This document shows, one piece after another, positions 1 through 64,000 of a stretch of DNA of 64,000 nucleotides. The notes under the pieces were generated by a model. The model was not told the origin of the DNA, searched no databases, and worked only from the letters and a program-made list of their open reading frames with translations. Source of the DNA: an uncultured bacterium (GTDB lineage: Bacteria > Bacillota > Clostridia > Lachnospirales > Lachnospiraceae); assembly GCA_947177425.1 (NCBI GenBank), contig CAMWUN010000006.1, positions 1 to 64,000 of the forward strand, in the 5' to 3' direction. The stretch's first letter is position 1. Each line of letters begins with the position of its first letter. The position numbers were made by a program, and so were the translations under genes.

Positions 1-60
1 AACTACGCCCCTTGTGGACTTCCACCACAGACTGACGGCATGCCCGTCATACTTAAAAGA

Positions 61-95
61 GACGTGCTGACATTAAATCAGCACGTCTTTCTTTT
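61..95 (+). terminator. Rho-independent terminator of a + strand transcript entering from the left
   Basis: A perfect 10-bp stem (GACGTGCTGA / TCAGCACGTC) with a 7-nt loop is followed by TTTCTTTTT. It would end a rightward transcript whose gene lies outside the window. Bases 1-60 show no convincing coding sequence, although one frame stays open to about 162. A second short stem (CGCCTGC/GCAGGCG) at about 128-148 has no U-run. Confidence 0.75.
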
Positions 96-161
96 TCAAT
101 TTACGCCAGACAGGTTCCGCCTGCGCTTTCGGCAGGCGCCTGCGGGATTTATCCTGCATGA

Positions 162-1151
162 TTAAAGAGAAAAACTATCAATCTTTTTTAATTCCTCCTC
201 ACTGAATGAGGTATTTTGAAGCGCCCCAATATTATCCAGAATCTGCGACGGCTTGGAGGCGCCTATCAGAACACTGGTCACTTCCCCATCTTTTAAAATC
301 CAGCTTAGAGCCATCTCCGCCAAGGTCTGTCCTCTCTGCCCGGCCAGTTCATTTAAATTCTTTATCTGAATCAAACGTTCTTCCGTAAGGGAAGCTTCAT
401 TTAAGAACCTTCCGTCCGTCCTCACCCTGCTGTCAGCCGGAATCCCGTTAAGATATCTGTCCGTAAGCATTCCCTGTGCAAGAGGACTAAATGCAATAAT
501 GCCTTTTTCCAGCCTGACTGCTGTTTCCTTCAATCCATTCTGTTCTATGGTCCGGTCAAATATAGAATATCTGTTCTGGTTGATAATAAACGGGCAGCGG
601 AGTTCCTGCAAAATGGCGGAGGCTTTTTCCAGTGTTTTCCCGTCATAATTTGACAGTCCCACATACAATGCCTTGCCGCTTATGACTGTCTGCGCCAGCG
701 CACCCATAGTTTCCTCCAGAGGCGTGCCCGGATCCATTCTGTGATGATAAAAAATGTCCACATATTCCAGCCCCATACGCTTTAAGCTCTGGTCAAGGCT
801 GGCCAAGAGATACTTGCGGCTCCCCCAGTCCCCGTAAGGGCCGTCCCACATGGTATAGCCCGCCTTCGTGCTGATAATCAGTTCGTCCCTGTAAGCGCCT
901 AAATCTTCTTTTAAAATCCGTCCCAGATTTATCTCTGCGCTGCCCGGCTCCGGCCCGTAATTATTGGCCAAATCAAAATGAGTGATTCCATTGTCAAAGG
1001 CTGTAAAACAGAGCTGCTTCATATTTTCATATACAGCAGTATCCCCAAAATTGTGCCAGAGTCCCAGTGAAACTGCCGGAAGTTTCAGACCGCTGCGGCC
1101 GCAGTGGGAATAGATCATGGACTGATAACGTGATTGTGCTGCCTGGTGCAT
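162..1151 (-). CDS. Aldo/keto reductase, YghZ/Gpr-like (AKR14 type)
   Basis: A 329-residue NADPH-dependent aldo/keto reductase of the beta-subunit/YghZ class; E. coli YghZ reduces L-glyceraldehyde 3-phosphate. The catalytic tetrad is visible: Asp in HFDLANNYGPE, the Tyr of NNYG, Lys in STKAGY and His in FYHHRMD. The C-terminal GASKPSQILDN matches the cofactor-binding end of the family. AGGAGG lies 5 nt before the ATG. The length is normal for the group (about 330-350). It is a single gene facing left; its partner on the right, the ACT-domain gene, is also leftward but about 145 bp away. The physiological substrate cannot be read from sequence. Confidence 0.92.
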   Translation of the reverse strand: MHQAAQSRYQSMIYSHCGRSGLKLPAVSLGLWHNFGDTAVYENMKQLCFTAFDNGITHFDLANNYGPEPGSAEINLGRILKEDLGAYRDELIISTKAGYTMWDGPYGDWGSRKYLLASLDQSLKRMGLEYVDIFYHHRMDPGTPLEETMGALAQTVISGKALYVGLSNYDGKTLEKASAILQELRCPFIINQNRYSIFDRTIEQNGLKETAVRLEKGIIAFSPLAQGMLTDRYLNGIPADSRVRTDGRFLNEASLTEERLIQIKNLNELAGQRGQTLAEMALSWILKDGEVTSVLIGASKPSQILDNIGALQNTSFSEEELKKIDSFSL

Positions 1152-1295
1152 AGTTTCCTCCTGAATTTATGATAATTTTTGGTGTTAGTCCAAATTGCAG
1201 TTCATACCTTCCACCCCACTTTCGGACTAACACCTTTTCTTATTATATCACAGGCCGGAATTCCTGCAACCATCTTTCTCCCAGCGCGAACTTTT

Positions 1296-1664
1296 TCACT
1301 CTACAATTTTATATCCAGCATCACCAAGAACCTCTAATGCTTTCCAATAATTATCCTTTTTCGTCAGTACATAGTCTGTATTGAAAGTTGAAATTGCAAA
1401 AATCCCAATTTTATTTTCTGCCAAAACTTCTAAAATTTTTGACAGTATTCCAACCAATGAAAAATCCAAAATCCCCTGAATACGAAACGCTTTCCAGCCA
1501 TCGTCCCTTTCAATCGTATTAGACGGTACATCGCCTGTGATACATACCAATGATTTTTCTTCATCGGTTTTCCCTGCAAAGCAATATTCTGAATCCAAAT
1601 TCAACATCGAATAGTCCTCTACTTTACATATTGAAAAATCATAGTCAATCTTTTTTATTTCCAT
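1296..1664 (-). CDS. ACT-domain protein (CASTOR/ACT_7 type)
   Basis: A small cytosolic protein of 122 residues. The N-terminal half (Y-D-F-S-I-C, then SLVCITGDVPSN) and the C-terminal LVGILSKILEVLAENKIGIFAISTFNTDYVL stretch match stand-alone ACT domain proteins, which bind amino acids or other small ligands; the second half carries the ACT fold. No enzymatic domain is attached, so a sensor or regulatory role is inferred, not shown. GAGGA lies about 10 nt before the ATG. The flanking genes do not suggest a pathway. Confidence 0.8.
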   Translation of the reverse strand: MEIKKIDYDFSICKVEDYSMLNLDSEYCFAGKTDEEKSLVCITGDVPSNTIERDDGWKAFRIQGILDFSLVGILSKILEVLAENKIGIFAISTFNTDYVLTKKDNYWKALEVLGDAGYKIVE

Positions 1665-1748
1665 CGCATTTTATCCTCACACAATTCTGGTTATGATTTA
1701 ATGATTTTTAAGGGAAACAAAATCACATAACATAGTATAACACAAAGC

Positions 1749-1862
1749 CTACGTGATTTGTAAACTGATTGTCAATGGATCTGTAACATTAATGGCAGCC
1801 ATATATCCAATAGCTGCAATAAAAAATGGAATAAAAGGAAACAGCCAAAAAAGTAAAGGCAT
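1749..1862 (-). CDS. Possible 37-codon hydrophobic peptide or remnant of a membrane protein
   Basis: In the 354-bp gap between the ACT gene and grcA there is an open frame starting MPLLFWLFPFIPFFIAAIG and ending in LTISLQIT. It is strongly hydrophobic and could be one transmembrane helix or the tail of a lost transporter. No ribosome-binding site precedes the ATG, and the start overlaps the grcA terminator hairpin, so translation is doubtful. The rest of the gap (1893-2018) shows nothing beyond the terminator. Confidence 0.2.
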   Translation of the reverse strand: MPLLFWLFPFIPFFIAAIGYMAAINVTDPLTISLQIT

Positions 1863-1893
1863 CTGACGGTATCCAATATCGTCAAATGCCTTT
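1850..1893 (-). terminator. Terminator downstream of the grcA-like gene
   Basis: The arms AAAGGCAT-x-TGACG and CGTCA-x-ATGCCTTT pair around an 11-nt loop. On the minus strand the hairpin is followed by ACTTTTTTGG, as expected for an intrinsic terminator of the leftward grcA-like gene. Confidence 0.7.
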
Positions 1894-2018
1894 ATTTCAG
1901 TACTTTTACAGCTATGCTGACTACTGTTTTATCTGTATGTCAACGTATACCCGTCCGCATTCTTTTCATGGAGGAAAGTTTGTGTAATGGTAAGGGTATA
2001 TGGCCTGTCACATGTCAG

Positions 2019-2258
2019 TTACATAGCCTCATGGAATGTTCTGGAGATTACGTCTGCCTGCTGTTCCGGTGTCAGTTTGATAAAGTTTACTGCATAGCCG
2101 GATACGCGGATGGTAAGCTGGGGATATTTCTCAGGATGTTTCTGGGCATCCAAAAGCATATCTCTGTTCAAAACATTGACATTCAGATGATGTCCTCCCT
2201 TTCCTGCATATCCATCTAAAAGATTTACTAAATTGTCAACCTGTGCTGAGTTTGTCAT
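2019..2258 (-). CDS. grcA: Autonomous glycyl radical cofactor (GrcA/YfiD-like)
   Basis: A 79-residue stand-alone copy of the C-terminal glycyl-radical domain of pyruvate formate-lyase. The RVSGYAVNF motif places the radical glycine at about residue 54, preceded by the conserved [12 protein letters not shown] and [10 protein letters not shown]. In E. coli the YfiD/GrcA protein repairs oxygen-cleaved pyruvate formate-lyase by supplying a fresh glycyl-radical segment in trans. The full lyase is not in this window. The gene is not a truncation of a longer lyase: AGGAGC lies 10 nt before the ATG and an in-place promoter precedes it. A Crp/Fnr-type operator sits 92 bp upstream, next to the gene for a Crp/Fnr regulator, so redox- or anaerobiosis-linked activation is likely. 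Confidence 0.85.
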
Positions 2259-2322
2259 GATAACTGCTCCTTTCCATTATATGTTTTATTGCTGTTTTTG
2301 AGTATTTGTTTTCTGTGATTCT

Positions 2323-2365
2323 ATCTTACGTTTTTTATAGAGAAAAATCTGTAACCCAAGTTACA
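2323..2365 (-). promoter_or_regulatory. Class II Crp/Fnr-type promoter of the grcA-like gene
   Basis: TGTAACCCAAGTTACA at 2350-2365 is a perfect 6-4-6 inverted repeat of the Crp/Fnr spacing. A TAAGAT hexamer lies on the minus strand at 2328-2323. If that is the -10, the operator centre (2357.5) falls at -41.5 from the start site, the class II activator position. No -35 hexamer is needed there and none is seen. The neighbouring regulator at 2422-3093 is the obvious candidate ligand. Confidence 0.7.
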
Positions 2366-2421
2366 ATTTGAAAAATTTAATGTTTTTAAACGGATACATT
2401 CATCCCTGCGGATATCCGACC

Positions 2422-3093
2422 TTATCCATAAAGCATTTCCACCGCATCCTTATCGCACACCTTAATCAAATGGCGGCCCACTTCTATCAGTCCGTCTTTC
2501 TGCATCCGCATCAGTTCCCGGGACAGGGAGGGCCTTGCAACTCCCAGAAAATCTGCAAGCTGTTCCCTGTTCATGCGAAGTTCCACATTGGAATCCTCAT
2601 CCATGGAATCTATCAGCCAGATGGCAATTCTCTCGCGAAGGGACGATGTGCTGACTATATGGAGTTTTCTTGTTATTTTAAAATTGTTTTCCGACAAAAT
2701 CTCCAGCATATTCTGCGTTAACTGCTTGTGGTGGTCGCAGGCATTGGAGCAGAAATGATAAAAGAAATCCCAGGGCATCTCAAGCACCGTCACATCCGTG
2801 ATTGCCACAGCGTCATACCAGTAATGCTTTTTGTCCCCGAACAGAAAGATTTCCCCGAACACATTGCCCGCTTCCACCAGATAAAGCACATCCCTTTTCC
2901 CGGAAGTAAAGTCCTTGCAAATCTGCACCTGTCCCTTAAGAAGAAGAAACAGCCTGGAAGGGACGCCGCCCTGTTCAAAAATATAGGTTCCTGCAGGGTA
3001 TTCCTTCATTCTGGACTTGGAGCACTTCAAAATCCGCTCCGTTTCCTTTTCATTAATCAGTTGAAATAATTTTAATGATTCAAGACTTTTCAT
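2422..3093 (-). CDS. Crp/Fnr family transcriptional regulator
   Basis: A 223-residue protein with an N-terminal cyclic-nucleotide-like beta-roll (about residues 20-120; FEQGGVPSRLFLLLKGQVQI and AGNVFGEIFLFG are typical) and a C-terminal winged helix in which NREQLADFLGVARPSLSREL is the helix-turn-helix. Cysteines occur at C24, C59 and in FCSNACDHH, so an Fe-S sensor is possible, but the classical Fnr pattern is absent and the ligand is unknown. The start is supported by AGGGGGA 6 nt before the ATG. It lies just upstream of and collinear with the grcA-like gene; a palindromic Crp/Fnr box sits between them and is its probable target. Confidence 0.9.
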   Translation of the reverse strand: MKSLESLKLFQLINEKETERILKCSKSRMKEYPAGTYIFEQGGVPSRLFLLLKGQVQICKDFTSGKRDVLYLVEAGNVFGEIFLFGDKKHYWYDAVAITDVTVLEMPWDFFYHFCSNACDHHKQLTQNMLEILSENNFKITRKLHIVSTSSLRERIAIWLIDSMDEDSNVELRMNREQLADFLGVARPSLSRELMRMQKDGLIEVGRHLIKVCDKDAVEMLYG

Positions 3094-3122
3094 GCCAATC
3101 CCCCTACAATGCCGGCCTGCTA

Positions 3123-3216
3123 TGAATGTACAGTCTCCAGATGCCGCAGAAGCACAGCGGCGGCAAATGGAATATCCGTTCTGTCAAAATGCCGCTGCTC
3201 CAGACCTGTACATTCA
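3123..3216. repeat. 11-bp inverted repeat between the Crp/Fnr and YkgJ-type genes
   Basis: TGAATGTACAG (3123-3133) and CTGTACATTCA (3206-3216) are exact inverted copies 72 bp apart; the inner flanks also pair partly through CTCCAG/GCCGC blocks. The right arm covers the stop codon of the YkgJ-type gene. The pair could form the closing stem of an RNA structure or a spaced operator for the Crp/Fnr gene. Confidence 0.35.
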
Positions 3217-3918
3217 CCGGTACATCTTTACTATTGTTTCCGCCTGCCCCAGTCTCTCATAAAACTGCCCATAAAAATCCAGTTCTTTGCCCTTATCCGG
3301 GACAGTTTCATAGGGCTTCACATAAAACTGGTTCAGCAGGTACATATTCAGCTTTTTGATAACTTCACCGCTTTCGTCCCTGTCCGTTCCTTTTTCCCTG
3401 ATAATCTCCTGCACATCCTTTAAAAAGTAATGCCACTTTTTCACATAGGCTTCATATTTCCCAAGTTCCGGTATTCCCAGCCATTTCTTCAGCTTTACTT
3501 TTGTTTTATTGGGATAGGGACACTCATGAATCTGCAAAAAATACCGGAAATCTCCATCTTCATAAATCCTGCCAAGGGGGAACATCCTGCAAAAACCGGG
3601 CCGGAATTCATGAACCGCGCATCTTCCTTCCTCATTTAAAAAGGCACAACATTCCCTGCTTCCCTGCATCTTCAGATTCGGCTGGATAATGCCATCCACC
3701 ACGTTAAGCTCTATCCGGCTCTCCATCAGTTTTTCAAAGGTAGTATGAAGCCCCTTTTCCAGATTGAAAATATCACAAGGGTCCAGGATAATAGAGTTTC
3801 CCATTTCATGACAGCACAAAGAACAGCCTGCGCAGTCGCCGCAGCCTGCTTTTATCATATCATTTGCTGAGTATAACTTTCCGTCTGATATCTGTTTTAA
3901 ATCAATCTCTCTTTCCAT
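3214..3918 (-). CDS. YkgJ-type cysteine-cluster protein (zinc or Fe-S binding)
   Basis: A 234-residue protein of the YkgJ/UPF0153 class. The metal-binding signature CGDCAGCSLCC lies near residue 25, and further cysteines follow in SRECCAFLNEEGRCAVHE, RPGFCRMFPLG and HECPYP. Function in the family is not established; a bound zinc or Fe-S cluster is generally assumed. The frame is open further upstream to a TTG at 3966. The ATG at 3918 (MEREIDLKQISDG) is preferred because relatives begin with this segment; neither start has a clear ribosome-binding site. It is transcribed away from the hyp operon, with which it shares a 180-bp divergent promoter region. Confidence 0.75.
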   Translation of the reverse strand: MEREIDLKQISDGKLYSANDMIKAGCGDCAGCSLCCHEMGNSIILDPCDIFNLEKGLHTTFEKLMESRIELNVVDGIIQPNLKMQGSRECCAFLNEEGRCAVHEFRPGFCRMFPLGRIYEDGDFRYFLQIHECPYPNKTKVKLKKWLGIPELGKYEAYVKKWHYFLKDVQEIIREKGTDRDESGEVIKKLNMYLLNQFYVKPYETVPDKGKELDFYGQFYERLGQAETIVKMYR

Positions 3919-3961
3919 ACTTTGATTGTACACCAAATCTGTCCTGTTGGAAATAGATTCG

Positions 3962-3997
3962 GTCAATATTGACGGACTTATTGCCCAATGCTAAAAT
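3962..3997 (+). promoter_or_regulatory. Promoter of the hypB operon with a palindrome over the -35
   Basis: TTGACG (3969-3974) and TAAAAT (3992-3997) are separated by exactly 17 bp, each matching 5 of 6 consensus bases. The perfect 12-bp palindrome GTCAATATTGAC (3962-3973) covers the -35 element, a good position for a repressor. The regulator is not identified; the site does not look like the NikR operators I know. The 95-nt leader contains a GCCGC/GCGGC stem around 4022-4060. Confidence 0.6.
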
Positions 3998-4097
3998 ATA
4001 CTTATTACAACATATCGTTTTGCCGCCTGTATGCAGCGCCATATGTAATACTATATGCGGCACATAAATAATTGCACCAGACCAACGAGGTAACAGG

Positions 4098-4769
4098 ATG
4101 AAGGAAGTAAGGATTTTAGAAATTAAGCAGAGTGTCTATGCGGACAATGACAGGCAGGCTGATCTCCTCCGGCAGGAGTTGAAAGAAAAGGGGGTGTTCC
4201 TCCTGAATCTGATGTCTTCCCCCGGTTCCGGCAAGACCACCACATTAATGCGTACCATCGAGGCACTGAAAGGCACCCTGAAAATCGGTGTCATGGAAGC
4301 GGATATTGATTCGGATGTAGATGCGAAGACAATTTCCGAATCCGGCGCCAGGGTAATTCAGCTCCATACCGGCGGTATGTGCCATCTGGATGCAGAGATG
4401 ACCCGACAGGGACTTAAGGGGCTGGATACCAAAGATGTGGAACTTGCCATTCTCGAAAACGTAGGCAATCTGGTCTGTCCGGCGGAATTTGACACGGGAG
4501 CATCTAAAAATGCCATGATTCTGTCTGTGCCGGAAGGGGATGACAAGCCGCTGAAATATCCGCTGATGTTTTCCATCTGTGATGTGGTGCTAATCAACAA
4601 GACTGACGTGCTTCCTTATTTTGATTTTGACATGGACCGGTGCCGGGAATACATTCACATGCGCAACCCGAAAGCAAAAATTATTCCCACCTGTGCCAAA
4701 ACCGGCGAAGGAATCAGCGAATGGACTGACTGGTTAAGGGAAGAAGTCAGACGCTGGCAGCTCCAATAG
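4098..4769 (+). CDS. hypB: Nickel-incorporation GTPase HypB
   Basis: A 223-residue SIMIBI-class GTPase that delivers nickel to metalloenzymes, classically [NiFe] hydrogenase. The P-loop is SSPGSGKTT at residues 40-48. The dimer-interface metal ligands known from archaeal HypB are conserved as C95-H96 (GGMCHLDA) and C127 (LVCPAEFDTG). NKTDVLP is the guanine-specificity motif. The N-terminal high-affinity nickel motif and the His-rich stretch of some HypB proteins are absent. It opens an operon with a GltD-like flavoprotein, HypA and a membrane protein. No hydrogenase or hypCDEF genes lie within the window, so the client enzyme is unknown. Confidence 0.93.
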   Translation: MKEVRILEIKQSVYADNDRQADLLRQELKEKGVFLLNLMSSPGSGKTTTLMRTIEALKGTLKIGVMEADIDSDVDAKTISESGARVIQLHTGGMCHLDAEMTRQGLKGLDTKDVELAILENVGNLVCPAEFDTGASKNAMILSVPEGDDKPLKYPLMFSICDVVLINKTDVLPYFDFDMDRCREYIHMRNPKAKIIPTCAKTGEGISEWTDWLREEVRRWQLQ

Positions 4770-4900
4770 AATTCATCCTTATTACGGACGGGCAATGAAC
4801 CAGTGTCATTGAGTCAGGAAAAGACAGCGTTTTTCATTTCTATTTGCTCCGCCAAAGGCGGCATGGAGAATGAATATGAAAATTTACGAGGGAGGAAGGT

Positions 4901-7702
4901 ATGGAGAAAAAATTAGACAAAGAACTGTATCCGGAGTATGTTTACCCTAAACACACACGCTCGGGAGTTGAAGCGGACCACAACGGGCCGCCCCGTGAAA
5001 GTATTTTGAAACTGGGAAAAATGATTACCGACAGGATTCCCCAGAAGCTTGGAATTAAAAAAATTACGCAGGACGATCCCGAATACTGGGGGCTTGCGGG
5101 AGTCCTTACCGATGAGGAGGCCGAGATAGCGTTAAAGCTTGGGGTACGCAAACCCAAAACCCTGCCTGAAATTGCAAAGCTCACCCAAATACCGGAAAAG
5201 GAACTGGAGCCGAAGCTTCAGGAGATGTCCATCAAAGGGATTCTGGAGTACAATTGGGAAAATCCAAAGCATGAGAAACAGTATCTCCTTCCCATGTACG
5301 TACCCGGCTCGGCGGAATTTTTTAATATGAACAGTAAGGTGATGGAGCAGCACCCGGAAGTCACTTTATTTTTTGAGCATATGTCAAGACTTCCTTTAGA
5401 GCATGTCACTCCATTTGTGGGGGAAGGCGGCAACGGAATTGGCATGCATGTCATACCCGTGGAAAAGGCAATTGAGATGGAAAGCGAGTCCATCGATTTA
5501 GAACATATTTCTTACTGGCTTACCAAGTATGAGGGTAAATATGCGGCCAGCCCCTGTTCCTGCCGCCGTTCCCGGCTCTACCACGACGAGGGATGCGGAG
5601 ATGACCCGGAAGGCTGGTGCGTGGCAGTAGGGGATATGGCTGACTACGTGGTGGAAACCCAGAAAGACGGACGTTATATCACCAGGGAAGAAGCCCTTGA
5701 GATATTTAAACAGGCGGAGGACAATGGTTTCGTCCATCAGATTACCAATATAGACGGCGCCAACAAAATTTTTGCAATCTGTAACTGTAATGTCAACGTA
5801 TGTTATGCCCTGCGTACTTCCCAGCTTTTTAACACGCCAAACATGTCCCGTTCTGCTTATGTGGCAAAAGTGGATAAAGCAAAATGCGTTGCCTGCGGTA
5901 AGTGCGTGGAAGCCTGCCCGGCAGGTGCGGTGAAGCTGGGACAAAAGCTTTGCAAAAAGGATGGCAGTGAAGTGACCTATCCCAAGATGCCCCTTCCCCA
6001 GGAACAGAAATGGGGCGAGCATATGTGGACCCATAATTACCGGGATGTAAACCGGATCAACTGTTATGATACCGGTACGGCTCCCTGCAAGACGGCCTGT
6101 CCTGCCCACATTGCCATACAGGGCTATTTACAGCTTGCCAAAGAAGGACGTTATGAAGAAGCGCTGGCCCTGATCAAGAAGGATAATCCCCTTCCGGCCA
6201 TCTGCGGACGGATTTGTAACCGCCGCTGTGAGGACGCCTGCACCCGGGGAACCATCGACGAGGCGGTTGCCATTGATGCGGTGAAACGTTTTGTGGCAGA
6301 GCGGGATTTAGACGCTGCCACACGGTACATACCCAAACCTACCGTCCCTTCCTTAAGAGGCTCTTTTGACGAAAAGATTGCCATTATCGGCGCCGGCCCG
6401 GCAGGTCTTTCCTGTGCATATTTCCTGGCAGATAAGGGCTATAAGCCGACGATTTTTGAAAAAAGCAAAACCCCCGGAGGAATGCTGACGTACGGAATTC
6501 CTTCCTATAAATTAGAAAAAGATCTGATTCAGGCGGAAATTGATGTAATAAAAGCCATGGGCGTGGAAATCAAGTGCGGCGTGGAAGTGGGTAAGGACGT
6601 TACCATCGCCCAGCTCCGGGAACAGGGCTACAAAGGATTTTATGTTGCCATCGGCTGTCAGGGGGGCAGAAAAGCAGGTATCCCCGGGGAAGATGCAAAA
6701 GGCGTCTATACGGCAGTGGATTTCCTCCGGGAAGTTGGCGAAAAGGAAGCCTTTGACCTTGGCGGTGAAGTGATTGTTATCGGCGGCGGCAATGTTGCTA
6801 TTGATGCCGCAAGAACCGCTTCCCGCTGCGGACAGGGGAAAGTCTCCATGTTCTGCTTAGAGAGCAGGGATGAAATGCCTGCAAGCCGGGAAGAAATTCT
6901 GGAAGCCTCCGAAGAAAACATTACCATCCAGAACGGCTGGGGGCCCAGGGAAATCCTGACAGAGGATGGAAAAGCCGTTGCCGTGGTATTTAAAAAGTGC
7001 ACCCGTGTATACGACGAAAACCACAGGTTTGCGCCTTTATATGACGAAAATGACACCATCACCGTATCCTGCTCCGATGTGATTTTCAGCGTAGGACAGG
7101 GCATTGTCTGGGGTGATCTCTTAAAAGGTACAAAAGTGGAACTGCGCCCCAACGGCGGCGCCATTGCCGACAGACTGACTTACCAGACGGCGGAACCGGA
7201 TATTTTCGTAGGCGGCGATGTGTATACCGGGCCTAAATTTGCTATTGATGCCATTGCGGCGGGACGGGAAGGGGCTATCTCCCTGCATCGTTTTGTCCAT
7301 GAGCATTGTACACTGACAATCGGAAGAAACCGCAGGGATTTCATTGAACTGGACAAAGACAATATTTTCATTGCCAGCTATGACAATACCGACAGACAGC
7401 GGCCGGAAAAGGCGGAAGAAGCACAGATGCATTCTTTCCGCGATTTGTCACACACGCTGACAGAAGAACAGGTGAAGGCGGAAACTTCCCGCTGCCTGGG
7501 ATGCGGCGCCTCTGTGGTAGACCCTAACAAATGTATCGGCTGCGGAATCTGCACTACCAAATGTGTGTTTGATGCCATTACCCTGCACAGGGAACTGCCA
7601 GGCTGCTCTACCATGATCAAGTCAGAAGATAAGCTGAAATACGTGCTGCCTAACATGATTAAGCAGTCCCTGAAGGTGAAATTCGCACCGAAGAAAAACT
7701 GA
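4901..7702 (+). CDS. Multidomain Fe-S / GltD-like FAD-NAD(P)H oxidoreductase
   Basis: A 933-residue cytosolic redox protein. Residues about 60-115 resemble a winged-helix-like segment (LTDEEAEIALKLG). Around 218 there is PCSCRRSR and near 300 ICNCNVNVC, the cysteine pattern of a family of stand-alone 4Fe-4S proteins. Near 329 lies a ferredoxin motif, CVACGKCVEACP. From about 395 the protein is glutamate-synthase-small-subunit-like: the cysteine set CKTACP, CGRICNRRCEDAC, FAD motif IGAGPAGLS (about 495), NAD(P)H motif IGGGNVAIDAA (about 626) and GGDVYTGPKFAIDAI. A last ferredoxin-like set, CIGCGICTTKC, ends it. GGGAGGA precedes the ATG. It probably passes electrons between NAD(P)H and ferredoxin or an unknown acceptor. 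Its place between hypB and hypA is unusual. Confidence 0.85.
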   Translation: MEKKLDKELYPEYVYPKHTRSGVEADHNGPPRESILKLGKMITDRIPQKLGIKKITQDDPEYWGLAGVLTDEEAEIALKLGVRKPKTLPEIAKLTQIPEKELEPKLQEMSIKGILEYNWENPKHEKQYLLPMYVPGSAEFFNMNSKVMEQHPEVTLFFEHMSRLPLEHVTPFVGEGGNGIGMHVIPVEKAIEMESESIDLEHISYWLTKYEGKYAASPCSCRRSRLYHDEGCGDDPEGWCVAVGDMADYVVETQKDGRYITREEALEIFKQAEDNGFVHQITNIDGANKIFAICNCNVNVCYALRTSQLFNTPNMSRSAYVAKVDKAKCVACGKCVEACPAGAVKLGQKLCKKDGSEVTYPKMPLPQEQKWGEHMWTHNYRDVNRINCYDTGTAPCKTACPAHIAIQGYLQLAKEGRYEEALALIKKDNPLPAICGRICNRRCEDACTRGTIDEAVAIDAVKRFVAERDLDAATRYIPKPTVPSLRGSFDEKIAIIGAGPAGLSCAYFLADKGYKPTIFEKSKTPGGMLTYGIPSYKLEKDLIQAEIDVIKAMGVEIKCGVEVGKDVTIAQLREQGYKGFYVAIGCQGGRKAGIPGEDAKGVYTAVDFLREVGEKEAFDLGGEVIVIGGGNVAIDAARTASRCGQGKVSMFCLESRDEMPASREEILEASEENITIQNGWGPREILTEDGKAVAVVFKKCTRVYDENHRFAPLYDENDTITVSCSDVIFSVGQGIVWGDLLKGTKVELRPNGGAIADRLTYQTAEPDIFVGGDVYTGPKFAIDAIAAGREGAISLHRFVHEHCTLTIGRNRRDFIELDKDNIFIASYDNTDRQRPEKAEEAQMHSFRDLSHTLTEEQVKAETSRCLGCGASVVDPNKCIGCGICTTKCVFDAITLHRELPGCSTMIKSEDKLKYVLPNMIKQSLKVKFAPKKN

Positions 7703-7717
7703 AAGGTCATAAGAATT

Positions 7718-8062
7718 ATGCATGAACTGGGTGTAGTTTTTCATATTATGGACAGTCTGGAAAAGGTTGCCGCCCAAAACAAAGCGGAGGGCATTTCCAA
7801 GGTTGTATTAGAGCTTGGCGAGGTGTCCACAGTGATAGAGTCCTATCTGCAAAGCTGCTGGAAATGGGCGGTAAAGAAACGGGACTTATTTGACGGGGCG
7901 GAGCTGGTGGTGGAAAAGCTCCCTGCCGTCACCTACTGTGAGGGATGCGGACAGACGTACCCTACAGTGGAATACGGGAAAATTTGTCCCTACTGCAAAA
8001 GCCCGGAAACGTGGCTTTTGCAGGGGAATGAATTTAATATAAAAGAAATAGAGGTATTCTAA
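7718..8062 (+). CDS. hypA: Nickel-incorporation protein HypA
   Basis: A 114-residue nickel metallochaperone that works with HypB. The N-terminal MHE (nickel ligand His2) is intact, and the zinc site is formed by C74, C77, C90 and C93 (CEGC and CPYC). The length is the family norm. It starts 15 bp after the flavoprotein gene and is followed 20 bp later by the membrane protein, so co-transcription is likely. With HypB it implies a nickel enzyme served by this operon; no such enzyme is visible in the window. Confidence 0.93.
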   Translation: MHELGVVFHIMDSLEKVAAQNKAEGISKVVLELGEVSTVIESYLQSCWKWAVKKRDLFDGAELVVEKLPAVTYCEGCGQTYPTVEYGKICPYCKSPETWLLQGNEFNIKEIEVF

Positions 8063-8081
8063 AGAAAGAGGGAGAGAGATT

Positions 8082-9119
8082 ATGATTTTTCAAATTTATG
8101 ACGGAAGGACGCTCTGGCAGATTTTAGGCTGGGTCATGGTATTTGCAGGCTTAATTATAATGAATGAGATTGCGCGCCGTACCAAAGCCGGAGGGTCTGT
8201 CTGTTTCTTTGCCATTCCCGCAGTGCTGACGGTTTATTTTATTTCCATTTATGTGGGAGCCGCACAGGGCGCGGAATGGGCGCTTAATAATCAAACCTAT
8301 GTGCATATGAACAGTTGGTTCCATTATGCAAAACTTTATGCCGCGCTGGCAGGCTGTATCGGATTTATGATTATCAAATATCACTGGGGAAAGCTGGGAA
8401 ATTCCCATGGGTTTAAGGTGTTTCCGTTTGTGATTGTGGCCATCAATATTCTGATTGCAGTGGTATCAGATTTTGAGTCGGTCATCCGGGCAGGCAGTGT
8501 GATGGGCGGCTGGTGGAAGTCATCCGAAGGGGTATGGCTTTACGGCGGCTGGTGGAATATCTTAAACGGTATTGCAGGTATTCTGAATATCCTGTGTATG
8601 ACCGGCTGGTGGGGAATTTATTCCTCCAAAGATAAAAAGGATATGCTCTGGCCGGATATGACATGGTATTTTATTCTGGCTTATGACATCTGGAATTTCC
8701 AGTATACATACTTAAACCTTCCTACCCATTCATGGTATTGCGGTTTTGCCCTTCTGCTGGCGCCTACCGTTGCCAATGCCCTCTGGAATAAGGGTGGGTG
8801 GATTCAGAACCGGGCCAACACTCTGGCGCTGTGGTGTATGTTTGCCCAGGTATTTCCCCTCTTCCAGGACGGAAGCCGCTTTACCACCGTATCTTCCGTA
8901 TACGGCGCAGGCGGGGCAGCCGCTGCTTTCGGGGAGACAATGCCTGCCACTGCAAATCCTGCGGCCCAGGGCGTGATTTCCGTACTTTCTATTGTAGTGA
9001 ACATTGTTGTTTTTGCAATCATTTTGAAACGTGCAAAAAATCAGAAGAAGAACCCTTATACCAACGAAATCTTTACCGACCAGAAAGACTTCAAACAGGC
9101 AATGGCAAGGGCCGAATAG
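8082..9119 (+). CDS. Trp-rich polytopic membrane protein (resembles DUF5692)
   Basis: A 345-residue integral membrane protein with about eight or nine hydrophobic segments and a striking number of tryptophans (GGWWKSSEGVWLYGGWWN, MTGWWGIYSS). I recall similar proteins as DUF5692 in Clostridia; the assignment is from memory and the function is unknown. No cysteine cluster, heme-binding pair or transporter signature stands out. GGGAGAGAG precedes the ATG. It closes the hypB-flavoprotein-hypA operon, which suggests a membrane partner of that system. A 7-bp inverted repeat (ATTATTG/CAATAAT, 9131-9154) separates it from the chemoreceptor gene. Confidence 0.75.
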   Translation: MIFQIYDGRTLWQILGWVMVFAGLIIMNEIARRTKAGGSVCFFAIPAVLTVYFISIYVGAAQGAEWALNNQTYVHMNSWFHYAKLYAALAGCIGFMIIKYHWGKLGNSHGFKVFPFVIVAINILIAVVSDFESVIRAGSVMGGWWKSSEGVWLYGGWWNILNGIAGILNILCMTGWWGIYSSKDKKDMLWPDMTWYFILAYDIWNFQYTYLNLPTHSWYCGFALLLAPTVANALWNKGGWIQNRANTLALWCMFAQVFPLFQDGSRFTTVSSVYGAGGAAAAFGETMPATANPAAQGVISVLSIVVNIVVFAIILKRAKNQKKNPYTNEIFTDQKDFKQAMARAE

Positions 9120-9174
9120 ACAGGACTGATATTATTGAGATATCTTACAATAATTAAACAGGAGGAATAATGCT

Positions 9175-11148
9175 ATGAAAAGCATTCGAACCAAAATTAC
9201 ATTATGCCTCATTCTGACCGTTCTCGCAGTACAGGCTGCGTCCGGGATTGCCAGCATCATGCCCAATTACAACAATACCGTATCTACTGTGGAACAAATG
9301 ATGCGGGAAACCGCAGTTCTGGCGGCAGGACGTGTGGAACAGGAATTATCGGCTTACAAAAACGCTGTCATGGATGCTGGCTGTGTTCCACAGTTATCCG
9401 ATCCAGGCGTGCCGCTTAGCGAAAAGCAATCCATTATTAACGAGCGTGCATCCATGCACAATTTCCAGCGGGGAAACATCATTGGTTTGGACGGTATCAG
9501 TATTTTTGACGGAAAGGACTATTCGGACCGGGAGTATGTACAGCAGGCCATGCAGGGAAATATTTTTGTATCGGAACCGCTTGTCAGCAAGATTACCGGT
9601 GAACTGTCTATTATGGTTGCAGCACCTCTTTATGCAAAAGGAGAATACGGTTCTGCTATCGCCGGTGTGGTATATTTTGTTCCCAATGAAACCTTTCTGA
9701 ACGATATTGTATCAGCCATTCAGATTGGCGAAAACAGCAGATCCTATATGATCAATAAATCCGGTGACACAATTGCCGATATTACCCTTGATACAATAAC
9801 TGTACAGAATATAGAAGCCGAGGCACAGAATGATCCGGCGCTGGGAGATCTTGCGGCAATTCATGCCGACATGCGTCAGGGCAGTAATGGATTTGGCGCC
9901 TACATCAGCGGAGGTCATAAAATGTTCGCCGCCTATGCACCTGTGAATGATACGGACGGCTGGAGCATTGCCGTCACTGCACCACAGATAAATTATCTGA
10001 AATCCACCCTTAATACCATGATTCTCAATATCGTGGTGATCATCATTTCCATACTGGTTTCCGTTATAGTCGCCCTGATACTGGCTGTCCACATAAGCCG
10101 CCCCATGAAAGCATGTGCCAAACGGATGAAGCTTCTTGTGGAGGGTGATCTGGATACACCAATGCCCAAAATAAACAGCAGAGATGAAACAGGCATGCTT
10201 GCAGAATCAACCGCTTCTCTGGTTGAAGGGCTGAGTACTGTTATCAACGATATTGGTTATATGCTGAACGAAATGGCAAACCAGAATCTGAATGTCCATA
10301 CCAGGCATGAAGAAGTATATGTGGGCAGTTTCCGTAACATCCTGCTTTCCATACACAACATGAGGGACGAGTTGAATAATGCCATGCGCCAGGTGAGCCA
10401 TTCCGCAGGCCAGGTGGCTGCTGCCAGCAGCCAGTTGTCTGCCAGCGCCCAGACACTCAGCCAGGGTACCACAGAACAGGCAAGCTCTGTGCAGGAACTT
10501 GTGGCACTGCTCGGCCAAATTTCCTATGAGGCAAAAAATACTGCAAATGGTGCAATGGATGTCCGCAGCAAGACCCACCAGACCGGCGAAGAAGTTTCTC
10601 TGTGCAATCAGAAGATGCAGGATCTGGTAAACGCTATGGATAAGATTGAAGCCAGTTCCAATGAGATTGAGAGAATTCTTAAAACAATTGATGATATTGC
10701 ATTCCAGACAAATATACTGGCTCTGAATGCGTCCGTGGAAGCTGCCAGGGCAGGCAGTGCAGGAAAAGGGTTTGCTGTTGTTGCAGATGAAGTCCGCAGT
10801 CTGGCCGGCAAATCTGCGGAAGCCGCTCAAAATACCTCGGTGCTTATCGGAAACTCTACAGACGCAGTACATACCGGCACGGAAATTGTCAAAAACACGG
10901 CAGAAATCCTGCAGGATGTCGTAAACAGTATTCAGCTTATGGTCAATTCTATTGATAATATTGCCACTGTGTCCAATGAACAATTCAACGCCGTCGTGCA
11001 GGCTTCTGAGGGAATCAATCAGATAGCAGATGTTGTACAGAACAACAGCGCTACCGCAGAGGAAGGTGCGGCTGCAAGCGAACAGATGTCCTCTGAGGCG
11101 GACAATCTGAAACAACTGGTACATCAATTTACACTTGCTTCAGATTAA
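9175..11148 (+). CDS. Methyl-accepting chemotaxis protein
   Basis: A 657-residue chemoreceptor. TM1 lies at about 8-30, an extracytoplasmic Cache-type sensor at about 35-275 ([19 protein letters not shown] is typical dCache), TM2 at about 282-305, a HAMP domain to about 360, and the signalling coiled coil thereafter with the hairpin tip [26 protein letters not shown] lies 9 nt before the ATG. It is 55 bp downstream of the hyp-operon membrane protein in the same direction and may be read from the same transcript, though the inverted repeat in between could separate them. The ligand is unknown. Confidence 0.93.
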
Positions 11149-11189
11149 ATATACCAGGTGTTCCAATAAAAAATCTTTATCATAAAAGT

Positions 11190-11228
11190 ATCAGCCAGAT
11201 TATAAATGAACATTATAATCTGGCTGAT
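11190..11228. terminator. Perfect 16-bp stem-loop between convergent genes
   Basis: ATCAGCCAGATTATAA (11190-11205) and its exact complement (11213-11228) flank a 7-nt loop. The chemoreceptor gene reads in from the left and the ycjS-like gene from the right. The T-rich tract is on the minus-strand side, so the hairpin probably serves both directions. Confidence 0.7.
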
Positions 11229-11279
11229 TGACTGTCAATTACATTATAGCTTTTGAAAACCTGTCTGTTTCAGGGGCAA

Positions 11280-12335
11280 TTATAACGCTGGTGAAACCAT
11301 CACCGGTCTCCCTGTCTTGGCGGACTGGTACAGCTTCTCAATCACATTCTGTACATAAACGCCCTGCCATCCTGTGACCAGCAGTTCTTCCCTTCCCAGA
11401 CATGCGTTTACGAACTGAACCAGTTCCTTTTTATGAAGGTTCTCGTTTTCCTCAAAAGGGAAATGCTGGTTCCATATTTCCCCGTCTTCCCCGGAATAAA
11501 TTTCCAGCGGGAAAAGATCGGCTCCTTTTTTGTCCCCGAAAATGCTCAGCTTTTTCACATCCCTTTCCCGCATATTCAGGGCAAAGGATGTATCCAGCCT
11601 AAGCACTGTGCCGTTTTTAAACCGCACGTATCCAAAAAGAGCGTCTTCCACGGAAAAGGTATCTGCATTCCATTTTCCCATAAAACCCGTTCCGCCTTTT
11701 CGTCCGATAAAATCAAACATGTCCGCGCAGACATAGTCAATTTCAGGATAATCAAGAAGGTATAGGGCCAGATCCAGCACATGGGCGCCTATGTCGATAA
11801 GAGGGCCGCCTCCCTGTATTTCCTTATTGGTGAAGCATCCCCATCCGGGGATTCCCCTCCTTCTCAGCCAGACCGCATTTACACCATAGATTCTGCCGAA
11901 TTCTCCCTGCCCGATTTTTTCTTTCAGGTAACGGACACCTTTCCCATGCCTTAGATGAAATCCATAGGAAAGGAGTTTACCCTGCTCCTTAGCCGCCTGG
12001 TTCATGGTTTCGGCCTCTTCGACGCTTAATGCCGGTGGCTTCTCGCAAAGCACATGACACCCGGCCCGCAGGGCATCCACCGTCAGGGAACAGTGAAACT
12101 TGTTGGGAACGCACACGCTCACAATATCGGGTTTCACTTCCTGCAGCATCTGTTTATGGTCATTATAATAGGAAGGAATTCCAAACTGCTCTGCCAGGAC
12201 TTTGGCGGATTCCAGTCTGGTATCGCAGATTCCCGCCACGGTAACTTCCTCCATCTCTTTATAGTTGGGTATGTGGGACACCCGTGCAATCTGTCCTGCG
12301 CCAATCAGCGCAACTTTTAATTTTCCATTTTCCAT
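11280..12335 (-). CDS. Gfo/Idh/MocA oxidoreductase, YcjS-like glucoside 3-dehydrogenase
   Basis: A 351-residue NAD-dependent dehydrogenase. The Rossmann motif GAGQIARVSHI opens the protein and EKPPALS carries the family lysine. Long stretches (VVSVC-N, GVPGWG-like GIPGWGCFTNKEIQGGGPLIDIG, SVEDALFG) match E. coli YcjS as I recall it, which oxidises D-glucosides at C3. It is the last gene of the leftward ycj-like cluster, after the YcjR-like epimerase. AGGAG lies 7 nt before the ATG. Expected role: interconversion of 3-keto-glycoside and glycoside. Orthology is inferred from remembered sequence and synteny. Confidence 0.85.
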   Translation of the reverse strand: MENGKLKVALIGAGQIARVSHIPNYKEMEEVTVAGICDTRLESAKVLAEQFGIPSYYNDHKQMLQEVKPDIVSVCVPNKFHCSLTVDALRAGCHVLCEKPPALSVEEAETMNQAAKEQGKLLSYGFHLRHGKGVRYLKEKIGQGEFGRIYGVNAVWLRRRGIPGWGCFTNKEIQGGGPLIDIGAHVLDLALYLLDYPEIDYVCADMFDFIGRKGGTGFMGKWNADTFSVEDALFGYVRFKNGTVLRLDTSFALNMRERDVKKLSIFGDKKGADLFPLEIYSGEDGEIWNQHFPFEENENLHKKELVQFVNACLGREELLVTGWQGVYVQNVIEKLYQSAKTGRPVMVSPAL

Positions 12336-12418
12336 TTCCGCACTCCTGTCTGTCCAAATATTCTGAACATCTTTGAAAGTTCACTTCCCAGCCTGCAGCA
12401 TATCACCAGTCTCTTTTA

Positions 12419-13210
12419 TCAGATAAACTGTCTCATATAAGGGATAGACGCCTTATAGGCTTCCAGAGGATTTTCCCCACGCACACGGCCTTCGTTGACA
12501 ACCGCTCCCTCATAGCCGATTTCATGCAGAGTTTTCATATGACGGGCGAAATCAATGGAGCCTGTGCCCGGCTGGTATCTATGGTTTTCTGCAATATGGA
12601 TATGCCCGTAGTATTTTGCATATTTCTTTAAGGATTCGGAAATATCGTCCTCCTCAATTGCCATATGGTAAAAGTCGCCTGTAATTTTTACCCGTTCAAA
12701 TCCTCCTTCATCAATGATGGAAACCGCGTCTGAAATAGTGTTCAGCATGTGATCCTGGTATCTGTTTAAAGGCTCTAAATACAGATAAACGCCGTATTCC
12801 TTTGCAACAGGGTCAAGCTGTGACAGGGAGTCGATGATTGCCGCTCTGTCCCCTTCTTTACTTCTGGGGGAGTTCATGGGAGGAAGCCTGTAGGTAAACA
12901 TGCCCCATGCTGCAGGCACCACTACGCCTGTGCCTCCCACTTCGCTGATTAATTTCAGAATTACTTTTAAATCAGCGATTGCGTTCAGCCTGCGTTCCTC
13001 GATAAAGTCGCCAATCCATCCCCGGTAGCCTCCGCAGGCGGAGGATACCATAAGCCCGGAGGATTTTATGGCTTCCTTTACCTCCTGGGCATGGTCCATC
13101 AGCACTTTGCCGTCAATCTCAAAACAGTCAAAGCCAATTTCTTTCATAAATGCAAACTTTTCCTTCAGGTCTGCCGGGAAAAAATCCTTATCCTGAGTTC
13201 CTAAAATCAT
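12419..13210 (-). CDS. TIM-barrel sugar epimerase, YcjR-like
   Basis: A 263-residue protein of the xylose-isomerase-like TIM-barrel superfamily. The segments GFDCFEIDGKVLMDH, ACGGYRGWIGDFIEERRLNA, VVPAAWGMFTYRLPPM and YLEPLNRYQDHMLNT are near matches to E. coli YcjR, reported to epimerise 3-keto-D-guloside to 3-keto-D-glucoside at C4. The metal ligands are expected in EPLNRYQDH, GDFYHM and HIHIAENHRY. GAGGTGG precedes the ATG. It lies between the YcjS- and YcjQ-like genes, the same order as in E. coli. Confidence 0.85.
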   Translation of the reverse strand: MILGTQDKDFFPADLKEKFAFMKEIGFDCFEIDGKVLMDHAQEVKEAIKSSGLMVSSACGGYRGWIGDFIEERRLNAIADLKVILKLISEVGGTGVVVPAAWGMFTYRLPPMNSPRSKEGDRAAIIDSLSQLDPVAKEYGVYLYLEPLNRYQDHMLNTISDAVSIIDEGGFERVKITGDFYHMAIEEDDISESLKKYAKYYGHIHIAENHRYQPGTGSIDFARHMKTLHEIGYEGAVVNEGRVRGENPLEAYKASIPYMRQFI

Positions 13211-13297
13211 AATCCACCTCTTTCATCAGTTAACAACCTCGCGACAGCCGCCAAATAGATGCGTAAACACATCTGCATAGCTCCCTGCCCGCGGGAA

Positions 13298-14356
13298 TCA
13301 CTCACTAAAAGTTATGCCAAGTTTAATACTCTCTTCGGGATGCTGATCCACATATTTGCAAAAGCCTTCCGCTGACTCCTCAAAAGGTATCACAGGATAA
13401 ATAATGTCTTCGCAGTTTAAATAGCCGTTCATCAGCATTTCCCATACCACATTTTCAATTCTCTTCCTGTTCCATCTGGGATATTCCGGGTTTGGCTCAC
13501 TGCATGCTCTTGAGAAAATAATCTTCCCGTAATTGTAGTGGGCCTCCTGTCCTAACCACAGTCCTGCAGGGAAGGGTTTTGCAAAGGCCGCGTACGCAAT
13601 GGTTCCGCCGTAAGCCAGCCCTTTTAAGGCAGACTGGAGGGCATGTACGTTACCGCTGGTTTCAATGATAACATCCGCTCCCATTTTATCCGTCAGTCTC
13701 TTGATTTCATAGCCCGCATCACAGGCCGTATTGTCCAGCACGTAATGGGCGCCGTTCTTTTTTGCAATATCCCGTCTGTGGGCAATTGGGTCGATGGCAA
13801 TCACCGTGCCTGCCCCAAGCTTTGCCGCAATCTGGGCGGCAATCTGCCCGATTGCCCCAAGACCGATGACTGCCACATTGTCGCCAGGGCGCACATTGGC
13901 ATCCCGTATGGAACTTAAGGCAAATTGTGCAGGGTCATAGCAGACAGCATTTTTTGCCGACGCTTCTTTGCTCATTTTCCGCAGTTTATAGTTGTCTACC
14001 GCATTTACAATCTGGGTTTCTTTAATAGGTCCGTAGGAACATACCCTGTCCCCGACAGCATACTCTGTTACCTCCGACCCTGCCTCTATAATGGTTCCCA
14101 CAAACATATTTCCCAGCGGAAGGTCCCCAAATTCAATCCCTCTTGGCTCGTCCTTTTCCCTCTCCACGAAAATTTTCCATTCATCATCAAACTTCCCGTC
14201 AATAAAAGGTGTGGTACCTCTAAAGTCCGCCAGTTCCGTCCCATGCTTGGGTGAAGCAAACTCCACCTTTATACGCACTTCATTGCTTTTGATGGGCGCA
14301 TCTTCATACTCTCTGAACGCCGCTTCCCGCGGCTTTACTGCAACTAATTTTTTCAT
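13298..14356 (-). CDS. MDR-family dehydrogenase, YcjQ-like guloside 3-dehydrogenase
   Basis: A 352-residue medium-chain dehydrogenase. The NAD-binding motif GLGAIGQIAAQ lies near residue 170. The usual catalytic C-G-T-D is replaced by KHGTELADFRG, as in E. coli YcjQ, to which the whole protein aligns closely by eye (SRACSEPNPEYPRW, NGYLNCED, YVDQHPEESIK). YcjQ acts on D-gulosides at C3. GGAGG lies 7 nt before the ATG. It is 21 bp from the phosphorylase gene upstream and shares its operon. Together with the two genes after it, it would convert a guloside to a glucoside through 3-keto intermediates. Confidence 0.86.
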   Translation of the reverse strand: MKKLVAVKPREAAFREYEDAPIKSNEVRIKVEFASPKHGTELADFRGTTPFIDGKFDDEWKIFVEREKDEPRGIEFGDLPLGNMFVGTIIEAGSEVTEYAVGDRVCSYGPIKETQIVNAVDNYKLRKMSKEASAKNAVCYDPAQFALSSIRDANVRPGDNVAVIGLGAIGQIAAQIAAKLGAGTVIAIDPIAHRRDIAKKNGAHYVLDNTACDAGYEIKRLTDKMGADVIIETSGNVHALQSALKGLAYGGTIAYAAFAKPFPAGLWLGQEAHYNYGKIIFSRACSEPNPEYPRWNRKRIENVVWEMLMNGYLNCEDIIYPVIPFEESAEGFCKYVDQHPEESIKLGITFSE

Positions 14357-14377
14357 GATTTGTCCTCCATTTTCTTT

Positions 14378-16048
14378 TCACACCAGCCACTTACATTCGT
14401 ATGGTTTCAGTTCTGTCTCCGCCCCTGCCTTTTCACCGCTTAAGATATCCAGCCCCCAGGCAAAGGAATTCTTTATTTTTACTGTTTCCCCGGAAACATT
14501 GATATATATGGTTATCTTTTCTTCCCCGGAAAGAGATTCCCTCTCAAGGGCAAAGACTCTTTTATCCAGAGAAAGAATTCTCTGGGGGCCGTCCGGTGCA
14601 AAAGCCGGGTGACATGCCCTTATTTTCAGCCTGCGGAGCAATTCTTCAAATATGATTTTACGGTTGCTCCCACCTTCCAGCGCCTTTTCCAGTTCTTCTA
14701 TCTTTAATTTCTCCCGGTTGATTCGGCGCAGTATGCCGGAAGTGCTTTTACCATAATAATCATTTCTGGAACCCAGCAGGCTGTGTATATAAATCCCGGG
14801 AAGCCCCTGCATGGATAAAAGAATAGTCTCCGCAGCCAGAAATCTTTTTATCCTTATCTCGTCACTGTCTTCTGGGGAAGCCAGAGCGTCCTGATAGTTG
14901 ATGTTCAGTTCGTATGGGCTTTTCGTCCCGTCCCCGTTATCTTTGTAGGAAACCTCACCGCCGTTCCTCAAGGCGGAATCAACTAAAAACTGCTGTTCCG
15001 CTTTGTTTAAAATCCCCTCCACCGGACGTACTCCCACGCCGTCATGGGAACTTAAGAAATTAAAGTAAGTGGTTCCCGGCGCCGGTGTGTCCAGCTTCTG
15101 CGCCCACCCGGTAAGGTGGCTGGCATCCCCTGTCAGAAGGGAAAACATGGTAAGGGGCGGCAGAGGAAACTGGTATACAAGCTGTGCCTCATCCTTTCCG
15201 TTTCCAAAATAACTGATATTATCCTTATGGGGCACGTTGGTTTCTGTTATAAGCAGAGTGCCGGGTATATAATCCTCCAGCACCTTTCTGGCAAGCTTAA
15301 TAACCTCATGGGTATTAGGCAGATGCATACAGGACGTCCCCAGTTCCTTCCACAGAAATCCCACAGCATCCAGCCGTATAAGCCTTGCCCCGTTTTGGGC
15401 GTAGGTCAGGAGCACATCCAGAATTTCAATCAGCACATCCGGGCATTTACAGTTCAAATCAATCTGATCGTCACTGAATGTGGTCCACACATATTTTTCC
15501 CCTTCTGCTGTATCAAATTTCGTAAGCAGGGGAAGCGCCCGGGGTCTTGTCACTGTGCTGTAATCCGTCTCCGGATCGCAGGTAATGAAATAATCCTTAT
15601 AGGGTTCTTCACAGCACAGATATTTCTGGAACCAGTCCGAACTTTTGGAAATATGGTTAATCACTGCGTCAAACATCAGATGATAGTCTTCCGCCAGTCT
15701 GTTTACATCTTCCCAATCCCCTAAACCGGGGTTGATTTTTTTGTAGTCCACAACGGAAAAGCCGTCGTCCGATGTGTAAGGAAACATGGGCAGGATATGC
15801 ACCGTCGAAATGGCGTCTCCCACATATTTTTTCAGGAAACCGTGAAGTGTCGCAAAGCCCGGCTCCCCTTCTTTTACTAATGTATCTCCGTAGGTAATTA
15901 GTATGGAATCCTTTTCATTAAGCCATCCGGCCTTCGGCTGTGTTCCTTCAAATTTACGGAACCGCTTTTCCATTTTGTCCGCCGTCAAAGCCGCTTCCTG
16001 TTCTCCGTACAGCTTTGTAAGGCTTTTTATCCACTCATCTTTGCGCAT
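14378..16048 (-). CDS. GH13_18 phosphorylase, probable glucosylglycerate phosphorylase (YcjM-like)
   Basis: A 556-residue retaining glycoside phosphorylase of the sucrose-phosphorylase subfamily. The catalytic nucleophile is D227 (RLDAVGFLW), the acid/base E269 (ITETNVPH) and the transition-state stabiliser D336 (SSHDGVG). The segments FSDDQIDLN, TSCMHLPNTHEVIKL and SLLGSRNDYYG are those of YcjM-type glucosylglycerate phosphorylases and of sucrose 6-phosphate phosphorylases. The product would be alpha-glucose 1-phosphate plus glycerate, which fits the glycerate kinase upstream in the operon. The ATG at 16048 has AGGAG 9 nt upstream, overlaps the preceding gene by 14 bp and is preferred over 16075. 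Acceptor specificity needs assay. Confidence 0.88.
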   Translation of the reverse strand: MRKDEWIKSLTKLYGEQEAALTADKMEKRFRKFEGTQPKAGWLNEKDSILITYGDTLVKEGEPGFATLHGFLKKYVGDAISTVHILPMFPYTSDDGFSVVDYKKINPGLGDWEDVNRLAEDYHLMFDAVINHISKSSDWFQKYLCCEEPYKDYFITCDPETDYSTVTRPRALPLLTKFDTAEGEKYVWTTFSDDQIDLNCKCPDVLIEILDVLLTYAQNGARLIRLDAVGFLWKELGTSCMHLPNTHEVIKLARKVLEDYIPGTLLITETNVPHKDNISYFGNGKDEAQLVYQFPLPPLTMFSLLTGDASHLTGWAQKLDTPAPGTTYFNFLSSHDGVGVRPVEGILNKAEQQFLVDSALRNGGEVSYKDNGDGTKSPYELNINYQDALASPEDSDEIRIKRFLAAETILLSMQGLPGIYIHSLLGSRNDYYGKSTSGILRRINREKLKIEELEKALEGGSNRKIIFEELLRRLKIRACHPAFAPDGPQRILSLDKRVFALERESLSGEEKITIYINVSGETVKIKNSFAWGLDILSGEKAGAETELKPYECKWLV

Positions 16049-17750
16049 CACCTTTTTCTCCTTCCCAGGGGACATCTGCTATCATACTTTCTTTGTCCAC
16101 TGATTTCTCATTTATGACTAAACTGCGGGAAATCCCGGTATATACATTGTTCCTGATTTCTATATCCCGACAGTCGTTTAACTCTATGGCACAGCCGCTG
16201 TTTTCAAAGCAGTTTCCATCTATCGTAATCCGGCTGTTGAAAGGGCCGTCAAAGCCCTGGGATTTAACGGCAATGCATCCGCACCCGTACCTGCCGTATC
16301 TGGGTTTAAATCCAATATTGGAAAAATAATTGTTTCTGATTGTAATGTCATGGCCATGGCCGCTTTCGCAGTGGGTGTCAAATTCCGCCCCTATAAGCAC
16401 GCCTGCGTTCATCAGATTTTCATAACGGTTATTTTCTATCCGCACATTGCCGCAGCGTATCAGGTTTCCAGCCCCTGCAACATTCCGGAACACGGAATTT
16501 ATGCAGGTATAGCTTTCCGGTTCCCAGCAGAGGGGTTCCATCAATGTGCCCGGAGCAATCTCACCGTCAAAGGCATCTTCAAACCGTATCCGGTAGCAGG
16601 TGATGTGGTTTTTTGTGCCCTCCGCCGCACGTCCTGCGCTCTTATTTTCCGACTGGACGCTTTCTTCCATACGGCCGCCCATAACCATCCACTCTTTCAT
16701 CCGGTTATACCAAGTCCTGTCTCCGCCGTGGATTCTGACCTTTGTCCCTGCCTTGAGAGCAACCGGGGCATATTTGCAGGTACACAGAAGGGTTCTTTCA
16801 TCCACCATCCTGTCTGCAGTCAGATAATTGCTATGGACATTCTGGGCATCCATCCTAAGTCCCTCAAAATGGCACTGATTTACCAGAATATTTCCGCTGC
16901 ACCGGTAAATTTTCCACCCATCTCTTGGCCCTGTAAAAAGCTGTCCCTCCTTTGGCTTAATACATAGTTTCTCCGCCCGCATGTGACAGCAGTTTTCCGT
17001 CAGCAGGGCGAAGCTGTTTGTATTGTAAATTCTTACATTTACCATTGACAAGTCAGAAATTTCCCCAAAGAAAAGCAGAAAATCCGTTTTGCCCGCCGCG
17101 TGCCAGGAAAGCCCTTCCCCGGCCTTCACCCTTCGGGCAAGTTCTATGTCTCTAATTTCAAGACAGCCGCCCCGCAGACGCTTCCATCTTTTATCAAATC
17201 CAAATCCATAGGTCAGGCTTTCTCCCAGCAGGGCGCCGCTTTTCAGGTCAAAACGGTTCATACAGTAAGCCCCCATTTCCTCTTCTGTATCCAAACCGTG
17301 AAATGGTTTTACTCTGATGCAATCCCCTTCCGCCTGTTCCACCACACCACTGCACACCGTAGAAGGGGTTCTCCCAAATGCCAGATTCTCTATGGTCAGC
17401 CCGGCCCCCTTCTCCGCCCACAACAGGGAGGGATACAGAGATTGTATGGTATAAGGATAACATCCCGTCAGCAGAGACGCCGGACTGCCATCCTCATCCG
17501 TCTCTCCGACCAGCTTCAGATTCCGGACATCCTCGAGAACCAGATAACAGTCCTTCTCATGAACATCCCCACATCCGTCATCATGGGCAATCGACTTCGT
17601 CTGGATTGTTACCGTATCTTTCAGAAGATATTCTCCCTTAGAAAAATGAATCTCCTCCGCCCCCGTCTCCTTCGCATAAGCAATCGCTCTGCGTATCCCT
17701 CCGGCGGCCGACCTCTTATCCTTCACAAACCAGTCTGCTTCCACTCTCAT
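16035..17750 (-). CDS. Right-handed parallel beta-helix protein (pectate-lyase-like)
   Basis: A 571-residue protein without a signal peptide, so intracellular. Repeats such as VRIENNRYENLMNAGVLIG, ITIRNNYFSNIG, ITIDGNCFENSGCAIELND and IEIRNNVYTGISR are typical right-handed beta-helix coils; the N-terminus (GGIRRAIAYAKETGAEEIHF) is like the opening of pectate-lyase-superfamily proteins. Such folds occur in glycosidases, lyases and epimerases. I cannot assign a family or catalytic residues. It overlaps the phosphorylase gene and follows the SGNH hydrolase by 117 bp. It is absent from the E. coli ycj cluster, so it probably supplies a glycan-specific step. Confidence 0.75.
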   Translation of the reverse strand: MRVEADWFVKDKRSAAGGIRRAIAYAKETGAEEIHFSKGEYLLKDTVTIQTKSIAHDDGCGDVHEKDCYLVLEDVRNLKLVGETDEDGSPASLLTGCYPYTIQSLYPSLLWAEKGAGLTIENLAFGRTPSTVCSGVVEQAEGDCIRVKPFHGLDTEEEMGAYCMNRFDLKSGALLGESLTYGFGFDKRWKRLRGGCLEIRDIELARRVKAGEGLSWHAAGKTDFLLFFGEISDLSMVNVRIYNTNSFALLTENCCHMRAEKLCIKPKEGQLFTGPRDGWKIYRCSGNILVNQCHFEGLRMDAQNVHSNYLTADRMVDERTLLCTCKYAPVALKAGTKVRIHGGDRTWYNRMKEWMVMGGRMEESVQSENKSAGRAAEGTKNHITCYRIRFEDAFDGEIAPGTLMEPLCWEPESYTCINSVFRNVAGAGNLIRCGNVRIENNRYENLMNAGVLIGAEFDTHCESGHGHDITIRNNYFSNIGFKPRYGRYGCGCIAVKSQGFDGPFNSRITIDGNCFENSGCAIELNDCRDIEIRNNVYTGISRSLVINEKSVDKESMIADVPWEGEKGDAQR

Positions 17751-17867
17751 TTCCTACTCCATTTCTGCCCAAAGGCGCTATCGAAAACCTATGGCACGGG
17801 CTTGACACTATGCGCAGACAATATGTCCGGCCAGCTTCCCAGCCACACCGCAGTTTCCCAGCGCCTC

Positions 17868-18533
17868 TCACATACAAAGACTATCCCTGATGCCCCGGAC
17901 TAATACCTTTTCAATCTTATCGTACCCTGCCCGGTTAGGATGCACATGGTCTTCCAGAAATCTTTCTTCATTCTGTCTGTGGATATTCACCAGTCTCCCC
18001 ACATCTATCAGAGGAAAATGGTACCGCCATGAGGCTTCCTCCAGCGCTTTCCCGTAATCATACATGGTATGTCCTGCTTTATTCTTCAAAAAGAACGCGT
18101 CATCTGTCCGGTTTCCTCCGTCCGGCATCTCCAGCCGGAATATGGGGGTTGCCCACACAATGGGCGTCTCCGGGAATTCTGTCCGCAGGGTGGTAACGGC
18201 CGCTCTCACGGAGGCAAAGAAACTCTCTCCATCCTCATCCTCACAGGAACCTATGGGGGTTCCCCAGTACCAGTCATTACTGCCATGCCAGATGAAAATA
18301 AGATCCGGTCTTTGCATTTTCTCCCACATTTTTTCCTTGATCTGCTTTTCCATCACCGCCAGCATCCCATTAGGGGTGGCTTTGGAAAGGCCGCTGGAAC
18401 CTACTGCAAAATTGTGTAGTTCCTGCATATGGAATTCCTTTTTTAAAGCTTCCAGATAAGCCCCGTCCCCGTGGGTTCCTGTGGAAAGGCTGTCCCCGTA
18501 AATCCAAATCCGCTCCAATTTATCAACCTGCAT
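17868..18533 (-). CDS. SGNH/GDSL-family hydrolase (probable esterase)
   Basis: A 221-residue SGNH hydrolase. Block I is YGDSLSTG with the nucleophilic serine, block III is WHGSNDW, and the Asp/His pair is in EDHVHPNRAGYDKI. No signal peptide is present. The family removes acetyl or other acyl groups from carbohydrates and lipids. GGAGGAG lies 4-5 nt before the ATG at 18533; an upstream ATG at 18548 would place that site inside the gene and is rejected. Its position in the glycoside operon suggests deacylation of the imported compound. Confidence 0.85.
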   Translation of the reverse strand: MQVDKLERIWIYGDSLSTGTHGDGAYLEALKKEFHMQELHNFAVGSSGLSKATPNGMLAVMEKQIKEKMWEKMQRPDLIFIWHGSNDWYWGTPIGSCEDEDGESFFASVRAAVTTLRTEFPETPIVWATPIFRLEMPDGGNRTDDAFFLKNKAGHTMYDYGKALEEASWRYHFPLIDVGRLVNIHRQNEERFLEDHVHPNRAGYDKIEKVLVRGIRDSLCM

Positions 18534-18596
18534 CTCTCTCCTCCACACCCCTTCCCAAACTGCACGAATTCAAATACATACCCTGCCTTCGCAAAT

Positions 18597-20264
18597 TTAC
18601 AGGGAAATTTCAAATTTTGTAACGGACTGCTGTCCTTTGTTTCCGCTTACGGGGAAATCATATTCCTTCCCCTTAAATCTCACTTTCAGCAGGAATTCGT
18701 CTTTTGTCTCCACTGTAATTACCAGCTTTTCATCTATTATCCGGGCGTCAAGATCCGCCTGTTTTCCTTTAAACCAGTAGCGGTCGCATCCCACACTGCC
18801 CCCGGCCAGATAGTCTTCGTTCAGTGTCCATTCCAGATAATCCGCTCCTTCCGGCACGCACAGTCCCACACCATACTGTACATAGTAAAGGATGGGGGCA
18901 AGTCCTGACCATCCCACCATATCCGGGTGGTCGGAGTTTCCGCTGGTCAGATATTCCGGGGGATAATTTTCCCAGATAGTTCCCGTATCCTGGAATACTT
19001 TATTAAGCACCTCCAGATGGTTAACGGCAATATCCCGTGCCAGTTCCCGGAAACCGCATTTTTCCAGACCAAGGACAATCATTGCGTTGGTAGGCGCCCA
19101 GACGGACCCTGCCCAGTAGCCGCCCATGGGATCATACTCCTCCTCGTCGGCCGCCAGCACCGGTACCCTGTGCGGCCGTTTGAAAGTCTTTTCATCATCC
19201 AGCCATGCCGCCAGTCTCTTTTGCTGTTCCTTATTGGCCGTTCCTGATATCAGCGCCCAGAATGCCGCCGCGGTTTTCATGCCGCTTTGTTTTTCTTCAA
19301 AAGTCACATCGTAGAAAAAGCCGTCTTCCTCATTCCACATATATTTCTGGATGGCTTCTATAGTCTCCTCTTTATCCTTCTTAAGGAAAGCTTCCCGTTT
19401 GTCTGCATCTTTGACGGGCATATCATGGGCCTTTAATACATCCATCATGTCAAGAAGATTATTGGCGAACAATACCATCTCACAGGTAGGATCCACGCCA
19501 AATCCCAGATATTTATTGCGGGGAGAGTTGTCCATGCTTGCCCAGTCTGTCACATACAGGCCGTTTGCGTGGCGCACATGATACCGGAATGCCTTATAAT
19601 ACTGGTACAAAGGTTCCCACACCAGTTTCAGCCGCTCCACATCCCCTGTATGGACGAAACTCTGCCACTCTGCCATTGCCAAAATCGGATGATTCAGGTT
19701 GTCCAGAGTCAGATAGGGATTTTTCGGAACCTCTCTCCCAAGTTCCGGCTTATACATATCCTCATAGGAAAGGTTCGTCATCTGCTTTAGTCCCCGGAAC
19801 CCATAATGATTGTGGAAATAAGAATACAGGGGTTTGTCGTAGGCATTTACCCACAGTAAAAAGTCTTTTCCCGTATCCCGTACCATTTCCCGGGGGATTT
19901 CCCCGTCGTCAAACTGTTTACAGTAAAAATTGTCAAGGGAACAGATGCCCGGAATATATTTGTGGAACAGGTTGCAGAATAAGGTCATAAAACAGGTATC
20001 CCACAAAAAAATGTCATCATTAAAAGCTGCATCCACGAAATTGCTTACATACCCGCTTCCGTCCTTTGGCTTATGGGTATTTCCGAACAGAATCTTCACG
20101 GTATACCAGTAACAGTCGTTCCATTCAGGCTTTGCCCCAATCCTTGGATCAGGCAGGCTTTCCCTTACCTCGTCAAATACCGGTAGAGGCTTGTTGTCAT
20201 ATTCCTTTTTATCAAAAAACATTCCCCTGGGCGCGCTGTCCAAAAATGTGTAATCTCTTTCCAT
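18597..20264 (-). CDS. (alpha/alpha)6-barrel glycosidase, GH63-like (mannosyl/glucosylglycerate hydrolase type)
   Basis: A 555-residue cytosolic protein with the GH37/GH63-type toroid pattern: FLWDTCFMTLF (about 93), DWASMDNSPRN (about 243), and the late GGYWAGSVWAPTNAMIVLGL and IWENYPPEY. GH63 includes bacterial mannosylglycerate and glucosylglycerate hydrolases, and the next gene encodes a glycerate kinase, which supports a glyceryl glycoside substrate. The GTG two codons earlier is possible, but GAGG lies 5 nt before the ATG at 20264. It begins 7 bp after the kinase gene. A different alpha-glycoside target remains possible. Confidence 0.75.
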   Translation of the reverse strand: MERDYTFLDSAPRGMFFDKKEYDNKPLPVFDEVRESLPDPRIGAKPEWNDCYWYTVKILFGNTHKPKDGSGYVSNFVDAAFNDDIFLWDTCFMTLFCNLFHKYIPGICSLDNFYCKQFDDGEIPREMVRDTGKDFLLWVNAYDKPLYSYFHNHYGFRGLKQMTNLSYEDMYKPELGREVPKNPYLTLDNLNHPILAMAEWQSFVHTGDVERLKLVWEPLYQYYKAFRYHVRHANGLYVTDWASMDNSPRNKYLGFGVDPTCEMVLFANNLLDMMDVLKAHDMPVKDADKREAFLKKDKEETIEAIQKYMWNEEDGFFYDVTFEEKQSGMKTAAAFWALISGTANKEQQKRLAAWLDDEKTFKRPHRVPVLAADEEEYDPMGGYWAGSVWAPTNAMIVLGLEKCGFRELARDIAVNHLEVLNKVFQDTGTIWENYPPEYLTSGNSDHPDMVGWSGLAPILYYVQYGVGLCVPEGADYLEWTLNEDYLAGGSVGCDRYWFKGKQADLDARIIDEKLVITVETKDEFLLKVRFKGKEYDFPVSGNKGQQSVTKFEISL

Positions 20265-20271
20265 ATCCACC

Positions 20272-21417
20272 TCAAACTTTCTGCTTTTCCTGCATTTTTA
20301 TCACTCTTGCAAAATTTTCAACTGCAAAAGCCAGATTTTTTTCCGCACTGTCCAAAATAGATTCTATGGAATCATTTTTCCGCAGAATGCAGAAAATAGC
20401 AGTAATTCCGCTTTCATAATGCTGGTTGCTCTCTCCCTTGGACATTCCCACAAAGGCTATCACAGGTTTCCCGTACTTCTTGGCAATCCGGGCGATGCCC
20501 ACCGGCACCTTTCCCTCCAGACTCTGGGCGTCCATGGAGCCTTCCCCTGTAAGCACATAATCACATTCTTTTATCTTTTCTTCTATGTTCATGGATTCAA
20601 TCAGATATTTGGAGCCGCTGATATACTTTGCGTCACAGATGCCGTACAGGGCGCACCCGATTCCTCCGGCGGCGCCTGCCCCTGCAATATCCGATATCTT
20701 TCTTCCTGCAGCTTCATTCATCCTTGCGGCGTAATTTTCCATTCCAAGTTCCAGTTCGTCCAGCATCGCCTGTGTTGCGCCTTTCTGGGCGCCGAATACG
20801 CGGGTGGCTCCCCCCGGTCCAAGGAGCGGGCTTTTCACATCATAAAGGACAATCACTTCTATATTCTTCATCTTTTCTTTTGGCGCCGATAAATCCATAT
20901 TTCTAATCTGCCTCAGCCCTCTTCCGCCCCGGTCTATTTCCTTTCCCTGGCCGTCGGTAAGTTTTGCCCCAAGAGCTGAAAGCATCCCGCAGCCCCCGTC
21001 ATTGGTCACGGTCCCTCCCAGCGTAAGAATAAGCTGGCGGCATCCCATACTGATGGCATGGTTAATCAGTTCCCCGACCCCATAGGATGATGCCATCATG
21101 GGATTCTTTTCTTCGGAATGAATCAGCATGATTCCGCAGGCTTTCGCCACTTCAATGACCGCCTTTTTCTGTTCCTCAAACCAGACGAATCCAGAATCAA
21201 TCTTTTTCCCTAAAGGATTTTCAACCACACACTGTACAATTTCCCCTGCACCGCACATCCTCAGGCAGTCCGCCGTTCCTTCTCCTCCGTCCGCCATAGG
21301 CAGAATCTCGCACTGGGCCTCGGGCAGCACCTTATGGATGGCGTTCTTCATCACCTCTGCGGCCTCCTGTGCAGACATGCTTCCTTTGTATGAATCCGGG
21401 GTTATAAGAAATTTCAT
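20272..21417 (-). CDS. Glycerate kinase (GlxK/GarK family)
   Basis: A 381-residue kinase that phosphorylates D-glycerate, giving 2-phosphoglycerate in the GarK/GlxK group. Diagnostic segments are FLITPDSYKGSMSAQEAA at the N-terminus, MADGGEGTADCL, GGTVTNDGGCGMLSALG and YVLTGEGSMDAQSLEGK. AAGGAG lies before the ATG at 21417; the open frame extends upstream but without a site. It lies between the ABC ATPase gene (24 bp away) and the GH63-like gene. In E. coli garK is controlled by CdaR; a CdaR-type regulator is encoded 5 kb to the right, which supports glycerate as a catabolite of this locus. Confidence 0.92.
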   Translation of the reverse strand: MKFLITPDSYKGSMSAQEAAEVMKNAIHKVLPEAQCEILPMADGGEGTADCLRMCGAGEIVQCVVENPLGKKIDSGFVWFEEQKKAVIEVAKACGIMLIHSEEKNPMMASSYGVGELINHAISMGCRQLILTLGGTVTNDGGCGMLSALGAKLTDGQGKEIDRGGRGLRQIRNMDLSAPKEKMKNIEVIVLYDVKSPLLGPGGATRVFGAQKGATQAMLDELELGMENYAARMNEAAGRKISDIAGAGAAGGIGCALYGICDAKYISGSKYLIESMNIEEKIKECDYVLTGEGSMDAQSLEGKVPVGIARIAKKYGKPVIAFVGMSKGESNQHYESGITAIFCILRKNDSIESILDSAEKNLAFAVENFARVIKMQEKQKV

Positions 21418-21440
21418 TGTTTCTGTCTCCTTACCTACAC

Positions 21441-22547
21441 TCACTTGATTCTCTTCGTGGTTTCCCTGTCAAAAAACATAACCATCTCATTTTTTACGTA
21501 ACATGAAACCTTAGTCCCGGGCTTCATATCCATATAGTCCACCGTGTGAATCTTCACGTTCTGGTTAGTCCCAATTCTGGTAATCAGGATGGAATGGGAA
21601 CCCTGAGGCTCAATAAAGTCAATCTCCGCATCGCACAGGTATCCTTCCCCTTCCTTCTTCTGGGGCGATATCCCAATATATTCAGGCCGGATTCCCATAT
21701 CCACTTCTTTGCCCACATAGTCCGCAAGAGCCTGATGCAGGGAAGCAGGCACCTTGTAATAAAAGCCCTCTCCCTTTGCGTATATTTCTTTTCCTTCTTT
21801 AATAATAGAAGCGTCAAAGAAGTTGGTAGGCGGAGTGCCAATAAATTCCGCAACAAAGCGGGTAGCGCTGTCCTGATAAACCTCCATGGGAGTTCCTATC
21901 TGCTCGATCTTCCCTTTGTACATAACCACAATCCGGTCCGCCATACTCATGGCTTCCGACTGGTCATGGGTAACAAAAATGCTGGTGGAACCCTGCTGGG
22001 TATGGATTCTTTTCAACTCTGTCCTCATGGTGACGCGCAGCTTTGCATCCAGATTGGATAAAGGCTCATCCATAAGGAACAGCCTGGGTTCCACAACAAT
22101 GGCTCTGGACACCGCAACTCTCTGCCGCTGGCCTCCTGACATCTGGGCAGGGTATCTCTTTAAAAGCCCCTGAATTTCCGTGGCCTCAGCAGCCTTTTCC
22201 ACTCTTCTTTTAATCTCATCCTTTGGAAGCTTCTGGAGTTTTAAAGGATAGGCAATATTGTCATACACTGTCATATGGGGCCATACCGCATAACTCTGGA
22301 AAATCATGGACACACCCCTCTCCCTTGGAAGCTTATTGACAATGCTTTCCCCGTCAATGGTAATGTCCCCTCCAGTGATTTCCTCAAGACCGGATATCAT
22401 TCGGATGGTAGTAGTCTTCCCACACCCGGAAGGCCCCAGGAATACAATAAATTCTCCTTTTTCTATGGAAAGGTTCATGTCATTTACAATAAGCGGCCCG
22501 TTTGCCGTATATTTTTTCTGTAAGTTCTTAATCTCTAAATAACTCAT
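21441..22547 (-). CDS. Sugar ABC transporter ATP-binding protein (UgpC/MsmK/YcjV type)
   Basis: A 368-residue nucleotide-binding subunit. Walker A GPSGCGKTT, signature MSGGQRQRVAV, Walker B LFLMDEPLSN and the switch histidine in FVTHDQSEAM are all intact. A C-terminal TOBE/MalK-like domain follows from about 240. GGAGG lies 12 nt before the ATG at 22547. It belongs with the two permeases and the binding protein to its right and is the counterpart of YcjV. Confidence 0.93.
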   Translation of the reverse strand: MSYLEIKNLQKKYTANGPLIVNDMNLSIEKGEFIVFLGPSGCGKTTTIRMISGLEEITGGDITIDGESIVNKLPRERGVSMIFQSYAVWPHMTVYDNIAYPLKLQKLPKDEIKRRVEKAAEATEIQGLLKRYPAQMSGGQRQRVAVSRAIVVEPRLFLMDEPLSNLDAKLRVTMRTELKRIHTQQGSTSIFVTHDQSEAMSMADRIVVMYKGKIEQIGTPMEVYQDSATRFVAEFIGTPPTNFFDASIIKEGKEIYAKGEGFYYKVPASLHQALADYVGKEVDMGIRPEYIGISPQKKEGEGYLCDAEIDFIEPQGSHSILITRIGTNQNVKIHTVDYMDMKPGTKVSCYVKNEMVMFFDRETTKRIK

Positions 22548-22633
22548 ATTTCGCTCTTTCCTCCATTTCTGCTCCGGTACAGCCCTGCATAAAACATATG
22601 GTTCATCCGCATGGGTTATACTGGTTTTCACGG

Positions 22634-23683
22634 TTATAATTCAACGCCGCCCCACATCTGTCCGATGTATTTGCGGATAATAAAGGTAAATACCAGCGCC
22701 GGTATAATCAGCACAATGCTGCCTGCCGCCGCATACTGGATGCCGCTGGAGGTGGTGCCGATCGCCTTATACACAACCAGCGCAAGGGTCTGGTTCTCGT
22801 TAGTAAGAATCAACGCTGAAATGGTATCATTCCATGCTGTCAAAAAAGAGTACATGGAGCTTGCCGCCATTGCGGGAAATGCCATGGGCAGGGTAATTTT
22901 CATAAAAGTCTGCACACTGTTTGCCCCGAAAACAAAGGAAGCTTCCTCAAGTTCCTTGTTAATGCCAATGAAAATACTGCTGGTAATCCAGGAAGTCAGG
23001 GCAATATTGGGTATGGAATACAGGAAGGCAAGACCTAACATGGTGTCATAAAGCCCCATCTTAATCAGCATCACCGCCATAGGTATACTTATGCCTACTG
23101 TAGGGAACATTCTGACTATTAAAAGACCAACATTAATCTGCTCCCTTCCTTTGAATTTGTACCTTGCAATTGCGTACCCTGCAAGACTCCCTAAGGACAG
23201 GGATATCAGAATCGTGTACAGGGATACAATAATACTATTTTTCAGGGCAGGCCCTGCGTTGGGCACAATTTTGAAAAACTGCCTGAAATTATAGAACATA
23301 TCCTTCTTAAAGGTAAATTCCCTTGCCCCTTCCGTACGGGTCTTCGCAAATTCCTCTAAAAGTTCGTCCCCGTCAATAGTCACTGCATACTGTCTTGCAA
23401 AATGCTTTTCCAGTTTTGATGCGCTGTTTGTGGTGATAATGGAGGTGTACCCATTGCCATCCTTGTAATCGTAAAACAGTTCATACTTTCCGCCCTCTTC
23501 CGGCTCCACATACACCGTCACCTCACCGGAAGGAAACATCCGCTTGGGGAACTGGGTCATTTCCGTCGCATTGGAAAAAGAAACGGTAATAAAGAACAGT
23601 AACGGTATGGTAACTAACATGACCATTCCTGCCAGTATAATTGCAAAAACACATTTTTGTACTGCGCTTAATCTATCCATCAT
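22634..23683 (-). CDS. Carbohydrate ABC transporter permease (UgpE/MalG type) with an outer insert
   Basis: A 349-residue permease with about six membrane segments. The EAA loop is EASFVFGANSVQTFMKITLP. Between TM1 (about 13-33) and TM2 (about 147-170) there is an extracytoplasmic insert of more than 100 residues (FPSGEVTVYVEPEEGG and onwards), longer than the usual MalG periplasmic loop. It overlaps the first permease gene by 4 bp (ATGA), which implies translational coupling. Counterpart of YcjP. Confidence 0.9.
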   Translation of the reverse strand: MMDRLSAVQKCVFAIILAGMVMLVTIPLLFFITVSFSNATEMTQFPKRMFPSGEVTVYVEPEEGGKYELFYDYKDGNGYTSIITTNSASKLEKHFARQYAVTIDGDELLEEFAKTRTEGAREFTFKKDMFYNFRQFFKIVPNAGPALKNSIIVSLYTILISLSLGSLAGYAIARYKFKGREQINVGLLIVRMFPTVGISIPMAVMLIKMGLYDTMLGLAFLYSIPNIALTSWITSSIFIGINKELEEASFVFGANSVQTFMKITLPMAFPAMAASSMYSFLTAWNDTISALILTNENQTLALVVYKAIGTTSSGIQYAAAGSIVLIIPALVFTFIIRKYIGQMWGGVEL

Positions 23684-24573
23684 CCTTCCTCACCTCCCCC
23701 TGCAATCCTGTTTCTGTTAGATACCCTTAAGTAAACCACGGTTGCCAGAAGCACCACGATTGTGGTCAGGAAGGAGTAAGTGTAAGCCAGCTTCGTACTG
23801 GTGTCCACTCCCGGAATCGCATCCACATAAAAGGCAATCCGTTCAACCAGAAACGGCGCTTTTGAGTAGCCAAGCACCATAACCGCTATGGACCATACCT
23901 GAACCGCCGCAATCATACGCATGATAACAGAGGTTGTTATGGAGGGTTTCAGAATCGGTAATGTAATATCTTTTAAAATCTGCCATTTGTTCGCGCCAAA
24001 GGTATAGGCTGCTTCCTTCAGTTCCCTCTGCAGTCCCTGCAGGCCTGCAATGAGAATAATCATGACCGAAGGCGTCACTGTCCAGGTATCAATTGCAATC
24101 AGTAATAAAATAGCGTTGAACCCTTCTGCATTCATGAACACAATAGGCTGATCGATTATGTGCAAATTCATAAGCAACGAATTAATCCATCCGTCCTTTA
24201 CAAGTCCGGTCTTCCACAAAATAGCCGTAGCCGTAGGCGTGATTGCCATGGGAATCATGGAGACGAACATCAAAAGTTTGGAACCGGTAAATTTTCTCGA
24301 TAATAATAAGGCAAGAACTAATGCGATGATATACTGCAGAATTACAGAAATCGCTGCAAAAGCCGCTGTGTTGAGAACTGATTCAGAAAACAGTTCTGAC
24401 TGGAACATCAGCTTTAAATTTTCAGTAAGTGTAAAGCCCCCATCCATTCCAATAAATACTTCTCTTACTCCCGACACCACCGGCGCAAGCCAAAATACTG
24501 CATAATAAATAAATATGGGAAATAATAACAGATAGGGAGTTGCTTTCTTGGGAACTTTTAAACTTTTATGCAT
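23680..24573 (-). CDS. Carbohydrate ABC transporter permease (UgpA/MalF type)
   Basis: A 297-residue inner-membrane permease with six segments and the EAA motif EAAYTFGANKWQILKDITLP. AAGGAG lies 9 nt before the ATG. It follows the binding-protein gene after a 132-bp gap that holds a strong stem-loop, the usual way of making more binding protein than permease. Counterpart of YcjO. Confidence 0.92.
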   Translation of the reverse strand: MHKSLKVPKKATPYLLLFPIFIYYAVFWLAPVVSGVREVFIGMDGGFTLTENLKLMFQSELFSESVLNTAAFAAISVILQYIIALVLALLLSRKFTGSKLLMFVSMIPMAITPTATAILWKTGLVKDGWINSLLMNLHIIDQPIVFMNAEGFNAILLLIAIDTWTVTPSVMIILIAGLQGLQRELKEAAYTFGANKWQILKDITLPILKPSITTSVIMRMIAAVQVWSIAVMVLGYSKAPFLVERIAFYVDAIPGVDTSTKLAYTYSFLTTIVVLLATVVYLRVSNRNRIAGGGEEG

Positions 24574-24622
24574 TTTCAGCTTCTCCTTTCCTTAACGGTG
24601 TTGTTTTTGTTTATATAAGCTG

Positions 24623-24647
24623 GGGGGCTGAATTTATCAGCACCCCC
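24623..24647 (-). terminator. Stem-loop between binding-protein and permease genes
   Basis: GGGGGCTGA and TCAG-CA-CCCCC pair around ATTTA. No U-run follows on the minus strand, so it is more likely a partial terminator or 3-prime stabiliser of the binding-protein mRNA than a full stop. Confidence 0.55.
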
Positions 24648-24705
24648 GGCAAATTTATGAACATATGGATAATCCGCCAAATACGGCATCCGTTGTGTGA
24701 TACAA

Positions 24706-26076
24706 TTACTCTGTGATATACAGCGCTTCCAATTCCGCCTGTTTTCCGCTTAAGAAATCGTCGCTGGGCGCTGCCTTGGTGCTAAGAATCTCGTTGAAGA
24801 TATCACCGTAAAGCAGTTTTACTGCATTCCAGTCAGAGTACTCTGTGGAAGGAACGCCGCTTACAATGGCTGTGTCAAGAATGTTGATACCTGCCTGCAT
24901 AACTACGTCTTCGTCTGTCAGAATGTCGCCTACCTGTGCAATAGGGCTTAAAGCGCCGCCATAATTGGAGCAGAAGCTGTAATTTACTTCGGGCCTTGCA
25001 ATATATTCAATAAACGCTTCTGCAAGATCTGCGTGGGGCGCGCCGTTCTGGATGCCATAGCACCATGCTCCTGAAGTGGAGCCTACTCCTGTACTTCCGC
25101 TGGGTGCCGCGCCAATGACAAAGTTATTGGGTGCTGCATTATAGCTTGTACCTGCTGGAGCCATGTGGGAGAAAGCAAGCCATACATCGCCGCTGTTCAT
25201 AGGCTCGGTCACTGCCGTGTACTGATCCTGCTCTGCATAAAAGCCGTCTCCTGCCGCAATCTTTGCAACAACTTCCATAGCGCTCTTGAATCCGTCAGAA
25301 GTAAATTCGGGGAAAGAACCGCCGTAAGCAAGGCTCATGCCTCCCATGGGATAGAGAAGCTGGGAACCTGTCATGTTGGAAGGCATCATGGTTTTTCCTG
25401 TGCCTTCCCCTTCTGCGATTGCCACTGCCCAGTCAGCATACTGTTCCCAGGTAATACCGGAAACCACGTCCTCTTTAGTCAGTCCGTCGGGAAGATAATC
25501 CAAAGCCTTTACATTGGCAATGAGCACATATACGTCAAAGGAATTGGGAACAAAATATCTCTTTCCGTCCTTGTTGGTAGTTCCGTCAAACATACTTGTA
25601 TAAGTGGAGCCTGTCCCGTCAACAACAGCCGTGATATCCTGCATCCATCCGCCGTTTACATAAGGCGCCATGTTTGCGGTATCTGCATAAATAACGTCGG
25701 TTACGATATTGCCGGATTCCTGCTCCGTCTTGATTTTGGTAATGGCGTCAGCCTGTGCAACAAAGTCAACATTAACTGTCACGCCGTATTCCTCTTCAAA
25801 GTCTGCAAAATACTCATCCATCAAATATTCTTTCTCATGAACCTCGGGAGTTCCGCTGTAAAGAATCGTCAGTTCTGTGGATGTGATTTCACTTCCTGCC
25901 GCCTCCTCTCCGCCGTCTTCCTCCGCTTCAGGAGCCTGTGCATTTTCAGTTTCTTTTTCTTCAACATTTTCATTAGCCGGCGTTGTGGAAGGCGCGCTGT
26001 CCTTAGAACCTCCGCATCCTGCTAAAGAAGATGCAACCATACCCATTGTCAGTAAAATCGCTAATCTCTTTTTCAT
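24706..26076 (-). CDS. Sugar ABC transporter substrate-binding lipoprotein
   Basis: A 456-residue lipoprotein. The signal peptide ends in SSLAGCGG with the lipidated cysteine at residue 21, followed by an acidic, low-complexity linker (about 25-65) and a family 1 binding-protein fold (AFSHMAPAGTSYNAAPNN, STSGAWCYGIQNGAPHADLAEAF). AAAGGAG precedes the ATG at 26076. It is the first gene of the transporter/catabolic operon and counterpart of YcjN. Ligand inferred as a glycoside from the downstream enzymes. Confidence 0.92.
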   Translation of the reverse strand: MKKRLAILLTMGMVASSLAGCGGSKDSAPSTTPANENVEEKETENAQAPEAEEDGGEEAAGSEITSTELTILYSGTPEVHEKEYLMDEYFADFEEEYGVTVNVDFVAQADAITKIKTEQESGNIVTDVIYADTANMAPYVNGGWMQDITAVVDGTGSTYTSMFDGTTNKDGKRYFVPNSFDVYVLIANVKALDYLPDGLTKEDVVSGITWEQYADWAVAIAEGEGTGKTMMPSNMTGSQLLYPMGGMSLAYGGSFPEFTSDGFKSAMEVVAKIAAGDGFYAEQDQYTAVTEPMNSGDVWLAFSHMAPAGTSYNAAPNNFVIGAAPSGSTGVGSTSGAWCYGIQNGAPHADLAEAFIEYIARPEVNYSFCSNYGGALSPIAQVGDILTDEDVVMQAGINILDTAIVSGVPSTEYSDWNAVKLLYGDIFNEILSTKAAPSDDFLSGKQAELEALYITE

Positions 26077-26174
26077 ACTTTTCTCTCCTTTAATACATTT
26101 GTTTGTTGTTATGAAAGTCATTTTATCTTCTTTATGCCCAATTATCAATGTTAAAAGACACATAGTTTTTTGTC

Positions 26175-26192
26175 ATTTTAGTGCATTTGCAC
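26175..26192 (-). promoter_or_regulatory. Palindromic operator candidate upstream of the transporter operon
   Basis: GTGCATTTGCAC (26181-26192) is a perfect 5-2-5 palindrome. Directly beside it, on the minus strand, is TAAAAT (26180-26175), a plausible -10, so the palindrome would fill the spacer region. No good -35 is seen, which fits an activator-dependent promoter. The CdaR-type protein encoded nearby is a candidate, but this is unproven. Confidence 0.4.
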
Positions 26193-26218
26193 AATCGCAA
26201 GAATATACACTTTTGGCA

Positions 26219-26341
26219 AAAGTAAAATGGACGAAAAGGAATTTAAAAATGTATGAATACTTTGACCGCCTTATTTCTGCCCGGCGTGCAACAAAACTTG
26301 AGAAAGAGAGGTATGAGTATGGCGAAAGTTACGATGAATAG
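26219..26341 (+). pseudogene. Internally deleted BrnT-type toxin remnant
   Basis: A short frame ends in DRLISARRATKLEKERYEYG, the C-terminal signature of BrnT ribonuclease toxins (compare the ISMRPASRQERSVYE type of end). Immediately before it, KVKWTKRNLK resembles the BrnT N-terminus (I-x-W-D-x-x-K-N-L). The roughly 50 residues normally between these are missing, so the toxin is probably inactive. The stop codon overlaps the antitoxin gene, as in intact brnTA operons. Confidence 0.6.
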
Positions 26342-26600
26342 TCTGCCGGCTGAATTGACGCCGGAAGAAATGGCTGAACTTGAAGAGGCTGAAAAAATGC
26401 CTATAACATTTGATGGGGATTGTCCGGAAATGACAAATGATATGCTAAAGCAATTCCATAGAATGGATAAGGTTGCGATTAAAATATCGCCAGACAACAT
26501 GAAGAAAATCAAGTCATTAGGACCTGATTATTTAAATATTCTTAGTCATTTATTGGATTTAGCGCTCAATGATGCAGAATTAGTAAAGAAATGTCTGTGA
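26319..26600 (+). CDS. BrnA-type antitoxin
   Basis: A 93-residue protein. The N-terminal half is acidic (PEEMAELEEAEKMPITFDGD), followed by a ribbon-helix-helix-like segment (KVAIKISPDNMKKIKSLGPDYLNILSHLL) and the end LVKKCL, matching BrnA-like antitoxins of Firmicutes. GAGAGG lies 7 nt before the ATG at 26319; an ATG two codons earlier is possible. It overlaps a degraded brnT in the -/+ frame arrangement of the family, so this is an orphan antitoxin, perhaps retained as a repressor. Followed by a stem-loop at 26619-26656. Confidence 0.7.
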   Translation: MAKVTMNSLPAELTPEEMAELEEAEKMPITFDGDCPEMTNDMLKQFHRMDKVAIKISPDNMKKIKSLGPDYLNILSHLLDLALNDAELVKKCL

Positions 26601-26618
26601 GCCACCAGCTTACAGTCA

Positions 26619-26656
26619 GCGGAAGCTTAAGCTGCTTTTTCTTCTTAAGTTTCCGC
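26619..26656 (+). terminator. Stem-loop after the brnA-like gene
   Basis: GCGGAAGCTTAAG and CTTAAGTTTCCGC pair with one mismatch around CTGCTTTTTCTT, 18 bp after the antitoxin stop. There is no clean U-run, so termination may be incomplete. Confidence 0.5.
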
Positions 26657-26725
26657 AATTAATCTTCTAACTTTCTCCTTGCCATGTACAACTATAATTC
26701 TCTTTTCCCTTCTTACACGCTGGTC

Positions 26726-27793
26726 CTATACAATTAAACGCAGGTGAATAACCGCAATATAGAGCAATATCAGATTCTTCCCATTTCTGGGATTCAAGCC
26801 TGTCAGTTCCTCAATTTTATCCAGCCGGTAATTTAAAGTGTTCCTGTGGATAAACAGCATACTGCATGTCTTTTTCTGATCCTCATTGGAATCTGCATAG
26901 ACTAAAATGGTATGCTGCAAGGTGTGGTTGATATCATTCTGCGTCAGCTTTTCCATAATGTCCCGGATTACATTGTCCTTAGTAATCTCACTAAGCAGGC
27001 ATTCCAGCCGCAGGTCATCATAGCTGATAATCTGCTGGTCGTTTTTCATGGCCTCCGCCATTTTCATCACTTTTTCCACCGACTGGACGGATTTTAAGGC
27101 AATATTGCTCTTTTCCCCGATAAAGCACCTCTGCAGATCCGTGCTGATCTCCATGATATCGCTTATCCGTTTTGTTAGCTGCGGAACATCTTCAAAAAAG
27201 ATAATCACGTTTTCCATACTTTGTCTGATAACATAGTCTCCCTGATGCAGCATCCGCTGTATCCGCTCAATAACGGAAAACCTTACCCTCTTCAACCGGA
27301 ACAGAACCGCCACTCTTTCTTTGGATACATCAACCTTAAAATACTCCGCCTGATTTAAAAAGGCTTCGTCGTAGTCCTCTGCCTTCCGCTGTGACCATTC
27401 ATAGAGAAAGTTATTAAGCCGGGTTTCTTTGATGGCCACAATGTCATTGAAAATATCATTTTCCACCATAAGCTGTGCTGTGGTAACGACAATCCGGGCA
27501 ATGTCCATGACCTCGTCCACATCGCCGCTGATGCCTATGACCCCCAGCATCTGCATATTATAAATAATGGGCAGATTCACGCCCTTTCTTTCCGTCTCCG
27601 TATCCTGATACACATTATAAGCCTCCCGCCGCTCAATTACCCGGACAGCGCCTTTGTGTATAGAGCCGATTCTGCTTTTGTCCCCGCTGGCAATAATCTC
27701 CCCATTCTGGTCCATAATGTTTATATTATAAGGGACAATCTCCATAATCCTGTCTGCAATTTTCTGCGCATTGCTCTGTGTTAAATATGGCAT
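26726..27793 (-). CDS. CdaR-type sugar diacid / glycerate-responsive regulator
   Basis: A 355-residue regulator. The N-terminal diacid-recognition domain (about 1-135; LTQSNAQKIADRIMEIVPYNINIMDQNG and IGVIGISGDVDEV-like GVIGISG) is followed by a GGDEF-like linker and a C-terminal PucR-type helix-turn-helix (FIHRNTLNYRLDKIEELTGL). E. coli CdaR responds to glycerate, galactarate and glucarate and activates garK. AAAGGA precedes the ATG at 27793. It lies just left of a membrane-protein gene and to the right of the glycerate-kinase operon on the same strand, so it is the likely regulator of that operon. Confidence 0.88.
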   Translation of the reverse strand: MPYLTQSNAQKIADRIMEIVPYNINIMDQNGEIIASGDKSRIGSIHKGAVRVIERREAYNVYQDTETERKGVNLPIIYNMQMLGVIGISGDVDEVMDIARIVVTTAQLMVENDIFNDIVAIKETRLNNFLYEWSQRKAEDYDEAFLNQAEYFKVDVSKERVAVLFRLKRVRFSVIERIQRMLHQGDYVIRQSMENVIIFFEDVPQLTKRISDIMEISTDLQRCFIGEKSNIALKSVQSVEKVMKMAEAMKNDQQIISYDDLRLECLLSEITKDNVIRDIMEKLTQNDINHTLQHTILVYADSNEDQKKTCSMLFIHRNTLNYRLDKIEELTGLNPRNGKNLILLYIAVIHLRLIV

Positions 27794-27806
27794 GGTATTT
27801 TTCCTT

Positions 27807-28934
27807 TCACCGGGAAATTTCAGGCAGATACTGGCTGTTAATACGGTTTTCCGGTTTTTCGTCAAAAAGATAAAGGATCGCCGCAAAAATCCACTCTGGC
27901 GGTTTCATAATCAGATATACGATATCCGCGCTCCAGGGGCTGTTAATATGTCTGGAAATAGGATACCCGTATGTATCGTAAAAGCTTCTCACCATTTTGT
28001 GGAAACGGGGCGCCTTTTCCATAAGAAGCTGTTCAAAGGCATTGGCCACACATAGCTGCCTGTTCACCACAATTTTTTCTCCCCTGCGTATTCCGTACCT
28101 GAGGGGCCTTACAAGCCCTGCATGTCCCCGGAGGGAGACGGTACACAGATAATGGGTATCATATTCCACCGGAGGCGGTGCGGTTTCCGCCGACAAAATC
28201 CAGTCGCTGGTTTTGGTAAATGCCAGAATGATACCGTCCGGCTGCTGCCCGAACAGACAGAGAATGATAACAAGAATTCCAAGCACGGGAAGCAGCCCGA
28301 TAACTGCCCCCAGAAAAAGATTCGCTCCCTTTAAAAACCACAAATTAATCCTCTGTATCACAGGATTATCGTAATTGATCCCCGCCTGCTTCCCTGCCTT
28401 TTCCTTTACCAGCCGCACCATCAGATGGATTGCATGAATAAGAAAAACTACAGGCACCACGCACAGGCACAGAGACAGGAAGCTGTCGCTTTCCCCTATC
28501 CCCATGCCTTCCGGCGAAGCCCCCATAAGAAGCTGAAAGATCCATACCAAAGACAGCCCGCATCCCACATATACGCCGCCAAGTAAAAGGACTTCTGCCA
28601 GGGGCGGCAGGCTTTTTCTCCTAAATTTTAAAATGTAATAGCTGAAAAATCCCCAGAGGGCAAACAGCACAATTGCTATAAAATGTTCTTTAGAAAAAGG
28701 CTCATGCACATTTGCCATGCCGTATTTGTTTAAAGGTGTCCGGTAATCCGGCAGTTCCCAGGCCGCCAGTACCAGTATCATATAAATGCTTCCCGTAAAA
28801 AATGCAATCAGCTCAAATATGGGAGCTTCCTTTTCCTGCACATAAAACATAACATCCAGCGCCAGTAAAACCAACGGAACCAAAAGCAGGTTTACTACTA
28901 CAATGATACTAATTATGCCAATCACACTTCCCAC
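27807..28934 (-). CDS. Polytopic membrane protein of unknown function (DUF6688-like)
   Basis: About 375 residues with seven or so hydrophobic segments in the first 250, followed by a soluble C-terminal domain (LRGHAGLVRPLRYGIRRGEK, CVANAFEQLLMEKAPRFHK, FYDTYGYPIS). I recall the last part from DUF6688 proteins; this is uncertain. The frame is open to a GTG at 29024, but that region folds into a terminator, so I prefer the GTG at 28934, which has GGGAGG 7 nt upstream. The stop is 13 bp before the cdaR start, and the two genes are probably co-transcribed. Confidence 0.65.
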   Translation of the reverse strand: MGSVIGIISIIVVVNLLLVPLVLLALDVMFYVQEKEAPIFELIAFFTGSIYMILVLAAWELPDYRTPLNKYGMANVHEPFSKEHFIAIVLFALWGFFSYYILKFRRKSLPPLAEVLLLGGVYVGCGLSLVWIFQLLMGASPEGMGIGESDSFLSLCLCVVPVVFLIHAIHLMVRLVKEKAGKQAGINYDNPVIQRINLWFLKGANLFLGAVIGLLPVLGILVIILCLFGQQPDGIILAFTKTSDWILSAETAPPPVEYDTHYLCTVSLRGHAGLVRPLRYGIRRGEKIVVNRQLCVANAFEQLLMEKAPRFHKMVRSFYDTYGYPISRHINSPWSADIVYLIMKPPEWIFAAILYLFDEKPENRINSQYLPEISR

Positions 28935-28982
28935 CAGTTTTCCTCCCAAACGCCAGGCTCTGCCGCGCCGGCCTGTTAAATC

Positions 28983-29025
28983 CAAAAACGTGTCTGAATT
29001 CTGCCAGAAGCAATTTTCAGACACG
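28983..29025 (-). terminator. Terminator of the secreted-repeat-protein gene
   Basis: CGTGTCTGAA and TTCAGACACG form a 10-bp stem; on the minus strand it is followed by TTTTTGG. It lies 15 bp after the stop of the gene at 29040 and argues against a start upstream of it for the membrane-protein gene. Confidence 0.8.
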
Positions 29026-29039
29026 CTTTATATGTATTA

Positions 29040-30095
29040 TTATACGCCTGTAATGTCTATGGCATGCATATAAGCATCCGACCCCCGCGTGCAGGTGACG
29101 CTGAGTTTCTTGCCGCTGACTAATACTTTACAATTGGTTACGTTTCTCACGGTATCCAGTTTCAGTTCCATCTGCCCCTGGGGCGTATCCAGATAAAGTA
29201 TGTTTTCCGTGGATTTACTTCCAACCGTTCCGGTGACTGTTGCCTTTGACGTAGCGTCCACATCCGCCGCTGAACCATCTTTTGACGCCTCAATGTTTGC
29301 AGCATGCATATAGGCATCGGAACCCCGGTAAACATAAACTGTTATTTTCCTCTCCGGCGTAAGCACCATGCCGCTTCTGGAATCTGTATTGGCATCAATC
29401 ACAATCTGCATCTCTCCGTCTTTTGTTGTCAGATACAGCATGTTTTCTTTGGTCTTGTCGTTTACCGTCCCCGAAACCGCTGTGGTAGCCGCCGTCACAT
29501 AAGAAGCAGGCGCAGGCGTCAGTCCCGCCGAAACTGCCGCCGCGGCTGTCACCCCGTCGGTAATACTGACCGCATGCATGTAACCGTCAGACCCCCGGGC
29601 ACAGACAACCGTGTAGGTCTTGTCCGCAACAAGGAAAGAACATCCGCTTAAATTAGTGGTGGAGTCCATCTTAATCTGCATCTCACCCTGGGCCGTGTTA
29701 AAATACAGCAGATCGTCTTTGGTCTTCTCGCTTATCTTCCCCGTTACGCTGGATGTGGATGAATCCAGCTTGACCGATGTAATCTGCGTGTCACCGGAAA
29801 TCTTCACTGCATGCAGATACCCGTCAGAACCATGGGATACTGATACGCTGACTTTCTTGTCTGGAAGCAGTATTTTACAGCCGCTTGTATCCGTCCCACT
29901 GTCTATTTTTATTTCCATGTTCCCTTCTTTCGTCGCAAGCTTAAGCAGATCCGACGTGGTTCCCGTAGAAACTGTTCCCTGCACTGTTGCTATGACCTCC
30001 GCCGCCTTTGCCTTAAGCTGTCCTGCCGGATTCATGACTATTCCCAATACAAGGCAGGCTGTTGTACATAATTTTAAAATCCTGTCCTTTTTCAT
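29040..30095 (-). CDS. Secreted protein with four about 75-residue repeats
   Basis: A 351-residue exported protein. The signal peptide runs from MKKDRILKLC to a likely cleavage after KAKAAE. The mature part has four repeats, each with VxGTVxxxTxxxLLxLxTxxGxMxIKxD and ending in a near-invariant GSDGYLHAV or GSDAYMHA motif (four copies). Short Ala/Thr-rich linkers join them. There is no LPXTG anchor, SLH domain or transmembrane tail. The fold looks all-beta; function unknown. GGAGG lies 6 nt before the ATG at 30095. A 210-nt leader with a small upstream frame and a terminator precedes it. Confidence 0.8.
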   Translation of the reverse strand: MKKDRILKLCTTACLVLGIVMNPAGQLKAKAAEVIATVQGTVSTGTTSDLLKLATKEGNMEIKIDSGTDTSGCKILLPDKKVSVSVSHGSDGYLHAVKISGDTQITSVKLDSSTSSVTGKISEKTKDDLLYFNTAQGEMQIKMDSTTNLSGCSFLVADKTYTVVCARGSDGYMHAVSITDGVTAAAAVSAGLTPAPASYVTAATTAVSGTVNDKTKENMLYLTTKDGEMQIVIDANTDSRSGMVLTPERKITVYVYRGSDAYMHAANIEASKDGSAADVDATSKATVTGTVGSKSTENILYLDTPQGQMELKLDTVRNVTNCKVLVSGKKLSVTCTRGSDAYMHAIDITGV

Positions 30096-30130
30096 AATAA
30101 TCCTCCATGCCGCCTCTGGCGGCTCAAATA

Positions 30131-30161
30131 GGAATAAAAAATGCCGTATTTTAGGCATTTT
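30131..30161 (-). terminator. Leader terminator (attenuator) upstream of the secreted repeat protein
   Basis: AAAATGCC and GGCATTTT pair around TAAAATAC and are followed on the minus strand by TTTTTTATT. The hairpin lies 35-65 bp before the start codon and inside the predicted leader, so it would stop transcription before the gene unless prevented. Confidence 0.65.
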
Positions 30162-30162
30162 C

Positions 30163-30240
30163 CCGGGTGAAACTTAGTAGTTCTTAGCGAAACAGCCTCT
30201 GTTGTGAGTTTTAAAACTACTTTTCACCCTATCCTCCATT
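30163..30240 (-). promoter_or_regulatory. Structured leader with a 17-codon upstream frame
   Basis: On the minus strand GGGTGAAA pairs with TTTCACCC and AGTAGTT with AACTACT, enclosing a 32-nt loop. Inside it a GTG at 30227, with GGAGG 5 nt upstream, starts the frame MKSSFKTHNRGCFAKNY, which stops at 30174, just before the terminator. Translation of this peptide would disrupt the stem. The layout suggests leader-peptide or ligand-dependent attenuation; I recognise no known riboswitch class. Confidence 0.45.
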
Positions 30241-30313
30241 CCCGCCCGGCGTGTGAAAATATTTGTCTTCATTCTATAGTAACGCCAGCTTTCACAACAA
30301 ATTATGTTAAATT

Positions 30314-30342
30314 ATCATACAATATTTGCCATGGAAAATCAA
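30314..30342 (-). promoter_or_regulatory. Promoter of the secreted-repeat-protein gene
   Basis: Minus-strand TTGATT (30342-30337) and TATGAT (30319-30314) are spaced by 17 bp. The start site would be near 30307, giving a leader of about 210 nt. Confidence 0.55.
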
Positions 30343-30586
30343 TATGGATTGCCTGCATAAGAGAGAACCTTAATATAAAATTAATCTATGGTCAAAGTCC
30401 GGTATCCGGCTTTCTTTACAGGGAAAACCCGTAACCCCTTCGCCGCATAGCGTTCGAATCACTTTCTTACGACCAGTGCAGTAAATGCGCAGATCTGTGT
30501 GAACAGTAACCATACCGCAACGCATTTGAGTATATTAACAAAAAATGGTTTCATTTATAAACTTTTTATGATATAGTCATTTAAAA

Positions 30587-30670
30587 GTGGTAAAAATAAC
30601 TGTTGGCGAAAAAATTAGAGCGTTGAGACAAAAAGCCGGACTTACTCAAAAAGAACTTGGTACATTATAA
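30587..30670 (+). pseudogene. Truncated Xre-type helix-turn-helix regulator
   Basis: A 27-codon frame from a GTG reads ...GEKIRALRQKAGLTQKELGTL and then stops. This is the first half of an HTH_3 (Cro/CI) domain, ending in the middle of the recognition motif. The left inverted repeat of the first toxin module begins 4 bp after the stop, so the gene may have been interrupted there. Confidence 0.55.
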
Positions 30671-30746
30671 TATAATATGCTTAACCGGGCAGCCGGGAGG
30701 GCGTGCAGCCATTTCGTTCCGAGTCTTGTGGAAAGGAGTGGTGCTT

Positions 30747-30827
30747 GTGAGTACATATGAGGAATTAATGGTAATACTGACAGTTGGACTTTTGATTGTC
30801 GCAATTCTGAACTTGAAAAATAAGTAA
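30747..30827 (+). CDS. Type I toxin, holin-like small membrane peptide (TxpA/Fst-like)
   Basis: A 26-residue peptide beginning MSTYEELMVILTVGLLIVAI and ending in LNLKNK, i.e. one transmembrane helix with a basic tail. It matches the family annotated as putative holin-like toxin (TxpA/YonT-type). GGAG lies 8 nt before the GTG start. The last codons lie in a terminator hairpin that also ends an antisense RNA from the opposite strand. Such peptides depolarise the membrane when over-produced. Activity is inferred. Confidence 0.75.
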   Translation: MSTYEELMVILTVGLLIVAILNLKNK

Positions 30828-30923
30828 GCCGCCCTGCTCTCTGGTAAAGAATAGGCGACTTACTTATTAGCGTTTTTATTCGCCGGAACGGATAGGCTTC
30901 ATCTATCTTCCGGCTGTCCTGTT
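30812..30923 (-). ncRNA. Predicted antisense antitoxin RNA 1
   Basis: A minus-strand promoter (TTGAAA, 17 bp, TATAAT at 30958-30930) fires into the 3-prime end of toxin gene 1. The RNA of about 110 nt would start with a stable stem (30900s region, GGAA..TTCC with GATAG/CTATC) and end at the shared bidirectional hairpin 30819-30868, followed by TTTTT. Its overlap with the toxin mRNA is the txpA-ratA / Fst-type layout. Confidence 0.65.
30819..30876. terminator. Bidirectional terminator of toxin/antitoxin module 1
   Basis: A 15-bp stem with a single mismatch (30819-30833 with 30854-30868) overlaps the end of the toxin frame. GTTTTTATT follows on the plus side and TTTTT on the minus side. Confidence 0.75.
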
Positions 30924-30929
30924 AAGCAT

Positions 30930-30958
30930 ATTATACACAATCCATCTCATAATTTCAA
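30930..30958 (-). promoter_or_regulatory. Promoter of antitoxin RNA 1
   Basis: Minus-strand TTGAAA (30958-30953), a 17-bp spacer and a perfect TATAAT (30935-30930). The -10 lies within the right 23-bp terminal repeat of the module. Confidence 0.75.
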
Positions 30959-31055
30959 TAATGGATTTGTACATTGAAAACATAATATGCTTAGCTGGGC
31001 AGCCGGGGGACGTGCTCTCACCCGAACCGAGAACCTTTCGGGGGAGGTGATTATT

Positions 31056-31137
31056 ATGAGTACATGAGGAATTGAGTTTAATTGTAAGCATTGCACTATT
31101 GATTGTAGCAATTCTGAATCTGAAAAATAAGAAATAG
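31056..31137 (+). pseudogene. Frameshifted copy of the holin-like toxin
   Basis: GGGGGAGG lies 8 nt before an ATG that reads MST and stops at once (TGA 31065-31067). Shifting the frame restores EELSLIVSIALLIVAILNL, clearly the same peptide as module 1. Relative to copy 1, two bases are missing from the fourth codon (ACATATGAGG versus ACATGAGG). The toxin is therefore dead unless frameshifting occurs, while its antisense promoter is intact. Confidence 0.7.
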
Positions 31138-31233
31138 CCGTCCTGATCTCTGGCCAGAACTGACGGCTATTTCTTAAAGTCTTAAGTTTTCGCCGGGTCG
31201 GGTGACGTGCACTCACCTTCCGGCTCCCTTGTT
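31121..31233 (-). ncRNA. Predicted antisense antitoxin RNA 2
   Basis: Driven by minus-strand TTGACA-17-TAAAAT (31268-31240), the RNA would run about 110 nt to the perfect 15-bp hairpin 31128-31142/31162-31176 and a TTTTT tract. It contains the strong stem GGTGA-GTGCACG-TCACC. As the partner toxin is frameshifted, this RNA may act on copy 1. Confidence 0.65.
31128..31176. terminator. Bidirectional terminator of module 2
   Basis: A perfect 15-bp stem (TAAGAAATAGCCGTC and its complement) with a 19-nt loop; the minus-strand side continues with TTTTTCAG. Confidence 0.75.
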
Positions 31234-31239
31234 AAGCAT

Positions 31240-31268
31240 ATTTTAACCAATATACAATCTTCTGTCAA
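31240..31268 (-). promoter_or_regulatory. Promoter of antitoxin RNA 2
   Basis: Minus-strand perfect TTGACA (31268-31263), 17-bp spacer and TAAAAT (31245-31240), in the same position relative to the module end as in module 1. Confidence 0.75.
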
Positions 31269-31381
31269 ACAGAAAAACCGCCCCAGTGTTACCAGCATGA
31301 GAGCGGAGGTTACTGCTCACACAGACCTGCGCATTTACTGCGCTGGTCGTAAGAAAGTGATTCGAGAGTGTAAAAATCCCA

Positions 31382-31774
31382 TCAAAGTCCGGACTTTCTT
31401 ACGGCACTGCTAATAGTGTTGACAATGCATAGCAGTATAAAAAGGCACGTAAAGTTAATCCAAATATCCCTATATGCTGTTTTCGCTAATTCTTCCCTTA
31501 ATCCGCTAAACCATACATATGCAAATGCTAATAATTGAGACGGAACATATGCAATCATATATCTGAAAACCAAAGGCTTAACAGGCAAATCCGTACACAA
31601 CATAAATGCCGCAATGCCAATCAGGAGAATAATAGCCCTGTCTAACTCATGCCAGTTACCGCTTGGATCTTCATAAATACCACTGGCAAGATATAAAACA
31701 CTGCTTAACAATGTTATTACCGTATATATTACCGAATAAACTGACACAATACTCATCCATTTTTTCTTATTCAT
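31382..31774 (-). CDS. Small four-helix membrane protein (DUF6608-like)
   Basis: A 130-residue protein with four hydrophobic helices. Segments such as SGIYEDPSGNWHELDRAIILLIGI and LREELAKTAYRDIWINFTCLFIL resemble a Lachnospiraceae family I recall as DUF6608, often beside TetR regulators. Function unknown. GGAGG lies 5 nt before the ATG at 31774. It is the last gene of a three-frame TetR operon. A self-complementary AAAGTCCGGACTTT overlaps the last codons and stop (31386-31399) and may be its terminator. Confidence 0.75.
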   Translation of the reverse strand: MNKKKWMSIVSVYSVIYTVITLLSSVLYLASGIYEDPSGNWHELDRAIILLIGIAAFMLCTDLPVKPLVFRYMIAYVPSQLLAFAYVWFSGLREELAKTAYRDIWINFTCLFILLCIVNTISSAVRKSGL

Positions 31775-31788
31775 TTTTTCCTCCAATT

Positions 31789-31932
31789 CTAACGTTCCGC
31801 CCTGCTTTCCTCTGCAGGATGTTCAAAGAATATCTTCCTTTGCCGTGTCCCATCTTCCGCATCATGCGTTAATAGCGGCACGCACATGACAAACCTGCCA
31901 AGGACACTGCTCCAAAGCATAACGTTTTTCAT
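31789..31932 (-). CDS. Possible 47-residue small protein in the TetR operon
   Basis: The ATG at 31932 overlaps the tetR stop as ATGA. The frame begins MKNVMLWSSVLGRFVMCVPL (hydrophobic) and ends in a charged tail, KIFFEHPAEESRAER. Its stop is 14 bp before the next gene. The overlap and the tight packing suggest real translational coupling. I recognise no family; it could be the remnant of a longer gene. Confidence 0.35.
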   Translation of the reverse strand: MKNVMLWSSVLGRFVMCVPLLTHDAEDGTRQRKIFFEHPAEESRAER

Positions 31933-32504
31933 AAAGTGTCTTCCTTAACTTCTTTCAGCATCCCTCTGAATACCTGCGCAATCATCCTGCTTATTTCTTC
32001 TGCAGTAAATACGCACATATTTGTTGCGCAGAGCACCGCTATACCATGTGTGTAAATCCACAGGTGACGGTATAACTGCTCTGCTTTGTTTTCGGACAAA
32101 TGATATCCCTTTTGGACTGACAATAAAATGTCTTTGTAGTTATCATCTATCATGGGCAATACATTGGCAACTACAGGCGTCTGCGTCTGCTCCGACATAA
32201 AAAGCAGTTGAAACAATTTTGGCTCCTGTATTGCAAAAAGGATATATTGTGTGCCCACACCCTTAAATGCTGATTCCTGTTCTAAACCTTTCCTGACATA
32301 CCCGGCATAAACCGCTTTTGCTGATTTTTTTACTTCCTCCTGGACTTCCTCCATGTTCTGAAAAACTGTGAAAACAGGTCTTGCAGAACTACCCAGTTTT
32401 GCGCCTAATGCTCTGGCAGATAAAGCCTCCATTCCATTTTCTCTAATGATGTCCAGTCCGGCCTGTATAATTTGATCCCGTGTAAATTTCGCTTTTGGCG
32501 GCAT
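31929..32504 (-). CDS. TetR-family transcriptional repressor
   Basis: A 191-residue regulator. The helix-turn-helix is at about residues 8-50 (TRDQIIQAGLDIIRENGMEALSARALGAKLG), with SARPVFTVFQNMEEV continuing helix 4. The C-terminal part (LFMSEQTQTPVVANVLPMID, LWIYTHGIAVLCATN) resembles the WHG-type ligand domain. AGGAGG lies 7 nt before the ATG. A near-perfect promoter with a palindrome in its spacer lies just upstream, so autoregulation is expected. It heads an operon with a small frame and a membrane protein, possibly its drug- or stress-related effector. Confidence 0.9.
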   Translation of the reverse strand: MPPKAKFTRDQIIQAGLDIIRENGMEALSARALGAKLGSSARPVFTVFQNMEEVQEEVKKSAKAVYAGYVRKGLEQESAFKGVGTQYILFAIQEPKLFQLLFMSEQTQTPVVANVLPMIDDNYKDILLSVQKGYHLSENKAEQLYRHLWIYTHGIAVLCATNMCVFTAEEISRMIAQVFRGMLKEVKEDTL

Positions 32505-32566
32505 ATGATATCCTCCTTATTCTAAATCAATCGTTATGCAACATATGTATTAAAACATCCGTCTAC

Positions 32567-32595
32567 ATTATATGCAATGCATACGTCTGTGTCAA
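32567..32595 (-). promoter_or_regulatory. Consensus promoter with an operator palindrome, tetR operon
   Basis: Minus-strand TTGACA (32595-32590), 17-bp spacer and TATAAT (32572-32567), both perfect. TATGCAATGCATA (32571-32583), a perfect 6-1-6 palindrome, sits in the spacer and touches the -10. This is the expected layout for a strong promoter repressed by its own TetR product. Confidence 0.75.
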
Positions 32596-32707
32596 TAAAT
32601 TTCTAAAAAAGTTGCAAATATACAGTTAAGCAGTTGGTTAAAAAACCCACAACAAGTACTGTAACCATACTGTTTTGATAAATTCATCCCCACAGCCTTA
32701 AAAATAA

Positions 32708-32751
32708 GGGCTGTCACACCAGTGATTGCAAAATCACAGGAATGACAGCCC
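32708..32751 (-). terminator. Terminator downstream of the superoxide reductase gene
   Basis: GGGCTGTCA and TGACAGCCC form the base of the stem, with GTGATT/AATCAC pairing above. The minus strand continues TTATTTTTAAGG. It lies 110 bp past the stop of the leftward gene at 32864; the bases between show a weak GGAC/GTCC stem and nothing else. Confidence 0.7.
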
Positions 32752-32863
32752 CGTATATAAAAAATCGTCGCTCGCCAGCATTCTCCCTAAATGGTTTATG
32801 CTGTCGAAATTTCCTATAATATAAAATAGAAAATCAGCCCCAGGACTAATTGTCCCTTATTTC

Positions 32864-33244
32864 TTAAGCAATATCCGCTTTCCAGAATCCATGAAGGTTA
32901 CAGTATGCATATGCCGCTACTGCCTTATCCCCGTCGGCAAGCACAAATTCGCCCACAGGCTGACTGTCCGGGTCAAGTCTTACAAACTGCCCGCCTTTTT
33001 TTGTCTCCAGAAAAATCCATGTGATGCTGTGTTCCTGTGTCATGGGATGAAATACGCTTCCCACCTTTACAGTGATTTTGCTGCCGGATTTCTCTACCAC
33101 GGGAAGGTGCTTCTCTCCTGCGCCTTCAGAGGTGGTACTGTCCAGAATGCTGAATCCTTCACATTTGCAGCCTTCCAGTTTATCTTTTTTCCCAGATACA
33201 AGATATAAAATCTCTTCGCCGTTTTTTAAAAATACAGGTTCCAT
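32864..33244 (-). CDS. Superoxide reductase (desulfoferrodoxin family), without the N-terminal rubredoxin-like iron site
   Basis: A 126-residue enzyme that reduces superoxide to hydrogen peroxide in anaerobes. The active-site ligands are all present: H46 in EKHLPV (with E44 and K45), H66 and H72 in HPMTQEH, C115 and H118 in CNLHG. The N-terminal desulforedoxin-like half keeps its length but has lost the CxxC pair (only CKCEGF remains), so the second iron centre is absent, as in the class III type. AAGGAG precedes the ATG. It follows the 2-oxoacid:ferredoxin oxidoreductase genes by 30 bp, so the operon may pair an oxygen-sensitive enzyme with its protector. Confidence 0.88.
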   Translation of the reverse strand: MEPVFLKNGEEILYLVSGKKDKLEGCKCEGFSILDSTTSEGAGEKHLPVVEKSGSKITVKVGSVFHPMTQEHSITWIFLETKKGGQFVRLDPDSQPVGEFVLADGDKAVAAYAYCNLHGFWKADIA

Positions 33245-33274
33245 TTATTCTCTCCTTTTTGATTAAAATATTTT

Positions 33275-35515
33275 CTATAAAAGAGGATTTTCCGCTCTTG
33301 CCCGGAGCGCCTCAAATCTTCTGTCCACTTCCTTTTGCAGTTCTTCTACAACTCCCGCATAAGCTTCCTTCTTAAGATGTTTTGTCCTTCCCATCATGGC
33401 CAGCCAGTCAATAACAGGGATTTTCTTCCCCATCTTTTCCGGGTCATAGTTTAGGGATGTCTTTCCTTTCTCCACCTCATAAAGAGGGAAATAACAGCAG
33501 TCAACGGCCGCTTCTATCACTTTCCGCTCTGTGGAGGGCTTATCGTTCCAGTTTAGGGGGCAGGCGGATAATGCTTTCACATAAGCCGTTCCCGTGGTTT
33601 TGGCATAGAATGCCGCCTTAGCCGCTTTTTTGATGAAGTCCACAGGATTAGATTCCACCATTGTGGCCACATAAGGAATCCCTGTTGCCGCCATAATCTG
33701 GGGCATATCTTTGTGAAAAAACGTCTTTCCGTACTGGGCTTTTCCTACATGGGAAGTAGAACTCCTTGCCCCCTTGGGGGTGGAATAGGACAACTGATAC
33801 CCTGTATTCATATAGCCGCCATTGTCATACTCGAACAGAATCAGCCTGTGCCCCCTTAAAGCTGTGCCTAACGCGCTTCCCATACCGATATCCATGCCGC
33901 CGTCACCGCTTACCATAATAAAGATAATATCCCCGGGAGGAATTTCCCCCTTTTTCTGTTTACGGTAGCAGATTTCTGCAAGGCCGCTTAAAGTAGCGGC
34001 ACCGTTTTGGAACAGGTTATGCAGATACGGCACCTTAAAACTGGTTCGTGGATAAGATGTGGTGACGATCATACCGCACCCTGTCTGGAACAAAAGCACC
34101 ACCGGATCCTCAATGGCCCGGAGAAGCAGGTTCAGATTGACTGGTATGCCGCATCCCGGGCAGGCCCCATGGCCCGGCGCCAGACGCTTGGGCATTGCCG
34201 CAGTTGCATTTAAGCTTCCGCCGCTTACCTGGGCTTTTCCTGCCCCGTCTTCGCTCACCTGGATAGCGCCAATCCGTGTCCTCTCCGGAGTCAGCGGTTC
34301 AAAGAAATTCTCAGAGATATTCTCTTTGTCTTCCTCCGGCTCTTTGCCTTCTGTGACGCCGTAATATTCAAAGTCAGGCGTGCCTGTATCTTCCGCCCAC
34401 TGAATCATTTTCACCGCATCCTCTGCAAAAAAGTCCTTGCCTCCAAGACCGTAAACAAGGCTCTTGATTTTTACCCTGCTTCCGTATTTCTGCATGGCCG
34501 CGCGTACCTCCAGAGTCAGATTTCCGCCTCCGGCCCCATAACTGTCCTGTCTGTCTGCCACCAATATATTTGACGCATTTTTACAGTAATCATAAATTTC
34601 TTCCGCCGGGAAAGGCCGCATCACATGAATAGTCACTGCCCCTGCCTTTCTGCCGGCCTTGCGCAGTTTGTCGATGGCTTCCAGGGAAGTGTCATAGGAG
34701 GAACCCAGAAGAAGCAGAATCGTTTCCGCGTCTTCGTGGCAGTAGCCCTCCACCTTCTGGTACTCCCTTCCTGATAATTTCCCGTATTCCCCGAAAATTT
34801 CTGGCAGAATCTCATCCGCCTCTTTCATGGCAAGATGAAGCTGGTACCGGTTGTTGATTAAGTCCGGCTCATTCATATAAGAGCCTACGGTAATAGGATG
34901 CTCTAAATCCAGAAAAGGATACTCTTCCTTTTTAGGCCCCAGAAAATCCCTCACCGCATGTTTATGCTCAAACCGCATACACCGTCTTTTCTGATGGCTG
35001 GTGAAAAAGCCGTCAAAAGCCACGATTACAGGCAGGCGGACAGTCTCCGCCAGTTTCAGCGCAATGATATTAAAATCATAGACTTCCTGTACGGAGTGGG
35101 CAAAAAGAATAGGCCATCCTGCATTTAACATAAACATAATGTCACTGTGATCCCCTTTTATGGAAAGAGGACCGGATATGGTTCTGCATGCCACATTCAT
35201 GACCATGGGATACCTTGTCCCCGACTGTACAGGGAACTGTTCAATTGCATACAAAAGCCCATTTGCGCTGGTAGCGTTAATTACCCTTCCGCCTCCTACT
35301 GCCGCTCCGTAGCAGATGCCTGCCGCGCTGTGCTCGCCCTCCGCCGCAATCATAATCAAATCCGTCCGGCCTTCCGCCTTCATGGTATCCAGCCCTTCCG
35401 CTATCTGGGTAGACGGCGTAATCGGGTAATACCCCATCAGATCGTATCCAATCTGCCTGATGGCAATGGCCGCCATTTCATTTCCGCTTGCATATTCCAC
35501 TATCTGTTTTTCCAT
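33275..35515 (-). CDS. 2-oxoacid:ferredoxin oxidoreductase, fused alpha-beta subunit
   Basis: A 746-residue fusion. The alpha part (about 1-400) has YYPITPSTQIAEGL, EGEHSAAGICYGAA and GRVINATSANGLLYAIEQ, as in pyruvate/2-oxoacid oxidoreductases. A variable linker (about 400-450) leads to the beta part with the thiamine diphosphate and cluster motifs PGHGACPGCG, GDGGMDIGMGSALGTAL and YDNGGYMNTGYQLSYSTP; the last is closer to PorB than to KorB. The beta part needs C-x-x-C and a later Cys for a 4Fe-4S cluster. The start overlaps the stop of the gamma-delta gene (TAATG). Pyruvate is likely, but oxalate or another 2-oxoacid is not excluded. Confidence 0.87.
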   Translation of the reverse strand: MEKQIVEYASGNEMAAIAIRQIGYDLMGYYPITPSTQIAEGLDTMKAEGRTDLIMIAAEGEHSAAGICYGAAVGGGRVINATSANGLLYAIEQFPVQSGTRYPMVMNVACRTISGPLSIKGDHSDIMFMLNAGWPILFAHSVQEVYDFNIIALKLAETVRLPVIVAFDGFFTSHQKRRCMRFEHKHAVRDFLGPKKEEYPFLDLEHPITVGSYMNEPDLINNRYQLHLAMKEADEILPEIFGEYGKLSGREYQKVEGYCHEDAETILLLLGSSYDTSLEAIDKLRKAGRKAGAVTIHVMRPFPAEEIYDYCKNASNILVADRQDSYGAGGGNLTLEVRAAMQKYGSRVKIKSLVYGLGGKDFFAEDAVKMIQWAEDTGTPDFEYYGVTEGKEPEEDKENISENFFEPLTPERTRIGAIQVSEDGAGKAQVSGGSLNATAAMPKRLAPGHGACPGCGIPVNLNLLLRAIEDPVVLLFQTGCGMIVTTSYPRTSFKVPYLHNLFQNGAATLSGLAEICYRKQKKGEIPPGDIIFIMVSGDGGMDIGMGSALGTALRGHRLILFEYDNGGYMNTGYQLSYSTPKGARSSTSHVGKAQYGKTFFHKDMPQIMAATGIPYVATMVESNPVDFIKKAAKAAFYAKTTGTAYVKALSACPLNWNDKPSTERKVIEAAVDCCYFPLYEVEKGKTSLNYDPEKMGKKIPVIDWLAMMGRTKHLKKEAYAGVVEELQKEVDRRFEALRARAENPLL

Positions 35516-36654
35516 TATACTTCCCCTCCTCCCATTCTCTTCTCGGTCAAAAAGGATTCCGAAGTAATATAACCATCGGCTCCCGTCTCAACATAATAAT
35601 CCGGCGTTCTGACCAGATCCTGGTTTGGAAGAAAGTATTCCTTGTGGGGATGCTCCGCCTCCAGTCCCCGCACAAGTGCATTTACCGGACAGACTTCCAC
35701 ACACCTGAGACACCCTTTACAGTGATAATAGTCAAGCCCTTTATTAACCATCATCTCCCTGTCCTTATATTTTCCAGGCGCAAACTGGAAAACCATGTCA
35801 GGGCAGGTAGAATCGCACAGTCCGCAGTTGATACATCTTTCTTTTATAAAAACAGGAATGTACCCTTGTCTGGAAGGCGATAAATCCGATACGACAGAAC
35901 TCCCGAAGTTGGGATTAATGCCGCCTATAGGGGCTGTCCCATATCCCCACCCGGAAGCATCCTCTCCAGACTTGTGCCCTTTGCAGGCTTTTCCTTCCGG
36001 GCCGGGCGAATACTCTGACACGCTTCCCGCAAGTTCCCTTATCTCTTCATACCCGCGCCTGATTCCCTCCAGATTCCCCTGCAGGGCATCCGGGTACTTT
36101 TTGCCTAAAGTATCCTCGCAGATCTGGTTCACATCCTCCAGTTCCGCAAATCCCATGACTTTTGCCATGGCCCCCAGCATCACTACATTAATCCTGGAAT
36201 GGGTCTCCATGGCAATCTGCTGGGCATTGACCACATAACAGGCTTTTATCCCTGTGGGGATTCTCCCCATAATATTGTCTCCCCCGCCATCCAGTCCGAT
36301 AATAATTTCTGTATTTTCACCACATCCTTCCAGCACGCTCTCATCCTTTAAAAGCGCCTGGTGGAAAACCACCAGAAGGTTGGGGGATATGACAGGCGAA
36401 TGTACCCGGATCTCCCGGTCCTTATCACAGTACCTTATAAATCCTTTTACAGGGGTACCGGTCTTTTCCGAGCCGTAGCTGGAAAAACTGCTGCTGTTTA
36501 AGCCAAGGTATTTTACCCCCAGTTCACCGAGCATCTTGCCGCACAGGTTGGCTCCAAGACCACCTATACTTTCCAGCCTGATTTCATAATATCCACTGCC
36601 GCCGTTTACAGGCAGTTTTGCTTTTCCCATACTATTTTCATTTTCCTTTCTCAT
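35515..36654 (-). CDS. 2-oxoacid:ferredoxin oxidoreductase, fused gamma-delta subunit
   Basis: A 379-residue fusion. The gamma part (about 15-200) has ESIGGLGANLCGKMLGELG and SYGSEKTGTPVKGFIRYC. The delta part is a two-cluster ferredoxin with CINCGLCDSTCP (about 270) and CKGCLRCVEVCP (about 300). Together with the alpha-beta gene it forms a complete enzyme in two polypeptides instead of four. Start choice is uncertain: the ATG at 36654 lacks a site, and the ATG eight codons later (36630) has AAAGGA 13 nt away. The operon runs gamma-delta, alpha-beta, superoxide reductase. Confidence 0.87.
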   Translation of the reverse strand: MRKENENSMGKAKLPVNGGSGYYEIRLESIGGLGANLCGKMLGELGVKYLGLNSSSFSSYGSEKTGTPVKGFIRYCDKDREIRVHSPVISPNLLVVFHQALLKDESVLEGCGENTEIIIGLDGGGDNIMGRIPTGIKACYVVNAQQIAMETHSRINVVMLGAMAKVMGFAELEDVNQICEDTLGKKYPDALQGNLEGIRRGYEEIRELAGSVSEYSPGPEGKACKGHKSGEDASGWGYGTAPIGGINPNFGSSVVSDLSPSRQGYIPVFIKERCINCGLCDSTCPDMVFQFAPGKYKDREMMVNKGLDYYHCKGCLRCVEVCPVNALVRGLEAEHPHKEYFLPNQDLVRTPDYYVETGADGYITSESFLTEKRMGGGEV

Positions 36655-36721
36655 AATTGAAATTTATAAAAACAGTATGATTTTTTTTGTAAAAAATATA
36701 CTTATAAGACGAAAAATTGGA

Positions 36722-36764
36722 AAAGGCCGGCTTTCTGTCTCATGTTGGACAATAAAGCCGGCTT
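36722..36764 (-). terminator. Terminator downstream of the GH3 gene
   Basis: GCCGGCTTT (36726-36734) and AAAGCCGGC (36754-36762) form a 9-bp stem. On the minus strand CTTTTCC and then ATTTTT follow. It separates the GH3 gene from the 2-oxoacid oxidoreductase operon. Confidence 0.7.
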
Positions 36765-36790
36765 TAATAAAAATTTATATATCATTTATT

Positions 36791-38488
36791 TTATAAATGT
36801 GTATCCCATTTTCCACAAAACGGGTCTATTGGGCTTTTGCCCTTAAAACTGCTGTTTCCCATTAATTTTTCAACAAGCATACTGACACACATGTCATTAT
36901 TGCTGTAACAGTTAATATAAGTCTTCACCCTTGGGAAATCCAACAGATGGTACGGATTTTCAAGAGAAACAAAGATGGTGGGAATATCATTGACGTAGTG
37001 GCCGCAGTCTGCGCCCATAGGCTGTTTCCACTCAATCCGCACCGCTGTCTGGTTGCTCTTGGTGGAAAGATTTGCCACATACAGAATCAAATCGTATTCA
37101 TTTACAATATCCATATATCTGGTGGTAAACCCTTCTCCATAGGGCTGGGGAATGAATTCATCCACCTGGAATCCTTTTTCCTCCAAAAGGTTCTTTACTT
37201 TGGTACATGCCGGAACCACTTGATAAGCCCCTTCCCCTCCTGCAAAAGGCTCAATGGGATAAAACAGGATCTTGGGATATTTTTCAGGCGTTATGGGCAG
37301 TATGCCTTTTTCCTCTTTGACAAGCGTGATTCCCTTATCGGCACATTCCATCGCCCATTGTGTATGCTTTTTGCAGTGAATTACCTCCTGTGCCTTTGCA
37401 AGACTGGCCTCTGGCACTTCCTTATGTAATCCCAGCGCTGCCTTTACGGCCAGGACACGGGTAACTGCCTCGTCCAGTCTCTGGGGCGTAATGATTCCCT
37501 GCCGGATGCCGTCCATCATAAACCCGAAGTCTTCCGCCAGATTCCGGGCAAACAGAAACATATCGCATCCCCGTGCGATACTCTCCGGCACCGCTCTTTT
37601 ACGGCTCATAGCCAGGGTATAGCCTGCCATTGTGGTTGCGTCCGTACATATCAGCCCGTTAAATCCCAGCCTTTCACGCAAAAGCCCCTGTAAAAGTTCC
37701 GGGCTTAAGGTCGCCGGCATGATATCCTCATCCCTGATTTCGGGGTTCATCTTCTTTGTCCAGGCCGGCTGCATGATATGCCCTGCCATAACCGTCAGCG
37801 CCCCCGCCTCAATACATGCCTGATAAGCTTCGCCATAGGATTTCATCCAGGCATCGCAGTCCATGGAATTGATGGAAGTCACCAGATGCTGGTCCCTTTC
37901 ATCCTGTCCGTCCCCCGGGAAATGCTTGACTGCCGCCGCCATTCCCATCTCCTGTACCTGTCTGACATAAGCTTCCCCCATTCTTTTCACCCGTTCCGCG
38001 TCTGACCCGAAAGTACGTGTATTGGTAATGGGATTGCGGAAATTACTGTCTATATCAATGATAGGCGCAAAGGCCCAGTTTGCCCCTACTGCCTTTGCCT
38101 CACAGGCACAGACCTCCGCCATTTTAGCCGCCAGGCCCATATCGTCGGATGCGGCAATCTCCATGGGCGAGCCTACCAGCGTCCCTTCTGTCACAATACC
38201 GTTTCCGCCCTTTTCCAGATTAGCCGCAATCAGCAAAGGTATCCTGCTCCTGGCCTGTAATGTATTCGTTGCCCCGACGGCCCTTTGCGTGGGAATAACA
38301 CGGTACATACAGGCGCCGGGAGATAAAATGTTATATACGTAATCAAATTCCTCCTCCTTCGCTTCCTTGAACAGCACACAAAATAACTGCCCTGCCTTCT
38401 CCTCCACGGTCATCCCCGCAAGGGTTTCTTTTACCCATGCAATCCCTTCCTCATCCAAATAAAAAGGATTCGCCTTTAAATCAATCAT
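36791..38488 (-). CDS. Glycoside hydrolase family 3 protein (beta-N-acetylhexosaminidase-like)
   Basis: A 565-residue GH3 enzyme without a signal peptide. The NagZ-like core is seen in IDIDSNFRNPITNTRTFG, AAVKHFPGDGQDERDQH and the nucleophile region GLICTDATTMAG. The His/Asp loop KHFPGDG...DQH is the type that replaces the classical acid/base of other GH3 members. A C-terminal GH3-C-like domain follows from about 390. AGGAGGAG precedes the ATG at 38488. It is 54 bp downstream of a sulfatase gene in the same operon; a role in releasing N-acetylated or sulfated sugars inside the cell is inferred. Confidence 0.87.
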   Translation of the reverse strand: MIDLKANPFYLDEEGIAWVKETLAGMTVEEKAGQLFCVLFKEAKEEEFDYVYNILSPGACMYRVIPTQRAVGATNTLQARSRIPLLIAANLEKGGNGIVTEGTLVGSPMEIAASDDMGLAAKMAEVCACEAKAVGANWAFAPIIDIDSNFRNPITNTRTFGSDAERVKRMGEAYVRQVQEMGMAAAVKHFPGDGQDERDQHLVTSINSMDCDAWMKSYGEAYQACIEAGALTVMAGHIMQPAWTKKMNPEIRDEDIMPATLSPELLQGLLRERLGFNGLICTDATTMAGYTLAMSRKRAVPESIARGCDMFLFARNLAEDFGFMMDGIRQGIITPQRLDEAVTRVLAVKAALGLHKEVPEASLAKAQEVIHCKKHTQWAMECADKGITLVKEEKGILPITPEKYPKILFYPIEPFAGGEGAYQVVPACTKVKNLLEEKGFQVDEFIPQPYGEGFTTRYMDIVNEYDLILYVANLSTKSNQTAVRIEWKQPMGADCGHYVNDIPTIFVSLENPYHLLDFPRVKTYINCYSNNDMCVSMLVEKLMGNSSFKGKSPIDPFCGKWDTHL

Positions 38489-38541
38489 TTGTTCCTCTCC
38501 TCCTATTTTAAGTTCCGCACCTGCCCATCCAAGTGCTGTTT

Positions 38542-40041
38542 TCAAATTCCATAGCGTATAAACGCCTCCCTGGGCGCATCATTTTCTTTCATCAGCAGTT
38601 CCATCTGCTGCAACAGCTCTTTCTTTTTCTCTTCATCTGCAAGGGGATGCATCTGCTTTGGATCCTCCTGCAGATTAAAAAGCAAGTCCTCTCCCTCCCG
38701 TTGGTTATTTGCAGTCCTGGCATTTGTGTCTGCCTTTATCTTCATGACGGGAACTCCCTTGGTAAAGGCAAAGCCGTGGTGCATCTGTGCTGTCTTTAGT
38801 TCTTCCACCGAAAACATTTTCTTCATATGGGCTGGCATAAGGGTATATTCATAAGCAGGCTCTGTCATGTCTGCTATTGCCCGAAGCAGAACATATTTTC
38901 CGTCTGTAATGCCCACTGCGCTGTTGTGGTATCCGAACAGGACTGCATCATGTCCTTTCCCCTTTCCTTCCAGCACAGGCAGTAAAGATTTTCCCTGCAT
39001 GGCTGGCGGGATTGCTGCTCCAAAGTAATCCAGCAGGGTAGGCGCCAGATCAATGGTCTGAACCAGTTCCCCGCACTTCTCCCCCTTTCTTCCCGCTTCC
39101 GGGCTCCATATAAAAAGCGGCGTATGCACCAGTTCCTCATAATTGGGCATAACCCCCTTTCCCCACCACTCATGCTCGCCCAGCATAAACCCATGGTCTG
39201 TATTGACTATCAGCAGAGTATCCTCCCACAAGTCCATTTCATCCATCTTATCCAGCACCCGTCCCAACTGCTCATCACAGAAGGACAGCAGGGCCAGATA
39301 CTTATTTCTCATCCCTTCTATTTCTTCCGGGCTTTCCTTAACGCCTGCATATTGGGGCCAGTCCGGGTCGTGGAAGGCGCAGGCGTCCATATAGCGTGAC
39401 TGGCAGCGCTTAGGCGAAGTAAAAGGCTCATGGGGATCAAAAGTCTCTATCTGTAGAAACCAGTTATCATATCTGCCGTTTTTTTCCAGAAATTCCAGAC
39501 CGCCGTCAAACGTCCGGCGCATAGGATAGTCTTTCTCCTCTTTTATGACACTCCGGTTGTACATATTCTGCCATCCCCCATTCCGGCGGGCCTCCCTCAT
39601 GGAAGCGCTGGCCCCCAGAGGATTCATCTGGTTCGGCGCAGACTCTGACGGTCTGGCTGATAAATCAGCCTGCCATTCATCGCTTTCCTGCCCCCTGAAA
39701 CATTCCCAGGCGGAATACCGCCCATGATAAGTCGCCCCTCCGTCCTGTAAGTAATGGTAATGATCCGTAAATAAGTGCGTGTGTACCCCATGGTTTTTCA
39801 AAATCTGGGGCATGGAGTCGTCAAAAGGCTCTATAGGCCCCCAGCTCCGGTGCAGGAAGTTATATCTGCCTGTATGAAGTTCCCTTCTGGCAGGCATACA
39901 GGGCAGGCTCCCCACGTAGCTGCGCCCGAACATAACGGTGTGGGATGCAAGACGCTCAAAATTCGGCGTATGGTTCCCACTCCCATAGCATGATAATAAA
40001 TCTCTTCTTAATGAATCAAACATAATCATAATGGCTTTCAT
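38542..40041 (-). CDS. Cys-type sulfatase (family S1)
   Basis: A 499-residue arylsulfatase-superfamily enzyme. The formylglycine motif is C48-M-P-A-R, followed by the conserved LHTGR. Metal ligands are expected in FDSLRRD near the start and in VNTDHGFMLGEHEWWGKG. No signal peptide is present, so it acts in the cytoplasm on an imported sulfated sugar. Cysteine activation requires an anaerobic maturase (anSME), which is not in the window. GAGGTG precedes the ATG at 40041. It faces away from the ROK regulator gene; an AT-rich operator lies between them. Confidence 0.9.
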   Translation of the reverse strand: MKAIMIMFDSLRRDLLSCYGSGNHTPNFERLASHTVMFGRSYVGSLPCMPARRELHTGRYNFLHRSWGPIEPFDDSMPQILKNHGVHTHLFTDHYHYLQDGGATYHGRYSAWECFRGQESDEWQADLSARPSESAPNQMNPLGASASMREARRNGGWQNMYNRSVIKEEKDYPMRRTFDGGLEFLEKNGRYDNWFLQIETFDPHEPFTSPKRCQSRYMDACAFHDPDWPQYAGVKESPEEIEGMRNKYLALLSFCDEQLGRVLDKMDEMDLWEDTLLIVNTDHGFMLGEHEWWGKGVMPNYEELVHTPLFIWSPEAGRKGEKCGELVQTIDLAPTLLDYFGAAIPPAMQGKSLLPVLEGKGKGHDAVLFGYHNSAVGITDGKYVLLRAIADMTEPAYEYTLMPAHMKKMFSVEELKTAQMHHGFAFTKGVPVMKIKADTNARTANNQREGEDLLFNLQEDPKQMHPLADEEKKKELLQQMELLMKENDAPREAFIRYGI

Positions 40042-40065
40042 AAAACACCTCGAATTTCCCATATG

Positions 40066-40110
40066 TTGACTTTTCAGGCTTCATTTGATATATTTAAATT
40101 AATTAATTAT
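40066..40110 (+). promoter_or_regulatory. ROK gene promoter with a TTAATTAA operator
   Basis: TTGACT (40066-40071), 17 bp, TATATT (40089-40094) drive the ROK gene. Directly downstream is AAATTAATTAATTAT (40096-40110). A weaker GATAAT on the opposite strand for the sulfatase operon runs into the same repeat. The motif recurs at 47690 and 52655. Confidence 0.65.
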
Positions 40111-40149
40111 CTCTCTGACTTTTAGTTTTGGGAAAGGCACAGGCTCTAA

Positions 40150-41379
40150 ATGAAATTTGAACATGGCAATAATCTTCCCCGGGTTAAGGTAACAAACCAG
40201 GCCGCTATCAGAAAACTTATTTACCATTACGGCCCTATCCTGCGTTCTGAAATAGCCGAAAGGTTATCCCTTACCCTTCCAACCATAACCACTAATATCA
40301 ATAACATGATTGCAAACGGCGCGGTCTGCGAAATTGATGAAATGAAAACATCCTTAAGCCGGCTGGGCCGGAAAGCAAACCCCGTAGACATTGTGGATGA
40401 CTTCCACTATTTTGTTGGTGTCGAGATGCGCGAACGTTCCCGTCATATCTGTATCACAAATTTCCGGGGAAAAATATTTTATTCTTTCTCCGACCACAAT
40501 ACCATCACCGATTACGAGCAGAATATGCGGCAAATCTGCACCATGATTTCGGAAGCCATGACCTCCGGTTCCGTTCCCCGTGAAAAAATTGCAGGAATCG
40601 GTATCTGCGTTCCCGGTATTGTTGACAGCGATGCCGGAAAACTCCTCACCCACCACCAGTATAACTGGCACGATAAGGATATCCGCGGCGACATTATCGC
40701 CGGAACCGGATTTACTGGTCCGGTTACAGTTGACAATGACGCCCATTCACGGGCCATAGGCGTCCAGCTTTTCAGGCATAAGGAATTAAATGAAGCATCC
40801 TTTTTTGGCTATTTATTTATATCCCGGGGCCTTTCCTGCCCTTTTATCATCAACAGTTCCATCTATGAAAGCCATTGGCTGGGCACTGGCGAACTGGGAT
40901 ATATGATTATGGATGCTGGCAGGACATACACGAAGTACGGCCATGCCGGAAACTTAAGCTCCCTTTCCGGCGAACGCTCCATCATGGAACGCTGCGAAGA
41001 AGCTGTTGCCAACGGGCAGGCGCCGGTTTTACAGCAAATCAGCGCCGGTACAGGCCGCCCCTCCATCTTTCAGATATTACAGGCGCAGCAGAAAGGGGAA
41101 CAAAGTATCTGTGATATCATCGCTAATGCCATCACTTACCTTGGCATTGCAATTGCAAATGTTTATAATTTTATCCAGCCCAACTGCATATTTATGGAAG
41201 CCCGTATTTTTCAAAACGAGCAGAACCGGAGCCTTTTCCTTGACACAGTATACAGACACTCTATTGCCCAGGTTACGAAACTGCCCCAGTTTATCTTTGT
41301 TGACTTTAATGATTTAAACGGTGCCCAAAGCGCATGTGCCATCGCAGTCAAAACAGATTTGGAAACCTATCTGGAGTGA
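40150..41379 (+). CDS. ROK-family transcriptional regulator (NagC/XylR-like)
   Basis: A 409-residue regulator. The N-terminal winged helix (about 15-75: NQAAIRKLIYHYGPILRSEIAERLSLTLPTITTNI) is followed by a ROK sugar-kinase-like domain (GIGICVPGIVDSDAGKLL, VTVDNDAHSRAIG, GTGELGYMIMD). The zinc-binding C-x-C-G-x-x-G-C motif of typical ROK proteins is missing: the corresponding stretch reads GRTYTKYGHAGNLSS. The sensor may therefore bind its sugar without structural zinc. It lies divergently to the sulfatase-GH3 operon and is the likely controller of the neighbouring genes through TTAATTAA repeats. The ribosome-binding site is weak. Confidence 0.88.
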   Translation: MKFEHGNNLPRVKVTNQAAIRKLIYHYGPILRSEIAERLSLTLPTITTNINNMIANGAVCEIDEMKTSLSRLGRKANPVDIVDDFHYFVGVEMRERSRHICITNFRGKIFYSFSDHNTITDYEQNMRQICTMISEAMTSGSVPREKIAGIGICVPGIVDSDAGKLLTHHQYNWHDKDIRGDIIAGTGFTGPVTVDNDAHSRAIGVQLFRHKELNEASFFGYLFISRGLSCPFIINSSIYESHWLGTGELGYMIMDAGRTYTKYGHAGNLSSLSGERSIMERCEEAVANGQAPVLQQISAGTGRPSIFQILQAQQKGEQSICDIIANAITYLGIAIANVYNFIQPNCIFMEARIFQNEQNRSLFLDTVYRHSIAQVTKLPQFIFVDFNDLNGAQSACAIAVKTDLETYLE

Positions 41380-41454
41380 TTTTTCTATAGTTAACGGCAC
41401 CAGAAATTACGCAATGCTGCACTAGCTTATTGATAAAAAAGAGAGGATTTATTT

Positions 41455-41946
41455 ATGACACAGCCTAATCGGTATATACTGCATCCCTTCAAATTTACAG
41501 TCAGCCTGATAACCGCAGCCCTCTGCCTTGTGCTTTCCGTCTGCGAATTTCTGATATCACGCCCTTTTTCCGCCGCTGTTTTTATCGGAACCGCCCTGTT
41601 GTTTTCCCTTACCGCTCTCTACAATGGCTCCCGCATCACAGTGTGCAACGATGGTATCCATTGGTCTGTGCCTGGGATAAAACGCCGTTTTATCCCATGG
41701 GACGGTATGAAAGAAGTCGGTGTATTTGGCAGCAGACTTTTTTCTGCAAATAAAAACCGGGCTGGAACCCTTTACATTTATTTTTCCACACAGGCCATGA
41801 CCGAAGAAGAACGCTTTCAGATGGTTCTCCACTGGCCCCCGAAAGATAAAATTATCTTACAGTATTCCAAAGAGCGGATGGATACCATCCAGCTTTTATG
41901 GAGCCGCGAAATTCAAACCTACAATGCTGGCGATTTTCATTTCTGA
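41455..41946 (+). CDS. Two-helix membrane protein with a PH-like domain
   Basis: A 163-residue protein. Two hydrophobic segments occupy about residues 14-55, followed by a bacterial PH-like soluble part (YNGSRITVCNDGIHWSVPG, FIPWDGMKEVGVFG). Function unknown. GAGG lies 8 nt before the ATG. It follows the ROK gene by 75 bp in the same direction and ends at a strong terminator, so it is probably the second gene of the ROK transcript. Confidence 0.7.
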   Translation: MTQPNRYILHPFKFTVSLITAALCLVLSVCEFLISRPFSAAVFIGTALLFSLTALYNGSRITVCNDGIHWSVPGIKRRFIPWDGMKEVGVFGSRLFSANKNRAGTLYIYFSTQAMTEEERFQMVLHWPPKDKIILQYSKERMDTIQLLWSREIQTYNAGDFHF

Positions 41947-41968
41947 CTTAACAGCACTGTTTCTTTCC

Positions 41969-42006
41969 AGCAGTTCAGACAGGATAACCTGCCTGAACTG
42001 CTTTTC
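41969..42006 (+). terminator. Terminator after the PH-like membrane protein gene
   Basis: AGCAGTTCAG...CAGG and CCTG...CTGAACTGCT pair around ATAA and are followed by TTTTCC on the plus strand. Confidence 0.75.
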
Positions 42007-42029
42007 CGTCAATAAACCGGGTTTGGTTT

Positions 42030-42977
42030 TCATAGTTCATGAATCCTGCAGCAGGTTACAAAATGCCCTTTTGACACCTCTTCCTGTACCTGGGGCTGGC
42101 TGCAGTTCTCCGTGGCATGGGGGCATCTTGCCGCAAACCTGCATCCCGGCTTGGGATTAATGGGCGATGTAAGCTCCCCTTTCAGAATTTCCCTTTTGTT
42201 GGGATGATGAATATCCACAGACGGAATTGCCGACAGCAACGCCTTCGTGTAAGGATGCAGGGGCATTTTAAACAATTCCTTGGCCGGACATTTCTCAACC
42301 ACCTGTCCCAAATACATAACGCATATATCATCAGAAATATGACGTACAACCGACATATCATGGGTAACGAACATGTAGGCAAAGCCTTTTTCCATCTGGA
42401 GTTTTTTCAACAGATTTAAAGCCTGTGCCTGAATGGACACATCCAAAGCGGAAACCGGCTCGTCACAGACCACAAATTTAGGATTAAGAGCCAGCGCTCT
42501 TGCGATTCCCACCCTCTGTCTCCTGCCGCCGTCTAATTCATGGGGATAGGAAACCCTGAGTCTTTCGTCAATTCCAACCATATTCATCAGTTCTAAGGTT
42601 TTCGATTCAATTTCACTTTTGCTGTATTTTCCCGATACTTTAAGGGGTTCTCTGATGGTGCTTTCAATGGTCTTTCTTGAATCCAGCGATGAATACGGAT
42701 CCTGAAAAATAATCTGCATTTTCTCCCGGGCCTGTTTTAACTCTTTTCCCTTCACCCTGGTAATATCTCTGCCTTCCAGAAAAATCTGTCCGGCAGTGCT
42801 TTCATGCAGGTGGATAATCGTCCTGCCCAAAGTCGATTTTCCGCAGCCCGATTCGCCTACCACGCCCAGCGTTTTTCCCTCCTCGATGGAAAAGGTAACA
42901 TCGTCTACCGCATGTAACATACCGTGAGGTGTGGAAAAATATTTCTTTAAATTTTTAACTTCAATTACAGGTGTCAT
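42030..42977 (-). CDS. Oligopeptide/dipeptide-type ABC transporter ATPase (OppF/DppF)
   Basis: A 315-residue ATPase. Walker A GESGCGKSTLGR, Q-loop IFQDPYSSLDSR, Walker B FVVCDEPVSALD, switch FVTHDMSVV. The signature reads LDGGRRQRVGIARAL, with Asp in place of the usual Ser before Gly-Gly. The C-terminal oligopeptide-transporter extension carries CRFAARCPHATENC, the cluster-like cysteines of this group. AGGAGG precedes the ATG at 42977. It begins 1 bp after the OppD-like gene. Confidence 0.92.
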   Translation of the reverse strand: MTPVIEVKNLKKYFSTPHGMLHAVDDVTFSIEEGKTLGVVGESGCGKSTLGRTIIHLHESTAGQIFLEGRDITRVKGKELKQAREKMQIIFQDPYSSLDSRKTIESTIREPLKVSGKYSKSEIESKTLELMNMVGIDERLRVSYPHELDGGRRQRVGIARALALNPKFVVCDEPVSALDVSIQAQALNLLKKLQMEKGFAYMFVTHDMSVVRHISDDICVMYLGQVVEKCPAKELFKMPLHPYTKALLSAIPSVDIHHPNKREILKGELTSPINPKPGCRFAARCPHATENCSQPQVQEEVSKGHFVTCCRIHEL

Positions 42978-42978
42978 A

Positions 42979-43980
42979 TCAGTCCTCCTGTGTACTAATT
43001 TCGTTGATACGGCAGCACCGGCAATCATGCCCGTCCGGGGTCTTATATACGGAAATTGGTTCTTTGCGGCACTCATCGGCGGCATATTTGCACCTTGGGC
43101 TGAATGCACAGCCCTGGGGAAGATTCGTAGGGTCAGGGGGCAGGCCCTCTATGGGATGCAGCCATATTTCATCCTCATTCATATCCGGTATGGCCCCGAA
43201 AAGCCCTATGGTATAGGGATGGGTGGGATGGTCAAAAATCTGCTCTTTTGTTCCGTATTCTACAATGTTGCCCGCATAGATAACCGCCACATCGTCACAG
43301 ACCGTGGCCACCACTCCCATGTCATGGGTAATCAGCAGCAGCGCGGTTTCATACTTTTTCTGCAGGTCAACAATCAAATCCATGACCTGTGCCTGTATGG
43401 TCACATCCAGGGCCGTGGTAGGTTCATCCGCAAGCAGTAACGTGGGATTACATGCCAGTGCAATGGCAATAATGACACGCTGTTTCATACCGCCGGAAAA
43501 CTGATGGGGATATTCCGAATAACGCTCCGCCGGAATCCCCACGATTTCCAGCATTTCCTTTGCGCGTTTTTCAAAGTCCGTATATTCATCGCTGTGGAGG
43601 CGGATTACTTCTGCAATCTGATCCCCTATCTTCTGTACCGGATTTAATGCTGTCATTGGGTCCTGGAAAATCATGGAAACAACATTACCTCTGATTTTAC
43701 GCATTTCATTTTCCGGCAGGTTCAATACATCTTTACCGTCCAGGGAAATGGAGCCTTTGGCTATTTTTGCCCCCACATCCGGAAGGATTCTTAAAATAGA
43801 TTTGGCTATGGTGGTCTTTCCGGCCCCTGTCTCCCCCACCAGCCCCAGGGTTTTGCCCTTTTCAAGGGATAGAGACACCCCGTTTACTGCATGGACTATC
43901 TGGCCGTCTGATTTGTACTCCACCACCAAATCTTTCACGGAGAGAAACGGCACATTTTTCCTAACTTCATTCTCAGACAT
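42979..43980 (-). CDS. Oligopeptide/dipeptide-type ABC transporter ATPase (OppD/DppD)
   Basis: A 333-residue ATPase with Walker A GETGAGKTTIAK, signature FSGGMKQRVIIAIAL, Walker B LLLADEPTTALD and switch LITHDMGVV. The C-terminal CAFSPRCKYAADEC and a final CRCC are the cysteine-rich extension of OppD/DppD. AGGAGG lies 9 nt before the ATG. It partners the OppF-like subunit. Confidence 0.92.
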   Translation of the reverse strand: MSENEVRKNVPFLSVKDLVVEYKSDGQIVHAVNGVSLSLEKGKTLGLVGETGAGKTTIAKSILRILPDVGAKIAKGSISLDGKDVLNLPENEMRKIRGNVVSMIFQDPMTALNPVQKIGDQIAEVIRLHSDEYTDFEKRAKEMLEIVGIPAERYSEYPHQFSGGMKQRVIIAIALACNPTLLLADEPTTALDVTIQAQVMDLIVDLQKKYETALLLITHDMGVVATVCDDVAVIYAGNIVEYGTKEQIFDHPTHPYTIGLFGAIPDMNEDEIWLHPIEGLPPDPTNLPQGCAFSPRCKYAADECRKEPISVYKTPDGHDCRCCRINEISTQED

Positions 43981-43993
43981 TTGCTTCTTCCTC

Positions 43994-44875
43994 CTAATTC
44001 TTCAACTTCGGATCCAGTGCATCCCGCAGGCCGTCGCCTAACAGGTTCAATGCTAAAACCGTAACAGCAATCGCCAGCCCCGGAAAAATAACCAGATGGG
44101 GCGACTGGCGGATATAAGACCGGGCGGCCGAAAGCATGGCCCCCCATTCGGGAAGCGGAGGCTGCACGCCCAGGCCGATAAAACTAAGCCCTGCTGCCAG
44201 CGTAATTGTCTGGGCAACACCCATTGTAGCCTGTACGATAAGGGGAGAAATACAGTTGGGCAGCAAATGCTGGAAAATAATGCTGAACTGGCTGCAATTG
44301 ATAGATTTTGCCGCTTCAATGTATTCACTGTCCCGTTCTTTCATCATCTGCGCCCGGAGCATACGGGCCATGCCGGGAATCGTGCTCACCGACAGGGCAA
44401 TAATCGTATTCATAAAACCGGGCCCCAATACGGCTGAAATCACAATCATAAGAAGCATCCCAGGAATCGCCTGCACAACATCAAGAATCCGCATAAAAAT
44501 ATTGTCAACCTGCCCTCCGAAGTATCCTGCAACCGCTCCGATGCATATACCCACCACAACCGCAATCAGTACAGCAATAATCCCTATGGAAATAGAGTAC
44601 CGTCCGCCGTAGAGAACCCTGCTGAAAATATCCCGTCCCATATCGTCACAGCCGAAAAAATGTTTGAAGGAAGGGGTTGCAAAACAGGCTGTCAAATCCA
44701 TTTCTGCATAGCCATATCTGCTGATGTAAGGGGCAAGGGCCGCCAGAATAATTTCCACAATCAGGATATACAGTCCCAGCATGGCAATCTTATTCTTTTT
44801 TAACTGCTTTATCACTCTTTGCAGTTCGCTTTGCTTTTTATGTTTTTTATTACTTTTTGTCAAATTATTTATCAT
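43994..44875 (-). CDS. ABC transporter permease (DppC/OppC type)
   Basis: A 293-residue permease with about six segments. The N-terminal tail is lysine-rich; the EAA loop is EAAKSINCSQFSIIFQHLLP. The ATG at 44875 starts 4 bp after the stop of the DppB-like gene and is preferred to an overlapping TTG at 44887; the ribosome-binding site is weak, which suggests coupling to the gene before it. A DPKLKN end is typical of the DppC group. Confidence 0.9.
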   Translation of the reverse strand: MINNLTKSNKKHKKQSELQRVIKQLKKNKIAMLGLYILIVEIILAALAPYISRYGYAEMDLTACFATPSFKHFFGCDDMGRDIFSRVLYGGRYSISIGIIAVLIAVVVGICIGAVAGYFGGQVDNIFMRILDVVQAIPGMLLMIVISAVLGPGFMNTIIALSVSTIPGMARMLRAQMMKERDSEYIEAAKSINCSQFSIIFQHLLPNCISPLIVQATMGVAQTITLAAGLSFIGLGVQPPLPEWGAMLSAARSYIRQSPHLVIFPGLAIAVTVLALNLLGDGLRDALDPKLKN

Positions 44876-44879
44876 TGTA

Positions 44880-45857
44880 TTACGCAACTGCTTTCACCTT
44901 CTTTCTCTTTTTAGAAGATGCATACTGGGCTTTGATTCGCGGATCAACCGCTGCATACAAAAGATCGATCAGTAACATGGCAATACTAAACGCAATTGCC
45001 AGCATGATGGAACCTCCCTGCACAATTGGGTAATCCCGGTTGTTCACCGCTCCTATAATATAAGAACCCATTCCGGGAAGACTGAAAATCGTTTCAATAA
45101 TCATTGCGCCGCCCAGCATACGGCCAAAGGAAATCCCCATTGTCGTTATAATAGGAAGAAGCGCATTTTTTAACGCATGTTTGATAATAACCTGTCTTTC
45201 GGCCACGCCTTTAGACCGGGCTGTGGTAATATAATCCGCCCGGATAACGTCAAGCATGGCAGACCGGGTCTGACGCGCGCTGTTTGCCAGCGCCCCCGCA
45301 CAGTTAGCCAGCGCAGGCAGGATATAGTACTGGATTCCCGCCAGCCCTGTGCCTACTCCCATGGCAGGAAGCCAGCCAAGTTTTACCGAAAAAAGTATAA
45401 TCAGCAGCAGCGCCAGCCAGAAATTGGGAATGGCCACGCCAATCAATGCCAGAACCATGGAAACATGATCCTGCCATTTATTCTGGTGGGTAGCCGCTGT
45501 GATGCCAAGGGGAATCCCCAGCCCAAAAGCAATGACCAGGGTGACAACTGCAAGAATAAGGGTTCTTGGCATCCTGTCTGCAATTGTTGACATAATATCA
45601 ACATTGGTGATCCATGATACGCCTAAGTCAAAATGAAAAAATACATCACTGATATAAGTTGCAAGCCTGATAAGATAGGGCTTATCCAGCCCCAGTTCCA
45701 CCCTTTTTGCCGCCAGATCGGCCTCCATTGCCGTGGAGCCAAGTATAATTTCCGCAGGATCGCCGGGACAGAAAATCATCATGGTAAATACCAGAATTGT
45801 AACTCCAAGGATAATTGGAATCATCCATAACAGCCTTTTTACTATATACCTCAGCAT
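44880..45857 (-). CDS. ABC transporter permease (DppB/OppB type)
   Basis: A 325-residue permease starting MLRYIVKRLLWMIPIILGVT, the hallmark N-terminus of DppB/OppB. The EAA loop is TTARSKGVAERQVIIKHALKN, followed by ETIFSLPGMG. GGAGG lies before the ATG at 45857. It is separated from the binding-protein gene by a strong stem-loop. Confidence 0.92.
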   Translation of the reverse strand: MLRYIVKRLLWMIPIILGVTILVFTMMIFCPGDPAEIILGSTAMEADLAAKRVELGLDKPYLIRLATYISDVFFHFDLGVSWITNVDIMSTIADRMPRTLILAVVTLVIAFGLGIPLGITAATHQNKWQDHVSMVLALIGVAIPNFWLALLLIILFSVKLGWLPAMGVGTGLAGIQYYILPALANCAGALANSARQTRSAMLDVIRADYITTARSKGVAERQVIIKHALKNALLPIITTMGISFGRMLGGAMIIETIFSLPGMGSYIIGAVNNRDYPIVQGGSIMLAIAFSIAMLLIDLLYAAVDPRIKAQYASSKKRKKVKAVA

Positions 45858-45883
45858 AGAAATATCCTCCATATCATAACAAA

Positions 45884-45904
45884 CGCAGGCGCCAGGCGCC
45901 TGCG
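45884..45904 (-). terminator. Stem-loop between binding-protein and permease genes
   Basis: CGCAGGCGCC-A-GGCGCCTGCG is a perfect 10-1-10 inverted repeat, a very stable hairpin without a U-run. It probably protects the upstream binding-protein mRNA or reduces read-through. Confidence 0.6.
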
Positions 45905-45936
45905 CCCATTACGTGTATTAAGTCAATATATTACCA

Positions 45937-47604
45937 TTACTCAAACTGGCAGGCGGAAGGTACGATATAATTTCTTCTTGCGCCCGTCACTGCTTTGGAA
46001 AGCCCTGATGCCTTACTCCATACAGTAAATAACTGGGGATTCACCAGCCCGTATGCGATTGCGCTTTCTTTCAGATATTCATGCACTTCATTAATATTTT
46101 CCTCTGTAAATCCGTCAAGTGTCCATGTTTTGTAGATTAACTCTGCAAGATCATAATCGTGGCGGCTTGTAGCGTCTCCCGTTGCATAAGCAGCAGGGTC
46201 AAATCTGATAGACCAGTTGTCTGCAAGACTGTACTCGCCTACTGTGTTGATTACCATGTCATATTGTGTCCCGTCAAGACGGATGGAAGTGTAAAGCGCC
46301 ATGTCCACACTGTTTACTTCACATTTGATATCCATTGCCACCAGATAATTCTGGAGAAGCTGTGCCAGTCTGGATGCTGTTGCTGAGGAACTGCTCAGGA
46401 TAGTAAGCGTTTCCCCGTTATAATCTGATTCTGCCAGAAGAGCCTTTGCTTTCTCCAAATCATAATCGTAGTAACTTTCGTTTTTCCAGTTTTCATTAAA
46501 CCCGACGGTAAAAGGAGAACATACATCCCACATCTGGGTTGCATAACCGGAACAAAGTCCCGCTATCAGCCCCTGGGCATCAATGCCGTAACAGATTGCC
46601 TGACGAAGCTTCACATCGTTCGCTGCGGGGCTGGTATCTGCACCTGAGAAAAATACCTGCCACCCGGAACGCCCGTCAGATAAGTCCACTACGAAATTGT
46701 CATTGTCAACGAACTGGGAGCCTGTCTCTGTGGCAATGTTAATCGCCATGTCAATTTCTCCTGTTTCCAGCGCAATTCCCAACTGGGAAGCCTCTGTAAT
46801 AAGCTTATAGTTTACTTTCTTCTGCAAAGGGCGGACACATTCGGGAAGATTTTCAATATCCTGCCAGTAATCGTCCCTTCTCTCAAATGAAATGCTTGCA
46901 CTGGCGGTAAATTCCGTACATACATAAGGCGATGTGGAAACCACACTGCTGCCAAACTCATCACTGCTGGCTTCAAATGCCGCTTTGGAGACAACAAAGA
47001 CATCCATAAGGATGGTATCAATGGTTCCGAACTTATTATCTGTAAGTTTCAGTTCCAGTGTATAATCCCCTGTCTGCGTTACAGAATCCACCTTGGCAAA
47101 AATAGGTTTCAGGGCTCTCGCCTTGGATTCCTCAATAAACCACACAATATCGGCTGCTGTAATCTTATTCCCTGCACTGTCGGATATGGTATCCCAGATT
47201 TCAATCGTATAGGTAAACCCGTCGTCGCTGGTTTCCCATGACTTTGCCGCATAGGGCTGCATTTCCCTGTTTCCGTCAAGTACCCCGAGGGTTTCATATA
47301 ACTGGACAAAGTAAGGGGAGTCATTGGCCACATTCGCCCTGAAGGGAGTCAGGGAATCAATAACAGTTCCATAACCAATATTGACTTCCTTATCGCTAAG
47401 GGTCGTGCTGGGCTCCACCTGTGCCGTTTCCTGTACTGCACTTTCACCGGCAGGCTCCGCCTGTTCCGTTCCTGATGCTTCCTGCGTCGTCCCGCTTTCG
47501 CCGCCTGCGGTACTGCCTGCATTATCTGCCTTCCCCCCGCACCCTGTGAGAACCGATGCGGTCATTGCGGCGCAAAGTAGTAATGCCAGAACTTTCTTTC
47601 TCAT
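45937..47604 (-). CDS. ABC transporter substrate-binding lipoprotein (family 5, DppA/OppA type)
   Basis: A 555-residue lipoprotein. The signal peptide ends ASVLTGCGG (lipid Cys at 22); a Ser/Glu-rich linker to about 70 leads to a family 5 binding-protein fold (YAAKSWETSDDGFTYTIEIWD, RQAICYGIDAQGLI). The family was named for peptides and nickel but also includes oligosaccharide binders. The setting with sulfatases and GH3 makes a glycan ligand plausible, though unproven. GGAGG precedes the ATG. It heads the transporter operon, behind a promoter with a ROK-type operator. Confidence 0.92.
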   Translation of the reverse strand: MRKKVLALLLCAAMTASVLTGCGGKADNAGSTAGGESGTTQEASGTEQAEPAGESAVQETAQVEPSTTLSDKEVNIGYGTVIDSLTPFRANVANDSPYFVQLYETLGVLDGNREMQPYAAKSWETSDDGFTYTIEIWDTISDSAGNKITAADIVWFIEESKARALKPIFAKVDSVTQTGDYTLELKLTDNKFGTIDTILMDVFVVSKAAFEASSDEFGSSVVSTSPYVCTEFTASASISFERRDDYWQDIENLPECVRPLQKKVNYKLITEASQLGIALETGEIDMAINIATETGSQFVDNDNFVVDLSDGRSGWQVFFSGADTSPAANDVKLRQAICYGIDAQGLIAGLCSGYATQMWDVCSPFTVGFNENWKNESYYDYDLEKAKALLAESDYNGETLTILSSSSATASRLAQLLQNYLVAMDIKCEVNSVDMALYTSIRLDGTQYDMVINTVGEYSLADNWSIRFDPAAYATGDATSRHDYDLAELIYKTWTLDGFTEENINEVHEYLKESAIAYGLVNPQLFTVWSKASGLSKAVTGARRNYIVPSACQFE

Positions 47605-47689
47605 ACATCCTCCATTCCATTGGGATTTATTCTCCCAATTATTACAATTAATATTGTTGTTTTGACCAAAATGGCCGGGTTATTACTTA

Positions 47690-47749
47690 CTTAATTAATT
47701 TAATTAAGTTATTTAAATGTATTGTAACACAACGTAAATCCACTTACAA
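47690..47749 (-). promoter_or_regulatory. Promoter and palindromic TTAATTAA operator of the Dpp-type transporter
   Basis: Minus-strand TTGTAA (47749-47744), 17 bp, TACAAT (47726-47721). The perfect 9-1-9 palindrome CTTAATTAATTTAATTAAG (47690-47708) lies at about +6 to +25. A roadblock-type repressor site is suggested. The remainder of this 324-bp gap to the AraC gene shows no other clear element. Confidence 0.65.
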
Positions 47750-47928
47750 TATTGCAAATCTAACAAGGCTGAACACTCATTTTTGTCAATTTTCACTATT
47801 TTCAAAGTACTTTTCTGAAATTTATTAATGAACATGACCGAACTTTACCTTGCCTTTCCTCCATGCCGGAATTATACTGGATATACATTTACCGCTAATG
47901 TCATAAAGTGAAGGAGTGACTTTCCACA

Positions 47929-48684
47929 ATGACTAAAGACCTCAATCATGAAAGTGTTATACAGTCTTTCAGACAGCGGGAGCATGAATCTGCCCACCTG
48001 CCTTATGAAACACAGCTTAAAAATTTCAATTTAATAAAACTTGGGGATTTCTCTGCCGTAGATAAGCTGTATGCCACCTTTACCAACAGTTCCTCCAGTC
48101 ATTTATCCAATGACCCTCTGCGCAATAAGCAATTCCTTTTCATCGTCTGCATTACCATGGCTACCCGTCATGCCATCGAAGGCGGACTGCTTATGGAGGA
48201 AGCTTTTAACTTAAGCGACCTTTATATCCAGAAAATGGACTGCTGTAAAAGCATCCCGGAAGTGGAATCCCTTTACAGGCAGGCAATAACCAGTCTGGTG
48301 GAAGGTGTCCGGGCATCTGCTTCAAAAAGCAGATACTCGCCTGCTGTACAATTATGCCTTGATTACATTCATCTGCATCTCCACTCCCCAATCACCACAG
48401 AAGATTTATGCCAGGCTGCCGGCTTAAGCCCTTCCTACCTGACAAGCCAGTTTAAAAAGGAAACCTCCCTGACCCCTTCCCGTTATATCCGGAAAGAAAA
48501 AATATCCGCCGCGTCCAATCTGCTGAAATACTCAGATTATTCTTATATTGATATCAGCAATTATTTAAGTTTTTCCTCACAGAGCCATTTTATTCAGGTT
48601 TTCCGAAAGGAAACCGGATTAACCCCCAGGCAGTACCGTGATAAATATTTCCGGCGCAACTATACTGACCTCAGTCAGGAATGA
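47929..48684 (+). CDS. AraC-family transcriptional regulator
   Basis: A 251-residue regulator. Residues about 145-245 form the double helix-turn-helix: LHSPITTEDLCQAAGLSPSYLTSQFKKETSLTP and then YSYIDISNYLSFSSQSHFIQVFRKETGLTPRQYR. The N-terminal part (about 1-140) has no cupin signature and resembles the helical sensor part of some Firmicute AraC proteins (TMATRHAIEGGLLMEEAFNLSDLYIQ). AAGGAG lies 12 nt before the ATG. It is divergent from the transporter operon and converges on the dehydrogenase gene with a 14-bp overlap. Confidence 0.88.
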   Translation: MTKDLNHESVIQSFRQREHESAHLPYETQLKNFNLIKLGDFSAVDKLYATFTNSSSSHLSNDPLRNKQFLFIVCITMATRHAIEGGLLMEEAFNLSDLYIQKMDCCKSIPEVESLYRQAITSLVEGVRASASKSRYSPAVQLCLDYIHLHLHSPITTEDLCQAAGLSPSYLTSQFKKETSLTPSRYIRKEKISAASNLLKYSDYSYIDISNYLSFSSQSHFIQVFRKETGLTPRQYRDKYFRRNYTDLSQE

Positions 48685-49636
48685 CAATTCCCTTCATAAA
48701 ATCAGCAGGCTTGTTTTCCAGTGTTTCAAAAGCCCTGTTAATCTCTGACAGTCTGAATTCATGGGTGACAAGTTCCTTTGTGCGGAATGTGCCATTATTG
48801 ATGAAGGAGACAGCCCTTCTGAAATCCTCATATTCGTTGGCGGAATAGCCTGGATGGGGAACGATAATCTGAAAACATTTGTCCACCGCAATTCTGAAAT
48901 CAAATTCAGGAGCAGGGGCATGATGGGAACTCATCAGTACCAGCCTTCCCCGTCCTCCCGTTTTCATGTATCTTTGGGCTTCATTAAGCAATGCCGGGAT
49001 TCCTGTCCCCTCAATCACAAAATCTGCCATATGCCCTTTCGTAATTTCTTTTATCCTTTCTTCCACATTTTCCTTCTGGGAATTGATGGTATGGGTTGCC
49101 CCGAACTTCCCTGCCTCCTGCAGCTTTTTGTCGTCAATGTCAATTGCAGTAAGGGTACCCAGCAAATGCCCGGAAAGGGCCTGGATGCACCACATCCCCA
49201 TTGGGCCGCATCCTAAAACCACGCCGTGATCTCCAGCCTCTGGTGCGGTTCCCCTCAGCACTGTCATGATACATTTCTGGGGTTCCCCCAGAGCATATAC
49301 CGGATCCACATGTTCTTCCAGAATTTGCAAAAAATCTTCGCTGACCACTTTATATTCTGCATATCCGCCGAATCCTCTCGCCAGTCCTGAAACCTTGTCC
49401 CCGGCTTTTATTTTCCTGCAGTCAGGTCCTGTCTCCACTACAACGCCTGACCATTCATGCCCCAGCTTATGGGGATATCCCATAAAATTTAATTTTCCTT
49501 CCCAGAAATTCAATTCCCAGTTGCACAGGCCGCAGGACGCAATTTTCACCAGTACTTCATTTCCCTTTGGAGTCTCGTCCACTTCAAATATCTCAAAATG
49601 CTTAGGTTTGACTAATTCTGCTCTTTTAAATTTCAT
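48671..49636 (-). CDS. Zinc-type alcohol/polyol dehydrogenase (MDR family)
   Basis: A 321-residue MDR protein. The catalytic zinc ligands are seen in CGLCNWE and LGHEWSG; the NAD-binding motif is GCGPMGMWCIQ. The four-cysteine structural zinc lobe is absent, which makes the enzyme shorter than sorbitol-dehydrogenase relatives. AGGAG lies 9 nt before the ATG. It follows the Gfo/Idh/MocA gene by 83 bp. A sugar or polyol oxidation linked to the sulfated-glycan locus is inferred. Confidence 0.88.
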   Translation of the reverse strand: MKFKRAELVKPKHFEIFEVDETPKGNEVLVKIASCGLCNWELNFWEGKLNFMGYPHKLGHEWSGVVVETGPDCRKIKAGDKVSGLARGFGGYAEYKVVSEDFLQILEEHVDPVYALGEPQKCIMTVLRGTAPEAGDHGVVLGCGPMGMWCIQALSGHLLGTLTAIDIDDKKLQEAGKFGATHTINSQKENVEERIKEITKGHMADFVIEGTGIPALLNEAQRYMKTGGRGRLVLMSSHHAPAPEFDFRIAVDKCFQIIVPHPGYSANEYEDFRRAVSFINNGTFRTKELVTHEFRLSEINRAFETLENKPADFMKGIVIPD

Positions 49637-49719
49637 TTTCCTTATCTCCTATCTTATATTTCTGCCGCTTGCATAAGTTTTTCCTTCTCTACAGTCTTCC
49701 GAAGGATAGCCATGTATTT

Positions 49720-50838
49720 CTAATCCGTATACATTTCCGGTTTCCTGTCAGGGGACAGCGGCTTAGGAAGCTCACAGGTGGTTTTTAATGTAATCGCTCT
49801 CTTTTCCTTTGCCGACTCCATAATAGCCAGCATAACTTCTGTCACATGGGCGCCCATAGACCCTTCCGTACGCCATGGCTGTCCTGTCCTGATTCCATGA
49901 ATCATCTCGCAAAGCCCCATTCCCCTGCAGTTCTCCGTAAAGTTCCCCTTCACTTCCACCTCTTCAAATTCACCGCCGCCTTTTCTTAAAAGAACCGGCC
50001 CTGCAAAGCTGTTCACATCCGGCACGGAAATGGTTCCTTCTGTACCATAAATCTGAATGTAAGGCATATGGGATTCCCAATAAGCACACTGTAAGTCAAA
50101 TGATACTGTCAGATTTGCCATCATTCCACTGGTAAATTCCAGAATGGACGTTATGTAGGTGGGTACCTCAACCGGAAATTTCTGCCCTTTTCTGGGACTT
50201 CCCGGGGCTTTGATCTCCTTTTCCCCATAAGGCTTCCTGGAAGATCCGTAAACACTTTTTACCGGCCCGAACAGGGCAATAAGGGCAGTGATGTAATAAG
50301 GCCCCCAGTCCATCAAAGGTCCTGCCCCTTCCTTATACAGGAACTCTGGATTGGGATGAAAATACTCCGGCCCCCGGCTCAGCAAAAACGCCTGCGCTGC
50401 AAAGGCCCGTCCAATTGCCCCCGAATCCAGAAGGCTTCTTACCATTTGCATCCCGTCTCCCATGAAAGTATCCGGCGCACTTCCTGCGTACAGATTTTTG
50501 CTCTTTGCCAGATTTAGTAATGCAGAGGCCTCCTCATAGCTGGTGGCAAAAGGTTTTTCACTGTAAACATGCTTCCCTGCATTCAAAATTCTCATGCCCA
50601 CTGGCCCGTGCTGGTCAGGAACCGTTAAATTTAACACCAGCTCTATTTCCGGGTCTGCCAGCAGTTCCTCAACTGTCATTGCCTGTATGCCAAACTGCCC
50701 TGCCCGTTTTTCTGCCGCCTGCCGGTTGATGTCCGCACATGCCTTTATTTCCATGTTCCCAAAACGCTGGGTGCAGTTCTTTAAATAAATTTCACTGATC
50801 ATGCCGCAGCCAATCAGCCCTACCTTCATTTTTTCCAC
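49720..50838 (-). CDS. Gfo/Idh/MocA-family oxidoreductase
   Basis: A 372-residue NAD(P)-dependent sugar dehydrogenase. GLIGCGMISEIY is the Rossmann motif and SEKPFATSYEEA carries the catalytic lysine; GPLMDWGPYYITAL is the conserved substrate-side segment. The GTG at 50838 has GGAGG 8 nt upstream and is preferred; an ATG three codons later is too far from it, and the TTG at 50853 lies inside that site. It is upstream of the MDR dehydrogenase and may act in sequence with it. Confidence 0.87.
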   Translation of the reverse strand: MEKMKVGLIGCGMISEIYLKNCTQRFGNMEIKACADINRQAAEKRAGQFGIQAMTVEELLADPEIELVLNLTVPDQHGPVGMRILNAGKHVYSEKPFATSYEEASALLNLAKSKNLYAGSAPDTFMGDGMQMVRSLLDSGAIGRAFAAQAFLLSRGPEYFHPNPEFLYKEGAGPLMDWGPYYITALIALFGPVKSVYGSSRKPYGEKEIKAPGSPRKGQKFPVEVPTYITSILEFTSGMMANLTVSFDLQCAYWESHMPYIQIYGTEGTISVPDVNSFAGPVLLRKGGGEFEEVEVKGNFTENCRGMGLCEMIHGIRTGQPWRTEGSMGAHVTEVMLAIMESAKEKRAITLKTTCELPKPLSPDRKPEMYTD

Positions 50839-51049
50839 AATTGCTTCCTCCAAAAAATATATATTTCACATGCAGAGTCAATTATCGCGATAGCCAGTCT
50901 GCTCTTTCTACTTTTGATTGTATCTGACAAAGCCATATATTCATATCAGATAATCACTTTTTATATCAAATTTCTCCTGTAAAAAAAATGTATTTCAATC
51001 ACGTCATCCTGGTAAAACTATGCCATGCAGATATACATTTTCCTCGTAA

Positions 51050-51090
51050 AAAAGGAGCTGCCACTATCTTGTAAATAGTAAAGCAGCTCC
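51050..51090 (-). terminator. Terminator of the second sulfatase gene
   Basis: GGAGCTGC and GCAGCTCC with inner ACTAT/ATAGT pairing; the minus strand continues with TTTTTTACG. The rest of the 283-bp gap to the oxidoreductase gene has no recognised element. Confidence 0.8.
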
Positions 51091-51121
51091 AGCCTAAACT
51101 ACCGGCAATGCCATATTCTTT

Positions 51122-52639
51122 TTAATACCTTTCTGTCAGTTCATGGGGATGTTTTAGCCGCAGCCTGTTTGCACATTCCTCCCGTCCTGTTTCCTCCAGA
51201 CGCTTACAATAATCATACAGATACCCCCTGCAATGGAAAGGCCCTCCTTCTGCAATCACGCTCCACATAGGGTCTTCGTGGTAATTGTAAATGTTGCTCA
51301 GCATATTATCTGCCACCCAGCGTTCTAAATACCACGCTCCATGCCAGCAGACTTCAGGATATTCCTCTGCAAGATTATGGATTTCATGAGGGTCTTCTTT
51401 TATATTGAACAATTCTTCGGACTCTGTCAGATGATACCCGTCGTGATAGGTGCGGATATACATCCAGTCCCCAAATCTTACGCTTCGCTGGCATACATGG
51501 GCGCACTGGCTCACTACCAGATAATCACGGCCTCCGTCTGCCCCCGTGCGCACATTTTCCGCAAAGCTTTCCCCGTCATATACCACTGGATTGGGTTTCC
51601 CCACTACCCGGTTACATGTAAACGGCGGTATATCGCCAATCAAATCCATCAGCGTGGGAAGCAGATCCACATTGTAATGAAAACCTCCCGATACTGCCCC
51701 TTTCGCACAGCCCGGCCACTTGATAATAAGAGGGATGTGAGTGGTAATATAATCTGCCTCCCCATGTTCACAATAGCACCCAAGTTCTCCCAAGTCTTCT
51801 CCATGATCGGAACTGATAATGATTACCGTGTCTTCATATATCCCCTGCTCTTTCAGCTTATCAAACACCAGCGCCAACTGCTGGTCTGCATACCAGATTC
51901 CTGTATCATATTCGTCAATCATCGTCTTAAAGTCTTCTAAATCTTTAATCTCCGTAATCTGTCTGGGTGTCTCCGGATCCGGCGTATTATGGTATCCGGT
52001 TACTTCCACCGCACAGTGTGTTCCCGGCTTGTGCCTGCGGTGATCCTCCAGAATTTCCCGGGTCATCCAAAAGTCCGGCAATTTTTCGTCTGCAAAAGGT
52101 TTTCCATATGATTCCGGCGTACGGTACGGGATATGGGGATCCCAAACGTGCAGATGAAGGAACCAGTTTTCTGTATCCTTCTTCCGTTCCAGCCAGTCTA
52201 AAGCCAGCGGAATCACCTCATGGGCAGGCTCAAGCCCCCTCTTTCCAACATTATAAGTCTCGTCAAATCCGCCGTTAAACCACCAGGCCCCGTGCCTGTC
52301 AGGAAAACTGCTGATGGAAGCCGTTTTTAACCCGCCGCGCCGCAAAACAGCCGGCAGATTGTAACGCCCGTTAAAATCTGCCATTCCTCTTTCCCGGCCT
52401 TCCCAGCGCATTTCAGCATTTACGCCCCCATGACCCACACAGCCCGTATGAATGCCAAATCTTCCCGTCATCAATGCCGCCCTGCTGGGAAGACAGGGGG
52501 CATCAGAACAGTAAAAATCTGTAAACCGCACCCCTTCTGCGGCAATCGCGTCTATATTCGGGCTTGTATTGCGCGCATAGCCATAACACCCCAGATGATC
52601 CGGACGCAAAGTATCAATATCCACATATAATATCCGCAT
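51122..52639 (-). CDS. Cys-type sulfatase (family S1)
   Basis: A 505-residue sulfatase. The formylglycine motif is C49-L-P-S-R followed by AALMTGRFG. Metal-binding aspartates are in DIDTLRPDHLG and later SSDHGEDLGELG. No signal peptide, so intracellular. AAGGAGG lies before the ATG. It is a single-gene transcript with its own promoter, three tandem operator repeats and a terminator. It differs clearly from the other sulfatase of the locus, so the two probably remove sulfate from different positions. Confidence 0.9.
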   Translation of the reverse strand: MRILYVDIDTLRPDHLGCYGYARNTSPNIDAIAAEGVRFTDFYCSDAPCLPSRAALMTGRFGIHTGCVGHGGVNAEMRWEGRERGMADFNGRYNLPAVLRRGGLKTASISSFPDRHGAWWFNGGFDETYNVGKRGLEPAHEVIPLALDWLERKKDTENWFLHLHVWDPHIPYRTPESYGKPFADEKLPDFWMTREILEDHRRHKPGTHCAVEVTGYHNTPDPETPRQITEIKDLEDFKTMIDEYDTGIWYADQQLALVFDKLKEQGIYEDTVIIISSDHGEDLGELGCYCEHGEADYITTHIPLIIKWPGCAKGAVSGGFHYNVDLLPTLMDLIGDIPPFTCNRVVGKPNPVVYDGESFAENVRTGADGGRDYLVVSQCAHVCQRSVRFGDWMYIRTYHDGYHLTESEELFNIKEDPHEIHNLAEEYPEVCWHGAWYLERWVADNMLSNIYNYHEDPMWSVIAEGGPFHCRGYLYDYCKRLEETGREECANRLRLKHPHELTERY

Positions 52640-52654
52640 AGAAAACCTCCTTTT

Positions 52655-52720
52655 AATTTAATTAATAAATTTAATTAATAAATTTAATTAATTATAACAC
52701 TCCACTATATTCATTGTAAA
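52655..52720 (-). promoter_or_regulatory. Promoter and three 13-bp operator repeats of the second sulfatase
   Basis: Minus-strand TTTACA (52720-52715), 18 bp, TATAAT (52696-52691). Overlapping and downstream of it are three tandem 13-bp units, AATTTAATTAATA, at 52655, 52668 and 52681 (the last ends in T). They share the TTAATTAA core with the sites at 40096 and 47690. Confidence 0.7.
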
Positions 52721-52735
52721 CATTTTTTACACAAA

Positions 52736-52759
52736 AAAACCGGGAAATTTCCCGGTTTT
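52736..52759 (-). terminator. Terminator of the kinase / FliD-like operon
   Basis: A perfect self-complementary stem, AACCGGGAAATTTCCCGGTT, flanked by A and T runs; TTTTTTT follows on the minus strand. It lies 17 bp past the stop of the FliD-like gene. Confidence 0.8.
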
Positions 52760-52776
52760 CATGAAAATCCAAAAGT

Positions 52777-53517
52777 TTACCTTCTTATATTATACCTGCT
52801 CCCACTGGTCAGGATATCGAAAATATCGTTCCCGTCTTTATTGTAGCTGTAATTTCCTGCATATAGGCTCTTATTGATCACTGCCAGATTGGTTTCCGCG
52901 TTGGCAATAATGTTGTCGGCCCGTTTTCCTATATCATCCACAAAGGAATTAGAGGAACCAAGTATCTTCTTAATCTTCTGGGCGTCTGCATTTTTAAGCT
53001 TTTCCTGATCCACCGACAGGGTACCATCTTCCTTCTGGGTAATGCCAATGCTCTCAAGGTCTGACTTTGCATTTTTAAAGTAGCCCTTAAGCTGCTTCAG
53101 ATAAATTTCATTGACCTGGCTGCTTTCTGCAGACATGCTCTTTATCATGGCATTATAATCAGTGACCAGATTAGTCACTTCTTTCACAACATCTTCCTTA
53201 TACTCGGCAATCTCCTCTTCCGTCATGGCATCCCAATCCTTCTCCGGCCAGAGCAGAAGATTCTTGGTGTGCGTCTTCAGACTCTCCGCCGCTTCCTTCA
53301 TAGTCGTATAATTCTTCTTGGAAGCAGCATCTGCATCGCTTAATCCTGTTTTGCCGGAAGCAGCGTCCTTCTTGATGGCGTCGAGCAGGCTGCCCTTGCT
53401 GTTGGCAGCGCTGTTCAATATTTTGCCTATCTGTGTGCTCTGGCTCCTTGCCCGGGACCTTGCCTGGCTTAACAGCCTGTTCTGTGTGATAAGTGAATTG
53501 ATTTTGCTGGTGCTCAT
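52777..53517 (-). CDS. FliD-like (flagellar hook-associated protein 2-like) protein
   Basis: A 246-residue, mostly helical, soluble protein without a signal peptide. The C-terminal half (LESIGITQKEDGTLSVDQEK, then ILGSSNSFVDDIGKRADNI) resembles the C-terminal domain of flagellar cap protein FliD, but the protein is far shorter than FliD and no flagellar genes are near. The central part is helical and charged (WDAMTEEEIAEYKEDVVKEV). Its ATG overlaps the stop of the sensor kinase gene (ATGA) and AAGGAG precedes it, so it is translationally coupled to a signalling operon. Function unknown; it could be a secreted filament-like component. Confidence 0.6.
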   Translation of the reverse strand: MSTSKINSLITQNRLLSQARSRARSQSTQIGKILNSAANSKGSLLDAIKKDAASGKTGLSDADAASKKNYTTMKEAAESLKTHTKNLLLWPEKDWDAMTEEEIAEYKEDVVKEVTNLVTDYNAMIKSMSAESSQVNEIYLKQLKGYFKNAKSDLESIGITQKEDGTLSVDQEKLKNADAQKIKKILGSSNSFVDDIGKRADNIIANAETNLAVINKSLYAGNYSYNKDGNDIFDILTSGSRYNIRR

Positions 53518-55001
53518 TGTTCATTCTCCTTCCCCTGAAGCATTACCGCAAGCAGGAACTCCCCATCCCTGCTCTCACACCTGAGTGTTCCGTAATACTT
53601 TTCAGCACAACTTCTCATATTTTTTATTCCTAATCCATGAATGGATGTGTCACTTTTGCTGGTTTGAAAAACATTACCTCCATCCTTCGTCTTAAGGATT
53701 CCGGTAAATGTGTTTCTGATTTCTATAAAAAACATGTTCCCCTTACTATAGGATGACAGATGGATAAACGGCTGTTTTTCCTTTTCCGAAGCCTCCAGTG
53801 CATTGTCCAGGCCGTTGTTAAGCAGAATACTGATATCAAAGGCACTGATTCCCAGCTTCTCCGGGAAAAGGAAATCGCATACAAAGGAAATATCTTTTTC
53901 CTCCATCTTCCGCATTTTCCTGCTGATTACCACATCAGTAACGGGGTTGCCTGTACTGCATTTCATATCCAGTTCATCCATAGCCACGCACAGCCCGTCT
54001 AAATAACTGCGTATCTCATCACCGTAATCTCCGGCGGATTCCCTCTCTTTGCGCATCAGAATCTCCAAATCCGCAATGCAGTTCTTCATGTCATGGCGCA
54101 TCCCCCGGATACCGTCATAAAGCCGCTCTATGTCCTTCATATGTTCTTCCATGTCGCCAATCCGGTTCCGGTATATTTCAACCATTGCTTCCTTCTCACT
54201 ACTCTCCACCAGCTTTCTCAAAATCACAGCGCTCAGCATAATAGAAAGCAGGCACAGGCCGGAAATCATAGGTATAAGGAACCGGGTTTCCGGGTATTCA
54301 TCCATCAGAAAACCAATACGGTTTTCATTGTAAGTGTACAGGATGCTGCGCAAAAGAATGCTAAAGCACAGCCCGGTAATGCTGGGTACAAAAAGGAACA
54401 GCGTCTGCACATGGTCAAATTCCCTGTTTACGGCAGAAAAATTTCTTTTTAAACTTCTGATTACTTTATATAATAATATAAGGAACACCCCGTGGAAAGA
54501 CAAATTCCACAAAAGCTGGATTACACTGAATATATGATAAAAGTTTTCCAGTATAAATATATTTTCTTCAATGACCAGATACGTCATGAAGGCGGAAATT
54601 CCGCCTATAATTGCAACAAACAGGGAATGAAGGGTAAACATGACCAGTTCGTTCAAAGTACAGGCCGTAAACAGCAGATAACAGATACTGCTCTTTTTCC
54701 CTGCGTAAAAATATAAACCGTACCCTATCACAAGCAGCAGGCTTATGAACACCGGAAAAATACTGGACCGGCTCTGCACCATCCCCTCTTCGTTTCCATA
54801 AAAAAGCATCTTCATAAAAGGCACGTAATTTATTGCTATATAAAATGCCATCAGCAAAAAGATAAGTCCGGCCTCCACCCATCTCTCATGCTTCCTGTAT
54901 CTGTCTTTTACTTCTATAAGCCCGTGGATAAAGTAAACCATCAGGACTCTTTTCAGGCAGTGGCTTGTCAAATCCAATATTACATAAAAAACATCAATCA
55001 A
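53514..55001 (-). CDS. AgrC-like GHKL sensor histidine kinase
   Basis: A 495-residue kinase. The first 260 residues contain about seven membrane segments. The phosphoacceptor is in RGMRHDMKNCIADLEIL; the GHKL ATP-binding part shows LLNNGLDNALEASEK and HGLGIKNM. These are features of peptide-pheromone-type kinases (HPK10), usually paired with LytTR regulators, as here. A TTG start at 55001 is suggested by the lack of a better codon; the ribosome-binding site is weak. No AgrB or AgrD gene is present, so the signal is unknown. Confidence 0.85.
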   Translation of the reverse strand: MIDVFYVILDLTSHCLKRVLMVYFIHGLIEVKDRYRKHERWVEAGLIFLLMAFYIAINYVPFMKMLFYGNEEGMVQSRSSIFPVFISLLLVIGYGLYFYAGKKSSICYLLFTACTLNELVMFTLHSLFVAIIGGISAFMTYLVIEENIFILENFYHIFSVIQLLWNLSFHGVFLILLYKVIRSLKRNFSAVNREFDHVQTLFLFVPSITGLCFSILLRSILYTYNENRIGFLMDEYPETRFLIPMISGLCLLSIMLSAVILRKLVESSEKEAMVEIYRNRIGDMEEHMKDIERLYDGIRGMRHDMKNCIADLEILMRKERESAGDYGDEIRSYLDGLCVAMDELDMKCSTGNPVTDVVISRKMRKMEEKDISFVCDFLFPEKLGISAFDISILLNNGLDNALEASEKEKQPFIHLSSYSKGNMFFIEIRNTFTGILKTKDGGNVFQTSKSDTSIHGLGIKNMRSCAEKYYGTLRCESRDGEFLLAVMLQGKENEQ

Positions 55002-55111
55002 TGCTGTCCCATTTTCTTTCTAACCTTTATGATTTCCTTTTGCGGAACCTCAAACCCATGAAATATTTATTAACTCTTAGGCGGCGTTCTTTGCTGCCTT
55101 AGAGATTCTTA

Positions 55112-55813
55112 TTATTTTTTCCTACGGAGAAAATCCATATAAGCGGATACGAAAGCACTGTATTTCTGTTTTGCCATAAGAATTGTTTCCCCGTTTTTAA
55201 GCTGTATGCTTCCTGTATCATACCCTTTCACTTCATTTAAATTCACCAGATATCCCCTGTGGCACCGGAAAAACTGGCCGCCCAGAATCCCTTCCAGCTC
55301 TGCCATCTTCGCATAATAGGAAATCAGCTCATCTTTCAGATGCAGCACTACCTTTCTGGCTTCATTTTCCACATAAAGAATATTTTCCTTGGGGATATTC
55401 TGGTAGATACCCTTCACCCGGATAACCAGCGGTTCGGGCTTTTCCCGGGGCCGGCACTCTTCCAGCGCCCCCTCGAGCACCTGATAAAATTTTTCTTCAT
55501 CTATGGGTTTTAACAGATATTGGAATGCCTGTACATCAAAAGCATCGAAAACATATTCCTTCAGGGCTGTTACAAACACAATCACCGCCCCGGACTCCTG
55601 CCTTAATCTTCTGGCCGTATCAATACCGCTCATGTCTTTCAAATGAATATCCAGGAAAAAAATATCGAAATCTTTCCCGTTCTTCAACAGCTCCGCTCCC
55701 GATGAAAATACTTCAATTCTGTATTCCTTATCATCAGCCAGCCGGGTTTTAATCAACTGTTTCAGATACTCGCCCATGCTCTTTTCATCATCGCAAATCG
55801 CTATCTGAAGCAT
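55112..55813 (-). CDS. LytTR-type response regulator
   Basis: A 233-residue regulator. The receiver domain (1-120) has acidic residues D8-D9 and phosphoacceptor D55 (FFLDIHLKD); the C-terminal LytTR DNA-binding domain (about 135-230) has NILYVENEARKVVLHL and FFRCHRGYLVNLNEV. GGAGG lies 8 nt before the ATG. It is the first gene of the operon with the AgrC-like kinase; an imperfect hairpin (about 55075-55106) lies between the two. Confidence 0.92.
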   Translation of the reverse strand: MLQIAICDDEKSMGEYLKQLIKTRLADDKEYRIEVFSSGAELLKNGKDFDIFFLDIHLKDMSGIDTARRLRQESGAVIVFVTALKEYVFDAFDVQAFQYLLKPIDEEKFYQVLEGALEECRPREKPEPLVIRVKGIYQNIPKENILYVENEARKVVLHLKDELISYYAKMAELEGILGGQFFRCHRGYLVNLNEVKGYDTGSIQLKNGETILMAKQKYSAFVSAYMDFLRRKK

Positions 55814-55935
55814 CCAGGTATCCTCCCTCCAGATACATAAGTAAAGGTTCCAAAAAACCTTACATATTTATATCGGTCTGTTTTCCAAAAGGTGTATTAA
55901 ACTTGTAATGAAAAGATATTTTTTTGTCATTAAAG

Positions 55936-56751
55936 TCATTGTCCGTCTTTAATTAATTCATCCACAAATTCCGCGCTTTTCGCTGTCATTTCCACCCAGG
56001 CAGGTCTGAATCCCGCTTTGACTGCATTACGCACAGATCCGATATTCGACCACGCAGCGCAGTAAAAAGGCAGTTTTTCCCTTTCCAGAATTGCTTTGGC
56101 AAGACTGTTTGTAAGCGCCGCCGCAATCCCCTGCTTCCGGTGTTCCTCCAGCACATCCACACCGATCTGCCACATGCTGTCACAGTCCGCCGAGCACCCT
56201 GCCAGCCCTATCAGCTTTCCGCCCTCATAAGCCCCGATGCCCAGGACATCCAATTCCTTTCTCTTTTCACAAAGGGCATTGCTCCATTTACTGGTGTAAA
56301 GTCCTGCAAAATCTTCCCCGGACAAAAGGCGCAGTTCATACCCTTTCTGCTCCACCTTCCCAATGAGTTCCTGCATCTTCCCACTGTATAGTTCATTCAT
56401 ATCCGGCAGAAAATATTCCGCCATAAAACATATTTTCATCCCAAAAGGCGCAAACGCCTCACTCAGCACATGGAGATTGGGCGTCTCAAAACAATGGGCT
56501 GTTGTGTACCGGGTAATGTAATCCCTGACCACCTGCTCTATCCGCGGGTCAACAGAGGCCACTATATTTCCCCCGTAAGACACCAGATTACAGAAAAACG
56601 GAAGTTCCAGATACTTTCTGGCTCCATCGGCCTTCCCTGAATACACAATCACACTTTCCTTCTTCCCAAAGTCCTCCGCCCTGCAGCCCAAATCCACCGC
56701 CGACTGCTCCATCGCAGCCGCAAGCACCTGGCCATTGTCCATAAAGTTCAT
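55936..56751 (-). CDS. GNAT-family N-acetyltransferase
   Basis: A 271-residue protein. The C-terminal half is a GNAT domain: IGAYEGGKLIGLAGCS, then the acetyl-CoA loop VDVLEEHRKQGIAAALTNSL and AAWSNIGSVRNAVKAGF. The N-terminal half has no clear family. The ATG at 56751 has GAGG 6 nt upstream and is preferred to earlier in-frame ATGs (56787, 56838). It stands alone on the minus strand; substrate unknown. Confidence 0.82.
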   Translation of the reverse strand: MNFMDNGQVLAAAMEQSAVDLGCRAEDFGKKESVIVYSGKADGARKYLELPFFCNLVSYGGNIVASVDPRIEQVVRDYITRYTTAHCFETPNLHVLSEAFAPFGMKICFMAEYFLPDMNELYSGKMQELIGKVEQKGYELRLLSGEDFAGLYTSKWSNALCEKRKELDVLGIGAYEGGKLIGLAGCSADCDSMWQIGVDVLEEHRKQGIAAALTNSLAKAILEREKLPFYCAAWSNIGSVRNAVKAGFRPAWVEMTAKSAEFVDELIKDGQ

Positions 56752-56978
56752 AATCCACCTCACCATATCAAACGCTGTCATATCCATTCTGCCAGCAGGC
56801 AGCGGACAGGATGTCCGGTGCAGGCACAACTTGGCCATGGAGGGCCGACTGTGCCGGCTGCGTCCCCATTTGTCAGCCTTGCGGCGGGGGATACTTAGTC
56901 CTCCTTACCGCTGGACATAGGTTCGTGCGGATTTTATGTCCGGCCTGCTATCTGCGCCGCCCTCTCCCTGAACTTATT

Positions 56979-57671
56979 TTAATCTTCTATCTTTCCAAGT
57001 AACAGCAAAAGGCTGGAAAAATTGATTGACTGTGCCAGTCCCTTTGCGTCAAGCAGTCCGTCAATATCACCCTGCCTTATGGCGGCCTCCTCGAAAACCC
57101 TCTGCATAATTTTCCGCTTTTCATCCGCCTTCTGCTGCATTTTCATGTATTTTTTAAATCTTTTTGTTCTTTTATCCCAAAAACTTTCTTCGGCCTCATC
57201 CTCATATATGGCCTTCCCTTTTCCGCCCTTAAATCCGGTATACCATCCATACCCCCGGTACTCTTCCTTTGTCGCCCCGAACCTGTGGACTGCGAAGCTT
57301 CCTCCGCACACACTGGCCCAGGGGTCATTGAAAGCAAAGTCACGGCGCAGGGTATCCAGCACCCACTTTTCGTACTCCGGGTCCGCCTGCATAGCCTTAA
57401 ATCCCTCGTCGGAAATATGCACACAGACCGAACGCATGACCTGGGACGGATGCATGGGAATCATGGATATTTTCTGGAAAATATACTGTTTGTATTCATC
57501 CAGCGTCATACCCTTGACGGACAAAGCGCTGACACCGCTTTTGTCATCCGCTGCCTGGACATAATCCTTAAATCCCAATACCCCCTTGGCGCTGCTTCCC
57601 GCCAACTGGCTCTGAACCATTCCAGCGTAAGCCTTTGTCATATTATTCACTAAAATCTCATTCCCCGGCAT
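56979..57671 (-). CDS. Hypothetical protein (DUF6033-like)
   Basis: A 230-residue soluble protein. MPGNEILVNNMTKAYAGMVQ at the start and YGWYTGFKGGKGKAIYEDEA followed by SFWDKRTKRFKKYMKMQQK resemble a family common in Lachnospiraceae that I recall as DUF6033; the match is from memory. It has no signal peptide or catalytic motif. GGAGGAG lies before the ATG at 57671; an open extension upstream lacks a site. Neighbouring genes give no clue. Confidence 0.7.
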   Translation of the reverse strand: MPGNEILVNNMTKAYAGMVQSQLAGSSAKGVLGFKDYVQAADDKSGVSALSVKGMTLDEYKQYIFQKISMIPMHPSQVMRSVCVHISDEGFKAMQADPEYEKWVLDTLRRDFAFNDPWASVCGGSFAVHRFGATKEEYRGYGWYTGFKGGKGKAIYEDEAEESFWDKRTKRFKKYMKMQQKADEKRKIMQRVFEEAAIRQGDIDGLLDAKGLAQSINFSSLLLLLGKIED

Positions 57672-57873
57672 ATAAACTCCTCCCTCAATCTCCTGTTTCA
57701 GGTTCCGCATCCCCCGGAGGGTTATAGTAAACGGCAGATTTAGTTGACGTATACTATAGATGCCCCAAAAAGCACAGCGCACTTTCAAAAGTTTCAATCC
57801 TTTGAAAATGCGCCATCCGTAGCTCCCTTTGTGCTATATATATCGTTTTGCCCCACTTGATTCTTTAGTTTAT

Positions 57874-59226
57874 TTATATGGAATCAACTGTTTTTGTAAT
57901 AAAATTATTTTTGACACTGCATTTATAAAATATCAGAGAGACTACCGTTCCTATGCCCCATCCTACCGGCCATGCGCACCAGATACCTACAACTCCCATC
58001 ATCCCGGAAAAAACCATTGCCAGTATTACACGCAGAATCAAATCCGTAAAAGTGGCAGTCATGAACTGAATCATCAGACTTGCCCCCCGGAGTACGCCGT
58101 CTGCCACCAGCTTTACCGACACTACCAGATAAAAAGGAGCCAGTATGCGCAGAATCTGTACGCCCGTATCAATCGCCACGCCTTCCGCACTGTCCATGAA
58201 CAGAAAAACCAGCCATCTTCCCACTGTAAAATAAACCGCTATAATGGGCACACACAAAATCCACACCATTTTGATTCCCGCCTTAAAGCCGCTGTGCAGT
58301 CTGTCATATTTCCCGGCGCCCAGATTCTGGGATGTATAATTTGAAATGCCGTTTCCCAGCGTGGTAAAGGAAGTTATGACCAGATTATTCAGCTTGATTG
58401 CCGCCGCATACCCTGCAATCACCGCAGGGCCAAATCCGTTAATCAGGCTCTGGATAATGATATTTCCCACCGAAACAAAACTCTGCTGCAAAATACTCGG
58501 CACCGCAACAACGCATATCTGTCCAAAAATCTGCCATGAGAAAAGTTCCGCCTTCTCATTGCTTTTCAGCTCCGCCAAATGCCTGAATACCACTGCCACC
58601 GCCAGCAGACAGCTTATCCCCTGGCAGATAAAAGTGGCCCAGGCCACCCCTGCCACTCCCATACGCAGAAACCGGACAAAAAGATAATCCATCACGATAT
58701 TGGCTGTGGATGAACAGGCAAGAAATACAAAAGGCGTTCTGGAATCTCCCATGGCTGAAAAAATACCTGTAGCAATATTGTAAAAAAACAGAAAAGGCAG
58801 GCCCATTATGTAAATCATCAGATACAGTCTGGAATCCGCCATAATTTCTGAAGGCGTATGAATCAGTTCCAACAGCCAGCCACACCCACAGGCCCCCACT
58901 GCCATCAGCAGCAGACAGAGAATCCCCCCGCTGATTAACGTTGTACTTACGGCTGTCTTCACATGCTGATATTTTTTGGCTCCGAAATATCTGCTTACAA
59001 TCACGGAACATCCAATATTGCTCCCGAAGGCAAAAGCAATAAAAATCAATGTAATCTCATAGCTGTTTCCCACTGCTGCCAGCGCATTTTCACCTACAAA
59101 TTTGCCCGCAATCAGACTGTCCGCAATGTTGTAAAGCTGCTGGAATATAATGCTGCCAAACAAAGGCAGACAAAAATCCCACAGAACCTTGTCCGGTCTG
59201 CCGCATGTTAAATCTCTGTTTTTCAT
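57874..59226 (-). CDS. MATE-family efflux transporter
   Basis: A 450-residue membrane protein with twelve expected helices. KVLWDFCLPLFGSIIFQQLYNIADSLI at the N-terminus and GVAGVAWATFICQGIS in the middle are typical of the DinF/NorM-type MATE family, which exports drugs or metabolites using ion gradients. GGAGAGGAG lies before the ATG. It is divergent from the lipoprotein gene. Confidence 0.92.
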   Translation of the reverse strand: MKNRDLTCGRPDKVLWDFCLPLFGSIIFQQLYNIADSLIAGKFVGENALAAVGNSYEITLIFIAFAFGSNIGCSVIVSRYFGAKKYQHVKTAVSTTLISGGILCLLLMAVGACGCGWLLELIHTPSEIMADSRLYLMIYIMGLPFLFFYNIATGIFSAMGDSRTPFVFLACSSTANIVMDYLFVRFLRMGVAGVAWATFICQGISCLLAVAVVFRHLAELKSNEKAELFSWQIFGQICVVAVPSILQQSFVSVGNIIIQSLINGFGPAVIAGYAAAIKLNNLVITSFTTLGNGISNYTSQNLGAGKYDRLHSGFKAGIKMVWILCVPIIAVYFTVGRWLVFLFMDSAEGVAIDTGVQILRILAPFYLVVSVKLVADGVLRGASLMIQFMTATFTDLILRVILAMVFSGMMGVVGIWCAWPVGWGIGTVVSLIFYKCSVKNNFITKTVDSI

Positions 59227-59351
59227 AATTTTTCCACTCCTCTCCCAAAAGTCATATCCCTACGCTGTTACTTGTGCAAAAAATAACCATCACAATTATA
59301 GCACCTGCCAGCAATAATGGTATAGTTTTTTTAACAGTGGACAGCTTATGA

Positions 59352-59380
59352 TTGATTTTTACATTGGAAAGTGCTATATT
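59352..59380 (+). promoter_or_regulatory. Promoter of the lipoprotein gene
   Basis: TTGATT (59352-59357) and TATATT (59375-59380) are 17 bp apart, about 50 bp before the start codon. Confidence 0.55.
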
Positions 59381-59434
59381 GTACGGAGGTTTTCAGCATC
59401 ATTGAATAGTTCAGCAGAAAGGAGAAAGTGTAAA

Positions 59435-60280
59435 ATGAAAAGGATATTGGAATGGGCGGCATTATTGACCGCACTGCTGGCACTTACAGGCTGCGCTGGA
59501 AAGGAACCGGCGGAACCCAAGTGGGAGGAACCCCTTTACCGCACGGTGGTCTACAACAGCGGAGAAGATGAAAGCGACGCAAAATATTTGGAGATTGCCC
59601 TACGCAGCCAGAAGCTGCTGGCTTTGCTGGAGGAGAAAGCAGGGGCATTTGTTATGGACGCATATAATTATCAAACCGTTGACGATGAGGGCACTCCCCT
59701 ATATACCATGAACAGCCCGGAAGTTCCAATTGAGATTGCTCCCGCCGGGATGTCTGTGCAGGTCAGCCGGGAATATTTCAAATGGAATCCCATTGAAACA
59801 GTGGATGGTTCAAAACTGACAGAACAAATCGTGCTGGATGATTTGACACTGAATCTGCTTGTGCCGGAACAGTACCGGGATATGGAGCAGGAAATACTGG
59901 AGGCCTGGAGGGATTACTTCTATTTTGAAAAGGTGGAGGCCGGAAACTTTTACAATGAAATAGCCGGAAGGGAAGAACGGCTGGGCATCACAGAAGATCA
60001 ACTGACAGTGAACATCATTTATGTGAAGGATGGACAGCGGTACTTTACCTATCGGAGTGACTGTGCATCTTCTGACGGAAGCTGGATCACCGATCCTCTG
60101 GTGCAGATTTATACTGGGAATACCCATTGCAACTATGCTCATAGCTTTCTGACACAGTGGACATATATCCCGTCAGAAGCAGGTTCGCCAGAAAAGGCTT
60201 ATGAAGAAATCGCTCCCTATGTTTTGGAATGCGGCGCGCAGGAGAGTTTGAAGGAGCTGCGCCCTCTGCGGAATAAATAA
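59435..60280 (+). CDS. Lipoprotein of unknown function
   Basis: A 281-residue secreted lipoprotein. MKRILEWAALLTALLALTGC is a complete lipoprotein signal with the lipid Cys at residue 20. The mature part has YNSGEDESDAKYLEIALRSQ and RDMEQEILEAWRDYFYFEKV, reminiscent of extracellular domains that accompany Firmicute exporters, but I cannot name a family. AAAGGAG lies 10 nt before the ATG at 59435. It has its own promoter and is divergent from a MATE transporter gene. Confidence 0.75.
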   Translation: MKRILEWAALLTALLALTGCAGKEPAEPKWEEPLYRTVVYNSGEDESDAKYLEIALRSQKLLALLEEKAGAFVMDAYNYQTVDDEGTPLYTMNSPEVPIEIAPAGMSVQVSREYFKWNPIETVDGSKLTEQIVLDDLTLNLLVPEQYRDMEQEILEAWRDYFYFEKVEAGNFYNEIAGREERLGITEDQLTVNIIYVKDGQRYFTYRSDCASSDGSWITDPLVQIYTGNTHCNYAHSFLTQWTYIPSEAGSPEKAYEEIAPYVLECGAQESLKELRPLRNK

Positions 60281-60399
60281 ATATAAATATTTATTTATGC
60301 ATGAGTACATAAAATAATTTTATGATGAATGGAATGAACAATAAGAAAGGATACCAGAAAGGGGAATGCTTTTTCTTATGCTGCTGCCCGTGCGTTCTC

Positions 60400-61218
60400 C
60401 TAAAAGCAGGTATCCCCACTGTGAACATAAATAAGCTGCTCTCCCATGCATTCCTTCAGAATCTGGTAGGGAATTTCCCCCGTGCAATGCCCTGTGTAAA
60501 ACAATGTCCTCATCTTTTTCAGTTCTGTCCCAATCTGTCTGATTGTTTCCAAATCATCTTCCGTATAGCCGGATTTCTTCTGCATATGGAACCCGCTTAT
60601 TACTGCGTCCGGGTCGTCCCCATAAATCTCCCTGTACTTCTCAAGAATATTTAAAATGCCATTATGGGCGCACCCCGATATGAGTACTTTCGTCCCGTCT
60701 TCCTCAAGGACAAGGTATTGTTCATGTACAAATTCATCCTGTACAAACTCATTTCCCTTCTTCACTTTTAATTCCCTGTTTCCGGCAGGCCAGAGCCGCC
60801 TTCCCGTAACGCCTGAAAAAAGAAAAATCCCGTCGTCTATCCTTTTATCCCCTTCTATCAGTTCAACCTGCGCCAGCTCCATAATTTGTGGGTCTATTCC
60901 TATATATTTCTCCATCTTTTCATTTTGATGATAATAGGCCCCGCCTGCATGACTCTGCATCAGAATTTTAGCTGTGGGGTTTACCTGCACAAAACCAAGG
61001 ATTCCCCCTGCATGATCATAATGGCCATGACTTAAAATCATGGTATCCACCAGTCTTAAATCCACACCCAGCCTTCCGGCATTTTCCAGAAAAGCATTGG
61101 TCGACCCGGCATCCACAAGCAGCTTATGTTTTTTGGTTTCAATATAAAAACTTAATCCATGTTCGGCCAGACATTCCCTGCCGCCCTGCGTATTTTCAAT
61201 TAAATTGATTATTCTCAT
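60400..61218 (-). CDS. MBL-fold metallohydrolase (dihydropterin/DHP-synthase-like group)
   Basis: A 272-residue metallo-beta-lactamase-fold protein. The metal motif is H64-G-H66-Y-D68-H69 (SHGHYDHAGG), with a later His in LISGCAHNG and one in FYTGHCTG. LLVDAGSTNAFLENA at the start matches the subgroup often annotated as 7,8-dihydropterin-6-methyl-4-(ribofuranosyl)-aminobenzene-5-phosphate synthase, although that activity is rarely verified. GGGGA precedes the ATG. Confidence 0.88.
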   Translation of the reverse strand: MRIINLIENTQGGRECLAEHGLSFYIETKKHKLLVDAGSTNAFLENAGRLGVDLRLVDTMILSHGHYDHAGGILGFVQVNPTAKILMQSHAGGAYYHQNEKMEKYIGIDPQIMELAQVELIEGDKRIDDGIFLFSGVTGRRLWPAGNRELKVKKGNEFVQDEFVHEQYLVLEEDGTKVLISGCAHNGILNILEKYREIYGDDPDAVISGFHMQKKSGYTEDDLETIRQIGTELKKMRTLFYTGHCTGEIPYQILKECMGEQLIYVHSGDTCF

Positions 61219-61265
61219 TTATTTTCCCCATACAAAATATCGTGTTACCTTTATCTGGTGTTTAT

Positions 61266-61400
61266 TTAAAAACAAAAGTCCCTGAAAGCATTATATTCTC
61301 CAGATATCCCTCTCACTGCCCTCAGGAATAATTCGTCATCGGTTTCCTGATTGGATATCGCCGCACAGACATTCTTCCTCCGCCCCCCCCCGTCAGACAT
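61266..61400 (-). CDS. Possible 44-residue protein with an in-frame G9 tract
   Basis: GGAGG lies 7 nt before an ATG that opens MSDGGGRRKNVCAAIS and closes with SGEYNAFRDFCF. The first codons include nine consecutive G (C9 on the plus strand, 61383-61391), so slippage would change the frame. It follows the ketopantoate-reductase-like gene by 37 bp. I recognise no family, and it may be non-coding. Confidence 0.3.
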   Translation of the reverse strand: MSDGGGRRKNVCAAISNQETDDELFLRAVRGISGEYNAFRDFCF

Positions 61401-61437
61401 CTTGCTTCCTCCAGACATCTGGCGGCTTTCCAAATTC

Positions 61438-62352
61438 TTATCTTTTATACGAAGCTTCCATCTCTTTTACCTTCTGGTACAGCATCTGGTTCACAGGCAC
61501 TTCCAGTCTATGCTTCCCGGCTTTTTGAACTACTGTGCCTGCAAACATCTCCACTTCCGAATATCTGTGGGAAAGGCCGTCCTGGCGCATAGAGGGCATC
61601 CCTTCGGGATTCAGCGAATCAAGCAGCGTCAGGTACCCTTCCATGTCCTCTCTGGTAACGCCTGTATTTTCATGGCCGGACAGTTCTATAACTTCCTCCA
61701 TGGCCGCTATCATCGTATCCCGCGCCTCTCCGGGCTTCTGAATTGTCCCGTATGTCCCTTCGTACACCATGATGACCTGATTTACCCCTACATTCAGCAT
61801 CCACTTGCTCCATAGCCTGTGCAGGATATCCTCCTCCACAACATAAGGAATCCGGGCGCTTTTAAGAATGGCGGCGGCCTTTTCTGCCAGATATGCCTTT
61901 TCCTTCTCCGGCACACCGATGCGCAGTTCCCCTATATGTTCATAGGTCAGTTCATTTCCAAGTTTTACGGCATCCATCCCCTGTGCAACACAATACACAA
62001 TATGTCCGCTTCCAAACCGCTGCTTTAGAATCTCTTCACTGCTGATGCCGTTCAGAAGGGAAAGGATGATTGTATTTTCTCCCACTGCCCCGGCGGCAAG
62101 TTCCATTGCCTCCTTAAGGGCTGTACCCTTCACGGCAAAAATAAGCAGGTCAGCTTCCCCTGCTTCCGCTTCTATCTGAAACTCACACTTTCTTCCATTA
62201 CAGAAAACGCCTTCTCTTTTATACCTGTCAATTCTGTCTCTGTCCGCCAGAAATGTAAGGGAATCCTGTCCCAGTGACCGGACAATCATATCCCCGTACA
62301 TGACCCCCAGCGCCCCCATTCCCACAATTGCTATTTTGCTTTTCATGTCCAT
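61438..62352 (-). CDS. Ketopantoate reductase family protein (PanE/ApbA-like)
   Basis: A 304-residue NADP-dependent reductase. The Rossmann motif IVGMGALGVMYGDM opens the protein; the central LLIFAVKGTALKEAM, LLNGISSEEIL and the C-terminal LWSKWMLNVGVNQ, PSMRQDGLSHRYSEVEMFAG are characteristic of PanE. The last segment carries residues that bind ketopantoate in true PanE, but paralogues with other substrates are common. GAGGA lies about 10 nt before the ATG. No pantothenate genes are nearby. Confidence 0.87.
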   Translation of the reverse strand: MDMKSKIAIVGMGALGVMYGDMIVRSLGQDSLTFLADRDRIDRYKREGVFCNGRKCEFQIEAEAGEADLLIFAVKGTALKEAMELAAGAVGENTIILSLLNGISSEEILKQRFGSGHIVYCVAQGMDAVKLGNELTYEHIGELRIGVPEKEKAYLAEKAAAILKSARIPYVVEEDILHRLWSKWMLNVGVNQVIMVYEGTYGTIQKPGEARDTMIAAMEEVIELSGHENTGVTREDMEGYLTLLDSLNPEGMPSMRQDGLSHRYSEVEMFAGTVVQKAGKHRLEVPVNQMLYQKVKEMEASYKR

Positions 62353-62449
62353 AAATGTTCTTCCTCTTTAGCACAATTTCCCCACCGAAAACAGTGCTGC
62401 TCATTTTCTTATAACGTTTTCTGTGCCAGACGCCGAATCCGGCAGTGCC

Positions 62450-63814
62450 TTACTTTTTCATATCTCTCCGGGCTGGATCGTCAAGCAGCTTCCCGTCCCT
62501 GTCAAACCCTGACCCATGGCATGGGCATTCCCACCTTTCTTCCTCCGAATTCCATTCCAGTCTGCATCCCATATGAGGGCACTTTCTTTCTTTTTTGGAA
62601 AAAAGTCCTCTGCCCAGCCCTATTATGCTTTCCCCTATATCTGCCAGCAGGTTTTTCACGCCCATCTGGAACAGAAGCCTTTGGGGACTGAAAGTTTTTT
62701 CATAGGGACTGTCCTTTCCGCATATCCGGCTGCTGATTATCAATGCCGAAACCATAGATGCTGTCATTCCCCATTTTTTGAATCCTGTGGCTACATACCA
62801 GTAAGGTCTGTAAACGGAAAATCTGCCGATAAAAGGAATTTCATCATGGGGCATACAGTCCTGGGCCGACCAGCGGGCTGTCTCACGCAATGCAGGATAA
62901 TATTTCCCAGCCGCCTCCTGGAGATAAGAATATCCTGCCATACTGCAATTTCCCATGCCGTTTCCCGGCTTCCCGGTACGGCGGCTGCCGCCTCCAAGAA
63001 GCAGTATACTGCCTGCGCTTCTTAAGGATATCCCTTCCCCATCAGCGCAATAATACATGCCGTCCAATTCCTTATATCCTTCCAACGCAATCACATAACT
63101 TCTCTCCTGATGCTGACGCAGGAAATAAAATCCCGGAATAACAGGAAAAGGGTAATGACAGGCAAACACAATATTTTCTGCTGTTATCTCTCCTTTATCT
63201 GTCAAAACAACATGACCTTTTACAGAAAGTACTTTCGTGTTTTCATAAATTTCAAGCGGCCCGGACAGCGCTTTTATAAACTCCAGGGGCGAAAACTGCC
63301 CCTGGTTTTCAAAGCATACCGCCCCTGCCGCTTCAAATGGTAATTCCGTAAGTTCCCGCCCTTCCACAAAACGGGCTTTCATGCCCAGTTCCCGGGCCGT
63401 AGCTGCCTCCTTCTCCAAATCCCCAATCCGGGATTTATAAAGAGTATACAAATAAGATGGCAGCTTTTTAAAATGACATTCTACTTTTTCTTCCTTTATA
63501 ATTCTCTCATAAATTTTAACCGCATCCTCAGCCGCCATGGCATAATTTTGCGCTTTCTCTCTTCCAGCTTTCTGCATCATCTTATGGTAAATGAGTCCAT
63601 GCTGGCTTGTAATCTTTGCCGTGGTGTTTTTCGTCTGCCCGCCTGCAATCCTTCCAGCCTCCACCACTACCACATCTACGCCTTCTTTTTTCAGAAAGTA
63701 GGCTGTAAGTATACCGGCCATTCCTGCACCGATGACCGCTGTCTGCACCCGCCTGTTTCCCGGCAGAGCTTCCCTCTCTGGTATCTCCACCGTCCTGCTC
63801 CAGATTGATTCCAT
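62450..63814 (-). CDS. FAD-dependent oxidoreductase with a C-terminal Rieske domain
   Basis: A 454-residue protein. Residues 1-370 form a DadA-type FAD oxidase fold (VIGAGMAGILTAYFLKKEGVD, then ATGFKKWGMTASMVSALI). The C-terminal 60 residues are a Rieske 2Fe-2S domain with CPHMGC and CPCHGSGFDRDG. The architecture is widespread in bacteria (YhfW-like). Electron partners are unknown. The family Rieske domain often runs somewhat longer, but no truncation is evident. AAGGG lies upstream of the ATG. Confidence 0.9.
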   Translation of the reverse strand: MESIWSRTVEIPEREALPGNRRVQTAVIGAGMAGILTAYFLKKEGVDVVVVEAGRIAGGQTKNTTAKITSQHGLIYHKMMQKAGREKAQNYAMAAEDAVKIYERIIKEEKVECHFKKLPSYLYTLYKSRIGDLEKEAATARELGMKARFVEGRELTELPFEAAGAVCFENQGQFSPLEFIKALSGPLEIYENTKVLSVKGHVVLTDKGEITAENIVFACHYPFPVIPGFYFLRQHQERSYVIALEGYKELDGMYYCADGEGISLRSAGSILLLGGGSRRTGKPGNGMGNCSMAGYSYLQEAAGKYYPALRETARWSAQDCMPHDEIPFIGRFSVYRPYWYVATGFKKWGMTASMVSALIISSRICGKDSPYEKTFSPQRLLFQMGVKNLLADIGESIIGLGRGLFSKKERKCPHMGCRLEWNSEEERWECPCHGSGFDRDGKLLDDPARRDMKK

Positions 63815-63930
63815 CTTTTTATTCCCTTCATTTTGTTATTGTTGTAAATACTTCCTGCTATCTGCTTTCTGTACACTATTTTTAACAGTTTAAAGGGAAA
63901 TCATTCCTATTACAGGAAACGTCATTATTC

Positions 63931-64000
63931 TTAAATCATCTGGGACGGGTCGTACTGGTTATACCGGAGCTGGAGGAATTCCTGGAACTCCTTCTGGTAC
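63931..64000 (-). CDS. C-terminal end of a gene that continues beyond the window
   Basis: On the minus strand the last 23 codons read ...FQEFLQLRYNQYDPSQMI and stop at 63933-63931. The fragment is too short to identify. It lies 116 bp upstream of the Rieske oxidoreductase gene. Confidence 0.45.
   Translation of the reverse strand, partial: YQKEFQEFLQLRYNQYDPSQMI

Follow-up and report, generated by a model that had tools for sequence, protein, structure and literature searches.

A ycj-type operon from a Lachnospiraceae bacterium that may break down a glycoside of D-glycerate

Which compound is broken down by gene clusters of the ycj type is the question raised by an operon within 64,000 nucleotides of DNA (hereafter the window) from an uncultured bacterium of the Lachnospiraceae. 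To our knowledge, the natural substrate of the Escherichia coli ycj cluster is not known. A ligand screen reported for its binding protein YcjN gave no hit (PMC11543891). The operon is a single compact unit of 12 genes (Table 1), with gene content, order and strand as described in an earlier note on this DNA. Its label as a Gram-positive counterpart of the E. coli cluster holds with regard to the orthologues, but is not new as such, since Listeria genes with Ycj names are already on record, namely lmo2834-2837 (PMC5808219) and lmo2840, named YcjM (PMC8190317). Firmicutes have also been placed in a cluster of YcjN homologues with E. coli-like gene neighbourhood (PMC11543891). Hence, Ycj clusters in Gram-positives are already known, and what is new here is the operon variant. 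On balance, and going by the sequences, we think it probable that this variant imports and breaks down a soluble, probably esterified α-glycoside with D-glycerate at its reducing end, the leading substrate candidates being mannosylglucosylglycerate-like or kojibiosyl-glycerate-like compounds.

Table 1 Features of the operon (window 11280-26163, minus strand) and its flanks
Feature	Position	Strand	Basis
CdaR/PucR-type regulator, sugar-diacid recognition domain	26726..27886	-	PF05651, PF13556
ABC solute-binding protein, lipoprotein-like leader	24706..26163	-	PF13416, PF01547
ABC permease 1	23680..24573	-	30% to YcjO, 115 columns only
ABC permease 2	22634..23683	-	30% to YcjP, 205 columns
ABC transporter ATPase	21441..22631	-	63-96% to ATPases of eight other loci
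Glycerate kinase	20272..21444	-	PF02595, TIGR00045
GH63-like (α/α)6 glycosidase, probably inverting	18597..20270	-	PF22422, PF01204
SGNH/GDSL esterase	17868..18548	-	PF13472, motifs
GH110-like parallel β-helix	16035..17750	-	PDB profile 7jwf, Foldseek
GH13_18 glucosylglycerate phosphorylase, YcjM orthologue	14378..16075	-	44% to YcjM, TETN + PYE
YcjQ orthologue, D-guloside 3-dehydrogenase type (MDR)	13298..14356	-	66% to YcjQ
YcjR orthologue, 3-keto-hexoside 4-epimerase type (TIM barrel)	12419..13210	-	56% to YcjR, 6wn6
YcjS orthologue, glucoside 3-dehydrogenase type (Gfo/Idh/MocA)	11280..12335	-	45.5% to YcjS
Terminator-like stem, 16 pairs, 3' of last operon gene	11190..11228	-	

The region contains 19 terminator-like sites against a mean of 18.0 in shuffled sequences, which is no enrichment of the class. 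Neither an Rfam scan of positions 7000-31000 nor a tRNA scan of the whole window gave a match.

The orthology of four proteins to YcjM, YcjQ, YcjR and YcjS, proposed in the earlier note together with an alignment as its check, was confirmed by pairwise BLAST against the E. coli K-12 reference proteins (NC_000913.3), with identities of 44.0% (554 columns), 66.3% (350 columns), 56.2% (260 columns) and 45.5% (345 columns), respectively. A comparison with generic family members, set beforehand, points the same way: the Q-, S- and M-like proteins share at most 26% identity with the own-genome paralogues chosen for comparison (28% for the GH13 paralogue by a second measure), while the R-like protein matches the YcjR structure 6wn6 with 334 bits (E 5.4e-99) compared to 89.7 bits for the next PDB family. 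Moreover, Glu146, Asp179, His205 and Glu240, which we take to be the metal ligands of YcjR, are identical in the aligned R-like protein. The predicted ycj-type gene set for guloside-to-glucoside conversion (QRS) is thus present as three co-located orthologues. YcjT and YcjU are absent from the cluster, as previously stated, neither giving a pairwise BLAST match. A YcjT query does find GH65 genes of the same genome on other contigs (39% and 30%); the one on contig C62 was rejected as a displaced YcjT, since its identity of 35-42% to all seven GH65 proteins compared shows no specificity.

The transporter had been assigned to the YcjNOP and YcjV types. Binding protein, two permeases and ATPase are indeed all present, but the YcjNOP assignment fails for the first three: YcjN and the operon's binding protein give no match at E 1e-3 in pairwise BLAST, and the permeases align with YcjO and YcjP over part of their length only. 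With the open reading frame of ycjV, a pseudogene in E. coli, the ATPase shares 47% identity, which tells little in so large a family. Closer relatives are found in other loci of our survey, with permease 1 orthologues (69-90%) in L008, L009, L011, L022, L043 and L070, and the related ATPases of Table 1 in these six as well as in L007 and L023. By eye, translation of the binding protein likely starts at Met 26076, in agreement with the earlier note, while the mechanical reading frame extends to 26163. The regulator gene, with a probable start at 27793 (by eye), lies 562 bp upstream of the operon. Its product contains the Pfam Diacid_rec domain PF05651 (134.5 bits, cut-off 23.6), and its best NCBIfam match is CdaR (NF008550), with 153 bits and thus below the cut-off of 612. 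Effectors given for E. coli CdaR are glucarate, galactarate and glycerate (PMC4551912).

The four extra genes between transporter and phosphorylase had been mentioned in passing, although they are the informative ones. They encode a glycerate kinase (PF02595, 437.7 bits, cut-off 23.3; TIGR00045, 436.3 bits, above the curated cut-off of 168.45), a GH63-like glycosidase, an SGNH/GDSL esterase (PF13472, 62 bits, cut-off 32.9) with GDS, GSND and DHVHP motifs, and a GH110-like β-helix protein; no export signal was seen by eye in either of the latter two. The GH110-like protein matches 7jwf with E 6.8e-17 in the PDB profile search, and the first 15 Foldseek rows are all α-1,3-galactosidases (best E 1.6e-22). 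With PdGH110B, a GH110 α-1,3-galactosidase, it shares fold, profile and two of three catalytic Asp residues (Asp277 and Asp301), but the general acid Asp344 of PdGH110B corresponds to Met300 by residue mapping, a Met that recurs in all three GH110-like orthologues seen. Together with the CdaR-type regulator, the extra genes point to a D-glycerate aglycone, and in this way, along with the glucosylglycerate phosphorylase (GGaP), the variant narrows the ycj substrate; from the hydrolases and the esterase alongside, one may guess at the caps that the natural compound could bear.

For the phosphorylase, the TETN and PYE signatures match the published GGaP definition, which comprises an (T/S)ETN motif and a Glu in loop A (PMC7178133). 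TETN together with the loop A Tyr-Glu occurs in 82 of 84 aligned GH13_18 proteins (one gene, L012 = L136, being counted twice), and the two proteins without the full signature both lie outside QRS/GH63 clusters. Glycerate kinase is described as a frequent companion of GGaP genes (PMC7178133), and a table in PMC8950772 lists YcjM as glucosylglycerate phosphorylase and YcjT as kojibiose phosphorylase.

The GH63-like protein (PF22422, 87 bits; PF01204, 71 bits) has Asp247 (MDNSPR) and Glu434 (WENYPP) as candidate catalytic residues, both invariant in 13 GH63-like sequences. Its PDB profile matches comprise YgjK, the α-glucosidase I type and Thermus MgH; Foldseek was run on a predicted model of low confidence (mean pLDDT 56.3). 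With Thermus MgH and MhGgH it shares the broad family and candidate inverting-type catalytic motifs, but it is longer and scores far below the cut-off of the glucosylglycerate hydrolase (GgH) model NF047898 (21 versus 550 bits), on which score a plain GgH assignment was rejected. An argument from motif spacing that the glycerate-binding Arg216 of MhGgH is absent was set aside, as the five residue alignments obtained are all to YgjK, none to MhGgH or MgH.

Compared with E. coli K-12 ycjMNOPQRSTU, the window operon has in common the M, Q, R and S orthologues, the Q-R-S order and an ABC sugar transporter, but of another subfamily; it lacks YcjT, YcjU and OmpG and adds the four extra genes and the upstream regulator. 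That the QRS and YcjM module is kept well outside enterobacteria, as had been proposed, is borne out by clusters with M and QRS together in Listeria (L067), Enterococcus (L041), Neobacillus (L025) and Blautia (L014). Unlike the window, these keep YcjNOP-type transport and YcjT; all but L014 carry a glycerate kinase, and no GH63-like or GH110-like gene was found in the four loci. In a broader sample, the best 80 of 139 QRS loci, glycerate kinase is present in 31 and was not detected at the threshold used in 49. YcjT is absent in 5 of 79 retrieved loci (three with GH63, one on a short contig, one interrupted) and in 4 of 66 full-length loci (three with GH63, one interrupted), and no YcjU occurs without YcjT among these 66.

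GH63-like orthologues (at least 54% identity) are known in nine carriers, of which four (the window, L007, L008 and L023) came to light through YcjR and the other five through GH63. All nine have a YcjM-type phosphorylase, in the same cluster in eight and on another contig in one. QRS is present in eight, including four of the five found through GH63 (same cluster in two, elsewhere in two); the GH110-like gene occurs in three, and glycerate kinase, searched for within clusters, likewise in three (window, L007, L008). The family of the window was surveyed across 397 genomes: 6 have a YcjR orthologue and 4 a GH63 orthologue. These 4, two of them from one genus, are all among the 6 (hypergeometric 1.5e-8; leaving out one genome, 9.7e-7). 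As judged from gene neighbourhoods, M has a conserved link both to QRS and to the GH63-like gene. More distant GH63 relatives (about 27-36%) were excluded from these counts; the loci examined, L113-L119, with L117 from nine weak family-genome matches, gave no GH13_18-type match.

In the preferred reading, the compound would be taken up by binding protein and permeases and its ester group removed by the SGNH enzyme. The GH63-like enzyme would hydrolyse a terminal α-linked hexose (mannose or glucose) off a glucosylglycerate core, the job done by YcjT phosphorolysis in the usual cluster, so that β-phosphoglucomutase YcjU would not be needed. YcjQRS would convert gulo- (3-keto-galacto/gulo-) residues to the glucose configuration, and the YcjM-type phosphorylase would split 2-O-α-D-glucosyl-D-glycerate into α-glucose 1-phosphate and D-glycerate, which glycerate kinase would phosphorylate for entry into glycolysis, with glycerate or a sugar acid sensed by the CdaR-type protein. 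The GH110-like protein would probably act on an α-galactosyl- or gulosyl-like residue without the usual general acid mechanism. More tentatively, the natural substrates of ycj pathways may form an as yet undescribed family of oligosaccharides, which would be esterified, end in glucosyl-(1→2)-D-glycerate on the reducing side and carry gulose, mannose or galactose as a rare outer residue. Here, the kojibiose phosphorylase branch would give way to two enzymes, a hydrolase of the GH63-like type with a new specificity and one derived from GH110 whose general acid has been lost. In the GH63-like and GH110-like proteins, the variant also offers two candidates for new specificities.

As to the outer residue, it is possible, if doubtful, that the GH63-like enzyme is an α-mannosidase releasing mannose and glucosylglycerate from Man-α-1,2-Glc-α-1,2-glycerate, followed by YcjM phosphorolysis, with QRS serving gulosyl or other variants. 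This compound, mannosylglucosylglycerate, is described as an osmolyte with these very linkages (PMC3694870), and PF22422 is a mannosylglycerate-hydrolase-like domain, but related GH63 enzymes are reported to accept both glucosyl- and mannosylglycerate (PMC6608630). GH63 and GGaP also sit together in one cluster in L104 and in G880; QRS lies on another contig in the former, and the genome of the latter gave no YcjQ. A ROK kinase and a mannose-6-phosphate-isomerase-like gene adjoin GH63 in L023 and L104, and the sole NCBIfam match of a GH38 protein in H. hathewayi is mannosylglycerate hydrolase, with 423 bits and thus below the cut-off of 1138. The window operon, however, has no mannose gene, and Paenibacillus clusters with YcjT and without GH63 carry the same isomerase-like/ROK pair, which weakens it as proof of mannose. 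Kojibiosyl-glycerate may also be entertained with reserve: QRS would turn gulosyl into glucosyl, and the GH63-like enzyme would hydrolyse the α-1,2-glucosyl bond that YcjT phosphorolyses elsewhere. It draws on the activities published for YcjT and YcjM, on the glucosidase YgjK as best PDB profile match and on the GH63 loci being the only uninterrupted YcjT-less ones among the 66, but has to accommodate G880 as well as Hungatella (L100, L102), where YcjT and GH63 share one cluster, so that GH63 is not a strict YcjT replacement.

A glucosylglycerate hydrolase working alongside the phosphorylase is unlikely. The GH63-like protein belongs to the same broad family as mycobacterial GgH, and its Glu434 falls near model position 420, roughly at GgH Glu419 (extrapolated from the NCBIfam match offset, not a direct alignment), but besides the score and length given above, its structural match to GgH is weak (E 0.14) and the activity would be redundant with a phosphorylase found in every carrier. 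We give very little credence to a 3-keto deglycosylation of plant glycosides as by DgpA, with no link to glycerate. DgpA is the best PDB match of the YcjS-like protein (205.8 bits), no YcjS structure being among the 60 matches listed; yet ycj chemistry is favoured by all four Ycj proteins, by the GGaP signatures and by the presence of a glycerate kinase, and the TIM-barrel protein is by far nearest to YcjR.

In the operon, intergenic gaps range from -41 to 132 bp. The gene order is binding protein, two permeases, ATPase, glycerate kinase, GH63-like protein, SGNH esterase and beta-helix protein, followed by a GH13_18 phosphorylase (M) and YcjQ-, YcjR- and YcjS-like proteins (Q, R and S, together QRS) as the last four genes. 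A terminator-like stem of 16 pairs is located 3' of the last gene, and a CdaR/PucR-type regulator gene lies on the same strand 562 bp upstream. The source assembly, a draft, totals 4.19 Mb in 142 contigs. A relative of the receptor gene near the end of the operon (see table) adjoins the QRS-YcjT (kojibiose phosphorylase) cluster of locus L135; this receptor might sense the substrate of the operon.

Location of the operon and of further genes in the window and in compared loci (L, locus; G, genome; C, contig)
Feature	Location	Strand	Basis
Twelve-gene operon	window 11280-26163	minus	gene prediction and domain scans
Methyl-accepting chemotaxis receptor gene, convergent with the operon and ending near its end	window 9175-11148		by eye
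Second MDR and Gfo/Idh/MocA pair, adjoining a sulfatase gene	window 48671-52639	minus
GH13_18-type gene, 39% to YcjM, in another ABC-transporter cluster	L137:8535-10349 (G253 contig C45)
ycjS frame of 313 aa, then integrase-like gene	L060:10804-13082 (Siccibacter colletis)		by eye (integrase-like gene)
GH65 phosphorylase-like gene, one in-frame TAG within the genome-search match	L149:8908-11310 (own genome, contig C62)
Mannose-6-phosphate-isomerase-like (PMI-like), ROK kinase and GH36-type alpha-galactosidase genes beside a Paenibacillus ycj cluster	L043:1192-6170
The same three gene types beside a Paenibacillus ycj cluster	L070:3-4924
Sulfatase gene inside ycj cluster	L012:7406-8908
Sulfatase gene inside GH63-GGaP cluster	L104:11366-12790

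The earlier note regarded the operon as a Gram-positive counterpart of the E. coli ycj cluster. This likeness is real, as Q, R, S and M share 66.3%, 56.2%, 45.5% and 44.0% identity with their E. coli K-12 counterparts, each over nearly the full length, but it was already known, so that nothing new lies in the likeness itself. Generic family membership was assessed against own-genome paralogues for the Q, S and M types, which reached at most 26% identity to those compared, while the YcjR-like protein matched the YcjR structure 6wn6 with 334 bits and the next family with 89.7 bits. E. coli YcjQ, YcjR and YcjS activities are taken here as in the RefSeq product names; in PMC11543891, YcjQ is called a D-glucoside dehydrogenase. 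The assignment of the transporter to the YcjNOP type did not hold: no YcjN match was obtained at 1e-3, and for the permeases the likeness is about 30% and confined to part of the length. The value of the cluster is its variant composition, which turns the 'unidentified glycoside' of the earlier note into a testable class, the glycerate glycosides. The second MDR and Gfo/Idh/MocA pair of the window has just 23-24% identity to the YcjQ and YcjS types of the operon.

A species-genome scan with YcjR gave 139 relatives, the best 80 of which were retained; their record titles include Lachnospiraceae, Bacillus and kin, Paenibacillus, Listeria, Enterococcus and enterobacteria, and the nearest named locus is L007 ('Lachnospiraceae bacterium strain 1XD21-87', 94% identity in YcjR). 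Among these best 80, Q, R and S occur together in 79 loci, glucosylglycerate phosphorylase (GGaP) in 74, glycerate kinase in 31 (at least 30% identity, half of the query) and both window-type permeases in six (L008, L009, L011, L022, L043, L070). The six loci lacking GGaP either have it just downstream (L009, L022) or are cut by contig ends (L010, L013, L018, L044). YcjT is absent from five of the 79 QRS loci: L007, L008 and L023 all carry the GH63-like gene, L013 is a contig of only 5.3 kb, and in L060, where neither ycjT nor ycjU was found, the cluster stops at ycjS next to an integrase-like gene (by eye). YcjU (beta-phosphoglucomutase) without YcjT was found in none of the 79. A tree built on the joined Q, R and S sequences of 40 loci places the window, L007 and L008 in a single clade (support 1.0), whereas L023 branches outside a group (0.88) uniting these three with YcjT-bearing loci; hence, the YcjT-less GH63 form occupies two places in the tree, with moderate support. 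No ycj genes were found in the own-genome stretch L149 with its GH65 phosphorylase-like gene.

The operon phosphorylase carries both signatures given for GGaP in PMC7178133, a TETN-type motif (here TETN) and Tyr-Glu in loop A, as do 82 of 84 aligned GH13_18 proteins, one gene being entered twice (L012 = L136). The two proteins without the full pair, L137 and L138 (a paralogue from the own genome), belong to neither QRS nor GH63 clusters; L137, with AEVS in place of TETN and the loop A Tyr-Glu retained, is possibly a phosphorylase of different specificity. As far as sequence assigns them, the phosphorylase, the glycerate kinase and the CdaR-type regulator of the window agree in pointing to D-glycerate. 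According to PMC7178133, a glycerate kinase gene is often present alongside that for GGaP, so that this link is already known; new here is its connection to QRS, GH63, SGNH and GH110-like genes. No paper on this combination was found in the open-licence literature, an incomplete view giving weak evidence of absence.

Orthologues of the GH63-like gene were sought, with differing E limits, in overlapping genome samples at the level of family (397), order (392), phylum (398) and class (331), and in follow-up samples of 17, 2 and 2 genomes. Besides the window genome, five carriers with at least 54% identity were obtained (G046, G361, G253, G880, G1296), giving nine known carriers together with the window, L007, L008 and L023. 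GGaP is part of the GH63 cluster in eight of the nine; in G1296 it is on another contig with QRS and YcjT. QRS is likewise present in 8/9, a count that is biased because the window, L007, L008 and L023 came via the YcjR search. In the five found via GH63, QRS belongs to the same cluster in G046 and G361 and lies elsewhere in G253 and G1296, while a search of the G880 genome found no YcjQ. A fairer test of the association is provided by the 397 family genomes, where YcjR orthologues (E 1e-60) occur in six and GH63 orthologues (at least 61%) in four, with an overlap of four, two of them from one genus (hypergeometric 1.5e-8, or 9.7e-7 with one genome, e.g. the window's own, removed). SGNH accompanies GH63 in 7/9 carriers; in G880, the short contig does not allow a judgement. 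Glycerate kinase was seen in the GH63 cluster of just three carriers (window, L007, L008), and three also have the GH110-like gene (window, L007, L023). In two Paenibacillus loci, a different SGNH-type gene occupies the ycjQ-ycjR interval, which suggests a recurring ester on the substrate; octanoate, which mycobacterial glucosylglycerate can carry (PMC4555173), is a precedent for such esterification.

The outer residue of this substrate may be mannose. The GH63-like protein contains a mannosylglycerate-hydrolase-like domain (PF22422, 87 bits) besides a trehalase domain (71 bits), GH38 is encoded in the H. hathewayi cluster, and mannosylglucosylglycerate is a known osmolyte of fitting linkage (PMC3694870). 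PMI-like and ROK kinase genes adjoin GH63 in L023 and L104, although the same pair is also found without GH63, as in L043 and L070; the four PMI-like proteins are 50-63% identical, and their ROK kinases differ. Alternatively, the outer residue may be glucose, for which the absence of YcjU speaks, as does the near-complete mutual exclusion of the GH63-like gene and YcjT among the best 80 of 139 loci. Both genes are nevertheless able to coexist: in H. hathewayi and H. effluvii, one run holds QRS, YcjT, a CdaR-type gene, the window-type transporter, a large protein, GGaP, GH63 and SGNH, the large protein being GH38 in H. hathewayi and its H. effluvii counterpart known only to begin alike.

A 13-relative profile of the GH63-like protein matched, among solved structures, YgjK, alpha-glucosidase I type enzymes and the mannosylglycerate hydrolase (MgH) Thermus TTHA0978. 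Asp247 and Glu434 lie within motifs invariant across 13 aligned sequences and might correspond to Asp182 and Glu419 of glucosylglycerate hydrolase (GgH), a match based solely on the spacing of the motifs and an offset extrapolated from the HMM. At 21 bits against a cut-off of 550, NCBIfam does not class the protein as a GgH. Confidence in the predicted model is low (pLDDT 56.3, pTM 0.66); Foldseek placed it among (alpha/alpha)6 enzymes, with GH78 rhamnosidases and GH65 kojibiose phosphorylase (E 6e-5 and 3e-4), and YgjK, MgH and GgH at E >0.01.

For the beta-helix protein, Pfam gave a generic beta-helix only, while a three-orthologue profile matched GH110 alpha-1,3-galactosidases (7jwf, E 6.8e-17). 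With a moderate predicted model (pLDDT 64.8, pTM 0.68), the first 15 Foldseek rows were all alpha-1,3-galactosidases (best E 1.6e-22, TM 0.52-0.63 by query length; next fold E 1.2e-6), including some without a GH110 title that we take to be members of this family. Asp344, Asp321 and Asp345 of PdGH110B map to Met300, Asp277 and Asp301. According to PMC7939477, Asp344 is the likely general acid, water being activated by Asp321 and/or Asp345. Since Met occupies the general-acid position in all three orthologues, the protein is GH110-like, but the label of a working alpha-galactosidase is unwarranted. GH36 alpha-galactosidase genes in or near the clusters of Paenibacillus L043 and G1296 (L121), with a close relative in or near that of L070, hint, as a second pointer, at an alpha-galactosyl-like residue in the substrate. 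Sulfatase genes occur inside the ycj cluster of L012 and the GH63-GGaP cluster of L104, apparently one genome.
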